NCBI GenBank assembly: GCA_964017195.1
Contig: OZ024898.1
Span: 8,941,130 to 9,005,129, forward strand
DNA length: 64,000 bases
Direction of reading: 5' to 3'
Origin: Siderastrea radians
Lineage: Eukaryota > Cnidaria > Anthozoa > Scleractinia > Rhizangiidae
This document shows, one piece after another, positions 1-64,000 of this stretch. How positions within the stretch are numbered: position 1 is the first letter of the stretch; every line of letters begins with the position of its first letter. The notes beneath the pieces were generated by a model. That model did not search any database, had not been told where the DNA came from, and saw only the letters and a list, made by a program, of their open reading frames with translations. Made by a program: the position numbers and the translations under genes.

Positions 1-1780
1 TTTGCCTATCTTTCAGTATGGGTAATTCACACGAAGAGATTTGGTCCCCGGGACTAGTCGCAGGGAACAGTCCCCTCGTGTGTGCCGACCTTAGACTTTC
101 TTCGCTTATTGGCCTCTAACCTATCATTTTCGAGATCTTGTTTTGTATAGGGTATCGTCTACTTTACATTTCTAAATTAGACACTCAGCTCCAACAACGT
201 AAGAAAAATAAACCAAACACAGAATATGCAGTTGTAACATGATTGACTTCTAATAACCTTAGCTCCCACGAGTCTCCTGTAGCTCAGTGGTAAAGCAAGT
301 TGCTTGTGTCACTGACTGATAAACATTATTTTCACGACTGACTTCCAAAAACGTCGTTATAAAGTTTGTTTCTTGTTTAATTTCCGTAGGTGTCATTCGA
401 AATTCTAACGGTAGAATATCATTTAATTTTGGATTACTTTTTCTGTAAGAAAGGAACGATTTTCCGGAAAATCCAAATTTACACCACCTTTCGGATATCT
501 GTTTTGGCAAAGTGGTAGTTGTAGGATAAAAGATCACATTCTAACGTGAAAATGAAAATGTGAAGTATAGTTCCATTCACCGCATTGCTTCGTACCTGCT
601 TTGCTCTGGAATTTGATACTCAACTAGCCAATCGCTTTCTTTTTTTCCATTTTAAAACCACCCGTTCATTTTCGGCAACCTTTAAGTTGGGATTGGCTAT
701 AGCTTTGAAGTCTTAGAAAATTAGCTAAAACTATAGAAAAACGCATTAATCTAATTTAAATCAATGCATGCTACCTCGTGTTCAAAAAAAAAACTTGCTA
801 TTCACAGCTAGTTTTTCTTTAACCCTCTTAGTTTTCAATTGGAAAGCCACGTACGTAAAAAATCTCTGAGCTCATCTGTTAGAAATTTGGAACTTCGAAA
901 TAATTTACTGCATGAAGTCATCATTCACACAACCAATGGCAAGACTACATGTCACCTGTTCACAAGAGTCATGTCCGAGTATTGTGTTTAGAGTTTGTCG
1001 GTTCGCTCAACGTTGTTTCAGAAGCACTTTCAAGTTTTGGCCAGAATTTTTGTTGTTCCAAAAACTTGGTAAGTTGATTTGAATATTTAAGCTTTATAGT
1101 AATTGATGATTTGGCAATCTTCAAGTTATCAATACGTTATTTAGTCTTCAAGTTTGTCTTTGTCGTCATCTTTTGATTCTAAATTTACTTTATTTGTCGT
1201 TTATCGAACAATTTCCGGTTTTTCTACGTCTAATAGAACTGAAATAATTTCTTTCCCTTTGCAATTTCTTACAAATAAATAACCTTAATTGAAGGGTTAT
1301 TGTTAGATATTTTTCACTTATTAACTCAGTCTAAATTATCGTTTTCCAGATCATGTTTTCTATGGGGCATCGTCTACTTTACATGTTTAAATCAGACACT
1401 CCATCAATGTAAGAAAAAAAAAAGCAAACACATCAGTTTATTTTTTGTTTAGCTTCCTTCATGTGTCATCCGAGATTCCGAACAGTAGACTGTCGCCGAC
1501 TTTTCGGTTTCTTTCTTTGTTGGAAATATGCAATTTTCCGGAAAATCCAAATACACTACCGATTCGATGTTTGTTTTGGCAAAGCGGTAATGTAAGTTTC
1601 AAAAAAGAGCAAATTCTAATTTGAAAATTAAAATGTGAAGTACAGTTCCATTGAAAAGCTTCACCGCATTCCTTCGAACCTGCTTTGCTCCAGGCTGAAA
1701 TTTGATACTCAACTAGCCAATTGAGTTCATTTTTCTTCTTGAAACCACCCGTTAAATTTCGAGATCAAAAAAGTTGACTA
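1..1780. repeat. Tandem duplication of about 0.5 kb upstream of the secreted-peptide gene
   Basis: Two diverged copies lie in the same order and orientation: about 125-700 and about 1330-1780. Matching landmarks are the stretch ending in TACTTTACAT (near 160 and 1375), the ATTTTCCGGAAAATCCAAAT word (near 465 and 1530), TTTTGGCAAAG (near 505 and 1575), and the run with TTTGATACTCAACTAGCCAA (near 612 and 1697). The first copy carries an extra tRNA-like SINE head near 271-340 that the second lacks. The copies are too diverged to be an assembly artefact. They sit immediately upstream of the first inferred splice sites of the plus-strand gene, so they may be duplicated promoter or 5'-UTR sequence; that role is inference. 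Confidence 0.7.
271..340 (+). repeat. tRNA-derived SINE head, fragment
   Basis: The stretch contains an A-box-like TAGCTCAGTGGTAAAGC preceded by CTCCTG, the usual start of a tRNA-derived SINE. The same head occurs on the minus strand near 43650-43690 and 43915-43960. No complete cloverleaf can be drawn. It interrupts one copy of the upstream tandem duplication. Confidence 0.5.
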
Positions 1781-1957
1781 GCCAATGTCGAACACATCAA
1801 AGCTTGGAGTTCGTCCTTTGAGCAACTGAGCCGCAACGACTGAAAGCCCAGGAAAAATGTGGCAATTTTAAGAAATTCTATTATTTTGGCTTATCCTTAG
1901 CTTAACTTCCGCAATAAACTACCGCGACTGTTGAAGATAAAGAAATTTTTCTTGCAG

Positions 1958-1975
1958 GTACATCATTCAGTGAAG
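1958..1975 (+). promoter_or_regulatory. 5'-UTR part of the first coding exon, with upstream leader exon ending at 1068
   Basis: TTCTTGCAG at 1949-1957 is a good acceptor just before the start codon at 1976. The nearest strong donor upstream is TTG|GTAAGT at 1068/1069, so a leader exon ending at 1068 and an intron of about 0.9 kb are likely. The start codon was chosen because it opens the signal peptide. Confidence 0.45.
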
Positions 1976-4900
1976 ATGAAATTTTCAGGCATTTCTCTGA
2001 TTTTTGTACTGCTTTTCCTGACTGCTGTGTCGACTTCAGGTACGGTATAAGGAACATGGCTTTCCCGTTCCACTAACAACTATAAATAAAGTTTTTTTTG
2101 TCACGGTTTTTCTTTTCCATCTTTTTCTTCATTCAAGAAATCTCGCCTCACTGTAAACCAAAGTATTAAGACGATTTCCGCTCAACGTTCGAGCAGTAAG
2201 TGCAAAAATTAAGTTACCAAAAAAATACTTGCAGCACTGTCACATTTTGAGAACAGATAAGAAGAACTTATCGTTACTTTTGCTCCCAAGCTGACCCCGC
2301 GAGAGAAAATTGGATTTGAAGTTATCAATATTTCAATTAAAAAGACGCTTCATGTCAGTTCAAAACAAAATGGCGCCGTTTTTAGCATACTTTTACGAGA
2401 TTTGAAATTAATTTTCTTGAGAATGCTTGAGAATTTCATCGCGGGGTCACTTGGGCAAGTGAACTAGAGTGAGATGTTTCAAATAGCATTTAAAATGTTA
2501 CCGTGCTATGAGTAGTTCTTTGGTAAATATTTTTTGCACTTATTGCTCGAACGTTGAGCGGAATCCGTCTTAAACTTTTCTGTGGTAGTCGACCAGGAAT
2601 TTATGCGCTCATCGAGTGACAGCGTGAGGCTTGGGGCCAAACACGATAGGGTGACATCTTGGTGACGTCACGTTTTATATTCTGCAGAGGACGACTAGAA
2701 ACAAGGCTGGTAACAATTCTGGTTATCAACCCATATGTGCACCAAGAATAATAATATCCTGTCAATATCTTACCCTTATGTACTGACTTTTAACTTTCTT
2801 ATAGAAAAATACCTCACAAAATTGGGAAAATATTAATAGTACGGTCGAGTAGGGTGCAAAGAAAAAAGAATCAGTGACCTCTTACAATGTCGAATCAAGA
2901 CGGCCGGTGAATACATTGGCACCCTATGTGATAATACGCGCGGATATTTTAGGGGTTACGTAGATCTGTCCGAGGAACTGCAAATTTATAGCGAGCCGAA
3001 ACAAGTCAAGAAGCTGCGTCGGCAGTTCAAAGCTGTTTGGATAAAGTCCAGTTCTTCAACCGGCCGTCAATACTTTTTAAAATCTTTTCTTAAAAACTGG
3101 AAATGGACTTTTGAGACAACTTTTCAGCACCAATAGCCAAATGTGCGTATAGTCTCAACAAAACTTGCATCGAAATACTACAAACTAAAGGTGCATGAGT
3201 ATATGGCTTCAGTAAACGCCCCTTTAATTTGATGACCCCGAAATACGAAATAAATATTGTTTACGTTAACATGCAGCTTTTCTAAAATGCATTTCAGTGC
3301 CATTTAAAGGACAGCAAAAGCGGCATGGCATGACGAAGGACAGGCGATCAATGGGTTAGTTGAAACACTAACAATGAGAACAGAAACATCTGTTATCTGT
3401 TTTTTTTTTCCAAAAAATAGCAAATGTAGCTAGCATTTTCGTTTTTGTTGTTGTGGTTGTTGATCTTTTTCATCGCGTACTGCAAGCACATCCTGTTTTT
3501 ATGGCCGCGCAAAAATTGGGACGTGAACAACAAAATGGATTTAGAGGGAACAGGAAGGAGGAGAAGAGAAAAATCTCATAGGAGGGGTTGATCTTCCCAT
3601 CGGTCCTTTATAGTACAACTCTAAATTTTGGCGTGCTCCCATTGGTCGAAATCGCTCACGTGACGAGATGGTGTCTCTCCTCAGCGGGCCCCTAGCAGCG
3701 CATAGTGCTCGGTTTTAGCAATTTTCCCTCAAAGTTTAGCGTTGCACAATAAAAACAATAGAGACCTTCGGTCTCAGACCCTATGTGTGATTGGTTCCCT
3801 CGGAAATTTGATGCTCAAATGATCTAATAAACGCCCGGGGCGTCTATTTAATTTTAGGCGTCCTAGGGGGAGCGTTAAATAGATATGAGGCGTTTATAAG
3901 AGAGAGGCGTTTATTTCACTTTAACTGTAACAGCGTCAACAAAACACTTAAGACACGTAGTTTGCTTGCGGAGTAAGATAAAAAACAGAGTTTGTGAGTA
4001 GGAGACTAATCTAATCTGCGCTAGTAAATGCAAAGCGTAGAGAAGTCGTTCATAGTTCGATATCGATGTCTTCATCGTCATCGGAGTCGACCATGTTGGC
4101 ATCGTTGGCCTGTTCGATGTCCGAGTCAGTAATGGCCTGAAAAGGGTTTGGGACGTTGGACTCAACCAATGCGGAGAGTTGCGCTTGTAACTGCTCCGAT
4201 CCCACTTTACAAGGTTGGCCTTTCTTGAAGCAGTGAATCACTGAATCTTCAGTGCCATCAACTGCCAGCTTTAACGCACAGGACATGAAAGATTTTGCAA
4301 TCACATCCACAGAGAGCCGTGACAAGGCGGTTAATACCCATTCGACAACAGCCTTCCGTAATGGCGGTTTCCATGTTTCTGTATATTCTTGAACACCATT
4401 AGCCATCCATCCATCATACTGCTCGGCAACTAATGCCTTGAACGGTTTGTTCCCGCTTACGTCTGGCGCTTGTACATATTTTGTACAACCACCGGGGACT
4501 GTGGCCTGGTCAACGTTGATTCTGGCAAGCGCTTTCGTTAGGCAATTCTTGGGGGATGGGGGGAGGGGCGTTTACTAGAGGGGAGTGTCTAATACAAACT
4601 TTAAACCTCAGGGGGGGGGGTATTAGATACGAGGAGTTTATTTGAGAGTGGGCGTTTATAAGATCATTCAGTGTAAGCCCTCGAACTACATTCTCGGGCT
4701 AATATTTGTTGTGAACATCAAATTTCCTTGGGCAACCTATCACATGATAGTGGCTTCAACAGAAGAACTCTATTGTTTAAATAGTGAAGAAACAACTAGT
4801 CTTGGATGAGGAGCCCAATGAGGTTAACCGTTAGCCCTAAAACGGCCCAAAAAAATTAAACAATGGAAATTTCGGTTAACCGTTACTGAACGAAATTAAC

Positions 4901-7900
4901 CTTTGGCCGCAAAAAAGCCAACATTTAACCGTAAAGGCTACCACCCCAATGATTAAATGTCTAGCCAGCCGTCAGTAAACTTGGAAGAGGTAGGGAAGCG
5001 ATCCGCCCCCCTCCCCCCCCCCCCCAGCCTTGTATACCTCAGTGCTTTTAAACAGCTGGGAGACCTGACAGTCCCGGCAACCTTCTATAACCAAGAGTAC
5101 CTCCTAACTTTATTCGTGTTTCTTTCGAATTAATCATTAATCATATGCTTCTATTTTTGTTTTAGGACCCGAAATTGATAAAATATTGAAACCAATACAC
5201 GGTAAACGAAGGGCACTTAACTATTTTTACTGTTTTTTGGTTTGTTTTTGTTTGAGTTTTTTTTGTATCGATAATTTAATACCACCAGATCTCGACATAA
5301 TGTTTTCATGTTATTCCTCCGATATTTTTTTCATGAGGATTTACTTAATTCCAGGACAGGTAAAGAAAATTGGATGAGGTCGGTGGGTTTGAAACCCGCG
5401 ACCCTGGATTTTGATCACCGATGCTCTTAGCTGCTAAATTACTAGCCCAGACGGAAACAGGTCGTCGGTTTTCCTTATTCACTGAGGTCAAAGAAATTTT
5501 CTTTAACCTGTGTGGCCCACGCATCCTCACTAAGGCATCAATCAGAAGAAAAATTAATGGCCTCACTTCACATGGTACTTAGTGCTGTTCGGCACAAGGG
5601 TGAATCAGTTCAGTGAATTCCGACGTTGTTTTGCTGTTTAAAAAAATAAAAATAATTACTTAATTGACCCTCCCCGTAAGGGGTTTTTCAGGGACAATGA
5701 AATAAATAATATAAATGAACATAACAGCTTTAAGAACCCCAACTGGCGGGGAAGCAGACCAGGCGGCTATTTCAAGCGTGGCCGAGGAGTTGAACTCGGG
5801 GCTACCGAGAACAACTCCAGCTGGTGCTTAGAGCGGGACTTGAACCCAGGACCTCCAGATTCAAGTCCGGCGCCCGAACCGCTCGGCCACGCTGCCTCCC
5901 GATGTTGTTGGAACACTGCATCCGATTGCAATTTCATATCGACTTTGCTGGTGTCAAGGAGGGGAAGGTGGACGTCTGACCCAAACCTTTACGTTTGGGG
6001 AGCTTGACGAAATGTCGAAAGCCCGAGCTCGTTAGCGAACACCATAAATCAATCTCGTTCCCAGGGCCCCCTCTCTTTATCCCTTGAGAAAGGAATTTCG
6101 CGATAGATGAAAAGAAGGGGGACTGGGAACCTGGTCAGTGCTCTGGTGTATGTCAGATTCTTTACAATTAAGTTGATTTGTTTCAGATGGGCTAATCGGT
6201 ATGAACACAAAGATGGATTTGCTGGGAGCTACACTGGATAGTAAGCGAGCAAGATTTTTTTGCAAAGGTTATGACTATGGGGGAAAGGTAGATCTCAGCA
6301 ATGGTTACTGGAATCCAAAAAAAAAATATGGGTAACCATGCATTTTTCAGAGATAATTAAGCAAAATAAAATACAAAGAATGTATGGAATTTCTTTTCAA
6401 ATTTAAGCTCAATTATTTCGGAAAAATCGTGGTTAACCCCAATTTTCTTTTTGGATTCTGATAGCCCTTGCTAAGACCTGCTTTTTCCACGTAGTCACAA
6501 ACTGCGCAAAAATATTGTTGTATTAGGGGGGCAAATTCCTTAATAAGAAACCCGAATATCCCGAGATGCGCAGAACGTATGCGCAGTAACAAAAGGAGGC
6601 ACCGTCCATAATTCCGTGGATATGGTTACAAATGCAAAACATAGGGATACAGAATCATCTGTATCCCTATTTTTTGCGTTATTGTACGTCATGTCCGCTC
6701 CTCCCGTTAAATCAATTGCGTATTGCGACATTCTCTATTTATATAATATTGTAATTCCATTTTATAATTTAGTATCATCTTAAAACTGAAGAACTAAGGC
6801 TGGTTTGGCCATCCGAAATATTGTTTAAAATCAGGAGGCATAATCGGTACACTGATGCACGTTGTACCGGCATGGCAGTACTCCTTGGACTTCCTCGTGT
6901 CATTTTATTTCAATTTTAGCTGATTAGATCTCTCCCGGGATGCAACATTTACGACTAGAAGGATCTTCGTCTATGTTTTTTTTGTTTTTTGTTTTTTTTG
7001 CAGAGTTTAGTAAAGATTCGTTTAAAAAGGTTGGTTTTGGATTATATGACTCATAAAGCTTACAAACATCATTTGTTTCAGCGATAACCTCGAAGTTAAA
7101 AGAAATGAAAGGGGCAAAACAAAGGTATCACCAGGGTAAGCGAAACAATCTTGTTTTATTATTTACATTCCTTAGTAGCAAAACATAACCAAAACTTCCT
7201 AAACACCCCTCCTTCCTGCACTCACATTCATTCATTCATTCATTCATTTATTCATTCATTCATTCATTCATTCATTCATTCATTCATTCATTCATTCATT
7301 CATTCATTCATTCATTCATTCATTCATTCATTCATTCATTCATTCATTCGTTGTATAGCAAGGACGCCAACGTATCGGATCCTGGTGGATCTAGTCAGCA
7401 AATTTTTTGGGGGGCTGACTGTACAGCTATGAGAATGTATATATATTCTTCCAAAATATATTTCGTCAGGCACGGCCCGAAGAAGTCATTCCCTAAAGAA
7501 GTCAGAACATTTATTCGCCCCTTCGTTTGTTCGTTCGTTTGTTCATTCATTCGTTTGTTCGTTCGTTAGCGAAGGCTCGAGTTTTATCTGAAGCACTGAT
7601 GAGAAGCTTGTCGTTAGTGACTGTGCTGTACGAGCGAGTGTCAATATTCTATTAGTCCAGTTGTCATGGGTATACTTTTTTAAAAAAATAGCTGAAATAC
7701 AGTTTTAATCTCTGTAAAGTTCATTAGGATGGATAACACAAATTTATAGGCCTCAAGAACAGATACTTCGCCTTACAATCCAGTATATGCCCTCACGCTT
7801 TACAAGTTACTGGAATCATGAACCAGACGGCAGCCGGAGTTTTCCGTCGGGTAACACCATTAATGTACGGGCAAAACTCTGAAACCTAGTATTTTTGACG

Positions 7901-7987
7901 CTAACTTAAAACTCTCTTGTTTCAGCTTTATTCGATCATTTGGGGCAGATGGTGCTGGAACTAGACAAACGCCTGACTGACGCCTGA
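1976..7987 (+). CDS. Small secreted cysteine-free peptide, 7 coding exons, all introns phase 1
   Basis: Coding exons read by eye: 1976-2039, 3298-3354, 5166-5201, 6187-6240, 7004-7033, 7082-7135, 7926-7987 (stop TGA). Every junction has an AG acceptor and GT donor and every intron is phase 1, so the chain gives one open frame of about 118 residues. Residues 1-21 (MKFSGISLIFVLLFLTAVST...) are a clear signal peptide. The rest is cysteine-free and rich in Lys, Asp and Leu, with amphipathic helical spacing (EIDKILKPIH, KMDLLGATLD, ALFDHLGQMVLELDKRL) and dibasic sites KR and RR early in the mature part. The donor of exon 5 (TTG|GTTTTG) is weak; a better-looking donor four bases upstream breaks the frame. 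Because exons are symmetric, any could be skipped. I do not recognise the family. A non-coding leader exon ending at 1068 (TTG|GTAAGT) and a 3'-UTR exon are listed separately. Confidence 0.62.
2166..2573. mobile_element. 400-bp MITE flanked by TTAA
   Basis: Inverted termini of more than 40 bases: the left end begins GACGATTTCCGCTCAACGTT after TTAA at 2166-2169, and the right end is its near-perfect reverse complement before TTAA at 2570-2573. The TTAA duplication is typical of piggyBac-like and some other DNA transposons. There is no coding capacity. It sits in the first coding intron of the secreted-peptide gene. Confidence 0.8.
3830..4690 (-). mobile_element. Degenerate pogo/Tigger-like element with GGCGTTTAT-rich ends
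   Basis: A transposase relic (next entry) is bracketed by blocks of the repeated word GGCGTTTAT and variants: on the left at 3832-3920 and on the right at 4560-4665. A non-coding relative of the same end sequence is at 8965-9212. Exact termini and target duplication are not clear. Confidence 0.6.
4050..4557 (-). pseudogene. Pogo-type transposase, C-terminal fragment
   Basis: Reading right to left from about 4557, one open frame of about 169 codons ends at 4050. It includes INVDQATVPGGCTKYVQAPD, then KPFKALVAEQYD, then a helical stretch with WVLTALSRLSVDVIAKSF and SCALKLAVDGTEDSVIHCF, and an acidic tail ending DDDEDIDIEL. This is the layout of the DDE-domain C-terminus of pogo/Tigger/jerky transposases, in which a conserved 'VQ..D...NKPFK' stretch precedes a helical tail. 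The DNA-binding N-terminus and the first catalytic acidic residues are absent, so this copy is dead. It lies in an intron of the secreted-peptide gene, antisense to it. Confidence 0.7.
5345..5560 (-). repeat. tRNA-like SINE fragment
   Basis: On the minus strand, CTGGGCTAGTAATTTAGCAG is followed by a B-box-like GGGTTTCAAACCC, resembling a tRNA A-box/B-box pair. No cloverleaf with a proper acceptor stem can be drawn. It overlaps an intron of the secreted-peptide gene. Confidence 0.35.
5660..5905 (-). repeat. tRNA-Leu/Ser-type SINE
   Basis: On the minus strand the element starts near 5900 with GGAGGCAGCGTGGCCGAGCG, a type-II tRNA head with A-box TGGCCGAGCGG and B-box GGGTTCAAGTCCC. A body with a second head-like CTCGGCCACGC follows, and the tail runs through CCCCTTACGGGGAGGGTCAA to about 5660. 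A relative lies at 25264-25525. It sits in intron 3 of the secreted-peptide gene, antisense. Confidence 0.75.
6615..6700. repeat. Short fold-back with a 20-bp near-perfect stem and 4-base loop
   Basis: GCAAAACATAGGGATACAGA at 6634-6653 pairs with the stretch at 6658-6677 across the loop ATCA, with one mismatch; weaker pairing extends outward to about 6617 and 6700. It lies in intron 4 of the secreted-peptide gene. It could be a tiny MITE or a hairpin RNA precursor; the sequence alone does not decide. Confidence 0.6.
7225..7349. repeat. (ATTC)n microsatellite, about 31 units
   Basis: An almost uninterrupted run of ATTC with one variant unit near 7248. A related degenerate stretch with GTTCGTTCGTTTGTTC follows at about 7523-7567. 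It lies in the last coding intron of the secreted-peptide gene. Confidence 0.97.
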
Positions 7988-8964
7988 AGGTAAGCGGAAC
8001 AGTTCTATCTGATTTTCCTTCGTTGTGAATATCATAAACGAATAACAAGAGAACCATAACCGCAAAAATGGGTTCTTGATGGTGTACTGTTGTCTCTCTC
8101 TCACTGAAAGTAAAGGAAAAGCCCTGGGCAGTCGAGGTTACTTCAACAGCTGCAAACCTTTGAGTTTAAAGAGTTGAAAAAGTATTGATACAAAATATTA
8201 TAAAATCAGCCACAAACAAAGAAAACACGTTAACGTGTTCCCGGCCGGAGCTCAAACCCGGGCTATCGTTCCATAGGCATAATACATCAGTCGTTTCCAG
8301 AAGTGGTAAGCCCCCTCGGACAATCGCAGGACAAAAGCATCAGTCAAACCCAGGGCATCTGAGGGCCTCATAGTTTCGCTTCACAGATCTGTGCCTTTAT
8401 TTCCAGTGCAGAGCTTATCAGCGAAAGCAATAGATTTGTGACCAACTTACCCTAAAGAATTATAACAAAATGGAAGATTTTGAAGTATGTAGATAAGCTC
8501 AGGGCAACGTCCTGAACGTCTGGCATTTGACCAGTCCGTTGTTCTCCATCTTGGAGCATTATTATTTGGCTGACGCATACTTGAATGAGACTGGGGCGGA
8601 TCTACAGTAGAGGTGGCTCAGCGGTCGAACCCCCTAAACTGAATCATAAATGTCTTAAACTGTGAAACTTGAATTCATTAATAAATATACAATCTTTTAA
8701 AAATATATGCCTTTGTCTCTAGTGAACATGAAAAAAAAAACACATAAAAATATAATAAGAAACGCCCCCACCCAGAGCAAATGCCTACAGCAAATACAAA
8801 TAAATGACTACAATTTCCAGGTTTAGTTTCAATACTAAAATGTTCTCGATTAAATAAATGTAAATATTTTAAGTCCTTTTTTTCAACTAGTTAGCGCAAA
8901 ACTAAGATGATTTCAAAGCAATTAAACCACTTCAATTACCTCTCAGAACGCTGAAATCGGGCCC

Positions 8965-9212
8965 CGAATAAACGCCGGGTATCAACGACGGAAACGTAAA
9001 TAAGCCTCTCAGACGTTTATTTGTTGTGTCATAAACTTAAGATTTAAGGGCAAAATACACGGCTGCCAAAAAAAAAAAACAACAAATAATAACCCTTTCT
9101 TAAATAATGGCGGGCCTAAACAAACTGCTGATTCCAACAAACGCCGGGTCCACCATGCCAAGTTTGAAATAAACGCTGGGGACGTTTAATTGAGAAAATA
9201 CGGTACTCACGT
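8965..9212. mobile_element. Non-autonomous relative of the pogo-like element
   Basis: Contains repeated AATAAACGCCGGG, ACGTTTATTTG and AAATAAACGCTGGGGACGTTT words matching those flanking the transposase relic near 3.8-4.7 kb. No coding capacity. Boundaries are approximate. Confidence 0.5.
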
Positions 9213-9329
9213 TTGTCATTTAGAATATGGATTAAAAGGGGGTCACCGTTCTCGAGTAGGAGAAAATGATCATTTATCTCGGTGAACATATCATTTTTAA
9301 AGAAATAAACATCCAAGTTTTGAACGTGT

Positions 9330-9408
9330 GCGTGCTCGTGCACGCGCTAATGACGCAAAAAAGTTATGCGCAGAAAGGATGTGCAATGTAATTGACTAGA
9401 GTCACCTT
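9330..9408 (-). repeat. Copy of the GGTGATTC repeat end
   Basis: On the minus strand this reads GGTGACTCTAG, then ATTGCACATCCTTTCTGCGC, then TTTTTTGCGTCATTAGCGCG, matching the stretch at 51905-51985 with few changes. It is one end of a dispersed element. Confidence 0.6.
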
Positions 9409-9476
9409 CAAGTCCAAAATTTTGAAACGAAAAATAAAATCGGTGTTTTTGGCACTTTCTCTTTTCTTTCTTTCAG

Positions 9477-9655
9477 TCGGTATAACCAACCAACATATTT
9501 CCATCCACTTCACGAGCTGGCTGTCTTTCCCTGAAGAAGAGCATTGGTTCTGTCTGGTCGCATAACAATAATGAATATATCATGTGAAAAGAGAGGTGAA
9601 ATTCCTCAAAATGTAACAAGTTAATTGCAAATAAAGTGACTTATAATTAGATTTA
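9477..9655 (+). other. Probable 3'-UTR exon with AATAAA signal of the secreted-peptide gene
   Basis: Two bases after the TGA stop there is a strong donor (TGAAG|GTAAGC at 7989/7990). A polypyrimidine tract and acceptor (CTTTCTTTCAG) end at 9476, and AATAAA lies at 9630-9635. This fits an intron in the 3'-UTR and a terminal exon of about 180 bases. It contains no coding sequence. Confidence 0.45.
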
Positions 9656-9900
9656 ACTGACTTATCCTCTACTAAATGATATAGCTTTTGGCCCAAAAAA
9701 TGAAAATTCTGAGTCCTCGAAGGGGCGGAAAAAGCCTTCGGAAACGCTTGCAACGCAGGCTACCACACAAGAAAAATTGCCGTTTGTCAGAAAGGAATAT
9801 CCCCTTGTGTTTTCACAGTTACTATATATTTGCTGTCTTTAGTAAACGCCACAGTCTCATTTCATTTATGGCATTTTTTGTTTGCCAAGCTTAATTTTAT
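9625..9900. repeat. Segment duplicated at 18352-18785
   Basis: Shared landmarks in the same order are AAAGTGACTTAT, ATGAAAATTCTGAGT, CGTTTGTCAGAAAG and AATATCCCCTT. This copy starts at the AATAAA of the secreted-peptide gene, so the distant copy carries sequence from just past that gene's 3' end, with extra internal sequence. Confidence 0.65.
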
Positions 9901-10655
9901 TTTCGATAATTAATGATATAGGGATCAAACACTGAAAAAACAAACGGTCTGTATTTATCGATTTTGTGTTCCATAAATATTTTCTGCCCTAGTGGTAATA
10001 AAGGGAATACTCAAGTGGAATAATAAAGGATTAAAGCCTGGCCTCAAAGTCGACAGGGCTTCTTGTTTTAAAACTGAGACCGCAAAAACCTAAAAGGAAG
10101 ACCTAGGTTTAAATTTTACCCAGGAATTTTTAGCCCATGATGTCGCCATGGGGTACTGCTATAGCCAAAAACATGGGCGCACGGCGATGGTTGCTGATGT
10201 CCACCTCTTCGAAGACCGGGGGGGTACTCTTTCGAACGGGGGTGTGCTGCCTGGACTCTAAAACCTTTTCTTGTGCCATATGCAGCAGCACACTGATCCC
10301 ATTGGCGTATAAATGGGAGAACCTCTCCCGGGTGGTAGAGTTTTTGCATTCAATCTCCGGCATTTTGCTTCGAGTGCGCTACTGGTTGTGATTTGAAGTT
10401 TGGCAGGATTTTATTTGCGTACAGTGCTGCGTTTACTTAACCGCGATACAAGCAGATCAGAATTTATACAAAGACGAACTCGGGGCTGCAAGGAAGGCAA
10501 TTCGACTTCGCGAATTCCCATGCATGTGTCTTCTCAAATCGACGTCTCAATCGAGGTGCAATGTCACCTGCCAAGAGATAAGTACAAAAACAGCCTGTAA
10601 TTTGAGAATGTTGATTCCTTAGGTAACTCCGGGGCCGCCACTTAATATGATTATT

Positions 10656-10924
10656 TAAGGCTTTGTTTACACGGGACCGGACCGGAACTGTTCCGAACCG
10701 AACCAGACCGGATCGGCTTCTGTTTACAGGGAACCGTTTGGAACCGATCCAGATGTTTACAAACTGGTCCGGAACGGATCAAAAACTGAACCTGCAAGAC
10801 AGCAGGTCCAGTTTGGATCCGTTCCGGTCCGGTTTCAAAAAGGTCCCGTGTAAACAGAAGGCCTATCCGGTCCGATCTTCGGACCGGATTCGTTTGAAAC
10901 CGGTCCCGTGTAAACATAGCCTTA
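10656..10924. mobile_element. Palindromic MITE with TGTTTACA words
   Basis: Terminal inverted repeats: AAGGCTTTGTTTACACGGGA on the left and a reverse complement on the right differing at one position. The body is built from CCGG, GGACCGG and GGAACCG words in both orientations, so nearly the whole unit can fold back. TGTTTAC or its complement occurs five times in 270 bases. No coding capacity. Confidence 0.8.
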
Positions 10925-11453
10925 GACAGTACGAGTTTTGCTTACGACTGTCGTATGCGGCCGGACCGTATACAACTCGCAAAGATCGTAAACAACTCGT
11001 CATTCCAACACTGATTTTGATCGTGGGTACGACTGTTGTAGGGTTGTAGGGTTTTGATACATGTTTTAAAATCCTTCGACTTTTTTCGTGTTGTGTACGA
11101 CTGTCGTGAAGATGTTGTAGGTCTGATTTAGATGATACGATTGATGACGTGAGCAAGCCGCATACTACAGTGGTAAGGAAAAATGGTACCGTTTAAATGG
11201 ACCTATTTGCCATCATATGCATCAAAAATGCAAGAAACAGACGTGCTGGAAAATATTTTCTTCGAAGAAAGAGCTTTATTTACTTCGCGCGCAATTTTAA
11301 TGTGACGCTATAATAAACTGTCATGCACGCTTGTTACCCGCGTTTAGTGATGGTTAACCGCACGTTTTCGGGGAGGGGGAGGTGGAATTGAGAAATTTAG
11401 TGAGTGACCGTACTGCCGTTGGTTGTCATAGGTTGTCATGATAAATTTCACCG

Positions 11454-12385
11454 GTAAAAAATAGGCCCTTATCGATTGTGCTAGTAAAAGTAGCATATTA
11501 TGCTACTAGCAGTGCCCGATTTTTTTCCAAATTATGCTCAAAATTATGCTCGTTTTTGAAAATTATGTTACTTTTTCTTAAAGTATGCTTTTCAACAAAA
11601 ACACAAAACAAGTCCAATATTACATATTTATTGTTAATAAAGCCTGACATCTTCTTTATCTGGAGTTACACACTTGCTCTAATAAAACACAACTAACTAC
11701 TGCACTTCATTCCAGACTAGAAGCGGTGACTTAATGTGTCAAAATGTACGATGTTAGTATCTCATTTAATATGTTCTGGGACACAATGGCATGTCACACT
11801 GGGATGACAAAATGCATGTCTTTGATGAAACAACTTCTTTGTGCAAAACATCGTGTTGCCTATAATAACACTTAGATGCTGACCAGGAAACTGATTGTCG
11901 CGATCATGTAATAGGACTTTTTTCCCGTCAGATGACTCCCTGGTCTTGTATTTGCTTTTAATTTGCTTAAGGCTCCGATCTCTAGCAATTTGAGCGGGTT
12001 CTGGCCTATCGGGCGGCTGTTCTTCTCGTATCTGTAAGTTGTTTGACGCCATTTTGTTGCCTGTGAAAGCGGGAACTGGGACCGACGCAATCTTTACTTC
12101 CGGTGTGCACAGTCCTCTGGAGGACGAACGACGCAGTATTGCGGTAACCTTCTTCCCCGTCCCCCCAGACGAATGAAAATAGACTGAACCATGGACAGAA
12201 CTTGAAGATAATCAATCTTAGAGACCAAGCAAGTCATGACTCTGGTAATGTTCCCTTCACAAAAACTAAAAATATGTTGATTATGCTAGCAGTGCTACTT
12301 TTATAAAAGGCGCAAAAATTAAGCTCGTTTTTCCAAATTATGCCAAAAATTATGCTAGCACAATCGATAAGGGCCTAGTAAAAAA
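11454..12385. mobile_element. hAT-like non-autonomous element with 23-bp perfect TIRs and 8-bp target duplication
   Basis: The element spans 11462-12377. Its ends TAGGCCCTTATCGATTGTGC... are perfect inverted repeats over 23 bases. The flanks GTAAAAAA (11454-11461 and 12378-12385) are an exact 8-bp direct repeat, the hallmark of hAT transposons. Subterminal AATTATGCT words repeat at both ends. Inside, a minus-strand frame of about 96 codons at 11762-12052 has several Cys/His near its end and may be a decayed N-terminal piece of a transposase; that is weak. No DDE or dimerisation region is present. Confidence 0.88.
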
Positions 12386-12399
12386 GGACATGCACAAAA

Positions 12400-13402
12400 G
12401 AAAGCCCTAGGGGCATTTTAACCGGCCGTTCTGACTCGCCTCACCTACATGTTACCAAATGTTAGCCCGTCCCAGCATATGAATTCGCGAAAAGTGTGAC
12501 TGTGTAACATAATATTTGACTAAAGCGTTACTGGATGACACGAGAGAGGGTGCCCCTAGGTAGTAGGGTTTCCCTTCTCCTTTGTATTACGCAGTTCGTT
12601 TTACATGCGAGGGAGGGTGCTCCTAGGAGGTAGGGTGTTCCTACCTTGAAGGTAGGGAAACCCTACTTGGTAAGGACAAGTTTTGTTTACATAAGCCCAT
12701 GTTAAACCAAAAAGTAGGGCTAGCCCTAATGGGTAGGGCTATGTTTCGTTGTTCTCGGATTACCGCTGGCCGCGCGTAAAAGGGGCCAAATTCGAACTCT
12801 TCAAGCTCAAGCTACAAACCTGGAGAATATTTTCGGAGATTTCAACTTCAAATAATGACTGAAAGTCACCTTGAAGGTTCAGAAACGACGAGGGACGCAA
12901 TGGAAGAAGATCTGATCGAAGAAAGCGCTGTCGAGGTCGAAGAAACCGACCAATACACCCAGAGAGCAAGCGTAAAATCAAACCGGTCATCAAACGAAAA
13001 CCATCGGCAAGCCAAAGTAAAAGCAACAAGAAGGCGGAGAAGTTTTCTTGGTCAACGGAGAAAGTGGAAGTTATGTTAATTTTTTAAAACAATTGTTTAA
13101 AACAAATTTTAAAATAAACAAGTTTTACAACTACAGTACGCACAGTGCTGCTCACTAGATTAGCTTTTTATAAAATTATTTTAAAAAAATTGTTTAAATC
13201 AATTTAAAAATTGCCCTTTAGTTTAGCCCCCCGAGGTAGGGAGAATTCAGCTCATGTAAAATGGCGCTATCTCTTGACCCTGCTAGGGAGGGTGCCCCTA
13301 CCATGTCCGAACTTTGCATGTAGAATGACGGTATCTTCAACTCTAGTAGGTAGGGTGCCCCTAGGGGCTAGGGGTACCCTCTTTCCATGTAAACGGGCCC
13401 TT
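12400..13402. mobile_element. Palindromic element rich in CCCTAGGGG and GGGTAGGG words
   Basis: The words GGTGCCCCTAGG, GGTAGGG and CCCTACC occur in both orientations at 12550-12735 and 13230-13380. The right end reads CATGTAAACGGGCCCTTAG; the left end is blurred. The central 500 bases (12760-13210) are a different, AT-rich sequence. It fits the class of palindromes with GTTTACA ends described in the findings. No credible gene. Confidence 0.55.
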
Positions 13403-13811
13403 AGACTCTGATGACCCAGCCGCTTTTAATTTATTTTGCTGAGAAAAGCAAATTCAGCTCAATCGAGAAATGTCGATATAAATTCGCCGACAACCTGAAT
13501 ATGTTTTCACAGAGGCGACGAAATATTTACTGTTGCGCCTAAACCGTGGATACAAAGAGGAAGCAGAGCAGAAAAATCAAAATATATAATACGTGATAAA
13601 GACTTACTTGATCGTCAAAGTCTGGGGAAAGAGAGTTTCATAGTCCCTCCACGCTCAAACACGTTAATATCACATGACAAGATGTTTAAATCCGGTTCGC
13701 TAACCCTGGAATCCCCTTGCAGATGTAAAAAAGTTGACTCGGAATGTTTAGTGATTTTGTCATATATATGCGAGAATTGGCCAGATTAGTGGAGCTTTCT
13801 CTTCTTTGTGT

Positions 13812-14289
13812 TACAATAAAAACCCGCGTATAAGAACCTAAAATTTAAGAACCTGTTAGGCTAAAATTTTCATTTTAAACCCCCTTTTCATAAGAACCTA
13901 TTTAGCCTAAAATTTTCAATAGGTTCTTATTTTACAAAAATGAAGGCACAGATGAAAATACAGAAAAAAATTTTAGTCTAGGTTTCAGTCAGTAAGATTC
14001 AAAGAATGAACTAAAATGAAAACCATACATGCATGCTAGTACTTTGGAAAGATAAATTTACTGTATGGTTATCATCTAAACTGTATTCTAGATAATTATT
14101 TAATACAGCAATATATTCCATATCACATATGCCCTGTAGTTATCTGTGCTGATCGCTAGTGCCCCTATCAAATTAAAAACCTATTTAAGAACCTATATAG
14201 CCTAAAATCCCACTAAATACCATTTCTATAAGAACCTATTTAGGCTAAGTTGGAAAAATCTAGGTTCTTATATGCGGGTTTTTACTGTA
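13812..14289. mobile_element. TA-flanked MITE (Tc1/mariner-like)
   Basis: The element spans 13814-14287 with inverted ends CAATAAAAACCCGCGTATAA and its near complement, flanked by TA at 13812-13813 and 14288-14289. AAGAACCTA words recur inside in both orientations. A TA duplication with ends near CAGT fits Tc1/mariner. No coding capacity. Confidence 0.82.
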
Positions 14290-14894
14290 TAACGATTCCG
14301 CTGCTATAAAGGGGTAAAATATCCATTGAAACAACTGAAATACGTGTGAGGATCACGAGATGAAATACTATTCATATTTCGGTAGCATTGAGTCGAACTT
14401 ATTTGCGCATGCGTTGTATGTAAGATACGTTCCCTAAACCGCTACCGCAAGGTTAACAGCGGTTTGTCTGCGTGAAACAATTATGAAACGTTGACGCACT
14501 AGTTGTTACGTTGATAGTGTAGTGTAACGTTTTCTAATTTTGTTTACCTTGCGTGACATAACCATGACGTCATGTCTGCATGGCTTCATAACCGGAACCT
14601 GAAGTTTGAGGTAATGGGCAAGAGAAAACCGGAAGTTTACGAAAGCTGTGTTGGCCGAGACAAAACCGGATGACTACGGCAAGTGACGCTGAAAAGCGCA
14701 ATTTGTAAACCTGCGGTCGCCATAGGCGACGGCAGGTTAAAAAAAACACGTTAAGGGCTCTGCGCGCATTGCATGCCTATCTTTTCTTCTGAGGGTTGGG
14801 GACAATTGGTTGGTCGGGATGCGGAGGGAGGGTATTACTGGATTGAAAGGAATTTTGATTCGGCTAATTCTCTTAAAGAAAATAACAAATAAGA

Positions 14895-15233
14895 GTGAGT
14901 GTGGTGGAAAAAAATATTGTACGTGGCAAAAACTACAGAAGTTTAGCGCCTAAAAACCATTGGCCGGAAGAGAATGTTGTGTGTGCGTGTGTGGAGGATC
15001 TGTATCATAACCACGACAAGAAATGCGAGCTGTTGCTACAACATTTATTGCAAAATTATGTTGAGAAAAAGGAAAAGATATCCATTCTAGACAAACAATC
15101 CACTACTGAATCGTGTCTTTCATGGTACATACCTGGCAAAGGCAAGACGCTGAAACCTGCGCTTGGAGTGTCAAAGGATGTTTTTCCTTCACAAAACCTA
15201 CCTATTTACAATTACAATAGAACAAAAATATAA
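14895..15233 (+). CDS. Unrecognised 112-codon open frame within the duplication
   Basis: An open frame starts at a GTG codon (14895), has no ATG near the start, and ends at a TAA stop at 15231-15233. It contains GKNYRSLAPKNHW, a Cys-containing VVCACVEDLYHNHDKKCELL and a C-terminal LPIYNYNRTKI. An AATAAA-like signal follows near 15280. The duplicate copy at 20130-20440 has frameshifts and stops, so only this copy is open. Without an ATG or convincing upstream exon, this may be a terminal exon, a gene relic or chance. Confidence 0.2.
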   Translation: MSVVEKNIVRGKNYRSLAPKNHWPEENVVCACVEDLYHNHDKKCELLLQHLLQNYVEKKEKISILDKQSTTESCLSWYIPGKGKTLKPALGVSKDVFPSQNLPIYNYNRTKI

Positions 15234-15629
15234 ATCAAAAACATTAATATCAGTTTCAACTTATTAATGGGTTAAAACAAATAAACGTTAAAAAGGCCTT
15301 GTACCTCAAACTGAACAATAAATAGTCTCAAACGTTAAAAAATATCTATAGTGAAGCCTTGCTCCGTTAGGTTAATAATTTGGGTAGCTAGCGACTACCG
15401 TAAAATCATTCGCCGCAACTGACCGCCTTCACATCTTAAGGAACTCGTATAAATACTGAGGGGCACCCAACGGTTCGTTTCGGCGGAATATCTGTTCTTC
15501 AGGCCTAAATTGCCTGCCTGAGATATTCGGATTTCAAAATTACGATGAAAACTAGAGATTTCTTTGCGAAACATCACCCTCATCAGACTTTCGTAACCGA
15601 AGGGGTCTGATTAATTGCTGTTGTTTTGG

Positions 15630-15762
15630 AGGGACTTCCATTTTGAATTTTTTTGACGTCAAAAGGTTGCCGCTATTGTTATGAAGCAACTTTCTTTTGT
15701 ATGCGACAATAGTGGCAACCATTTGACGTCATAAAAATTAAAAATGGCAGCACCCGGGAAAT
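15630..15762. repeat. Fold-back element
   Basis: CCATTTTGAATTTTTTTGAC followed by GTCAAAAGGTTGCC on the left is complementary to GGCAACCATTTGACGTC and the A/T-rich ...AAAAATGG on the right, with about 35 bases between. TGACGTCA-like words lie in both arms. No coding capacity. Confidence 0.65.
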
Positions 15763-16599
15763 TCAAAAGCGAAAATAGGTGACTTTAAGTTTAACAATTT
15801 AACATCAATTTGTTGTAATAGTAAAGGTTCCTTTTAACAGACCATAAAGCTACATAAAACTTAAAATAATACTCCAAAATAATGGATTAGCAAAAGTAAA
15901 ATCACTCGAATCATTCTCTTTGAGGTAGCCATCGAACGGTCATCTCGGCAAACCGAGCCAGTCCGGCTAACCGGGCCAGCCCACCTCATGTAATTGGCCC
16001 CTTTGTCTCAGCCAAAAACGCCGAACAGATCAACCTGTTTTGGTTTACAAAGATATACCTTTAAAAGCTCTGAAACAATCAAAGAAAGCAAAAAAGCGGT
16101 TTCTTGTTGGGTGCCCCTGAATGCTACACAGCCCTCACCCAAGGCTCGAAGAATTTGATATATATTTAAAGCTACTCTGGTTCTTAATTATTTTCAACCT
16201 ACATTACTATTTACACAAGAAATTCCACCATCGACTTTCCGCCATAATTCTACAAAGGAAAATACAGACAAATGTCAAAAGTTTTACTTTTTTACTTGTC
16301 TGATGCCCGTTACGTATTACGAGGATATGTGAAGTTATATGTTAAATAAAAGTTGGGAAGTCTCCGTTCCACGTATTTTATAATTAATGACCAAACTTGT
16401 AATTCGCTTTTTTCATTTATGGGGGATAAATAAAACGAGCGGGCTATAATTGCGTTCGACGTTAGGAGAACGCAACTCATAATCTTGGGTATCCTGTGGT
16501 ATTAAGGGGTGTCCTTTTTGAAACAATTTTTTTCACCGTTCGTCTGCTTTTTCGGCGCCATCTTGGATTATGTCATATGGGTACGGTCAGGCGGGTCGG

Positions 16600-17110
16600 T
16601 CTTCCAGTTGTAGTGTGTTGTGGTGGTGGTGGCGGTGGCGGTGAAAACAGTAGAATTTTGGTGGTGGTGGTGGTGGTGGTGGTGGTGAAAAAATAGAATT
16701 GTGCTGGTGGGGGTGAAAACGAAAGAATTGTGGTGGTGGTGGGGGTGGTGAAATAAAAGAATTGTGGTGTTGGTAGTACAGTCTATAATATATAGATTTA
16801 ACCAAGCCTAAAAGCGGAGCTCCATGTTTTTTTTAATTGCTGGAACATATTCACTTCATTTTTTTTCCTTTCTGTTTTTTGGTTATTACTTTAAAAAATG
16901 AATAAGTTCTAGCTAGCGATTAAAATAAAATGGAGCTCCGCTTTTAGGCTTGGCTAAATCTATACATTATAGACTGTACTACCAACACCACAATTCTTTT
17001 ATTTCACCACCACGACCACCGCCACTGTCACAACCGCCGCCACCACCACCACAATTCTATTGTTTTCACCGCCACCACCACCACCACCACCACAATTCTT
17101 TTTACCCTCC
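16600..17110. repeat. Large inverted repeat with (TGG)n arms
   Basis: The left arm (about 16605-16826) runs through TGG repeats, AAAAGAATTGTGGTG, TTGGTAGTACAGTCTATAAT and AAGCCTAAAAGCGGAGCTCC. The right arm (about 16930-17100) is its reverse complement, ending in CCA repeats. The loop of about 100 bases is T-rich. TGG/CCA runs give spurious proline/histidine or glycine/valine frames on both strands. Confidence 0.85.
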
Positions 17111-18350
17111 TGACGGAGACGAGATTCAAGACGATTAAATCTGTACTAATGACTTTGCTTTGCAGTTGTTAACCAAATGAAATAAACGTTTTGCCGGACT
17201 TGACAATTTGTGTGTTTGATGTCTAATTATCTTTAATGGTCTACACGCGATTCGACCGCTCAATGTAATTAATTGTTTCTTAACTCACTGAACAAAGAAG
17301 TGCTGATCTTTCTTGCAAATTCAGTTCAAGTTATAGTTCGCATAATTACTTGCGTAGCGGTGTGTGAAACAGCAAGGTTTATCCTATAACAAAACATGTT
17401 TCACACGGTAAAAAGTTCTTACCGAATCACTCATTTCCACCACTTAATCGGCTTCCATGTAGTCATTGGCAGCCGGCGCCTCGTTGTTTGCTGATTGATG
17501 CCTATGTTAAGGGGGGATATTCAAAGTTATCTGATTGAAGAGAGAAAACGTATTGAAAATGTCGGTTTTTTATTGAAGTGTAAGGAATGAAAAGTTTGAA
17601 CAACACTTACGAGTTTTTCGCGCTAAGAATATTCGGTCATGAGTTCGTCAAACGCGCTGACCAACGGCTTGCCATACGAGTGTAGGAGAGTGCAAAGAAA
17701 GTGAAGAGGAATGCAAGGGGAATGCAAGGGAAATTGAAGGGGAATTCAGTAACGGGGTCCAAATCATACTTATATCACTACTAATATGTTTTGTAAACAC
17801 GGACTAATTGGCGTAAGTGTTTTTTTTATATTTTATTGGGTATTAGTAATTACACGAACAAGAAACAGTTACCTATACAATGTACGTCGGTATAACAGAG
17901 GCGTTTAACAAGATATTACAAAGTATATATGTGAATAACAATTGATTTTAAGTACAACAGCATAAATTTATTACCATACTAAAATTACCAAAAAAAAAGG
18001 AACAACAAAATTAGTAGTTATATACACACGGTAACTAATTGGCATAAGTGGGTTGCAATTTGATATACGAACGGCTTTCACGGGAAATTTCATTTTCAAG
18101 GTTTAATAATTGATATGTAACCATAGATTTTACATCTCAATATATGTGTTTAACTATTTCAGTGTAAAAAAGAAGTTAATTTGGGAAGTCTACAATGTTC
18201 AGTTATCCACTGCGTCGCTATAGACGAACGCACTTTATAATCACTGATTACGGCTAGTAATTAATAAGACAAACTACTTTTTTACCAGCCGGTAACCGTT
18301 CTAAAAACTCTTTCTCCTCTATCGGTATTGGCAGTTTGGAACTGGTATTG
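17110..18350. other. Intergenic, no gene seen
   Basis: AT-rich sequence without an open frame I would defend. A short direct repeat ACTAATTGGCGTAAGTG / ACTAATTGGCATAAGTG at 17803 and 18033 is the only structure noted. Confidence 0.5.
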
Positions 18351-18351
18351 T

Positions 18352-18785
18352 TATTAAAGTGACTTATCGTCTTAAACTTATCGCCTACTTAATGACATAT
18401 TGTTTAGTCCAGCAATGAAAATTCTGAGTAGTGGTCAGGGTTACACAACTCGAATGCTACTTTTTGTGCAATCAGTGCAGTCAGCGGTGTTTTCCGTCAC
18501 GTTTGGGAATGCTATTTCTGTGATAGAAAAGGGCATTTTTTGCACGTCACAGTTCACATTTTCTAAAGTTAAAATTCACCAGATAAAATAACAGATATCA
18601 TAACTAGACAGAACATACCTAATTAAGATTGAAATACACAAGTTGCATTTACAATCGTTTGTATCGCTGGGTGGCAAAAAGTGTCACTCAGCCACACAAA
18701 CAAAACTGGCGTTTGTCAGAAAGAAATATCCCCTTCAATTTTCTACAGTACAGTTACCTCTGTATTTGGTAACTTTAGTATGCAG
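18352..18785. repeat. Second copy of the 9.6-9.9 kb segment
   Basis: Same landmarks and order as at 9625-9900, with about 150 extra bases in the middle. The extra part includes the stem-loop GCTGGGTGGCAA...TCACTCAGC at 18666-18692, related to the perfect hairpin at 40826-40852. Confidence 0.6.
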
Positions 18786-18985
18786 TGCTCTAACCAACTG
18801 AGCTAACAAGCCAACTGGGAGCTGGTCATTAAATCGCAGAGGTCAGGGTTCGAATCCCGGCAAGCCTGGTTTTTTCAGGCTTTCTTTTCGCAACTGCATA
18901 AGTTGCGTTAATAACTGCGAGGATCTTCTTTTCATTGATTTCTTTATTCCGCAGTTCAAATATATGAATTTCATATATTCATAAT
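18782..18985 (+). repeat. tRNA-derived SINE with inverted head
   Basis: The body (from CGCAGAGGTCAGGGTTCGAA at 18835) matches the SINE at 19021-19195 in the same orientation. The 53 bases before it (18782-18834) are instead the reverse complement of that copy's head (19021-19073). The A-box half is therefore flipped relative to the B-box half. Body and tail are otherwise intact, with CAACTGCATAAGTTGCGTT and GAGGATCTTCTTTTCATTG. Confidence 0.85.
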
Positions 18986-19020
18986 TTCATCTTCACCTTT
19001 CCCGGGTATATTACGAACCA

Positions 19021-19195
19021 ATTTAATGACCAGCTCCCAGTTGGCTTGTTAGCTCAATTGGTTAGAGCACTGCACCGGTATCGCAGAGGTCAGGGTTCGA
19101 ATCCCGGCAAGCCTGATTTTTTCAGGCTTTCTTTTCGCAACTGCATAAGTTGCGTTAATAACTGCGAGGATCTTCTTTTCATTGATTTCAAAAGC
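19021..19195 (+). repeat. tRNA-derived SINE with near-complete tRNA head
   Basis: The head at 19042-19114 folds as a tRNA: acceptor stem GGCTTG/CAAGCC, D arm GCTC/GAGC, anticodon arm CTGC/GCAG and B-box GGTTCGAATCC. The anticodon-loop position 33 is C rather than T and the T stem has a mismatch, so I read it as a SINE head, not a working tRNA. A tail with GCAACTGCATAAGTTGCGTT and TAACTGCGAGGATCTTC follows. Confidence 0.8.
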
Positions 19196-19259
19196 ATATT
19201 GTTAAGAAGAAACAATACTTACGATTCATCTTGACTTAGGCTACTTTTGTGAATCCTGG

Positions 19260-20790
19260 CCGTGGGGTGTGGGGACAATTGGTTGGTTGGAGGTGGGGGA
19301 GGAGGGAGGATATTACCGCATTGAAAGGAATGTTGGTTTGGCTTATATTCTTATCGCGGACATTTTAAAGGGGCTGTGTCACGGGACGTTAGCCAACATT
19401 TGGTCAAAACGTTGCTAAATTATCATTAAATGCCTTATGCACCAATAAATACAACGTGAGCTGTGGTTGGCCAATACTCGGGGCCGGATTTTACCGTATT
19501 ACCCACGGGCATATGATGCCCGGTTGGTAAACCGGGAATATAGAAAATGTGAAAGTACATTTGATTCAAAAAGTTCGAATGACTCGCAAAGAGACAGTTT
19601 CTTTGAAAGTTTTTACTTTTTCTTGTACGATATAATTTTTTGTGCGAAATAAAACTGCTGGGTTTTGAATGCTTTCCGGTAAAGTTATCATTCATCCCAA
19701 TCTGCCACGGCCCACTTTTCAAGTAGTAAAGTGTTAGGCATATAGTAAACTTCTTATTAACTCTCACTAGTTCGGGACCGTACTGGAAGAATATCGCCCT
19801 CAGTCTTTCTTGTACGGACCTCGTTTCGCTGGGTCCGTACCAGAAGGACCTCGGACAATATTCTCCAAGTACGGCCCACGCGCTCGGTGAATATGAAGTA
19901 GGTAATCTATTTCCATCCTGGCCCTCCGAGGACAAACACTTATTAATAGTTTCACTGAATTAGTATGGTGTCTGAACAAGAAATGGACCATTATTTTTAT
20001 GTTTTCATTTATGAAAATTCGACTCCGCAAGTGTTGCAAACGAGAACAAAATCGCTGTGACACTGCCCCTTTAAGATCGCCATAGATAGTCCAAAAAAAT
20101 CACAAATATGAGCTTTTGTGTGTGTGGTAGAAAGAATAATATTGTATGTCGTTAAAACTACAGAGGTTTAGCGCCTAAAACCATTAGCCGGAAGAGAATG
20201 TGGTGGGGGGGGGGGGGGGGAGGGGGGCTGGAGAGTCAAAACGACGACAAGAAATGCGATCTGTTGCTACAATATTTATTACAAAATTATGCTGAAAAAA
20301 GTAGAAAAGATATCCACTCTAGACAAACAATTCACGACTGAATCATGCATTTCATGATACGTACAACAAGAAACGTTGTCTTGGAATGTCAAAGGGTGTT
20401 CTTCCCTCACGAAAGCTTACCTATTTACAATAATAGAACAAGAAAATAAAGACATTTTCACGAGTACAAGCTATACTTTCAAACCACTAATTTCAGATTC
20501 AGCTTATTAATAAGTTAAAATAAATAAACGTTAAAAAGGCCGAGCCATGTACCTCTAATAACATTAAATAGTCTCAAACGCAAAAAAAAAAAAAAAATCC
20601 ATAATGAAGTCTTTCCCGGCTATATTGACCACAACCGCCTTGACATCTTAAGGAACGCGTATACACATCCCTCACCCTCAGTTCGAAGACTTAACTGCTC
20701 TGACTCTAAATTACTTTGGAGACTAACTATCACCCTAAACTACTATTTACACGAGAAATTCCACATTGACACGAAAAGGTACAGACAGTT
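19260..20790. repeat. Segmental duplication, copy 2
   Basis: Partner of 14800-16300 with the landmarks listed there. It is interrupted by the TTAA element at 19369-20070. A run of about 18 G with few interruptions is at 20201-20228. The region matching the open frame of copy 1 is broken here. Confidence 0.75.
19365..20074. mobile_element. TTAA-flanked DNA element, 702 bp (piggyBac-like MITE)
   Basis: Element 19369-20070. The left end AGGGGCTGTGTCACGG and the reverse complement of the right end, AGGGGCAGTGTCACAG, agree at 14 of 16 positions. TTAA lies on both sides (19365-19368, 20071-20074). The homologous segment in copy 1 of the duplication lacks it near 14875, which acts as an empty site. 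A minus-strand frame at 19435-19935 has no recognisable transposase motif. Confidence 0.85.
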
Positions 20791-21708
20791 ACCGTCGAAT
20801 CTGCCCTAACGGAAACCGGCAAACACAAACACCACAATTTTTACAGCAACACAACTGGGCACCTCTCCTAAGCAGACAATTAATCACGATAATGAGTTAC
20901 CTATGTCAGAAATACAAACAAAAAAAAGCGCGTGGAAAATTACCCCAATTTTGTCAAGTCGGTCCTCGTTCATACCGGCCCCGGATTAGGTCTGCTAAGG
21001 GGACAAGACGTTTCACGTGAAAAAATAATCGTACTTACGGAAAAGTCTCAGAATACTTACAACCACCACCACCTACCAGCACATTCAGAAAAAAAGTAAA
21101 TAAAAACAAAATACCCAAGATATAAAATTAAATGATTTGACCATTTTAGGAAACTCAAATTGATTTAAAGACAAACTCTCCCAAATAGCTTCAAAGAAAG
21201 TGTATGACAACAGTTAAGAGAAATTAGACTTCGACGTAGCGTTATTCTTATCGACCAAAGACTCGTGAAAAAATCACGCACTGGCGATGGTTGCATATGA
21301 AATAACAGCTTCAGCTCTCGGTCTTCGCAAATATTCTCCTTGCCTGCTGTCATTTATTTCATTAAGGGCATTCGCGAAAATTTGACGAAAAATCAAGAAA
21401 TCTCTCCTGAGCAGACTGTTAAAATTGAAATCAATTTAGACAGTACCCCACACTAGGCAAGATTCCTGCAACTTGTCAGGCAAATGGTGAAAGCGAATCG
21501 GTGCGAGATGAATTGTCCACCCAAGGATGTATCATTCAGCTTGTCTCTCCTTCGACCGTGATCGCAGCGTAAAAGAGAAATTTAATTATTTGATGGCACA
21601 AATCGTTGCAAAAGTAAGTCACAGGACACCCTACCAAGTTTAAGTGACGTTTCTTTTATCCATTTCCTTTGTTCTTAGCAAAATTATATCTGGCGTTTTT
21701 CAAGAAAT

Positions 21709-22126
21709 TAAGGGGCCGTTCACATGATACCGGAAAGACTTTCATTCCAGAACAAGTTCATTCCATCCCCATATGTTTCTCTGTATCTGTTTACATGATA
21801 CCGAGACGAAAGTTAGGTCCCGCACAAGTCACTCCGGAATGAGTTCATTCCGGTTTTCAATCCGAACGAAATTCTCGTTCTGGTATGACATTTCATTCTG
21901 GTATCATGTAAACTGAAAATGAACTCCGTTCCGTGATGAAAACGCAAACCGCGTAGTCTGGGGCGAGTGGCGCATGCGTATCGTTTTCAAGATGGTGGAT
22001 AAAACGGTCGTTTTCAAGATAGCTGAGTCGGTCGATTTTGTCATGTGAATGCAGTACGAACTTAATTCTGGAACGAAACTCAATCCGGAATGAAACTCAT
22101 TCTGGTATCATGTGAACAGCCCCTAA
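21709..22126. mobile_element. Palindromic MITE with nested inverted ends
   Basis: The outer ends TTAAGGGGCCGTTCACATGA and its near complement, plus an inner pair TGTTTACATGATACC (near 21788) and GGTATCATGTAAAC (near 21902), make a nested fold-back. The body is built of ATTCCGGAATG-type words. No coding capacity. Confidence 0.78.
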
Positions 22127-22188
22127 GTTACAAGTAGTTACCCAATTTGTCTACATATTTACATTGCGCACGTCTCGCCGACCCAGTC

Positions 22189-25100
22189 TTACACGGGCGA
22201 AGGTGCCCGCGCAGTCTTGGGAACTTCTAACATCACCGATGGTCTCCGAAGAGAGGATTCGCTGATAGCTGATCCCGCTCTAGACCTCCCTCTTATACTC
22301 GCCCGGGACCCTTTGGCGCTGTCCATGGACTGATACGTAGTGCCCTTGATAAGCGCCTGTTTGATGCTCTCGTCCATTCCGGCCACGCCCATTTCACCAA
22401 ATACCTGACGATAGTGAATGGAAACAAATAAGGTGAGCCCAGAGGGCCATTCAAAGCGCACGCGAAAGCACTCTCATTAGGTAAGATATAGTGAGATATA
22501 ACCCGGGGGGGCGGGGGGGGCCCGGGGGGCACTTGACCAATGTTTAGCTATAGGGGTGCCGCTGAGGCTCTGCCAGAAGCCCTGATCCTGTTTAGGACAA
22601 AAAAATGCCCTAAAATACCAACCCTGTCTAGGACGGCACCCTCCATTTTAGGTCCTTAAAACAAATAACGCAATGCACACTCTTGTTTCACAAAGTTTTA
22701 AAGTGTTTTGGGAGACCGGCAAACATCTCCGATCTAGGATTGCCGAACACTGGATATGCCATATTTAACGACGACAATCGTGCAACCATACCCTGTTTAG
22801 GACACGTACAGACCCTGTTTAGGGCAGACTGGCACAAAATGATATACCCTGTTCAGGACAGAGAGGCCAAAGACCATAACCCGTCCAGCGGCATGACCCG
22901 GTATAGGCATATAAGGGAGTACCCCCCCGGGATATAACTTCGAGATAGACTAGCATCCTATCCAGTGGGAAGTAGTAACTCTACTACCCGCCTCATGCCA
23001 CGGAAACCGGGTTAAGCTTCGGCAGTTGCAAAGACACTAGCCTCGTGAGGAGACAATGTAGTGTAAAGTTTCTTGTTTAAGAAAACGATGAGTTGGCAAA
23101 GGAAACGTTTTTCTTTCGCCAACAACCTACCTTTTCATAAAAGTCATATCACTGTTTAGCACGATTCTGTTTCATACGTTTTAAGAAAGTTAATGAAGTA
23201 GTGCGTTTAAGGGTGGCAAACCAATAGACTTATAACCGTGCCACTGATCTGCACGTAAGCGCAGTGGCATTGACAATGGCCTATGGCCTATTGCACTGAA
23301 TGTATGCCCCCTCCCCGACCCCCCCCCCCCCGGTTGAGGAACGTACAGTGGAATTCTTCAGGAGTAAGGTGGATAAACAGTAGAATTCGTACGGGGTAAG
23401 TGTTAAAAATAACGGAATTCTTAGGGGGTGATATACCCAATTTTAAAGAATTGTTTAGGGTTGAAGAGAAATTTCATAGAATTCTTCTGGGGATTTCTTG
23501 TGGGATTAAGACATTTTTAATGGGTTTCTTTAGGGCTAAGTGTAAAAGAACAGTCCTCAAAAGGTGGCGGGGGGGGGGGGTGCATATATTCAATGCAATA
23601 GCCCAATGTAGTAAACGTGACAGAGAAACCCACAAAGCACAGATACTCCTCACTGACCTCTACAACAGCTCCATCAGGCAGCCTCAGGAAGTGCCTGTAC
23701 AGCTCTCTCAATCCATCCAAGTGAATCGTGTGAATAGACACGTGTGTAGTGATCTCACGGTGACCCGTCTTCTTTCGGTCCGAGGCTCCCATGTCTGACT
23801 CGTCAATCTAGTAAGAGAAGGACTGGATCAGACTGCGCAACCACAAACCGAAATGACAGTTCAACCTGCTGTTGTTTAGTCAGGTACCGACAACACGAGT
23901 AAGATAACATAGTTAATTGCGTGAGCCAAGGCGTTAGTATAGGTCTGGGGTGATCGGTCTGTTGGATTTGGACAGGTTTGACAGTCCCTAGACTAAATTT
24001 ATAGAAAAATATATCGATAATGTACGAAAAATTGAAAACACGACTGGACGCTCTCTGGTCATCGTAATATTTCGTACATTTTCTCAAGTTTTCATTCATT
24101 TTTCTTTTTGTTCAAAAATCACGTGTTCAGAAATTACGCATCCGCTTGCCTGGGACGAGTTCTTCCTAGCCCAGATGACTAGATTTTCCAAAGTGCTTGT
24201 CCAACTGGACGAGTGAAATTTAACATGCACCAAGTATAACTAAATTTCAACCCAGATATTTAAAAGCAGCCCGGTTATTATCGGTTTGTCAGCAATGAAT
24301 TTTCAACTTTCTTAAGGCCCGTTTACACATGCGATTTTTTTGTGCAATTTTTGTCGCACTTTTCAGTGCAATTTTTGGCGCGCTCGAACTCGCGATAAAA
24401 ATTGCAAGTGTAAACTAGCGGCGATTTCTGTGCGATTTGTCGCTGCGGTATCGCAGAGGTTTCGAACATGTTCGAAACTTGATGCAACTTGGCGGCGATT
24501 TGGGGGAAATTGCAGCAAATATCGCACTGGAATCGCAGCGAAATCGCTGCTAGTTTACACTTGCGACAAAAGTTGCATTGGAAAGCGCGACAAAAATTGC
24601 ACCAAAAATCGCATGTGTAAATGGGCATTTACAAGGAATAAACTACTCTAGTATCCATACCTGCTCCTCCTCCCAGATGTAATCATACACTGCAGATTTT
24701 CTTCTTTCTCCTTCCTCCCCTCGCCACTGCTCTGCCTTCTTGCAAACGTAACTCAGCTCCACATTGGAGATCTCCAGATCATAAGGAATGAAGAACTCAT
24801 CCTCACGCGCGTGAAGCCGGTGATACACGTCCATGAGGCGACCATTGTTGTGAATCCGCAGGAAATAGAAGTAGAGCACCACAGAGGAAGTGAAGATGGT
24901 CACGATGTAGAGGAACACCGTCAGAACGATCCCAACAGCTCCGTTGTTTTCGAAGCGGAAGAAATGCCAGTAGAGTTTGAACGCATCTCCTATGGGTACA
25001 TCCCCACCAACGTTCAGGTACCTAGGACAAGACAAAACGTTTGAATTCATTTACCAGCAACGGACAAGGGTGTTGCTTAACCCTTTAAACCCCCCAAAAA

Positions 25101-28100
25101 CTCAATTCTCCTTACAATATCACTACTTAGTCAAACATATAAGGTAGTGAGAATAACGTAACTGATCACCAAATTAATATAAACTAAATAATATCTTGAA
25201 ATTTGAGCACATTCTCCCTACCAGTACGATAAGAAAGATATTAGGAACAGCGAGAGGAATGATAATAACAGCTTTATTTAAGTGTCAAAGCATTTAGCAC
25301 GGCAGTGCTAACTGGGGACACAGTAAATAAGAGCAAGTAACATGATAAATGGGACATAAACGTTTTAAAAATCCCCAACTGGTGGGATGCTTAAAAGCAT
25401 GGCTGAGGATTTGAACACGGGACCTCTCTAAAACAAATCCAAGTGGTCAGAGAGGAAGGCTTGAATCCGGGACCTAAGGATTACAAATCCAGCGCCCCAA
25501 CCACTCGGTCACGCCACCTCCCAATATGCACGTTGATATTGGGGCTTAAAGGGGTTAGCAACATTCCAAGGAGACCATCGGATACAGGTGCGTGAGCTAG
25601 CGTGATGTAACGTGACAGGAACCTCTCAAACTCATTAATAATTCATAAAGAGAAAACAAAGGAAATCACTACCGTGACGGTGGTTTGGATACCGAATCTT
25701 AATTAGCATAAAGTTTTGCGAACTTTTGCTCTAAATTTCTCCAAGAATTATGAATGGTTTGAGAAGCCATATCAAAAACTCGAAAGAGTGTTTCATCAGG
25801 TATCCAAACACCTCGAAGTCGGTCAAAAAAGCTCGGCTGCGCCTCATTTTTTCAACCCACTTCTCGGGGTTTGGATACCCTGATGAAACACTCTTTCTCG
25901 TGTTTGATATATTACTTCCAAAATACAGTGAACTAGTGTGACAGAATACCAAGCTACATAGGGTTTATTCTAGGCGCTGCTTTGCGGGATTTCCGCAATT
26001 CGAAAAAAAAAATGTCACAAAATTTACGTTGGCGCCTCAAATGGGGCACACAACATTGTGTCCAAGGATAAGTACTAACTTTCTGAAATAAAGGATCCAA
26101 AAACATCACTGACGATAAGATTGATAAGACCGCCGTTCTATACTTCGAAATTTATAGTCTCTAACTGTCTCAATTGAACTTCTTTTCTTCATTTGTTTCT
26201 GTGTTCGTATTCTGCACTTTCTTGAGTTGCTTCTGAGTTATTCTCTTTTCTTCCATGCATATATGCCGATAATAACAACAATTAAAACAGGGAATGTCAC
26301 AGTTTTCAAGCGACGAGGGCCATTATTGTACGAGACAAACATCCGGGATTCCGCAGTTGCTCGAATCCACGCCTTCTCAGTCGCTCCTTTCTTGGGCCCC
26401 CTTTCTTGAAAAAGGTCCCCCCTAAAATTACAAAAGGGAGCCCACGGGGCCCTCATTGGCCAATTTCTAGAATAAACCCTGCTACATACCTCATGAGCGC
26501 AGAGTCAACAATCAGGATCCAAATCGGGTCTAAAAGCACGTTGATTCCATACGCCATGATAAAACGGGAGAAGATATTAGGAGACGTGCCGTATAAGCGC
26601 TGAAGCAGCCATGAAAATATCACCGTCAAACAGAATATGATAATGTTAAAGAACGGTCCTATAACCACCAAGCTGATCTCTTCACGGGTCTTTAGTAGGG
26701 TGTTCTGATAGTTCAGGTTTACCGTGTAAGCCAGGAAATCATACCTACACAAAGACACATGTATAACATCGTTAGCCCTTTAAGATCGAATAGTAATCAG
26801 CACTAACTTCATTCACCTGATAAGGTCTGCATTCTTATAAGGCCATTCCCCTTTTTTTTTCTGTGAAGCATCGTTGACGTTACACTGTGCCGAGAGCGGG
26901 AAAACATATAACCAGTTGTGCGCAAAGAGCAGTGAGTATGAAAGAAGTACCAAGCCCGGGAAAAAAATGCAACCGATGCCGAGCATGACGAAACATGTAA
27001 CTGCTGTCAAGCGTGGGAAAACTGGTCAGCAGTGCCCAGAGGAAGAAAACATGTAACCGATTTAAGCGCGATACACGCAACCGGTGCCTAGGGCAACTAA
27101 ACATGAAACCGGTGCAGTCTTTTGCCGGAAAACGCGCAAAGTCACGACTGGTTTTGCTGTACCCCTCATTGGCTGAAATTAGAAGCAAATTTTCCCTGAT
27201 TGATTAAAAAAACTTACTTGCTGAGAGGAATAGCGAGCGCTTGAAGGTAAATCCACTGACCGCCATAATGAGTGTACAGTCGTAACCACCATGTGAAGGC
27301 AATAAGAAGCAGCATGGCCCAGAATTCTCGGGAGCGCCACTGGGAGAGGCCCAGCTCAGCCATGAGTTGACGGCCGACATATTGCATCTTCTCTCGGTCA
27401 TAGCGAGGGATGTGCCCTTTGTTGGACCATGGGGGTCTGTAGGAGAGAAGAGAAACAAAAAATACCAGAGGTTGACTAAATACAAAAAAAAAAATACAAA
27501 AAAATTAAATAAAACATTTACCAAAACGTCAAATCTTTTAAGTCGAAATATTTTCAACCCCAAAGAAAAGTAGGACTCAACAGCATTCATTTGAGTGGCC
27601 ATACGTCTCGCCATTTAAACCACACACAACCAGTCAATTTCCCGCCTTTTCAGCGGCTGCTTGCTATAACAACGATTGCAACCAGTCATTTTTCCTGCCA
27701 CTTTAGCGGTTCCAATCGTTACACGATACGCAGCCATATATTTCCCGCCATTCTAACGGCTGCCCATTTCTGACGACAAGCAGCCCGTCATTTTCCCGCC
27801 ATTTTAAGGAGCCGGCCAATGCTCTTCCCGTCATTTTATCAGCAGATAATTCAATACTTACTGAACAGTAAACGTATGTTCTTCTAGCTCTTCCAAGTGA
27901 GTCAGCTTCTTTCTCTTTTTCTTCCGCGTTATGAGTGGAGTTTTCGGAAGCATGGTGAACATTTTCTTGGCGTGAACATCCACTGGGTTATTCAAGTGTT
28001 TCTAAAATGGAAAATTGAGTTTTTAGACTAAGAGCCGTCTCATAAATCCCTTTGTTCTTGGTTAAAATTGAAGCAACGTGCAAATGCCTGACAAAAATCA

Positions 28101-31100
28101 AGAAGAGTTTCTTTGTACTCGGCGTGGTTTGAGTTTGTTGATTAAATACTTCAGGTAAAACGACCTTGAATAGACGATGTTGAAGTATTCTGCTAAATTT
28201 TTCTCTCCCTTCGAATTCATTCCTTTACTTTGTTATGAACTGTAGTTATGAAAGAAATGAAAAATGAAAAAAAAAAAAAGGATATACACAGAACCAGTTA
28301 GTCCGCTAGCAGGCTCATGAGGACCTTGGTTGGTAGCGGACTGTCTGGTATCCGTCTATTAATTACTAACCCTCAAATTTGAATTTTCAATCCTCTTCAA
28401 ATCTTCAATTTTTTCTTTTCTCAATACTTTCTCAACCTCTCCCCTTATTCTTTTCTAAGAACATTTCGAAATTCGTCAAAAAATTCTCAAAACTTCACTA
28501 CGCCTTGAACAACGACCTAATGGGGCCATTTGTGGATCGAATGAAATCGCTTTGAGATAAAAAAAAGTTCAAGTGCTGAAACTTGTTAAAAACGTGGCGT
28601 TTGACCGTAATGCCCCATAACGCTTAACGTAAGTCTAGTTATCAACTACTGGCAGTTGCTACTGATGACAAACCTTGTAGTACATGCCCGGCTGTCCCTT
28701 GACTGGTCTAAAACCATCATCTTTCTTCAGCATGAGCACCTCATCATCCGAATAGTCAGTCCCGCTACCGTCGCTTGAGGCGTCTACCTCCACTGCCTTG
28801 CGTGACATGTGCATGGTCACGGGGCGTGACATCCGGCGTGACGCGGCTGATGCACGGCGCTGGTCTCCCCCGTAAGATGTACGGCGCTGACGTAATATCG
28901 GATCCGGCACAGTAAGGGACTGAAATAGGAAAACTCACCATTGAGTCATTATTTTGGAAAACCTGAAGATAAATTACATAATTATCGAGGGCTGTCAACG
29001 AGGGCCGTAAACTGTTAACACCTGTTATGGCTGAGTGAGCTTGATGGCACCTCGACGACGTGCTCGCACGCGCTTTCCCGCGCTTAACGCTAATTACTCA
29101 TATTCGCTTCGATTTCTGATTGGTTCATTTTGTGTTTTGTTCCCTTTGTGATTGGTTAGAGTAATTACTTTGGTTTTAGTTTTACGTTCTACTGGTTTGG
29201 CTCAATTGAAAACCGCTCTATTGGTTTGGCTCAATTGAAAACCGCTGTAAAGAAATAACTTCATAAACCTTTGATTGGACCACACATAATAACGTAACCG
29301 TAATATGCCATTTCCGAGTTGCCTTGTACCTCTTTTTCAAAGTGAGTCTTAGTGTAAAGCCTTTCAAATAAACATGAGTTTCCATTTACATGCAGATAAA
29401 ACTCAATTTCATATGAAAGGTTGTGCATGAGGCCTCGTTTTTAAAAAGAGGCACGAGACAACCCGGAAAAGGCCTATAACGACGCCGCCGTTAAACAAGT
29501 TTTCACTACAGTCAATTCACAATTGAAGGGTTTTAATGCGAATGGGGCGTATATTGCAACTTTGGGACAAAAATAAAAGGGAAAAAAATCCAAACTTGCC
29601 CAGACTTACCCCCAAACTTTCACTGGGGTTTTTGTGTTGTAAACACTGGTTTGTTTTTATTTTCCCTGGAAGAAAAATCGACAGCAACCTTGCTGTGACA
29701 ATGGGCACCTTTCTGGTGCCGGGAATTAGCTTTTAATGGCAGGAAATAAATATACGGACATTGTTTTAGCACACAAAATCCACAGAACGTAAAGACTGGA
29801 GCAGTTTGGAGTGTTTTTCAACTATTTTCCCCAGAATCGCGATATTCACCCCTTTGTCATTAAACACTTCACGATCTCCTTCAATTTCCTAAATCATTTG
29901 TAATTTGCTATTACTCACAGTTCTTCTCACATCCGGGACCTCCACCTGTAGGTTATGGGTAGAACCCATGCCCTCCTTCTCCTCCACGGCTGCATCAATG
30001 TGTGCTGTGCTTCCAAAAAAACTGGACCTAAATATAATTATGGAAGCCAATCATTAAGTTCGTCTATAAACGTGAAAACAACAATCTATCTGCTGTCACT
30101 TTTTTTTACTGTTGCAAATTATTAAATAGGGAAAACCAAACTTTAAAGTTTGTGGACAAAACCCTAAAGAGTGACCACTCAAATGAAAGCTACTGAGCAG
30201 TACTTTCCTGTGGTGCTGTTTATTATGCTGTACAAGATGGTTCTAACTTTTGAGTCTGTGGATAATATCCTAAAGTGTGACCATTCAGATGAAAGCTATT
30301 GAGCAGTACTTTCCTGTGGTGCTGCTTATTGTGCTGTACAAGGTGGCTCTAGCATTTGAGTTTCTGGATGAAATTCCAAAGTGTCACCATTCAAATGAAA
30401 GCTTTCGAGTAGTACTTTCCTGTGGACCCAGGCTGTTCATTTTTCAATATTGTCCAAAAAGACATTTGAAATCGTTTTGTCTTATAACATTCAAGTTTGG
30501 ATGTCCTTGTAGTAAAAAGGTTAACTCACCCCATCATACTGATTCTACTGCCACGTCGACTGCTGGAAGGAGATACAGACTTGAGATCCATCCGCGAGCC
30601 AAAGATGGGTTCCTCTCCATCAATGTTCTCTTCATCAATGTTTGTGCGTGATGGGTAGCTGAGAATTCCAGATGTGAACTGCAGTTCAACTTCATACTCC
30701 TTCTGGCCGGCCATGTATCTGAAGACAAAAAAAAAGAATAATAAAATAAATAAAATGGTTTAACATGTTTTGCTGCCAAAAGAGATCACCACAGTTTTTC
30801 AGCAACTATTGAATTGGCAAAAAGCCTGACAAAATTCAAGTTTGAATGGTATTCGGACTCATGACCTTTGCAATAAGGTTTTAAGAGTCATGAAGCCATT
30901 TACTATCGACTGTGGGAGCTGGTCATATTTGCAAAGTTCTATCACTCCCGTCAATTGATTAATATATGTATGACGTGTTCTGAAACCTTTTAGGAGTTCC
31001 TTTCAAAATGATTTTAAGAAGCCCTCTACTTTCTATCCCCACCACTGCGTACAGACATCTGCTATTTCCTTAGGTGATACCTGCATGCAGGCTACTGCTT

Positions 31101-34100
31101 AGTAAAGCATAAGCATTTTAAATTTTAAAAGCATCCTTGTTTATTTCATGCCAGTACACCCGGGTGTTCTCTACATGTAACAATTTCTTGACATCTCACC
31201 GAGGTAGTTTGACGATCTCAAAGTACAGATTACACAGCCAGTTCTCCAAGTCTTCTGCCATCAGCTCTTCAATTTTCTCATGCTTATCAATGTGAGGATC
31301 CATATCGCCCCTAAGAAATGGAGCCTTGTACCTGCAAACAGATTGAAGCATTGTTAATAATCATTGGTCCTACAGTATTCCTCAAAATAATAATACATAC
31401 ACATATTTTTATTTTTGTACTTAAGCTGCATGGTGGGTATTCATATATATTTGTACAAGACGCTAGAAATAGAACTTCTGATATAAAGTATATGTACAAA
31501 TCTGACATGTGAACTTTCTAGGTCACACCTTTCACATGTCAGAAAAGAAGCTTACTGGAACATAATTATACTGTCTACCATCCATCTCACAACCGCAGAG
31601 GACAAAGAAAACAACAAAAGTCCTACAGACAGTACATCTAAAAACCGGGTTTGATACCAAGAAAGCCTGATGACCTTGCACGTGACAAGGAGGGTTGGAG
31701 AGAGCTCATGATGGTTGCCTGCATTGCATCTGAACAACAGAGTATTACTGTAATTGTACGAACATGCTGTGAATCCTAATCTATAACTTACAACCCTGGC
31801 AATACATTCACCATACTCATTGTTAAGCGGCCTTCACACATCAAACTAATGTTGGCCAACTTGTGTTGCAAACTCAAATTGGTGTGTATGTGTGTGAGTG
31901 ACACAGCAACATGTTGGCAAACTGCTGGTGACAAATCAGAACTTGTCTCTATTCTTGCCAACTTTTTCCCAACTTTTTCATTCACACACACCAATTTATG
32001 TCTATTTATTTACCTCCCCCCCCAAAAAAAAAATTGACACGCTGCAGTCATTTTCCTGTTAACAAGAGCACATTGTCATGGCACATCTATGAACTGGGTT
32101 TCACTGTTTTTGTACCAAAAATCCACTCTGGTACCTCCTGTAATAGTACACTGTACAATATAATAATGTGGTTATAGCACAATAGTAGTCTTGCTTACTT
32201 TCCATCAACAATGTTAAACTCTCCATCGCAAATGGGGAAACAGCCCCACCCCACCACCCTGTCTGTAGGTGTGACACTCCCCCTGAGGATAAACAGCTCA
32301 AACACCAGAATCATGCCTGGACGAACGTCTGGTCTGGAAGGACACACCGTAAACACACTCTGGTCAATCTGAGGAGGAAAAAAATGGACAAACATTACCA
32401 AAAAGAAGCAAAGGAACCAATGAATAAAGGGAGGAATGAACAAACAAAGAAACAAATGTGACAGTACTGTATTCATCTTCTTGACAGTGAAAAGGAATTG
32501 ATCACATGAAGAGATGTTTTTACATGTATTGTCTGAGTCGTGATTTGTTTGTTCAATTTGATTCTCACCAGACTCGATTATAGTCACAATTCTCGATACT
32601 CAATTATCAATTTCCAACATTCAGTTCTTGTAAAAATTGAGAAACGAAAATCAAGTAGAGGATGGAGACTTGAGACTGGCTGTTGACTTACAATTGCTCT
32701 GTCTGCTAGGTTAAGCTTTGGCTGCACGGGCCGCCTATGGGTTAAGCATGATTTTATGTTTTTCTTCACTTCTTGATTTACCCTTTTTTCATTTTCTAAG
32801 GAAACTAACCTTGATTTCTATATTAAAGAACTCCCCATCATGCTGAAGGGGCAACGTTGCTCCGCCCCACTGCTGCCCTTTGAGGTTGGACCATTTGAGA
32901 ACATGGCCACCCAGACGATCATAGAGTGACACCATCAAAACATAGCGACCAGCTAGAGAAAAAAACACCACGTACACGAACATGTATTAGAGATTGCAGA
33001 GGGTTTGTTACCATTTTGCTCCATGTATTCAAGCAACACTTTCTTGTGGTACCATTTATCATGAAATACCAGGTAGTGCTAACTTTCGAGACTGAGGACG
33101 AAATCTGAAATTGTGAGTCCCACTCAAATTAAAGCTACTGGGCAGTACTTATCTGTGATGTTATGCCATACAGAGTGGTTCTAACTTGTGAGTTTATGAA
33201 TAAAATCCACAAGTGTGACTATTTAAACAAAAGCTACTAAACACTAGCAGTATTGTCATGTGATTTTGCTGTTTGTTTCCCAACATATACATGTATTATA
33301 CTTTGCCAAATAAAATTCAGTGCTCTTTTTCTTCTCTCAATCTTGGGAACTTTGGGGAATGCACTTTTTTTAAACATTTTTGTCAATGAATTTAGAATTT
33401 TGCAATAATGCTTTAAATATAAAAATGTCTTCATACATGTACCTGTGAATTTTATATGCATTTCTCAATCACTATAAGAATCTTGAAACTCTAGTGTTTC
33501 CAATTTAATTTAAGACCTGAGATTTACTGTGCCTGATAATGCACCCATCATTGTTACGCTGAAGGGAGTGGGGTACCACAGATGGATGTGTGTCATTTGA
33601 ATCATTTTTTCCATCTCCACCCTCATGCATTTGACTGTCAAAATTAATTTCTCACCAGTACAGACCTGGTAGTGATGAAAGGGACGTTAATAGGTAACCC
33701 AAAATGAGGGAGGATTTGATGTCATTCGACCAATTTTTTGGTCCTAGGGAGTGGCAATTGGTCAAAGATTCAACAGAAAAGTTGAAATGACTTTTGTGTC
33801 CTACATCTACCCAGAGGACCTCCCTCCCTGCCCTTCCTGGGCTTAACAACCTTACATTGTACTACATAAACTGCATGTATCTAAGCTTCACTTACCAAAC
33901 ACCAAAGATTTTCAGTCATGGCTAGAATTTGCTGAAACACATCATTTCTTATATGGGAATGGCTAATCCACAGCCTTAAAAAACTAATCATCTGCCAGTA
34001 ATTTAACAACAGTAAAATTTATTTCCACCTGGTAACTTGTCTTTGACTCCTCTTAAACACCTCAGTTTGATCTGGATTGGTTGCGGTGTCCTGTTCCAAT

Positions 34101-37100
34101 CCACTTTCCATCGCCGTCCTTTGCTGCCTCCATACTGACCATCTGCCATTATCAGATCTCCATACATGGCCTGAAAAAATCATAAAAAAAATGTTGAAAT
34201 GGGCTGAGTGAAATTTTTTATTTTCTTGCCATCATCATTTTCTTGCACCTTTAGCTTTACAGAGTCTTAAGTGTGACATCTTTAATAACATTAAATTTAC
34301 ATGTACATGTACATGTACATATTAATTGGAATCAGCTTTTCAATCAGTATTGAAGAATAAATTCCAGGAAAGCTTTTACTAGTAACTATTTTCAAGTTTC
34401 TTTAAAGTGGGGCAATTCTACAAGGGGGTAAACTATTAGTCAAGAAAACATCAATGCAAAATAAAAGTGCTTGCCCTTATTTTTCAAGAGAAGTTTGTCA
34501 TCATGCCCCAAGAAGGTGACAGTTGTTTGTATTTTGTGGTGCACCTAGACTTCCTGTAGAATCCATTAGATGCTACAGCAGAGGCATAAAATTGCAACAC
34601 TTGCCTTGACTTCTCCCTTTCTTGCTGTCAGAGATTTCAGCAGTTGCTCTTCTGCCCGACGGAATGCTCGGTGAATCCTGTTCTGAATCAGCCGATCTTG
34701 CTGCATCATCAGATCCTTAACAAGCACAACAAAAACAGAATTTCAAATTAGAATAAGTCACCATTAAAAGCAAGACCACCAGCTATAAGTGTCAACAGTT
34801 AACCTGTTTAACATCATTCTGAGAAATGATAGCTGTAGCAATTTTAGAAAACAACTCAGTTCTACCCAAATATAAAATAGCTGCTGGTGCTATGCTATTA
34901 CTCTCCAAAAACTTCTATCAATAAGCTGAGTAGGACATACTCATGCTGGTGATCACACACCATGAAAGCTCTATTAACCCTTACATCCCCAAAAGTGACA
35001 AGCATCTAATTTCTCCTTACATTGTCCCTACTTCAGATCAAACATACAGGTCCTGAGAATAAAGGAAATGATCACCAAATGTGAAACATCTTGATGTTTG
35101 TGCAAATTCTCTTAACTAGTACCATAAGAATTGTATGGAGAACACTAAGGAGAATATGCATATTGATATTGGGGCTTAAAGGGTTAAGCCCTGAATTTTG
35201 ATTAGACATGATAATCATAAAACTGATCTGGCATCCTCCATCTTGGACATTTTAAAACAAACACAATTGATCAGGAAACTGACGCATAAAAAGGTTTTGG
35301 CAGAAACTGTGAGGCAACTTTAAATTGAAGGGCCCGGTGGAAAAAGGGCGTAAGTGATGATTTGAGGTTAAAATCGAAATTGCTCCTATTTAGCTGAACA
35401 TGGGCACACACGCTGGTTTTCATGTGAGGAACGCTGTTGCACACTTATTTCTTGACCTGAGATCTAAAATTTGAAGAATTAGCGTATTACTTTTGCGTGA
35501 AAAGTTTTGTTGAACTGAACTCGCTCAAGTGATGCGTGAAAGATTTCTTTTGTTCTCTGCCTGAACTAAAACAAAGGAATTCAACCTAGAATCCGCCGTC
35601 CTGTTGTTTTCTTTGTGTCAGTTTTAAGCAAAAGTAATATGCTAATTCTTCAAATTTTAACCTCAAATCATCACTTACGCCCTTTTTCCACCGGGCCCTT
35701 CAATTAGCCTTGCACTGCTTTCACAGCCAATTTGAAATTAAGTAAATTAACATCAACTCACCTCTCTTTGTTGCACATGTTTCCGTTTCTCTCTCATCAC
35801 CCTCATAACTTCTTTACGAGCTTTAGCCTCTCTCATCAGTAAATCTTCCTGTCTTTCGCGCTGTACTTTGGCCTGTTGTTGTTCATAAGCTATGTGTTCA
35901 TCTCGCAGACGGCATTCCTCTTCCTTTATATGAATAAGAACAAAACCTTTACTAAAGGCTTTCCACATTCAATAAACGTCCAAATAAAGATTTGTTTTTT
36001 CTTTCTTTCCAACAAAAAATTGTTAGTTATACCAATGTAACAGAGTAGGGTTTGTGTCACACCATAATGTGATGGCATCATTCAGAGTGCCCAGATGATC
36101 AAAAGAAGCACTAACTAACACGTGCATGTAACTATAGCTGGAAGGTTTTCATACCTGAACCATCTCCAGTGAAATATTCCCAATCATGAGAATTTCTTCT
36201 TCCATCCTTTTCTCAAATTCCTCATCATAAGGGTCAATAGACTCGTTAGCAAGACCCTGCTTGAGTTCTTCAATGCGCCGCTGCTTGGCATGTTTTTCCT
36301 CTGGAAGTATGAGTGGTGGTGGAGAAGCTGTCGTTTCCAGTTCAGACTCACCTCCATCTAAAGTTCCCATCAGCATGTCAAGATCTGGGAGATCATCATT
36401 CTTGGGAGGGGCTAGGAGAACAAAAGAGAAAATACATGCAAAACAATTATTGGAATGTGTTGTTCCAGAAAATATCCATACCCCCCCACAGAGGGTTTTT
36501 TGGTTTGAATCCCCTACCCCTCTGGAAATTCCAGTTTAGGCTTATGACCCTCTGTGGTGAGGGTGTGGTTATTTTCTGGAATCACAATTTCAACAATCTA
36601 CAAGAGCCAGAGTCAACAACTAAAACAATCAAATAAAAGAAATTTTAAGTTATGGTTTCACTAGGTTCATGAATGAAGTGACCAGCCGTACAAAAAAATT
36701 AAATTCTAGCTCGCCCTTTGAGAAAAAAGCTACTCTCAAGTTACAGCTTGGTTAGGGCACTTTCTCACTATTCCTTTAGCATTATTAATCTGTCAAATAC
36801 ATGTAGCTAATAATGTCCCTTTAGCTAGTAGACAAAAACGTTATCTGGCCAACAATCATAATAGATCTACATGTACCTAAGTACAAGCTCCGGATGGTCA
36901 CACGGTATATTAATTTTATTGAGCCCTGCACAACACCTATATATTATTAGGTATGTCTACAATAATTCCATGTTATTTGCTGAGCCAAGCAGACATGGTG
37001 AACTCATTAAAAAGTTGCACCCTCAGTTTATAAGTTAATAAAAATGGTCAATGGAGAGAACCTGCACATTGCTTTGACCTGGGCATCAAAGGGCACACAA

Positions 37101-39734
37101 AAGAGGGGTCGTGCACACAATGGAAACAGGACTTTCAGGTGGACGGGAGATCCTGGGCAGATGCCACCACCTTTGCCCAGGATAGGGATGCATGGAAGGT
37201 TCTTATATCCCACCCCATTCCCCAAGCAGGGAAAAGGTGAAAATAACGAGTTTAAAAGTCACAATCCTGATTTGACTTGAAACACATGTAGAGGTAATGG
37301 TAAAGTCACACAAGAGCCAAGGAAGCCCGCACAGCCCGGGCTGATCCCAGTTTCTGTAGCATGAAGCAACTGAGAGTATTGCTACTCCCCCCTGGATGGG
37401 ATACTAGTCCATCGCAGGGTTACCCCCAACAGTAAGTCACCAGTACCCATTTATACACCTGGGTGGAGAGAGACAATGTGGGGTAAAGTTTCTTGTCTAA
37501 GGAAACAACACAATGGTAGGGGCTGGGTCTTAAACCACCAACCTTCAGATCTGTAGTCCACAGCACTAACAACACTATACCACCGTGCCCCCACACATAC
37601 ATGTACACCATAATAAAACACACCAGATGAGCAATGCATGTAAAGAGAAACAAAATAGAAATAATCTTAAAATATTACCATAATCCCCCTCATCATCAGA
37701 TGCAGGCCACTCATCATCTTCTTCAACAGGGGGTCTCTGGGGAGGAGTATCCAGTGATCGATACATCGCCCATGGAAGTTCATCATCAAGCTCCTCGTAT
37801 TTGGAATGATCCATCCCTGTCTCTGTTTCAGTGATAACTGTAGTTTCCACAGGTACTGGTGTCACACCCTCTCCACCCTCAGTACTCTCAGGTTTGACTT
37901 CACCCTCCCCACCCTCTGCACTCTCAGTTTTACCCTCCTCCTCAACAGGCACAGCAACTTGTTCTACATTCTCAGTCATCTCTATAGCTACAGCGTCTGG
38001 TTTCCCTTCCTCTTTATCAGCATCAGTTTTTTCCACTGGTTTTTCCTCTTCTGTATTAGCTTCACCTTGTTTTTGCTCTACATTGGTTTCATCACTAGTC
38101 TCTGTGTTTGTAGTTTCCTTGGTGTCAATCTCTTTTTCACTTTCTGCAGATTCAACTTCTTTCTTTATATCTGCACCTCCTTCTTCTTTCACAGATCCCA
38201 GCTCCTATGAATGACAAAAATGAAATTTCTCTTTACACTACCACTACATGTTCAAACATTCAAGTGGTGAGAATAAAGAAAGTGATCACCAAGGATATGA
38301 TGTCTTCATATTTAGACAAATTCTCCTTACTAGTTCCATACCAAATGAATGGAGAATAGTAAGGAGAATATACATTTTTGTATCAGGGCTTAAAGGTTGA
38401 ACTGTAAATAAAACTTACGCAGAAGGTAAAGGTAAGGTAAGGTTGCACACAATGTGCAAGCAACTCACACGGCTTGACTGATTTCTATTACATGAAGTAA
38501 CTAGGAGCATCGAAAATGTACTTCCCCCTAGAAAGTACCCCCTAGTGTTTGCCCCGGGATGAAATTATCCCAGGCAAACACATTTTAGCTCCAAATGATG
38601 TAAACACTTACAGGTAAATGACCACACAAGGAGATGAAAGTCATCCTGGGATGAAACTCATCCCGGGATGAAATCACTCATGTAAACGGGGCCTAGGGTT
38701 GTGTTTACATGATTCCCCACTCTGACTCCAGAACAGTCTGAGTCATTCGTGACAGTTCAGCTCCCGGATCGAGTCAGACCAGTCTGAGATGACATTTCAC
38801 ACCGGTTTCACGTAAACAGAACCAAGCATTAGTATGGAGACCGATCTGAAGTCGTACTGGTCTCATGGAATAAGGGGCCTAAGAGTTTAACTCTATCTCG
38901 TCCTGGGATGAACTCCTCCTGGGATGACTTTCATCCCAAGATGTAATTAACCTCTCATGTGAACAGGTACTAAAGTTTATAAATTCGTACTGGCAAATGA
39001 GTTGAATGGTGTGTGCTAGTGTCACAAATCCAGTTTACGAAGAGAAACGTTACGTTCACACATGCCAACTCGTTATAAACTTAATTAACAATATATGTAT
39101 ATACCTCAGATACAGTTATTGCAGCAGAGGGTTGTTCTCCGTCCCCTTTATCCACACTTTCGCCCCTTAAATCAGACAAAGTTGCCCTTCTCCGCACAGT
39201 TCCGTCGCTACCAGATTCGCCTTCTTTCGACCCATCTCCCGGCCCTTCTCCTTCACTATCTTTCTTCTCGTCTATTTTTTCTTCTCCGCTGCTCTCACCA
39301 GCAACTCCTACTTCTTGAATTACATTGTCTCCTTCAGCTAAAGCCTCTTCTTTCTTTACTACAACCTCCTGAAGCTCGTCTGCCTCTTTCTCGTCTTTGA
39401 TCTCTATAATCGCCGTCTCCTTCGGTGCTTCGTCCAAAATCGAAGCTTCGCCGGCATTCGATTCCAATTTACTATAGCTTACCAATTCGACTTCTGGCGT
39501 AACATCGGGCGTATCACTTACTTTACGAGCTGTTTTTTTCTTTCCTTTCCCTTTCTTTTTACGAGAAGAACCGCCGTCCTCCGGTTCACCTTCTTCTACA
39601 GATTCTTTGCGTTTCTTCGTGCCTTTTGCTTTCTTCTTTCCTTTTGATTTTGAAACTCGTTCACTCTCCTCTTCCAAAGTGGAAGTAGCTGCATTTTCCT
39701 CTTCAAGGTTTGTAGAAGCTTGTGCGCCGCTCAT
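22189..39734 (-). CDS. Multi-pass membrane protein with coiled coil and C2-like region, 1385 aa, 18 coding exons
   Basis: Coding exons in transcript order: 39734-39105, 38204-37679, 36411-36155, 35923-35762, 34715-34605, 34170-34029, 32952-32810, 32368-32199, 31331-31200, 30718-30530, 30027-29919, 28919-28674, 28001-27862, 27436-27218, 26744-26490, 25021-24661, 23807-23658, 22404-22189. Phases match at every junction; intron 5 uses a GC donor (AAG|GCAAGT). Residues 1-430 are disordered Lys/Glu-rich sequence. About 440-560 is charged coiled coil. About 580-760 is beta-rich and C2-like (LRGVKDKLPAGRYVLMVSLY; VVGWGCFPICDGEFNIVDGK). A basic/serine linker follows, then about four membrane spans near 1025-1045, 1083-1108, 1122-1143 and 1172-1198. 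The tail is Ser/Arg-rich. The family seems conserved, but I cannot name it firmly; an OFCC1/ojoplano-like membrane protein is a weak guess from memory. The 5' and 3' UTRs are undetermined. Confidence 0.85.
22505..22935 (-). repeat. Dispersed repeat with CCTGTTTAGGACA words, copy 1
   Basis: ACCCTGTTTAGGACA, AGACCCTGTTTAGGGCAG and ACCCTGTTCAGGACAGAGAG recur, with poly-G/C at both edges (near 22504-22530 and 22922). A partner in the opposite orientation lies at 45670-46070. It lies in the last intron of the membrane-protein gene. Confidence 0.65.
22940..23065. repeat. SINE body fragment
   Basis: Shares GACTAG.ATCC.ATC, GAGACAATGTAGTGTAAAGTTTCTTG and AAGAAAAC-type words with the SINE at 37300-37585. 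The tRNA head is missing. Confidence 0.5.
24314..24632. mobile_element. Palindromic MITE of GCGATTTTTGTCGCA words
   Basis: Ends AAGGCCCGTTTACACATGCG and a near reverse complement ending ...GTAAATGGGCATT. GTTTACA-type words also lie near 24407 and 24551, dividing the unit into nested palindromes. The body is built from CGATTTTTGTCGC, GTGCAATTTT and TTCGAACATGTTCGAA. It sits in intron 16 of the membrane-protein gene. Confidence 0.8.
25077..25557. mobile_element. TTAACCCTTTAA-type MITE, copy 1, split by a SINE
   Basis: The left half (25077-25263) starts TTAACCCTTTAA and carries AATTCTCCTTACAATATCAC. The right end (25523-25557) is ATGCACGTTGATATTGGGGC followed by TTAAAGGGGTTA. The 260 bases between are the SINE of the next entry, so the SINE inserted later. 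Confidence 0.8.
25264..25525 (-). repeat. tRNA-Leu/Ser-type SINE nested in a MITE
   Basis: On the minus strand the head begins near 25525 with GGGAGGTGGCGTGACCGAGT and includes A-box GTGACCGAGTGG and B-box GGATTCAAGCC. The body has ACCAGTTGGGGATTTTTAAA, as in the relative at 5660-5905, and the tail ends near AAATAAAGC at 25270. Confidence 0.75.
25752..25918. mobile_element. Fold-back MITE with AGAGTGTTTCATCAGG arms
   Basis: The left arm with AAAGAGTGTTTCATCAGGTA and the right arm with CCCTGATGAAACACTCTTT are reverse complements of about 45 bases with small differences, separated by about 70 bases. It lies in intron 15 of the membrane-protein gene. Confidence 0.78.
29190..29250 (+). repeat. 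Tandem pair of a 37-bp unit
   Basis: TTGGTTTGGCTCAATTGAAA followed by ACCGCT occurs twice in immediate succession. It lies in the intron between exons 11 and 12 of the membrane-protein gene. Confidence 0.8.
30135..30440 (+). repeat. Tandem satellite of about 112-bp units (2.7 copies)
   Basis: Each unit contains AAATGAAAGCTACTGAGCAG and TACTTTCCTGTGGTGCTG, then CTGTACAAG.TGG and a GAGT.TGTGGAT segment. Units differ by scattered substitutions. A further array of the same family is at 33020-33250 in another intron of the same gene. Confidence 0.85.
31831..31995. repeat. Palindromic repeat of GTTGGCAAACT words
   Basis: TTAAGCGGCCTTCACACATC on the left and a degenerate complementary TTTTTCATTCACACACACC on the right bracket CAACTTGTGTTGCAAACTC, CAACATGTTGGCAAACTG and TTGCCAACTTTTTCCC. 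It resembles the other palindromes with unrelated bodies, with a CACACA variant of the end word. Confidence 0.5.
33020..33250 (+). repeat. Second array of the 112-bp satellite
   Basis: About two diverged units, recognised by AAATTAAAGCTACTGGGCAG, TACTTATCTGTGATG and GTGGTTCTAACTTGTGAG. It lies in the intron between exons 6 and 7. Confidence 0.75.
34974..35187. mobile_element. TTAACCCTTTAA-type MITE, copy 2 (full length)
   Basis: TTAA at 34974-34977 and 35184-35187. Ends are TTAACCCTTACATCCCCAAA and ATTGGGGCTTAAAGGGTTAA. The interior has ATTTCTCCTTACATTG and AAGGAGAATATGC as inner arms. It lies in intron 4 of the membrane-protein gene. Confidence 0.88.
35323..35705. mobile_element. 383-bp fold-back MITE with about 50-bp TIRs
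   Basis: The left end AATTGAAGGGCCCGGTGGAA continues through AAAGGGCGTAAGTGATGATT to AAAAT; the right end is its reverse complement. Inner arms AAAATTTGAAGAATTAGC / GCTAATTCTTCAAATTTT are also inverted. It lies in the same intron as the preceding MITE. Confidence 0.9.
36463..36582. repeat. Fold-back MITE with TTCCAGAAAATA ends
   Basis: The left arm TTCCAGAAAATATCCATACC plus CCACAGAGGGT and the right arm with ACCCTCTGTGG and GGTTATTTTCTGGAA are reverse complements. It lies in intron 2, just upstream of exon 3 of the membrane-protein gene. Confidence 0.75.
37300..37590 (-). repeat. tRNA-derived SINE
   Basis: On the minus strand the head begins near 37587 with GGGGGCACGGTGGTATAGTG (A-box-like) and a B-box-like GGTGGTTTAAGACCC. 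The body has GACAAGAAACTTTACCCCAC and CAGGTGTATAAATGG. The fragment at 22940-23065, and possibly 38435-38545, share the body. Confidence 0.7.
38209..38400. mobile_element. TTAACCCTTTAA-type MITE, copy 3 (left end eroded)
   Basis: Contains TTTCTCTTTACACTACC, GTGATCACCAAGGAT, AAATTCTCCTTACTAGTTCC, AAGGAGAATATAC and a right end ATCAGGGCTTAAAGGTTGA. The first 13 bases abut exon 2 of the membrane-protein gene, so its acceptor lies at the MITE edge. Confidence 0.72.
38545..38980. mobile_element. Two or three adjacent palindromes with different bodies and GTTTACA ends
   Basis: 38545-38697 is built of GATGAAATCATCCCGGGATG words and ends CATGTAAACGGGGCC. 38697-38885 starts TGTGTTTACATGATTCC and is built of GACTCAGACCAGTCTGAG words, ending ATGGAATAAGGGGCC. 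38885-38980 returns to the TCCTGGGATGA words. The second unit appears to be inserted inside the first. They lie in intron 1 of the membrane-protein gene. Confidence 0.7.
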
Positions 39735-40036
39735 TTTAACTGAAGATCACTAAATAAATCCTCAGAATTGCAAAATCCAAAACATGAAGCTGCCTTCAAA
39801 CCGCAAACTCGAAGTCACACGAGGCACAAATCGCGTTGTAAACACGCCAAATTTCCAGCCACGATGTGTGATATTTCAATCAGATCTTTGCAGTCACAAC
39901 CGTCGTTAACGTAGATAGATCAAACACCAGCTCATTACAAAAGAGTTCGAAGAACATCAGCGAAAATCTTACACACAAATCCACAGATTTATACAAAGAA
40001 ATATGACTTTCTGTCATGTCAAGGTTGACCGGGTCG

Positions 40037-40044
40037 TGACGTCA
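40037..40044. promoter_or_regulatory. CRE-like palindrome TGACGTCA upstream of the membrane-protein gene
   Basis: A perfect TGACGTCA lies about 300 bases upstream of the start codon at 39734. It is a canonical CREB/ATF site; whether it acts here is inference. Confidence 0.3.
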
Positions 40045-40825
40045 TTTCACGGTTCAATGCGGGAATCCTGCGTAGTGAATACACAGTCTCCAAAGCAACG
40101 AACTCTAACATAATAAAACATTGACTTTTAATTGCAGCACCTTTTGTCTGGAAGAATTGTTTCCCGTTGTTAAATTGATGGATTTCTTTGTTGGCAGGAT
40201 TTGATAGTCTTCCTTGCCGAGAGGTAATCGAGCTCCCGTCGTTAAGCATTAACCCCCACCCCTCCCCCCCTCCTCTTCACAGAGAGACAAACTGAAAAGC
40301 TAAAACGAAGAGAGATTTTCTTCGACAAAGCCTCGGCTAATATTTGCTTCTAACAGATCGCTTAACACCTGAAATAATTTCATCTGTTCCATGAATCATG
40401 CTGATACAACAATGATCGTAAAGAGCTACAATAACATTGTAGGTCCGCAATGCATGCAAAATTTCTTCATGATCACGGAATTATGCAATGTTTACTACTG
40501 TCAAGGAAAAATTCAGTGATTAGAAGAAACTCACTTGGTGCTGTCTGTTATATTGTTAAAGTGTACGCAGAGAGGCGTGACCATTTAAAATTTCAGGTTA
40601 ACTACCTGGATTCCAACTCAAGTTCACTTGTGTTCAAGGGAGTGAATTCTTTAGGCAGATCCTTGTTTATGTCGGCAGTCTTTGATCTAAGCATTATCAT
40701 AAATAATCAAAAATTTTATAGTTACCTTGGCAAACGAAAACACGAAAAATTGAAAGAGACTGGCACAATTAGTACAGCAAATATGAGAGGAGAATTTTGA
40801 AAATTGAAGGAGATACGTTTGTATG

Positions 40826-40852
40826 GCTGGGTGGCAAGAGTTGCCACCCAGC
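40826..40852. repeat. Perfect 12-bp stem, 3-base loop hairpin
   Basis: GCTGGGTGGCAA, loop GAG, TTGCCACCCAGC. A degenerate relative with the same flanking CGTTTGTAT is at 18666-18692. Confidence 0.85.
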
Positions 40853-41351
40853 TATGCAACGTGTCTGTAAATGTTGCAAACTTTGAAAGTATCATTTGAA
40901 ACCGGTTCCCATTCTTTTTCTTTCAAACTTTCCATGTTAACTAAACGTTATATGCTCTTTCTAGTTATAGTCTTTGTTTGTTTATCAGATGAATTTCAAT
41001 TCTCAAGATGTAAACAATGACGTCAGCAAGGATCCGCCTATAGAACTCATGCACCATTGCATACTATGCTAAGGGTTACTCGGGTATAATACTGATGGGG
41101 CGGTGCAAATAAGGCCAAATTTTTATACCTCAAAAAAGTCCCAGCATACTACCGTAAAACTGGACCCCCAAAAAGTCCTAACCTAAAAGTCTTTTTTACT
41201 ACACAAAGATTCTGAGACAGTTCATGCTTCACTTATCTAGCTTTATCTCAAAAAAAAAAACCATCACGCATCTATCACCAGAGGTATATGCACAAATTTT
41301 ATCAACCCTAACAACAGTCCTGACAAATAAGTTCACCAGAGAGTTTTCGGA

Positions 41352-41478
41352 TCATTCCATGTTTCTGGGAACCCCCCAACTACACCTCCCCTAACCCAAC
41401 ATTTTTTCTTATTATCACTTAGAGCAAAATGTTGGGTTAGGGGAGGGGTAGGTGGGGGTTTCCCAGAAACGTGGAACA
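41352..41478. mobile_element. Fold-back MITE with CCCCTAACCCAACATTTT arms
   Basis: The left arm from TTCCATGTTTCTGGGAACCC to CCTAACCCAACATTTT and the right arm AAATGTTGGGTTAGGGGAGG to CCCAGAAACGTGGAA are about 50-bp inverted repeats with a loop of about 25 bases. Confidence 0.85.
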
Positions 41479-43050
41479 ATAAGGGAAATGGCCAAAACTA
41501 TTGTACTCAGATAGGACCCACCAGTCCCCAAAAAGACAGGTGGTCTCTTCATGTACCCCCCTTCCCCCACCTTAAAAGATAGTGTCCTGTTTGTATAGCC
41601 CCCACTCTATCAGGAGTAGAAACTAAGAAAAAGATTCAATCCTCCCTGTGCCATTTCCCCAGCAATGCAAGCTTCCTGGACACCTAGTATGAAAGTCTCA
41701 ACTCAAATTTTGAGGCCAGTAAAGTTTCTCCATTTGGCTTATCAGACAGGTGGTATCTTGCATAGCCCCCCTACCCCTACACAAGGTGGGTCCTCATCGA
41801 GTACGCTCGTTATGACCACTTCCCTTAAACCTTTTCAATATTCCTGAGTATGTTCCCCACCCCTTCTTTCCAGAGAGCTTCGCAGCTCAGGTTCACAAAA
41901 CCTTTTCAGCTCTTCCAAACTGCCTTTAGTGCTTGAATCAAGTTAAGTGAAGCAAGCATGCAAGCAATTTCTATTTACAACAAACCTAATGAATAAGCAC
42001 CAGATAAATTTTTATACACTTTTCATTCTGATTTTAACAATAACAATTTTAATGAGTTTAATTTCTTCATAAGTTACAGTTACAAAAGTAACATTATTGA
42101 TAGCTAGGAGTAGACTGATCTATCCTGATTGAATTGAACTTGAAAGAAAATAATAGAAAAATAATATTAAATATATGAAAAAAGTATATATTAAATGAAC
42201 CATAAAACCCAACAAAATAGGTTATATTATAATGTGTATGCATAGCTCTTGCACTGTCTGTACATAATAATAATTTATTAGTCATATACACTTTGAAAAA
42301 ACAATTAGATCTCTCAGCATGAAATTAATAACTCAACATGCCAATATAATATAATTATACAACACTTTTGTGTTTTCTTTTTATAAATTCATTTATATAT
42401 ACATGTATGTTAATGTCACAAACAATATTGTAAAGCCTGAACTGAAGGGATTCTTTTTTCTAAGTAAAACTAAAGGCCTTCCTTTAGAACTTTATAACGT
42501 TATTTCATCAAATGCTCGTCACCAATGCCTAAAATTAATGCTTGACCAAGCGGAGATGAAAATGAATCCACATTTACCCACAGATATTATTGTATGCAAA
42601 TAATTGTAATTAAGCTATTTCAGTGTGGACTTGCCCACATGAAACTGTCACGGATGAAAACACTGAGACCAAACTTTGCCAAACAGTGTTAATCTTACAT
42701 CAATCTGAGTGCAAATTTGCAAACTTGCAAAACATTGCATTGATGCATTATAGGGGTTCAAACAGAGAGTTTTCCAGGTTACAGAAGGAAGTTTTTCCAT
42801 CCATGAATTTAGTTTCTTTCCAAACATCTGTAATGATTATTAAATAATTTCTGTGGAGCATTTCAGGTTGTATACATCCATGTTTGAAAAGCTAAATCAG
42901 CTGTAAACTCGATTTAGACCACAAAACCTCATTAAAATAATTGACCAAAAAGGTTGTAAGGCTGTGCAGAAAAGATGTGATTAGTCAAGTAATTCAATTC
43001 ACAGCATTTTTTCTTTTGCCTCATTTACATAATGTTAAAAGTCACAAGTG

Positions 43051-43243
43051 TTAACTCTTTAAGCCCCAAAAGTAACAAGCATCTAATTTCTCCTTACAAT
43101 GCCATCACTTGAACAAACTTACAGGTTACAAGAATAAAAATTATCACCAAAGATTAATCAAATTCTCCAAACTAGTACTATGGGGATTGTATGGAAAACA
43201 GTGAGGAGAAAATGAATGTTGATACTGGGGTATAAAGGTTTAA
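43051..43243. mobile_element. TTAACCCTTTAA-type MITE, copy 4, ending at the EXTL3 stop codon
   Basis: Starts TTAACTCTTTAAGCCCCAAA and ends GGGGTATAAAGGTTTAA, with inner AATTTCTCCTTACAATG and GAGGAGAAAATG. The terminal TTAA (43240-43243) contains the EXTL3 stop TAA on the minus strand (43240-43242). Confidence 0.85.
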
Positions 43244-46200
43244 ACATATTTAAAACACTTCGACTTATCACTCGGCAGCCTTGTTTTAAACAGAACAGAA
43301 TCTGCCCTATACTGGGTCCTCATCAATGGCATGTACCCATACACTTCCACAAAAAAGTTAATGCACTTGCTTCGCTCTTCGAAGTGTGTTTTATCATTCC
43401 AGAGCGACACAGGGCAGTTTGGACATGAGAAGGTCCAACGGGACGTCACCTAGGAAAGAAAAATACTCAGTTTGACTGAAAAGGACTAACAAAGCATTTT
43501 AAGCCAAAAGCAATATAAATAAATAACTAGTAAGTGGAATGATGACTTGGATTAAAGGAAATAGGATGAAGAATGGCTCTCAAGCCAAATTTTGCTCAGA
43601 AAAAATTTCTGTGTTCTTCCAATGGGAGTCAAATCCATGGTCTTCCTGGGACAGTTGGATGCTTTACTACTGAGCTATGGGGGACTCATGTTGAGCAAGG
43701 CCATACAACTACTGAAGGTTCAGATGTGAGACATGCCTGCCAGACTACAGGCTCAACAATGTCAAGAATAAAGTGAGGAATGAATAAAAGAAAAGTGGAA
43801 TAGCAACTTGGATGCAATGAAATAAATGAAGACGTGCTCTCAAGTTAAATTTTACTTAATAATAGGAGAAAACCTAAGTCCTCCTGGCAGGCGGCGAAGC
43901 CATGACTTTCCAGGCACAGGCTGGATGCTCTACCACTGAGTCATAGGGGACTCATGATGAGCAAGGCTAAGGTCGCCATTGGGAGGACTCAGAATATTTT
44001 TCTGGATTACAGGTTCCATTACTGAGGACATTCGGCTACAATCTCTGACAAAATGGTTCTCTCCAAGATTGTAGTAAGTTTAAAAGTTAGTACAGTCTCA
44101 AGCCCTACAGTTACGGACAGATCTAGACCTGGGGTCATCAGTTCTTTTTACCCTACCTTGTGAGCAGAGGCCCTCCGATCTTCCTAGATAAGTCGGGAAG
44201 AGGAAGGGACCTCTGCCAGCCACCTTGACTTTCCCTGTTGAGCATGCGCTAAATTCAAATGTAACCGAGCCTTGTCGGCCTCGCTTCAAACACGTTTACT
44301 GAATGACAGCCGCGTCCACAACAAACTATTCTGACTTCGGTCGTAACACAAGAGAGTTGAGGAAAGCTTTTATTAAACCGTAAGGCTGAGTATAATTCTG
44401 TTCGAATTTATGTCATAGGTTGAAAACTTATCAGCCTCGAAATATTTTTCCTGATCAAGAAACTGCGATTTGTCGACTGTCAACATGTTGTTACAGTCCA
44501 GTGATTTCCAATTAGCGGGTCACAGAAGTCTTGCATAGAAATCTTGGTCTTCGAGATATTTATTTTACTTTGTCCCTCTTTCTGTCCCTGTCATTCAGAA
44601 GTATTTTCGTGTTGAGTCTCTTTCGTCCTCAACATTCTCCGCTTTCATTCAACAAAACGCATTTGTGTCGAGTTTGTTTCGTATTCAAACTTCTCGGCCA
44701 CCATGAGGTAAATTATATTTTGTACTGAGACCGTTTCGTCTTCAAAATTACCAGCCGCCAGTCGGCAGATAGTTGTTTCTCTTGTCATTTGCTTGTCTTG
44801 CCGTTGAGCAAAATAAATGTCATTTCGCCATAAAAATAAGCGTTGAAGTGCACATTCGAGTAGACCTTCGCATTGATTCTCGCTCAAACCAGAAGTAAAA
44901 TTTTTGGTCTGAAAGCAACTGCAACCCAGATTCTTCAGTTCCAGTTGGTAAATTAACGATTTGCCATAGCCGGTTGGCAAACAGACAAAAGAATCTTTAC
45001 CACACAGAAAATTAAGCAAGGCTTTCAACTGGTGTTGTGTGAGATTGCTTATTCCATGAGTACCGGTATTCACTCTTCCCAGTGCACTTTTCACGGCTTT
45101 ATCGAAGACATCCTTCGAAAGAGAAACGTCCACTGTTGTGAACTTCGCACCGAACGTACCGTGGGCACGTATTTCGTCAGCAATTTCTAACAAAGCACAT
45201 GCACACTCGCAAAAATGGGAAAAACTGGTTACAAACCGGACTGACTCATCCGTTTCAGTGGATGAGAAAGTTGAGGCGGCTGGCAGAGGTCCCTTCCTCT
45301 TCCCGACTTATCTAGGAAGATCAAAGGGCCTCTGCTCGCAGGGTATTTTTACCCTTGCAATAGGTCCATTCCCAAGGTCCTGCAGAGACAAGCCCTGTTA
45401 AGAACCCTGTGTTAGCAATAACACTATTATATTATTATTACCTTGAGAGGAGGTTTCCGTGTGATGTGGGAAACTAAAAAGTTCATGGCAATATCCTCAC
45501 AGTTCATATACTCATCTACTTTGTCTCTTATCACTTGTGGCATCCAGTGCATGTATAAATATGCAAAGTACTACAAAGAGGAAAACAATAATTATTTCAA
45601 ACAAAACCTTGGCATATTTAGATTAGGCACTACATTCCACATTATTTAACTACACATAGCTGCAATTCTTTCCCAGGGGAAGGGGGTACTATCTTATGTA
45701 GCCTATATGGGAAGGTGCCTTTGGATAGCGTATGGTTTTTGGCCATCTTAAAAAGGGTCTCACTCTGAAACTGTTCCAAACGGGGTACGGTTGCACGACT
45801 GCTGTCATTAAATAATTATGGTTTATACAGTATCAGGAACACAATCCTTGATCAGAGAATGATGTGCTGTTCTTCAAAACACTTGAAAATTGTGTAAAAC
45901 AAGAGTGTGTATTTTGTCCTTTGCCATAAACAGGGTCATAAAATAGAGTGTTGCCCTGCACACGGTAGGTTTTTTGGTCTTCTTTGTCCTAAACAGGGGT
46001 CAGGATTTCGACCCTCAGCAGCATCCCTATAACCAAACATGGGGTCAAGTGCCTCTCCTCCTGGGGTTCTTTCAACCCCCTAGGGACTCTGACAATTGGG
46101 TAACACTGAACTGTTAAGGAAAGCTACAAAAACCAAACTGACCCCATCAAGGGGGCCAGTTGTAATAGTCCCATGGACATGTAGACAATTATTATGTTCC

Positions 46201-49200
46201 AGCAGTTACAGGACACCTTAAGATGAGTAAAGAATTTACCCTAAGTCACCATGCCAAAATGATGGAAAACATCACTCATCCACTCATCACATATATCTGA
46301 GATCAAAAGTAAACACCTCACCTTATGGTAGAAAGCTGCACCAGTTAAAATCATGGACAGCTCACATGAATACTCCGAACTATACAGCCACTGACTGTTC
46401 TTTGCATCCCATGCATGGAATCTTCCAGGAAATCCCACAATGCGATCTTTGTTTTCTCGCCAAACTCTGGATACCAAAAACAAAATAATTATTGTAGCAC
46501 AAACTTGATACACCGAACCATTGCTTCTCAAACCATTTGTTTCATGGCCGGGGTCTCAGAGAATTCTATAAGAGAGGTAGACTAACACACATTATTAAAT
46601 GCCTTCATGATTGTTTTTAAGCATTCCTATTGAGATATTAGCAACATAATGGTCTCATGTTGGAGCTCAAGCTCATGATTCTGCCTGTTATGTCACTAGT
46701 GAGAACCATGCTTAACCTGTAGTTTAGACCCCAGTGTCAGCATATAAATTCTGCTTACTGGTTGCCATACATTTGTTGTAGTGCTAGTTGGGAGAAGTTG
46801 TTCAAATATCAGAAAAGTTCATCCCTGGTGATCATTTCCTCAATTCTCCACACCTGTGCACTTAATTGCGCATTGATGTTACAAGGAGAAATATGATGCT
46901 GATCACTATTGGGGTTTAAAGGGTTAATAACTAGTAAATAATTTACTAATTAATTAGTTAATAATTTTTCTAATTATTAGAAAAATAATAAGGTGTAAAA
47001 ACTTTCTTGGGAATACCTGAATGCCAGTAGAATTTCATCATGTCGCATTTCCACATCATCATCAATAGCAAATACTGCATCAGTATCAATAACATCGTAA
47101 GGAATGAAACGGTTATTTAAACTGTTCTGTGTTACTTTCACCACCTGTAGATAATGGTAAAGAACAGCAAGACAAACTTGAAAATACCATACTACCAAAT
47201 AAGCGTTAAGGGAAACACACTCATTATCAAGCCTTTCACCATGGGGTAAAATTCTCAAATTCTCAAATCTTTCAAACTTTGGTGCCCCTTTGGATTCAAA
47301 CTCCTGTGCCTTCTCAATTGAGCCATGTGAAAGTTACAAATTTAAGGAGTCAATTCAGGTTTGAATTACCATGGCTCCAGAGGTCTGTTATCTAAATATC
47401 TCGAGCGAAATAAACCGTCTTCAGGGTTGTAAAAGCTCCCAAGACAGACCTCTGGTCACTAAAATACACAACTTTATTTCCATGCAAGAGATTAATTCAG
47501 GATTTGAATAAGTTCACTGATTGGTTACTCCTACTCATTTCTAGACTGTACCAGAAGTTAACAATGCAACAACAGCTTTGATTGAATAGACCGAAATATG
47601 TCCCCACAATGACCCAATCCAAATCCTGAATTAATGTCTCGCGTGAAAATGAAGTTGCACACTCGAGTGACCAGAGGTTTTTCTCTCTGTGCTTTGCACC
47701 TCATTGTTGTGGCTTCGCTGGTTTTAACTAAAAAAAAACCTCTGGCACCAAGGGTACATTTGAATGTGATGTCACAAAATCCAGGATGGCTGCCTTGGTC
47801 GATCGAACAGTGTCAGGCCCTTTTTTGAGGGAAAACGTTTTTGAACCAAGCCCAATAATAATCTTATAACACACTTGTAGTGCACAGAGTTCTATGCAAT
47901 GTTCACTTAGCCAAGTAATAAAATAACAAATGAAACAGAAAAACAAATAATTAACAAGCTTAATAAATGAGCTACAGCTGTAGTGTAAATCATCTCAGTT
48001 CTGTTATTTTCAGTCACATGATGGGATGTGAATCTGGTGTATTTTACTCGAAAAATAGTGAAAATGACCCAATTTAAAGGGCATATATACCCTTAGTAAC
48101 ACTCACAAAGTGGCTCCTAATAGCTCGATTACAGTACTGTTGAGTAACCAATAAGTACATCAAACTATCGACCTGGAATTTGACAGCTCATGTGCCGAGA
48201 GATAAGCTTACCATTTGCAGGAAAAGTCATTTTTGGGGGAGACATGTTATCCTCCTGGCCAAAACGACTCCCCACAGGGCCCTCACATCAAATCAGAATT
48301 GCTTCACAAGGTGACAATTTTGAGTGGTCAGGGTCAAGTGAGGTCTGGAACCAATGCAGCCATTTTGAATGGGAGGTCTGGGACTGAGAAACGTTCAGAA
48401 ACCATTCATGATTGTACAGTGTAGTAAAATGACAAGGGATGAAAATGGAAGGAGAGACCTTCGAAAATCAAGGAATAACATATTAGCTAAGTCTACTTTG
48501 TAATTTCGAAGTATCCGAACCACCAGTTTGGCCTCATGGTTTCTTTGTTCCAGACCTCACTCTATCTGATCGCTTACAAATTATTCAAAATGGCTGTCGC
48601 TTAATATGCAAAAGACACAGAGAGAACAATTTGAGGAGAAGGCTCCCTGTGACTCCCCTAATAATGTGTGAGGCTCGGATGATCAGTGTGGTGAGGGATT
48701 TTCACTGAATGTCAAAAGTTATTTGTGATTGCTTTGATTTTTTTGCTTCACTATAATTATACTCTTTGATTGAGTCCAAAAGCTTGTGTCACATTTTCAA
48801 CCAATTCAAAGTAAAACTAAAACCAAAGTCACGTGACTTCACACAAGTTCTCTAATGCTTAACACCATTTACATGCCTGCCTTTTAAATGCTTAACACCA
48901 TCTAAACACGTGCAGTGGTTGTATTTGTCTGGACTCTTGTTCTGGATTTATGACATTCAAATCATGCTTAGCATTTTCAACTAGTTTTCCAACATCAGCA
49001 TACCAATAAAAGCTCCATACAGGTATTGGTTAAAATACACAACTTACATGAACTGGAACTCCAATATCAGGCCATCTAAGAGACAAAGAAGGAGGCTCAG
49101 GGCTGTTCCAAACAACCACCACTTTGTTGAGGTATTGTAACCCAACAAGACGCTGAATTGCTTCCATAAGGACCAGTTCTCTCTCATATGTTAAGATGAC

Positions 49201-51123
49201 AATCGTGAACTGCTCCATGGGGTAATTCCCACCCAAAGCTTTACTGAACTCTGCTCCAGCGCCGCCCGCACCCTCACCGATGAGCTCAAACCCTTTACTG
49301 GAGTTCTTGAAAGGAGCTGATGACGGTAGCACAGGATCAAAGGGGGAGCTTGGATACATTAGAAATGAACCCGGGGGAGAATTCCATAGATTATACATAT
49401 CCACTACAGTTGACGTTAAATTCCTGGTAAATGTTGGAGATTCTTGGGGTAGTCCAATCACGGCATCTGGATCCGGTGAACTTGTCAATGGTGGTCTAGA
49501 ATCAGAGAAGACTGATGGCGATGGTGATGCAGGAACATGATGAGGAGGAATTGATAATCGTGTTCTTATAGTAGCTAGCACTGTTGTTAACATAGCATTA
49601 GTTGTTGAAAGATATGTTTCCCATAAGAATCTACCCTGTCGACGCATTACAAGTATATCTTCACTTGTGATCGTTCGGAGTAAGACATTTAATTCAGGAA
49701 GACGAGCTGGTGATAGGATAATTGCAGCCTTGTGCCAGTCAATCACATCATTAAAAGGAAGAACTGTTCTGCTGGATAATATTACTGGTATAGCACCAAA
49801 TTGTAAAGCTTCAAGAAGTCGGATGTGACTAGGATCCCAGCTGGAGCTGAGACTGTTTGATCCTAATATTAAAGTAAACGTCGATTGTTTAACAATGTTT
49901 GTTCTGTTTTCATATTTTCCCCATAACAACCATTCACTGCTTTCCTTTGAGTCTGAGGAGTCAGATTTAGATAAATATAATTCTATGAAGAAGTCACTAG
50001 CTTCCCGTGAAAGCTCATTTAGTTGATCACGTAGAATTCCCATTTTTTCAGTGAGACGAGTAGCATGCTCGGCTTGAAAACTCATTAAGTGTTTTCTTCT
50101 TGCTGGAAGTTGCAAGGCAGCGAGTTTCCATACTTCTCCCTTTAAAGGCCCATTTGAAGGTGGTAATGCAATATCAAAGCCATGGCGAAAACTTGTACCT
50201 TCTGAAAATGTTGACTGTGCAATTAAGGCAAATCCTGTGTTAATATTTAAAGTTGAAAAACTAGATAAGTGCTTTTCTCCTCTTTTTGAGTGTAGAATCA
50301 AATGATTTCTTCCATTCCCTCCCCAGTAAGGTAAAGCATGCAATTCTGACTCAAACTCTGAGTTACTTTTCTGTTGCTCAATTCCTTCTGTGGACCCAAC
50401 AATAACTATAAACAAACAGGCTTTATCTGCTTCAGAAGTATAATGGGGCATTCCCTTCAACAACTGCCAGATAGCTATGGTTTCGGAGTCAAATGTCCGT
50501 TGTCCTAAGGGGCACTCATACACATACACAAGAAAGCCCGAACTGAACGAGCATCTTGAAAAATCAAAACAGTTGTGTAATTGGCAGTTTGAGGAAGTTC
50601 TCCTGTGTGGCAATGGACTAACGTCACTCGCAGATGACACGATAAGTTTTTGTGGCAATTTTAAATGTGGCAATTGTGGACAGTCATTTGCTCGCTGTTT
50701 GGCAAGTTTAATTAGTTCAAGCTCCCTTTGTGCACGGACCACATCAGCATGATAATGCTCAGCTTGAGTTCGTGATCCATCTGCCTTTTTAGCAAAAGAG
50801 GAAATATCTTTCAGAAGTCTACTCTTTCTGCCCTCCAATTCTCTTAACTCATTTGTCAGTGACAATTTAATTCTCTGGAGTTCCTCAACTTGAAATTTTA
50901 AATCTTCGATACTGTCCAATAGCAAATCCTCTTTGCCAACGGGTCTGTCTAACTTCGATCTCGATTGAAAGTGCTCGATTGGAGTTTTTTCTGAAGGCAT
51001 AGCGTGTTTCCCTAGATAATAATGAGTAATTAAAGGCACGACGAGTGCAAATACCAGAAGAAAAGCAATGAGTCGCCCGAGCGACGTATCTTTCCTGAGT
51101 TTGTACACCAATATATGCATCAT
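43240..51123 (-). CDS. EXTL3: Exostosin-like 3, alpha-1,4-N-acetylglucosaminyltransferase, 895 aa, 5 coding exons
   Basis: Exons in transcript order: 51123-49048, 47144-47017, 46466-46322, 45570-45442, 43449-43240; phases agree and the frame closes at TAA. The family starts and influences elongation of heparan sulfate chains, as a type II Golgi/ER membrane protein. Visible parts: a short cytosolic end, a signal anchor near 18-38 ([20 protein letters not shown]), coiled coil near 60-140, an exostosin (GT47-like) domain about 190-560, a Pro/Ser linker, then the GT64 domain from about 650 with [32 protein letters not shown], the metal-binding DDD at about 720-722 ([13 protein letters not shown]) and CPNCPVSLW near the end. 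Human EXTL3 has 919 residues, so this is full length. The coiled coil before the exostosin domain separates EXTL3 from EXT1, EXT2 and EXTL2. The large first exon holding three quarters of the protein fits the family. Confidence 0.94.
43540..43705 (-). repeat. tRNA-derived SINE in EXTL3 intron 4, copy A
   Basis: On the minus strand GAGTCCCCCATAGCTCAGTA and B-box-like GGATTTGACTCCC are followed by a body with CAAATTTGGCTTGAGAGCC. A tandem relative follows at 43800-43965. Confidence 0.65.
43800..43965 (-). repeat. tRNA-derived SINE in EXTL3 intron 4, copy B
   Basis: On the minus strand GAGTCCCCTATGACTCAGTG, then GTAGAGCATCCAGCC, then a body with AAATTTAACTTGAGAGC. Same orientation and family as copy A. 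Confidence 0.65.
44158..45348 (-). mobile_element. Inverted-repeat element carrying a RecQ-like helicase fragment
   Basis: About 80-bp inverted repeats: left 44158-44240, right 45265-45348. The shared core is ATCTTCCTAGATAAGTCGGG followed by AAGAGGAAGGGACCTCTGCC, near-identical in opposite orientation. The interior is dominated by the helicase fragment below. The whole unit sits in EXTL3 intron 4. No transposase is visible, so it is non-autonomous or decayed. Confidence 0.75.
44645..45193 (-). pseudogene. RecQ-type ATP-dependent helicase fragment
   Basis: A 182-codon frame has [20 protein letters not shown] followed by [13 protein letters not shown], the region before and including the Walker A motif (PTGYGKS) of RecQ-family helicases. 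After LIYQ the sequence leaves the family, as if an intron boundary had been read through. No DEAH box or later helicase motif is present. The frame stays open upstream of the first ATG toward 45265. It is a captured piece, not a working helicase; transcription cannot be judged. Confidence 0.7.
45670..46070 (+). repeat. Dispersed repeat with CCTAAACAGGG words, copy 2
   Basis: TTGTCCTAAACAGGGGTCAGG, CATAAACAGGGTCATA and GGGTCAAGTGCCTC match, in opposite orientation, the repeat at 22505-22935. It lies in EXTL3 intron 3. Confidence 0.6.
46800..46926. mobile_element. TTAACCCTTTAA-type MITE, rearranged partial copy 5
   Basis: The right end CTATTGGGGTTTAAAGGGTTAA is intact. GGTGATCATTTCCTC inside is the reverse complement of the family's GATCACC segment, so the left part is inverted or recombined. 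EXTL3 intron 2. Confidence 0.55.
47480..47645. repeat. Fold-back with ATTAATTCAGGATTTG arms
   Basis: GAGATTAATTCAGGATTTGAA on the left and TCCAAATCCTGAATTAATGT on the right are inverted. It lies in EXTL3 intron 1. Confidence 0.65.
47650..49040. other. EXTL3 intron 1, remaining part
   Basis: No exon or coding frame was found. The segment at 48190-48430 has repeat-like character, but no second copy was located in this window. Confidence 0.5.
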
Positions 51124-51899
51124 GCCAAGAAATTATTTCTTCCTCCAAGGCCCAACAAAATGTGCTGTCGATACCAAGAAGAAATATTGCTTCCAAAAAA
51201 ACGTCATTAAAGAACGAGCTTTCCGTAAGATGATCCAAATTGTTTGCCAGAAATTTGATATTCCGGAAACATTGACGCGCGATTTACATGAGTTGAAAGA
51301 ATAGAAAGTCTTGATGACGGGTTATGAAGATCTCCGAAGTGAATTATTTTGTCAATTGTCCATTGGATACATAACTCTGCTCCTTTGATTGAAATATAGT
51401 CGAGTTCCCTTTCCAAAACGATGTAAAGTCCCTAGCATGTTGTAGAAATCATTCCCAAACCGCACATGAGAAATTCAACAGCGGTGTCCGATTAAAATGG
51501 AAAGATTCTAGACGTCTCCCGTATCTGATAATCCTCGCAGAACATCCAGTCACTTCACTACTAAGTTAAAATCATGTTCTGTATGATATAGAGGGATTTA
51601 GCGAAGGCTAGACGATAAACAGAACCGGTATAAACAAAAAAGCAGCCACCAGCCGTAAATTTTCAAAATAGCGCGGACCGTGGAAGACGTGATCTGACGG
51701 GTCGGGAGAGACTCGGGCGAATGACATTTGTCATACCGGAAGTCATAGTACCAGCACCGGAAAGGCAAGCAGTAATGAGTAATTTTCTATTTTTTCTTAC
51801 TTCCTCATCGGATCTCCCATTTTCAGGTAATAAAGTCAATCGACGTGTTTTAAATACGCCATAACGAAATTAGTCAGAGGAATAAAAAGCGAAACAGAG

Positions 51900-54800
51900 T
51901 GATTTAAGGTGATTCCCTTCAATTGCATTGCGCATCCTTTCTGCGCATCATTTTTTGCGTGATTAGCGCGCGCGCGCACCTTCGGAACTTGATAGGTTTT
52001 CTGACAGGGCTCAAAAACGGCTGATTGGTTAAAAGATATTACGTAAAAAGCGTCACAGAATTGCTACCGAGCATGCGTATTGCTTTTTTCACCCTTGAAA
52101 AGTTCAACATGGCGGACGGGCTGCAGTTGTTTTTGCACGGGAACCGCAATATTATTTCGCTTTCAACGGACGATCGAAGTTACGTTAGATAGTTTTTTAA
52201 TCGGAAATGCTGTTTGAATCAATCATTGACTTCAGTGGCTTTCAAAAAAGCCATTTTGGCCACCGTACACTGGAGAAACTGAATATACTTAAGCTTATCG
52301 GCAGTCCAATCTTGGATCAGGCTACATCTTCTGATGGCGTTTAGCATTGATCTCGTTGTTTGATTAATTTTGTCTTCCGTCAATATTTTTTCGTGGACAA
52401 GGCATGCAGAAAGGGAGTGATCTCATGGTTGCAGGTCAGTAATTTATTGATTTACTACTTCATAACTGATCATCATGCACTCAATGGTTGTTATGTAGCC
52501 CTTTGCTGGTCATGTTTTTGCACATTTAAAACACAAGTTTGTTGACGTGGATTGCTGCTCTTTTACAAACTGACAAGTGCTTTAATAGCCGGAAGAGAGT
52601 GTTACCTGATGTTCAAATAATGCTATAAAAGTCTTCATAAGTGCCCTTTTTGGAGATCACTTAAAAGCCTGTTGTGGTTGGTATTTTTGATACTTTAAGT
52701 CCACACTATGACTCGTATGATGCATTTTTTAAACTGACAAATGCTGCTTTATGTTGTGTGTCGAATTCTGAAGAAAGCAAATCAAATAATTATTTTTGAA
52801 TTTTGTTAATTGCAATTACTCAGTCTTTCTTAGATCAGCAACACCGAACATGTTTATTTGTTTTATTCATTGGTTAACATATTTAATCAACACACTTGTT
52901 GATCAATACACGATGACAATTTCTGCTTTTTGTTAAGCTTTGCTTGTGCTCATTGATTTGTGTATTGTTAGCTTTACTCATATACTTTGTTCCCATGAAG
53001 ATCCATATATATACCACATCTTGGTCAGCATTTTACTTGTTTTGCAATTTATTTGTATACTTGAACCAGTATGCCACACCACAATTTTTAAAGTAAAACC
53101 CTAGTATGATTGCTGATGGTGGATAAAATATGTATGGTACAAGTGGTTTTTGCATTTAGGGGGTATTCTAGTAATAGGAAACAACTGCATCAGTTAATTT
53201 TTGGGAAAAAAAACCTTTTGCAAATAGCCAAAATAGAGTGTTGATTGATGTTTACAGGGGAACTCCACTAATACGATCACTGATCAATGGGCCATATAAT
53301 TTAAATAATTAATGAAAAAAAAATGGTTGTTGCATTCAAGAAGTATTTCAGTCAGAAAACTAACTGGATCATTTAATTTCTGGGCTAAAAGAAGTGTCAT
53401 AAGATGATCGCATGTAACAAGGTGGTTGGTAAGACAGGGTTTTACTTGTACATTGTACTTTTAAGACCTGCGAGACCAAACAAGGTCATGTAGGTGAAAG
53501 AGATTCAATCTATTTGCAGAATGTTTTAAAATGTTATGTTAAATTTGTTGAGTGCCAGCATTATGACACATTTTTTGCCAATAAGTTTTTAATCAATTAC
53601 ATATACATGAAGTAAAATTTATGTTTTACATTTTTTTCTCCAGGTTGTCACAGCTTTTGACTGCAGTGATATGTTCTTATCCAGCCTGTTAAGTTCTTGG
53701 CAGAAAGCAGAGAATAGCAGCAATAAAAGTCACTAGTGTTCAATTCAAATATTAATTATTCTAATTATTGATTTTTCAAATGTCAGTTTGCCCTACACTC
53801 TTTGGCTGCTGTACAACATTCTTGATACTAAAAAGACTCCACTGGAGTGTACTGATGTTTTGAAGTCTGATCTCTATGAGAGGTCTGTCTTGAGGCAAAC
53901 TACATGTTTATTGCTCCAGATGAAAGGTGAAGTGAAAAAGCATGTATATAAAGATTTGAGAAATAAAACCCAGCATCTTGGTACCTTTTTTCCATCTTGC
54001 AATTCATCTTACATTAATTTTGTAGCCAACCTTCTTTTTAGAAGGAAGTTAGAAGCCGTTGTGTGAGAGGGGCATCAATGATGATTATGACCCCTCGTTT
54101 TAGTCTTTGCCCTACCTGCACTTTTTAGATACTACATGTACTTGTCTGGAGCATTGAACATTGATTGATGCAGCGTTGGCTCCTAATTAGTGAACTCAAT
54201 TCTGGAGCGACTTCTTCAGTGTTTTGTGCTTCTATACTATTGTTTTTTTAATTCAAAGTTAAATTCTGTGTGGTGTCATTTAGATATTATTTTGGTAAAT
54301 ATACTGCTCAACAATTTCCTTTTGCAATACAGTCAAGTTCTTTCATTAATTACTCTTGACTAAGGTTAACCAAAAATTGCTGAATTCGGATTCATCTGAC
54401 AACTGTCAGCCTCGTTCTGAAGAAAACAAAAGGTATTGCACCTGTCTGCTGTTGGAATATAAATGAAGGGTTTACAAGCTAAAGAAGGTGGCTGCATAAA
54501 CAATGAGTACACTTGTACTGGCAAGGAGAAGCACTTTGCTTTGCTATTATAATTTTTTATTTTCCAGTGTGTTTTAAATGAAGTTATGCTGCACAGACAA
54601 TTTTGTTGCTAAGAGGGGTGTACCTTGTGTTTGAAAGGTACTATTTTGTCCTGTTCCAGATCTGTTAATATCATGCCATTTTCCATGATCTTTCCACCTT
54701 TTTTTTTCATTGCTGAAATACATTTAGATGTTTTTTTCGTTTGTATTGCTCGTGTATTCAGTAGCTCAGTTTGACAGAGTTTTTTTGTTCATCATCCATC

Positions 54801-57211
54801 ACAGTTCCCATAACTGCAAAATAGCAAAACATTTCACCATCATTTCAGTGACAAAAACAGACGTTTTTGTTTGGTTGATTTCAGATGCAGTGATTTAAGA
54901 TAGGATAGTTCCAACATAGCATTCTCTGCAAAAATATTCATTAGAAAACCAATCACTATAATAGTCAGTGGGAAACGATTTCAAGCTCTATTCACCTGAA
55001 AAGCCAATGAGCTTTAATATGTGGAGGTCGTTTGTTTCCTGTGCGATGAACTGTCCAAGGGTTTACATTAAACAGTGCACCATTTAAGTTTACTTCACTT
55101 TTCTTCAGCCGTTTCATTCCCAGAGTTACAACCTCGAGGTAGATGTGACCATTGAAATAGAAGCTGGTTTGATCTGCTGATCCTGTGGTGCTGTTTGTTT
55201 TTCAGTACATGTACTTTGGAAAATGGATATTGGGATTCTTGTTGTTTAAATTCTGTCATTACTGATTTTGAGCAACAATGACTAGTAAAACTTAGCGTAT
55301 TTGGACGTTTATTAACTTGATCTAACGCAAGTCCAAATACTTTTATTTAAAAAAGCATTAAGAAACAACGAAGTAAACATTGGCAATAACTTAATCGAGT
55401 TGCTGTACACTGGTACGACTTCTCTTCCAAGATATAAACAAACAAATAAAAAATAGTCTCAATATTTCTTTACAATTTATCAAACTTTCCATTACGAGAC
55501 ACTCATATACTATCTTAGCAAACAAGAAAATCCAAGATCTGTTAAAGTCATGTTGTCAAGGACAGCTCTCCATAAGTTAGCAGAACAATGTCCCAAAACG
55601 TTTAGGACAACATGGTCTGATTGTTACCGAAACTAGACTCCCTGCTTATGAAGGAACTAATAATATCAAAGGTCCATGAGGATGCACATCTCGAGCACAT
55701 GTAAGTAGCCGTAAATCCTCGTTGTTCAAAGGCGGGCATATTGAAACTTGTTTCTTTTCGAGGCACCAATACCGAAGCCATTGAAGAATATGCTGTCAAG
55801 AATACTTGACAGCAGAGCTCTGCATTATTGTTTGCAATCTGTGTTGGGATCCTTGAACGAGCACAGCGCTATGGAGGGTCGACTGTTAAAGTGAGCTCGT
55901 ACACAAAGGACAGGTTAGATCATAAAATTTTACAACAAGGTATAAAACAAACAATAAGCAATTTATTTAAGTAACCTTTCAAGATGCACTTGTACACTGC
56001 CAATAAAAACCTTCATAGAAGTCCTAAGCATAAGATGTACCCTTTCTAAAACTATCGGCATGCGATTCACAAGCGACAATTAAAACAAGAGACGGATGAA
56101 TAGTACAAAATTAAGCTAAAAACACAACGCGAGCGGACAAGATTGTGCTCTACTTGTGAATTATTCCGCCATATTTTTCTTCTTTGGGTAGCGTTAATGA
56201 AGTCCATAAACAAGAAGCATTTAAAAATTTTCATCAGAACGAATCAAAAGTCATTTTTGATATGTTAAATAGGAATAAACAAGCTACGGAAATTTGCGTT
56301 TCAAAACCTTAGAGAACTTGACACGACCTTAGTTAACGCAAAAACTGTACCTTGGGGCAATTACGAAAAGCTCAAAGTATCCTTGGGGAAGAGGTGTCTT
56401 CATCGCCTGATAAAACTGAAAATACCATTTTGATTTCTTCGATCAGAGTCACAACTTCAGCATAAGTGATTTTACAGATTACCCAGGTTGTTTTTGAGGG
56501 CTTTGAGCGTGCAGGAGGCTGCAAGGAGCCGTTACAATGACGTGTTAGATTTTGATTCGTCGTCCGCCATTTTGAAAATCGAATGGCGGGAAGAGGACCT
56601 GGGTTTTACTGCGCATGTTCAGCCGTTTTTGAGCCCTGTCAGGTTTTCTATGAAAATTGAAAGCTGAGCAGTTCAGAGAAGTAACTGGTCGTTTTCTCCT
56701 AAACGAGCCCGGTGACCCCCATTTTTTAATACATAAATTCAAATGGAACATGGTCGAGTACAATATATCGCGATTGTAAGAAAAATAAAAAATTCTGCTT
56801 TGAGATATTTTTATTTATAATTAAGTGCCGAAAAGAACACGTCTTTAGGTACAGCAAGGTATGTACGCACGCGGCAAATTCTTTAATTTTTTTCATATCC
56901 TTAACTCCTGTTCAACTTAAATAGTATACTATGCAAGATAAATGACTATTTTGTTGAACTGCTCCAATATTTGAATACAAGCAATGACTTTTAAAGCAAT
57001 TATAGTTCTTATTTCTGATTACTATATACGACCCGCAAGGTTTTCCCGAGAAACCCTAGTTGCTATCAATGGCTCTCCATGTTATACCAAAACAAGCTCG
57101 GTGACCCCTATTTTTTATTGCATTTTTGAAATGTCCTAAACATTATTACCAATTGGACCAAGACTTAAAAAATTTTAAATATTCCTTCTATTTCGATGGA
57201 ATCACCTTAAA
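51900..57211. other. Region bounded by inverted TTTAAGGTGATTCC ends
   Basis: The left end TTTAAGGTGATTCC at 51903 and its reverse complement at about 57198-57211 are inverted. Inside each end, TGACAGGGCTCAAAAACGGCTG (near 51999 and, reversed, 56622) and ATGGCGGAC (near 52110 and, reversed, 56565) also correspond. This is either one 5.3-kb unit or two MITEs in opposite orientation. The middle (52.2-56.5 kb) is AT-rich, with no repeat and no recognised protein; a 92-codon frame at 53788-54066 has no motif. Confidence 0.55.
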
Positions 57212-57228
57212 CGCTGAGTGTGTTGTTC

Positions 57229-57365
57229 GGCGAGCGAAGGTTCGCCGCCTTCGCTCGCCGACTTCCGGCGCCAAGATACTTGCGCAAATAACACACTTAG
57301 TGAGGATGCTCGCAGGCTACGCTGATACTAGCCTGCGAACGCGGAACGTCTGCGTTCGCAGGCTA
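57229..57365. repeat. Two adjacent GC-rich perfect hairpins
   Basis: 57229-57259 has a 12-bp stem GGCGAGCGAAGG/CCTTCGCTCGCC. 57329-57365 has a 14-bp stem TAGCCTGCGAACGC/GCGTTCGCAGGCTA. A further half arm, CGCAGGCTACGCTGATAC, lies at 57311 and recurs at 57357. Confidence 0.8.
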
Positions 57366-57964
57366 CACTGATACCAGCACGATATTTTTCTCCCTTGAAA
57401 TTCGTGTAATATGAATTAGTAATCGCTCGCCGTACCTACATATGGGCGAAGTCGCCAGAAAAAGGGGGAGTGACTGGACATCAATCTTCCTGAGTTTCTG
57501 TGAGGCCCAGGCAACCTGTGCGATAAAGGAAGAAAAACGTTTCACTGGGATGTTCGTGTGGGGTATTTTTTCGCTTGATGGCAAATTTTGTATGCAATGT
57601 AAGAGTCCCTTTAGGGGGCTTTTTGGAATGAAACACTAGCTAAATAAAATCTCTTTCCACAAGAGGGGGGAGGAACGGAATAGGGAGGAGGGAGAAATGG
57701 CGAAAAAAAGTAGGAAGGAGGGAGAAATCGGAGCGAAAATGTAGGGCGGAGGGAAAAAGTGAAATGTTAGGAGTAGGGAGAGATGGATGAGGGGGTGATT
57801 TTATGGATTTTTTTAACTTGTGTGATGGCAAGGGGTGGGGGACGGGAAATTTGACGTCGACGACGATCCCCTTGGGTCCCTTGGGACTCCCTTGGTCGGA
57901 CTTGACCGTTTTAAAAGGTGTTGTCGGGCCAACACGACTCCTGTACAGTTGGTACGTGGTATTT

Positions 57965-58162
57965 TCTACAGCCTGTAATGCAGGCGTATTTTGGGGACGA
58001 GCGAACGCTATAGCCGCCATCTTGGATTTTAAAAGAAGAGGAAGATTGGGGAGAGTAGAAAGAACAACCAGGGGGAGGGGAAATCCACCATGGCGGCTAC
58101 GTATACGATCACCGAGATTTTGGCACTCGCGCGTCCCCAAGAAAACGCCTGCATTGCAGACT
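57965..58162. mobile_element. MITE with TGCAGGCGT...GGGGACG ends
   Basis: The left arm TGTAATGCAGGCGTATTTTG GGGACG and the right arm CGTCCCCAAGAAAACGCCTG CATTGCA are inverted; AGCCGCCAT and ATGGCGGCT form an inner pair. It abuts the truncated end of the Penelope-like element. Confidence 0.75.
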
Positions 58163-58169
58163 TTATTTT

Positions 58170-59935
58170 CTAAGCCTTTATAGCTTAGCTCTAACTAGAA
58201 AGTTTTTGAGATATTTCCCGCTTCTGTACAATAAGTGAGGAGGCTCCTTGAAAATTTCTTTTAACCTTCGGATGGTTTGTATAAGGTGCCATTTCTCTCT
58301 TAGTATGTTTTTGAGACCAGGTAGTGCTGGGCAGTATTGCGTTACAAATGGCAATATTTTCCTTCCTGCGGTTTGATTTTTCTGTGTTAGAGCAGAGTGC
58401 CTGTCACTGAATTGAACTTCGCCAAGATGTTTTTTAACCAGGCTAACTAGATATCCTCTAGATATCAAGTGAGACATAAAGTCCTTTATGTTCGCCTCAA
58501 ACGTAGTTTTAGAGGAACTTGTTCTAAGAAGCCTGAGTGCTTCCCCTTTGATATAATCTTTTGTAACACCTGGTGGGTAGCACGAATACGAATAAAAATT
58601 CGTGTACTGAAAAGTCTACGTAGGCTTGTATTGCGTGCGCATGTCTAGCAATCATTCCTTAAAAAACCTCTACCCTTTGTACAATTCGTGTCAAGGAATG
58701 TGATTTATTTCTCTGAGATTTCAGCCGTAAATTTGATAGCGGGATGAAACTTATTTGCCTGCTCAACAAAGTCATCCAATTCATCTTTTGTTTTGTTCCA
58801 CAGTGAAAACACGTCATCAATGAGCCTTTTCTACACTAGCGGTTTATAGGTACTCTGTCTAAGGATCTCTTTCTCAATGTTGGCCAAAAAAATGTTAGCA
58901 AAAGCTGCAGCCATTTTCGTTCCCATAGCAGTACCATGGGTCTGTAAGTAATCTTTACCATTGAATTGGAAAGAGTTTTCCTTAAGAATAAGACTAAGCA
59001 TTTCTCTGAGGTACCCGACTGGAATGAGGGGCTTATTATCCAAAAATCTCGTGGTATGCTTGGCATATCGTGTTTATCCCCTCTTCTTGTGGTATGTTTT
59101 TGTAGAGACTAGTGACGTCCATTGAGACTAGGATAACGTCGGCAGGCACTTTTGTCTTTTCCACAAAGTTTATAAAGTCTGTCGTATCTTTGAGATACGA
59201 GTCTTGCGATTGCTCTATAGGCTCAACGAGTCTATTAACAAATGATGAAATGCGTTCTGTTGGGCCGTCACACCCTGATATGATACATGTAGGTCTACCA
59301 ACTAGAGTCGGTTTGTGAATCTTTGTAAGTGTGTAAAAAACTGGAGTTCTCAGCGGATTAGGTGTGAGGGAAAGTCACTTTTCCGTCATTGAGTCAATAT
59401 GTCCCTCTTGGCTGTCTTGGCTGAGGGATTTTACTAGCTGTTGAACTTTTTGGGGTATGGATTCTATCATTGGCTGAACTAGGGGGCGGTAGTCATTGTC
59501 GTCAAGTAGACTCTGGCCCTCCTTAATTTTGTCTTGTCTATTCATTATGACGGTTGCAGTTCCCTTATTTGCTCTTTTGAGAACGATTTTTTTGTTGCGT
59601 GTTAAATCTTTTAGCGCACGTCGCTCTCTGTGTGGCAGATTATCTTTTGGTCTGCGCACTTGAATATTCGCAAGGCTAACCTTAACCTCTTCTAACTAAC
59701 TTTCTAGCATCACTGATGGCCGGATAGGTGGTATCCAGACCGATTTGACATTGAAAGGGTGGGGATCGCTATTTTTCCCGTGAAATATATACTGTAGGCG
59801 CATACGTCTAGTGAACTGCTCGAAATCCCTCATAAGCTGGCGCCTAATATTGTAGAAAAAAAATAGTCCGCTGGCGCTCACGCTCCAACAGAATTGTAAA
59901 AACACCGGCTAGTCTTCATGACTATTTTTAATGAG
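58170..59935 (-). pseudogene. Penelope-like retroelement, truncated and inactivated
   Basis: Minus-strand fragments in order: RRMRLQYIFHGKN region (59905-59696), KRANKGTATVIMNRQDKIKE (59659-59375), TKIHKP and VSMDVTSLYKNIPQEEGI (RT motif A, about 59330-59060), YLQTHGTAMGTKMAAAFANI (58960-58900), LIDDVFSLW (the catalytic DD region, about 58825-58800), and RSGKYLKNFLVRAKL (58240-58178). These are the signatures of Penelope-type reverse transcriptases. In-frame stops occur near 59698, 59374 and 58830, with a frameshift near 59050. The C-terminal GIY-YIG endonuclease is missing; the element ends at about 58170 next to a MITE. It is a dead copy. Confidence 0.9.
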
Positions 59936-60289
59936 TGAAAAGGAACTATGATTAGCTCAGTTTGAGCCCTCCACTTTTGGTCACTTGGACGCTGTTACTC
60001 CGAGGAAGTACTTTGCTTAGGTTTTCTAAACATTGGCTTCTTGAACGGTCAAAACAGCTATTTGTTTAGAGGGATTTTTAGGGCATTGCTTGGATTCCTA
60101 CAATATTACAAGTCTCTGATAGTAACAGAATTGTGAGTAACAATGTTTAATGATGCAAACCAGTTATTAAACGTGGGCGAAGCAGGTGAATTTCTCAGCT
60201 TATTAGGCCTAAAATGTAAGACCGTAATATTCCTTTTTAAACAAGTAACAGTAATTCGTCCTTTTCGTGCTCCGGCGCTTATTCCCGTT

Positions 60290-60400
60290 AAACCAGGCTG
60301 CTGGGAGGCGAAAGATTAGGGAGGAGGGAGAAATTGCCCCAAAAATTAGGGAGGAGGGAGATTTACCCTTCTGTCCCTCCCCCCTCCTACAAGGTGTTAG
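60290..60400. repeat. GGGAGGAGGGAGA purine-rich repeat
   Basis: ATTAGGGAGGAGGGAGAAAT and ATTAGGGAGGAGGGAGATTT occur 38 bases apart. A similar purine-rich stretch is at 57660-57800. Confidence 0.6.
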
Positions 60401-60416
60401 GCAGGTTCCGTTTTTC

Positions 60417-60421
60417 TTGTT

Positions 60422-60465
<44 letters not shown>
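60417..60465. repeat. (CTTT)n microsatellite
   Basis: About 12 units of CTTT, fading into related pyrimidine sequence. Confidence 0.95.
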
Positions 60466-60469
60466 TTGT

Positions 60470-63190
60470 TCTTTCCTATCTTTCTTCTTATCCTATGTTT
60501 CTTTCATTAACAAGTAAGAAACAATATAGAACGCGTGGAGTGCAAGTTAGATTATACTGAAAAAGTTAAGGCAGCGAACTTTCAAATCAACCTGTATTCA
60601 AGGTCGGGATAGGGATGGATTTGGGATTTCAGACTTACAGGCACATGAGTTAACTCCACGAATGCTTTGCAGTCTGGAGAACATTGGGTTATGAGTTCAT
60701 GTGTTGTGTACTGAAATCTTCCTGCTCGATACATCGAAATACAAGAGTAGAGACCTCCAATCCACTCAGAAACAATGATATGACCCTTACAATAAACCTT
60801 GAGGTCTTAGTTTTTGTGGGGCTATGGCCTTTATCGTACCAACCTATTCCAAAATGGGGGACCTTACAAAATCACAACGACGAGGACAAAGAGCACGTCG
60901 CTGAACAAAAGTCTTAGGGTGTCAACGTGCGATAACCATTTTGGTACAAAAAAAGCAATTCTTTGTCGTCGCCTGCGAAGTAACAACATGGGCGGAAATG
61001 ACCAAATTCTGGGGGTTTGGGGGAACAAATAAACAGAATAAACACGCGATGGTATGAAACTCGAAGAAATTAACTTGGTCACTTTATTTAATCAATTTGT
61101 TACATTTTGAGGGTTTTTACATTCCCTTAATGTTGCTTGGCCAAATTTTTCCAATTAACAGCTTCTGAAAAGGCGGCATGTTAACGAAATGGAACTTGTA
61201 TTGGTTTTCCTGAAAAGAAGAAAGCATATTAGACCACAGTGACCATATTCAAATTTTCCTACCTTTTTAACGTTTTTTCTTTCAGTTTCAAGGGGGGATT
61301 GTTCTCGTCTTTGTGTGTGCCTCAGTTTGTTCAGGGGTATGTTTGTTTTTCACTTTGAGAAACAGAATAAAAATTTCTAATTTTGCCTTTGCGTTATATT
61401 TGTGGGTAAGGAATTTTTGTGGTGGACGTTTTTTTCGGGGGGGGAGGGGGGCGCTGGTTGAGGGAGGGGGTGAGTTGGGCTCATTTTTTTGGAAGGGGGT
61501 CTTCAGTTTCGAAGGTAGGGCTTTCGTAAGTAATTAATGTTAGTAACAATTTATACTTAAACGTTTATACTGTAATCATCCCGGTAATTTATTAACTTCG
61601 ATTTAAGCCTTGTTTAAACCGTGTTTCTTTTGACTTTGATTAATTTTGTTTGTATAGTTATTAGTAACTTAGTAATTTAAGTAATTGTTCCTGACAAGCC
61701 CCATTGTGGAGGTAACAATAAAGTATGTATGTGTATGTATGTATGTATGTATGTAACCTTAATGTTCGTGAAAATGTTTCTGCGTGAGTTTTATGGGAGC
61801 GGGTGAGCGGGAGAAGTTTTCTTGAGGGTATTACATTTTAAGGCAAAGGGACAGCATTTTTTAGACGTTTAGGACATATTGTAACTCGAAATCAACGAAA
61901 CCTAATGGAAAACAAAATTGTCTCCTTTACCACTGCGATGTTGTTCAAGCATCGTCTTGACATTAAGCGGTATACCTGAAACAGGTGTCCTTTGTTAGTT
62001 TCAAGACAATATCAAACCGTTTTCGCGTTTCTTTTGACTTTGTAACACGAGATGAAAGTGTGATAATGTATTTACAGTCTGTAGTCAGTCTGTACTAACA
62101 GTAAGTAGTGCAAAACAAACTTGCATTGGTTGAGGAGTATCAATTTAAAATTATATTTTAAATCGTTATTTTTTAAAGTTCATCAAGATTAAACATTATT
62201 TTGAAGTATTTAAATTCAAGTCAATCAAAAATTTAATTTCTCTGGCTTACCCCCAACGAGTTTCAGTATTTGGTCACCTTGTTCTGAAACAAAACAAAAA
62301 GCAACAAAAAGATATAATATTTTAGTTCAAAAACAAGTTCTCCTGATGATAAAGACCTGGACCTAAAACTAACAAGATTTAACTCTTCCTCATGGTCGGG
62401 TAACGTGGGCTCGTTTTTTAGAGCTCAACTTAGTGTTATCTTTTTATTGGCGATTTCAAAAAATACACCTTTTCTGGAGTGAGCTTCTCCTTTAACCAAA
62501 AGCAAGAGTCGATTTTTCCAGATCGAAAGGGTTTGGTGCACATGCGTTTGCCATACCCCCTGGCAATCTCGTTCTCAGGATCTTTGGGTTAGCCAATCCA
62601 AGATGGCGGCGATTCAGGAGTCAGGCCAAAGAGTCCCTGCCTTAGTTCCCGCCAAGTTTGATTGCCAAAGAAAGACCCTGGGAACGAGGTTGGGCCCCTG
62701 GATATGAATAAACCTGCTCTGATTGGTTCCCTTCTAATAGGCCACCAGCTCTTGCAGTTTGCCACTAAATTTTCTCCGTGTTGCATTTGTTTAAATTGCA
62801 CGCATGACGCAATAGTGTTTCCTCATGCAGGATTTACCGACAGGAAATATCGCACATCCAGCGAAAAAACCCGGATCGAGAGCATGAATATGCAAAGCAA
62901 AGTTTACTTTAAAGTAGAGTTCCTTATTTATATTTTCGCTTTTTTCTTCTATTTTTCTTTGTTTTCCTTTTCCTCTTTTCCTTTTCTGTTTTAACAAAAA
63001 CGTTTCTTTGAAAAAATTCCACTTATGACACCGTCGTACAGAAACCCCATAGCCATCATATCAACCGTATGTACAATTCGATTTCGCGAAATTTTGGTTC
63101 ACTACATAAGGCTTTTTGTCTTCTCCGTGTCGAATGAACAACCTCGTGATCTTTGTGATGTACTAAGAAAATGGTCTCGCTGTTTCACCC
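60470..63190. other. Right-hand intergenic region, no gene seen
   Basis: AT-rich sequence with a G-rich block at 61436-61500, a TATG microsatellite at 61723-61755 and a repeat fragment with CTGGGAACGAGGTTGGGCCC at 62560-62700. No coding frame shows recognisable motifs. Confidence 0.5.
61723..61755. repeat. (TATG)n microsatellite
   Basis: About eight units of TATG with one GTG interruption. Confidence 0.92.
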
Positions 63191-63204
63191 ACTATCGATT
63201 GTGA

Positions 63205-63285
63205 GTTTCGCTTGGGTTATCACGTCTGCCTTGTTAGCAGACTAGGAGTCCTAGGTTTGAGTCCTCGCCGGCATGCCATGTTTTC
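63205..63285 (+). repeat. tRNA-like fragment (SINE head)
   Basis: GGTTATCACGTCTGCCTTGT followed by TAGCAGAC gives an anticodon-like arm (stem TCTGC/GCAGA) and a B-box-like GGTTTGAGTCC. The acceptor stem and D arm are degenerate, so it is not a working tRNA. Confidence 0.4.
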
Positions 63286-63492
63286 ACACTGTATATAGTA
63301 TCTTTCCTTTAAACGTTTAATATGTACTTTGCCGTTACTTTGATATAACAGATCTTTATAGTGATCTTATGTGAAAAAATGGCTGATTCATTTAGTTAGA
63401 ATAGAAGTGATAATGAAGGAAAATACTTGTAATTAAAAGTATAGATCTGATACCTGGAAGTCATAAATGAGAACAAAGATTATGAGCTTACT

Positions 63493-63692
63493 TAGCCTGT
63501 TCCAGGCTCCTACGTAGAAGGGACAGCGCAAACATTAGAAAAACGCGAAAATAAGACACGCAGGATCTGGGGGGGGGAAAAGGCCGGGGCGGTGGCGGGA
63601 AAAGGAAGGGAGCCCCAGCCTCCACGTGTTTCTCTCGCTCGTTTCTCAATTCGCGCTTTTCCCCACCTATCTCGGAGCCTGGAACAGGATAG
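63493..63692. mobile_element. Fold-back MITE with AGCCTGTTCCAGGCTCC ends
   Basis: AGCCTGTTCCAGGCTCC on the left and GGAGCCTGGAACAGG on the right are inverted; each end is itself palindromic (CCTGTTCCAGG). The interior has a poly-G block and purine/pyrimidine-rich arms. Confidence 0.75.
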
Positions 63693-64000
63693 GGCTTACT
63701 TTTCAAAGCATCCAGCGAGGCTTGAAACTGCTGTACTCCTCCACCTTAACAAGGAATATGACTTAGGTTCTGTAGCTACGAGAACTAAACTAAAATACCA
63801 GACAGTACAGAATGTCGTCGTGGATTTCAGCGATTTCCTTACCCATGCCCAGAGAACGGGTTTTCCTCGTCATGCCAACGTTTTGCTGTCGTTTGAATGG
63901 AACAACTGAATAAAATAAGCCAAGCAAATTTGCATTAGCAACACTGAACGGCAACAAGCTGTAACAACCTTTATTTAACAAATATTTCACAACTCACAAA

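Follow-up and report, generated by a model that had tools for sequence, protein, structure and literature searches.

A Candidate Family of Secreted Micro-Exon Peptide Genes in the Coral Siderastrea radians

Introduction

The assembly of secreted peptides from tiny exons is a gene layout best known in parasitic flatworms and gall aphids. For extracellular modules spread by shuffling, exon symmetry is an established rule, and the bicycle genes of aphids encode a signal peptide and proteins whose CYC motif holds cysteines. Standard gene prediction and similarity searches pass over genes made of tiny exons, and many micro-exon families of animals may therefore have gone unnoticed. In schistosome MEGs, according to the text available for two sources, the signal peptide is conserved and changes more slowly than the mature part, most of the coding sequence lies in very small symmetric exons, and the genes form duplicated families (PMC10526429; PMC4350168) that appear restricted to platyhelminths (PMC4350168). 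Aphid bicycle genes, as outlined in the available part of one study, have numerous small internal exons that almost always begin at codon position 2, and show high divergence (PMC9168663). A case beyond parasites and gall insects would test whether this layout serves more generally for secreted peptides that change quickly, and whether diversification proceeds exon by exon.

Exon Structure of Gene W

Gene W lies on the forward strand of a 64,000-nucleotide stretch of the Siderastrea radians genome (contig OZ024898.1, positions 8,941,130 to 9,005,129; hereafter the window, numbered from its first letter) and is very probably a real gene, with corrections to the exon model first proposed for it. 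The seven exons of the original prediction do join in one frame of 118 codons followed by TGA, without a break, and its five internal exons of 57, 36, 54, 30, and 54 nt are all of phase 1, with no cysteine encoded. The claim that AG/GT sites bound every exon needs correction at exon 1, which starts at 1958 and is not an AG-bounded exon beginning at 1976.

Exon 1 (1958..2039) consists of 18 nt of 5′UTR and, from the ATG at 1976, the signal-peptide exon MKFSGISLIFVLLFLTAVSTS. Its acceptor (TTGCAG at 1957/1958), ATG, frame, and donor GT are all kept in the paralogues, and conservation of the acceptor implies a 5′ non-coding exon in W. Exon 2 (3298..3354; 57 nt, phase 1) encodes a basic, Q-rich putative propeptide with KDRRSM at its end, and its counterparts measure 72 nt in U, 57 nt in A1 and B1, and 63 nt in V. 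Exon 3 (5166..5201; 36 nt, phase 1; GPEIDKILKPIH) falls within a segment, 5156-5241, that matches the surroundings of B1 exon 4 (9239141-9239225; E 2.6e-6), and a candidate 36-nt counterpart is present in U. Paralogue backing extends over exons 1-3; for exons 4, 6, and 7 no paralogue counterpart was found by tblastn or by local comparison with the paralogues, and the evidence consists of splice sites, frame, and a modest density of candidates. Exon 4 (6187..6240; 54 nt, phase 1) combines a splice-site sum of 5.8 with an open frame, while exon 6 (7082..7135; 54 nt, phase 1) has strong splice sites (sum 9.2).

The last coding exon, exon 7 (7926..7989), was correctly predicted to end its reading frame with the TGA at 7985-7987, but the gene does not end there: 2 nt beyond the stop stands a good donor (TGAAG/GTAAGC, 7.1 bits), the same layout of a stop just before a donor being found in exon 7 of A1. 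A 3′UTR exon follows at 9477..9655, with an acceptor of 7.5 bits, AATAAA at 9630-9635, and an approximate far end. In local comparisons, positions 9596-9640 are 84% identical over 45 nt to window positions 61120-61078 in the last exon of V (E 6e-7), and the exon matches the 3′ exon of B1 weakly (E 0.058); a DNA search of the genome with it returned only the match to itself.

The exon originally placed fifth (7004..7033; 30 nt) is doubtful. On a generic matrix its donor, GTTG/GTTTTG, scores -7.3 bits, whereas the remaining five donors range from +0.5 to +5.5, and use of the better donor at 7029/7030 (1.7) would disrupt the frame. Matches of its peptide by tblastn to the C14 copies described below are weak (E 0.15 and 0.21), and by eye no AG/GT stands at their edges. 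As a coding exon it is unsupported and probably unused, and the W protein without it has 108 aa.

A Family of Seven Loci

An exon-1 pattern found seven places in the 805-Mb genome, and none in a backward control, which defines a family of seven loci. U and W stand in tandem, V lies on the minus strand at the right end of the window, which holds these two members, W and V, and four loci (A1, A2, B1, and B2) lie on contig C14. No convincing new locus came from protein searches with W, V, and B1. With up to two mismatches allowed, a pattern made from exon 2 matched 17 times forward and 33 times in reverse, counting the seven known copies, while controls matched 14 and 13 times; several of the other matches look like dispersed repeats because of the near-identical letters they have in common. 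A one-mismatch exon-2 match on C5 was rejected as an exon (acceptor -6.6, no donor above 0 within 110 bases); the bases upstream of it resemble window positions 1815-1900 by eye. A 13-bit match to the exon-1 model in L013 was likewise rejected, being by eye without an exon-1-like frame. A separate tblastn search with exon peptides produced no rows.

The internal coding exons modelled at the seven loci measure 27-72 nt, are of phase 1, and have lengths divisible by three in 31 of 32 cases, a count that leaves out exon 5 of W, the last coding exons, and exon 7 of A1 and A2; the exception is exon 6 of A2, at 38 nt. The exon scans admitted only lengths divisible by three, so this regularity is partly built in, except in V, whose chain of exons is confirmed by a database protein. 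In the alignment of A1 with B1, scanned at threshold 2 with both sites and an open frame kept, there are five phase-1 candidates, the doubtful exon 6 included, one of phase 0 (exon 7 in the wrong frame), none of phase 2, and none on the reverse strand; at threshold 0 the phase-0 candidates number two. In the C14 genes the donor of exon 6 is weak, and in A2 this exon carries a frameshift. The seven predicted proteins are all free of cysteine, those of U, A1, and A2 being incomplete.

Gene V and a Matching Database Protein

The coding part of V exon 1 lies beyond the window (C12:9005802-9005865, minus strand), and no 5′UTR exon was found in the approximately 2.6 kb upstream. The exons that follow on the minus strand are exon 2 (63843..63905; 63 nt; VVPFKRQQNVGMTRKTRSLGM), exon 3 (63700..63744; 45 nt; GGGVQQFQASLDALK), exon 4 (62251..62283; 33 nt; KQGDQILKLVG), and exon 5 (61931..61975; 45 nt; GIPLNVKTMLEQHRS), all of phase 1, and a last exon (61070..61209, far end approximate) that encodes GKPIQVPFR and a TAA stop before a 3′UTR with AATAAA at 61088-61083. 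The V protein was predicted from its six coding exons before P0121, an independent database protein of 111 aa, was found. The two are identical at 89 of 92 residues in an unbroken match that covers the six coding exons plus YQPIR, which is read from the 5′UTR part of exon 1; exons 2 to 5 and the coding part of the last exon are all confirmed, with one residue different in each of exons 3 and 5. P0121 is thus a related signal-peptide protein of the kind whose absence was to count against the original prediction.

The longest P0121 contig has 2184 nt, compared with a V coding span of approximately 3.6 kb in the genome, and so must derive from spliced RNA or from a processed copy. The match supports the splicing of V, and V is probably expressed. 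P0121, the only spliced sequence found, holds all predicted coding exons of V and shows no sign of skipping, on which the variable isoforms suggested in the original prediction would depend.

The Predicted Product

The product is likely to comprise a signal peptide, a basic propeptide, and an amphipathic helical peptide. In line with the earlier suggestion of a secreted helical or processed peptide, it looks secreted, is probably helical, and may be processed, and its coding exons are symmetric and of phase 1. The mean 11-residue hydrophobic moment of the mature part, among eight angles tried and with the start of the mature part chosen by eye, peaks at 100 degrees in W, B1, and A1, and at 110 degrees in V. 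The 100-degree moment was reached by 36 (W), 46 (V), 4 (B1), and 34 (A1) of 2000 shuffles each, tests that are not all independent since A1 and B1 are related. A single-sequence AlphaFold2 model of P0121 is weak (mean pLDDT 59, pTM 0.23) and places its helices in the signal and mature parts.

The original prediction recognised no known family, and none matched in the libraries searched. The best hits in Pfam (E 0.024) and the PDB (E 0.016 and 0.053) were taken as chance and no convincing relative was found in either, and the libraries searched yielded no database protein relative beyond the family itself. The protein library does hold sequence from the same organism or a near relative, as an exostosin-3-like ORF in the same window has a 98% identical match in it. 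Among the papers listed in literature searches, which drew mostly on open-access journals, no title or abstract opening describes such a coral family. The original prediction did not include the family, its second member in the window, or the untranslated exons, and did not note how weak exon 5 is.

Sequence Evolution Within the Family

Between A1 and B1, exons 3-5 differ at 37 of 108 positions, compared with 162 of 966 in the intron flanks (Fisher 3.7e-5). Exon 7, not pooled with them, points in the same direction (11/45 against 54/348 in its flanks), while exons 1 and 2, with 9/61 and 8/57 mismatches, are not faster than their flanks (0.195 and 0.189). The dN/dS of A1/B1 exons 3-5 is 1.74, which does not depart significantly from neutrality (Fisher 0.45). 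Between V and B1 pS (0.59) exceeds pN (0.35; Fisher 0.0024), in favour of a coding role for these exons. The near-identical pairs are uninformative, with one synonymous and one non-synonymous difference in B1/B2 and zero and one in A1/A2. In both A1/B1 and W/U, the signal-peptide exon is better conserved than the mature part, the signal peptide being judged by inspection. An origin of B1 exons 4 and 5 by exon duplication receives no support, as their 12 identities in 33 were reached by 3623 of 20000 shuffles.

Competing Explanations

W could be a decaying tandem pseudogene with later exons that match splice signals by chance, the working members being V and the C14 genes. Besides the doubtful exon 5 and the lack of paralogue counterparts found for exons 4, 6, and 7, this would fit the failure of the W protein alone to find a match among 5.8 billion proteins (two candidates, neither at E ≤10). 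The window holds candidate exons outside W as well: at threshold 5 the 5.96-kb W span holds three of phase 1, two of phase 2, and none of phase 0 on the plus strand and none at all on the minus strand, and the 50.9 kb of the window outside W hold five phase-1 candidates on the plus strand and six on the minus strand. Against decay stand the signal, second, and third exons, which are still in frame, a dN/dS of 0.46 for exons 1 and 2 between W and U, the stop closely followed by a good donor, an arrangement shared with A1, the end of the 3′UTR exon conserved in V, and the helical moment retained in the mature part. The pseudogene reading is unlikely, if still to be reckoned with.

It is less likely again that these are venom or antimicrobial peptide genes of the usual cnidarian kind. 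A signal, a putative propeptide, and a short mature part in clustered, diversifying duplicates would suit such a role, and sea anemone SA8 toxin genes are described, in the available part of the source, with 3-5 microexons (PMC10210398); toxins of the SA8/ShK type are nevertheless cysteine-framed, unlike the seven predicted coral proteins (three of them incomplete), and no convincing Pfam or PDB relative was found. A cysteine-free, amphipathic, membrane-active peptide is a possible variant of this explanation. Neuropeptide precursors carry an amidation plus dibasic signal (GRR or GKR), often repeated. A neuropeptide or hormone precursor freed by dibasic cleavage would account for the signal-like start, the small size, and the basic sites that exon 2 encodes (KR and RR in W, KGRR in U), but is quite improbable given that by inspection repeated peptide units are absent and no amidation signal is common to the members (GRR only in U), and that A1/B1 exons 3-5 outpace their introns, unlike a conserved ligand.

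The favoured reading, held to be somewhat probable, is that W (1958-9655) and V belong to a lineage-specific family of secreted micro-exon peptides in which the helix is built exon by exon. Exon 1 would direct secretion, and exon 2 would supply a basic propeptide, with cleavage close to a conserved arginine at the putative sites KDRR/S in W, RKTR/S in V, KGRR/S in U, and ETR/S in B1. Every later symmetric micro-exon would then add one short amphipathic helical segment of roughly 11-20 residues, so an exon gained, lost, replaced, or skipped could make the helix longer, shorter, or differently faced while the reading frame stays intact. The released peptide would probably bind membranes or an extracellular partner that changes quickly, such as a microbe, symbiont, prey, or mucus. 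A wider and more tentative proposal is that anthozoans evolved secreted micro-exon peptides independently of flatworms and aphids, with selection acting exon by exon: the signal and propeptide exons would be kept, and the later micro-exons, one helical segment each, replaced, added, diversified, and perhaps skipped. Lineage-specific, fast-evolving gene families have been reported in the coral genus Montipora, in the part of the source available (PMC9145168).

Comparison With Known Systems

The layout resembles that of schistosome MEGs and aphid bicycle genes, homology not being detected, and micro-exon genes are a better comparison than shuffled modules because each exon here is far smaller than a domain. 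The coral family shares with the MEGs small symmetric exons, a conserved signal exon, and duplicated loci, but its exons are larger (27-72 nt, compared with mostly 15 bp in the available MEG descriptions) and its coding exons fewer (5-8, compared with 10-20 in the same descriptions); no sequence relation was seen in Pfam, PDB, and protein searches. As in bicycle genes, the coral internal exons were found on checking to start at codon position 2, and the two groups also have in common a high level of sequence divergence and, by inspection in the coral, a signal peptide, whereas bicycle genes have more exons (mean approximately 17, minimum 5) and the coral proteins, seven predicted and three of them incomplete, are without the CYC motif or any cysteine. 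Set beside the SA8 toxin genes, whose peptides have the ShK-like cysteine spacing that the cysteine-free coral family lacks, the coral genes are, as far as the available part of that source describes its subject, alike in being anthozoan, clustered, and built from micro-exons (PMC10210398).

A spliced member of the family

A second family member, V, lies at the right end of the window on the minus strand (61070-63905). Its exon 1 falls ~700 bases past the right window edge (C12:9005802-9005865) and is followed, on the same strand, by exon 2 (window 63905-63843), exon 3 (63744-63700), exon 4 (62283-62251), exon 5 (61975-61931) and a last exon from 61209 onward. The 92-aa V protein was predicted from genomic letters alone, before any database match, and an alignment of five family proteins, V included, served as the query of a protein database search that returned two proteins from 344 candidates. 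The first, P0121, matched at E = 8e-27; it comes from a JGI source and has 3 member sequences and a longest contig of 2184 nt. It contains the V protein without a gap, 89 of the 92 residues being identical, and carries ahead of it YQPIR, which the 5'UTR portion of V exon 1 encodes. Because P0121 is an unbroken frame of 111 aa on a contig of 2184 nt, whereas the V coding span in the genome is ~3.6 kb, it derives from spliced RNA or a processed copy. This contiguous protein confirms the predicted V protein, and the splice pattern of V is demonstrated. The second match, P0122 (E = 0.014), is an unspliced read-through of V exon 1 from an ENA contig.

Exon model of gene W

The seven exons that the original prediction assigned to W, a gene for a putative secreted peptide, are present in the sequence, and their joined frame of 118 codons begins with a hydrophobic signal-like segment and ends in TGA. 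Exon 5 (7004-7033) is doubtful: its donor scores -7.3 bits, and the other five donors score +0.5 to +5.5. An acceptor upstream of the start codon (1957/1958) is kept in five aligned family copies and is present in V too, and this conservation points to a non-coding exon upstream of exon 1. At the other end, exon 7 extends to 7989, two bases past the stop, where a donor scores 7.1 bits, and a 3'UTR exon starts at 9477 behind an acceptor of 7.5 bits; the end of this exon resembles the V 3' exon, matching it at 84% across 45 nt (E = 6e-7). Searched by itself against the protein database, the W protein gave no match.

Family and genomic layout

A DNA search of the genome with exon 1 of B2, a family member on contig C14, found six places, and a 35-base exon-1 pattern allowing up to 3 mismatches found seven in the 805-Mb genome (backward control, 0 and 0). 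These are U (8934333), W (8943105) and V (9005865, minus strand, 3 mismatches) on C12, and A1 (9222675), B1 (9234017), A2 (9378825) and B2 (9390425) on C14. The blocks holding A1/B1 (C14:9217918-9284343) and A2/B2 (C14:9374080-9427074) share long stretches, mostly of 95-99% identity, and represent either a recent segmental duplication or an assembly haplotig; being near-identical, their copies are not independent in counts. The window itself covers C12:8941130-9005129, and exactly 5000 N (8936130-8941129) separate U from the window start and therefore hide the later U exons. The 5' region of W (window 101-1790) is repeated upstream of U (L009, a genomic stretch, 67-2261) at 75-82% identity, which is evidence that the gene unit was duplicated in tandem. 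A stretch like the start of W exon 2, lacking usable splice sites, occurs within C5:38574100-38574899, where the preceding bases resemble window 1815-1900 by eye; it is perhaps a dispersed fragment.

Exon phase and divergence

A1 and B1 were scanned for exons of 18-120 nt, with lengths divisible by three only, that keep both splice sites and an open frame in both copies. At threshold 2 the scan gave five candidates in phase 1 (exons 2-6), one in phase 0, and none in phase 2 or on the reverse strand; the phase-0 candidate is the exon 7 position in the wrong frame, and exon 7 read in phase 1 has a stop at its end in A1. At threshold 0, two candidates are in phase 0. Across seven loci, 31 of 32 internal coding exons as modelled are multiples of three; since the scan admitted only such lengths, this regularity is in part imposed. 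A2 exon 6, the one exception, is frameshifted relative to A1, which counts against a need for exon 6; its donor is weak as well.

The A1/B1 pair diverges exon by exon. With 37/108 mismatches, exons 3-5 differ more than their 200-base flanks, which have 162 in 966 aligned bases (Fisher, 3.7e-5; exon 6 left out), and exon 7, kept out of the pool, has 11/45 against 54/348. The rates in exons 1 (9/61) and 2 (8/57) are not above those of their flanks. For exons 3-5, dN/dS is 1.74, a contrast with synonymous change that is not significant (0.45). Between V and B1, pS (0.59) exceeds pN (0.35; Fisher 0.0024, on rounded counts), with the exon pairing V4-B5 and V5-B7 picked by similarity and later exons saturated for synonymous change; this excess is as expected of real proteins. 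Between W and U, exon 1 is identical at 58/64 bases and exon 2 at 50 of its first 57 bases; the 36-nt third exon, predicted in U from splice sites, is identical at 14/36 only, and the intron before it can still be aligned, with 74% identity, as far as window position 5129.

Predicted product and proposed mechanism

Cysteine is absent from every predicted family protein, those of U, A1 and A2 being incomplete. With the mature part taken as following an arginine near the exon 2 end, its start picked by eye, the mean 11-residue helical moment of W, B1 and A1 peaks at 100 degrees, and that of V at 110; of 2000 shuffles, 36 (W), 46 (V), 4 (B1) and 34 (A1) reach the 100-degree moment, A1 and B1 being related. 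A low-confidence AlphaFold2 model of P0121, built from the single sequence, places helices at 24-39, 63-86 and 93-101. Pfam and PDB searches gave no convincing relative.

Most likely, exon 1 would direct secretion, the basic exon-2 propeptide would be removed near the conserved arginine, and a flexible amphipathic helical peptide would then be released, whose length and faces may be set by the micro-exons present in the gene. For the family peptides, we infer the cleavage, helix, site of action and choice of isoform.

Other open frames of the window

A 700-aa exostosin-3-like frame (49030-51132, minus strand) carries Exostosin GT47 and GT64 domains; among the 120 matches listed, identity reaches 98%, and the first match that carries an organism name, lower down at 42%, is to the octocoral Paramuricea clavata. 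This suggests that the DNA is cnidarian and probably from a stony coral. A 220-aa frame (44645-45307, minus strand) has a weak DEAD/DEAH helicase match under the Pfam cut-off. Within the W intron between exons 2 and 3, a 173-aa frame (4050-4571, minus strand), perhaps a mobile-element remnant, gave no match in a Pfam search.

Comparison with known systems

Among the papers listed in literature searches, with subscription journals mostly outside their coverage, no account of a coral family of this kind appeared. The micro-exon genes (MEGs) of schistosomes and the bicycle genes of aphids resemble this family in gene structure (PMC10526429, PMC4350168, PMC9168663). Bicycle genes carry CYC motifs; because this family lacks them, and no sequence relationship with schistosome MEGs was seen, it is classed as neither. 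The nearest anthozoan comparison is with the SA8 toxin genes of sea anemones, which comprise 3-5 microexons (PMC10210398) and encode toxins with a cysteine framework.
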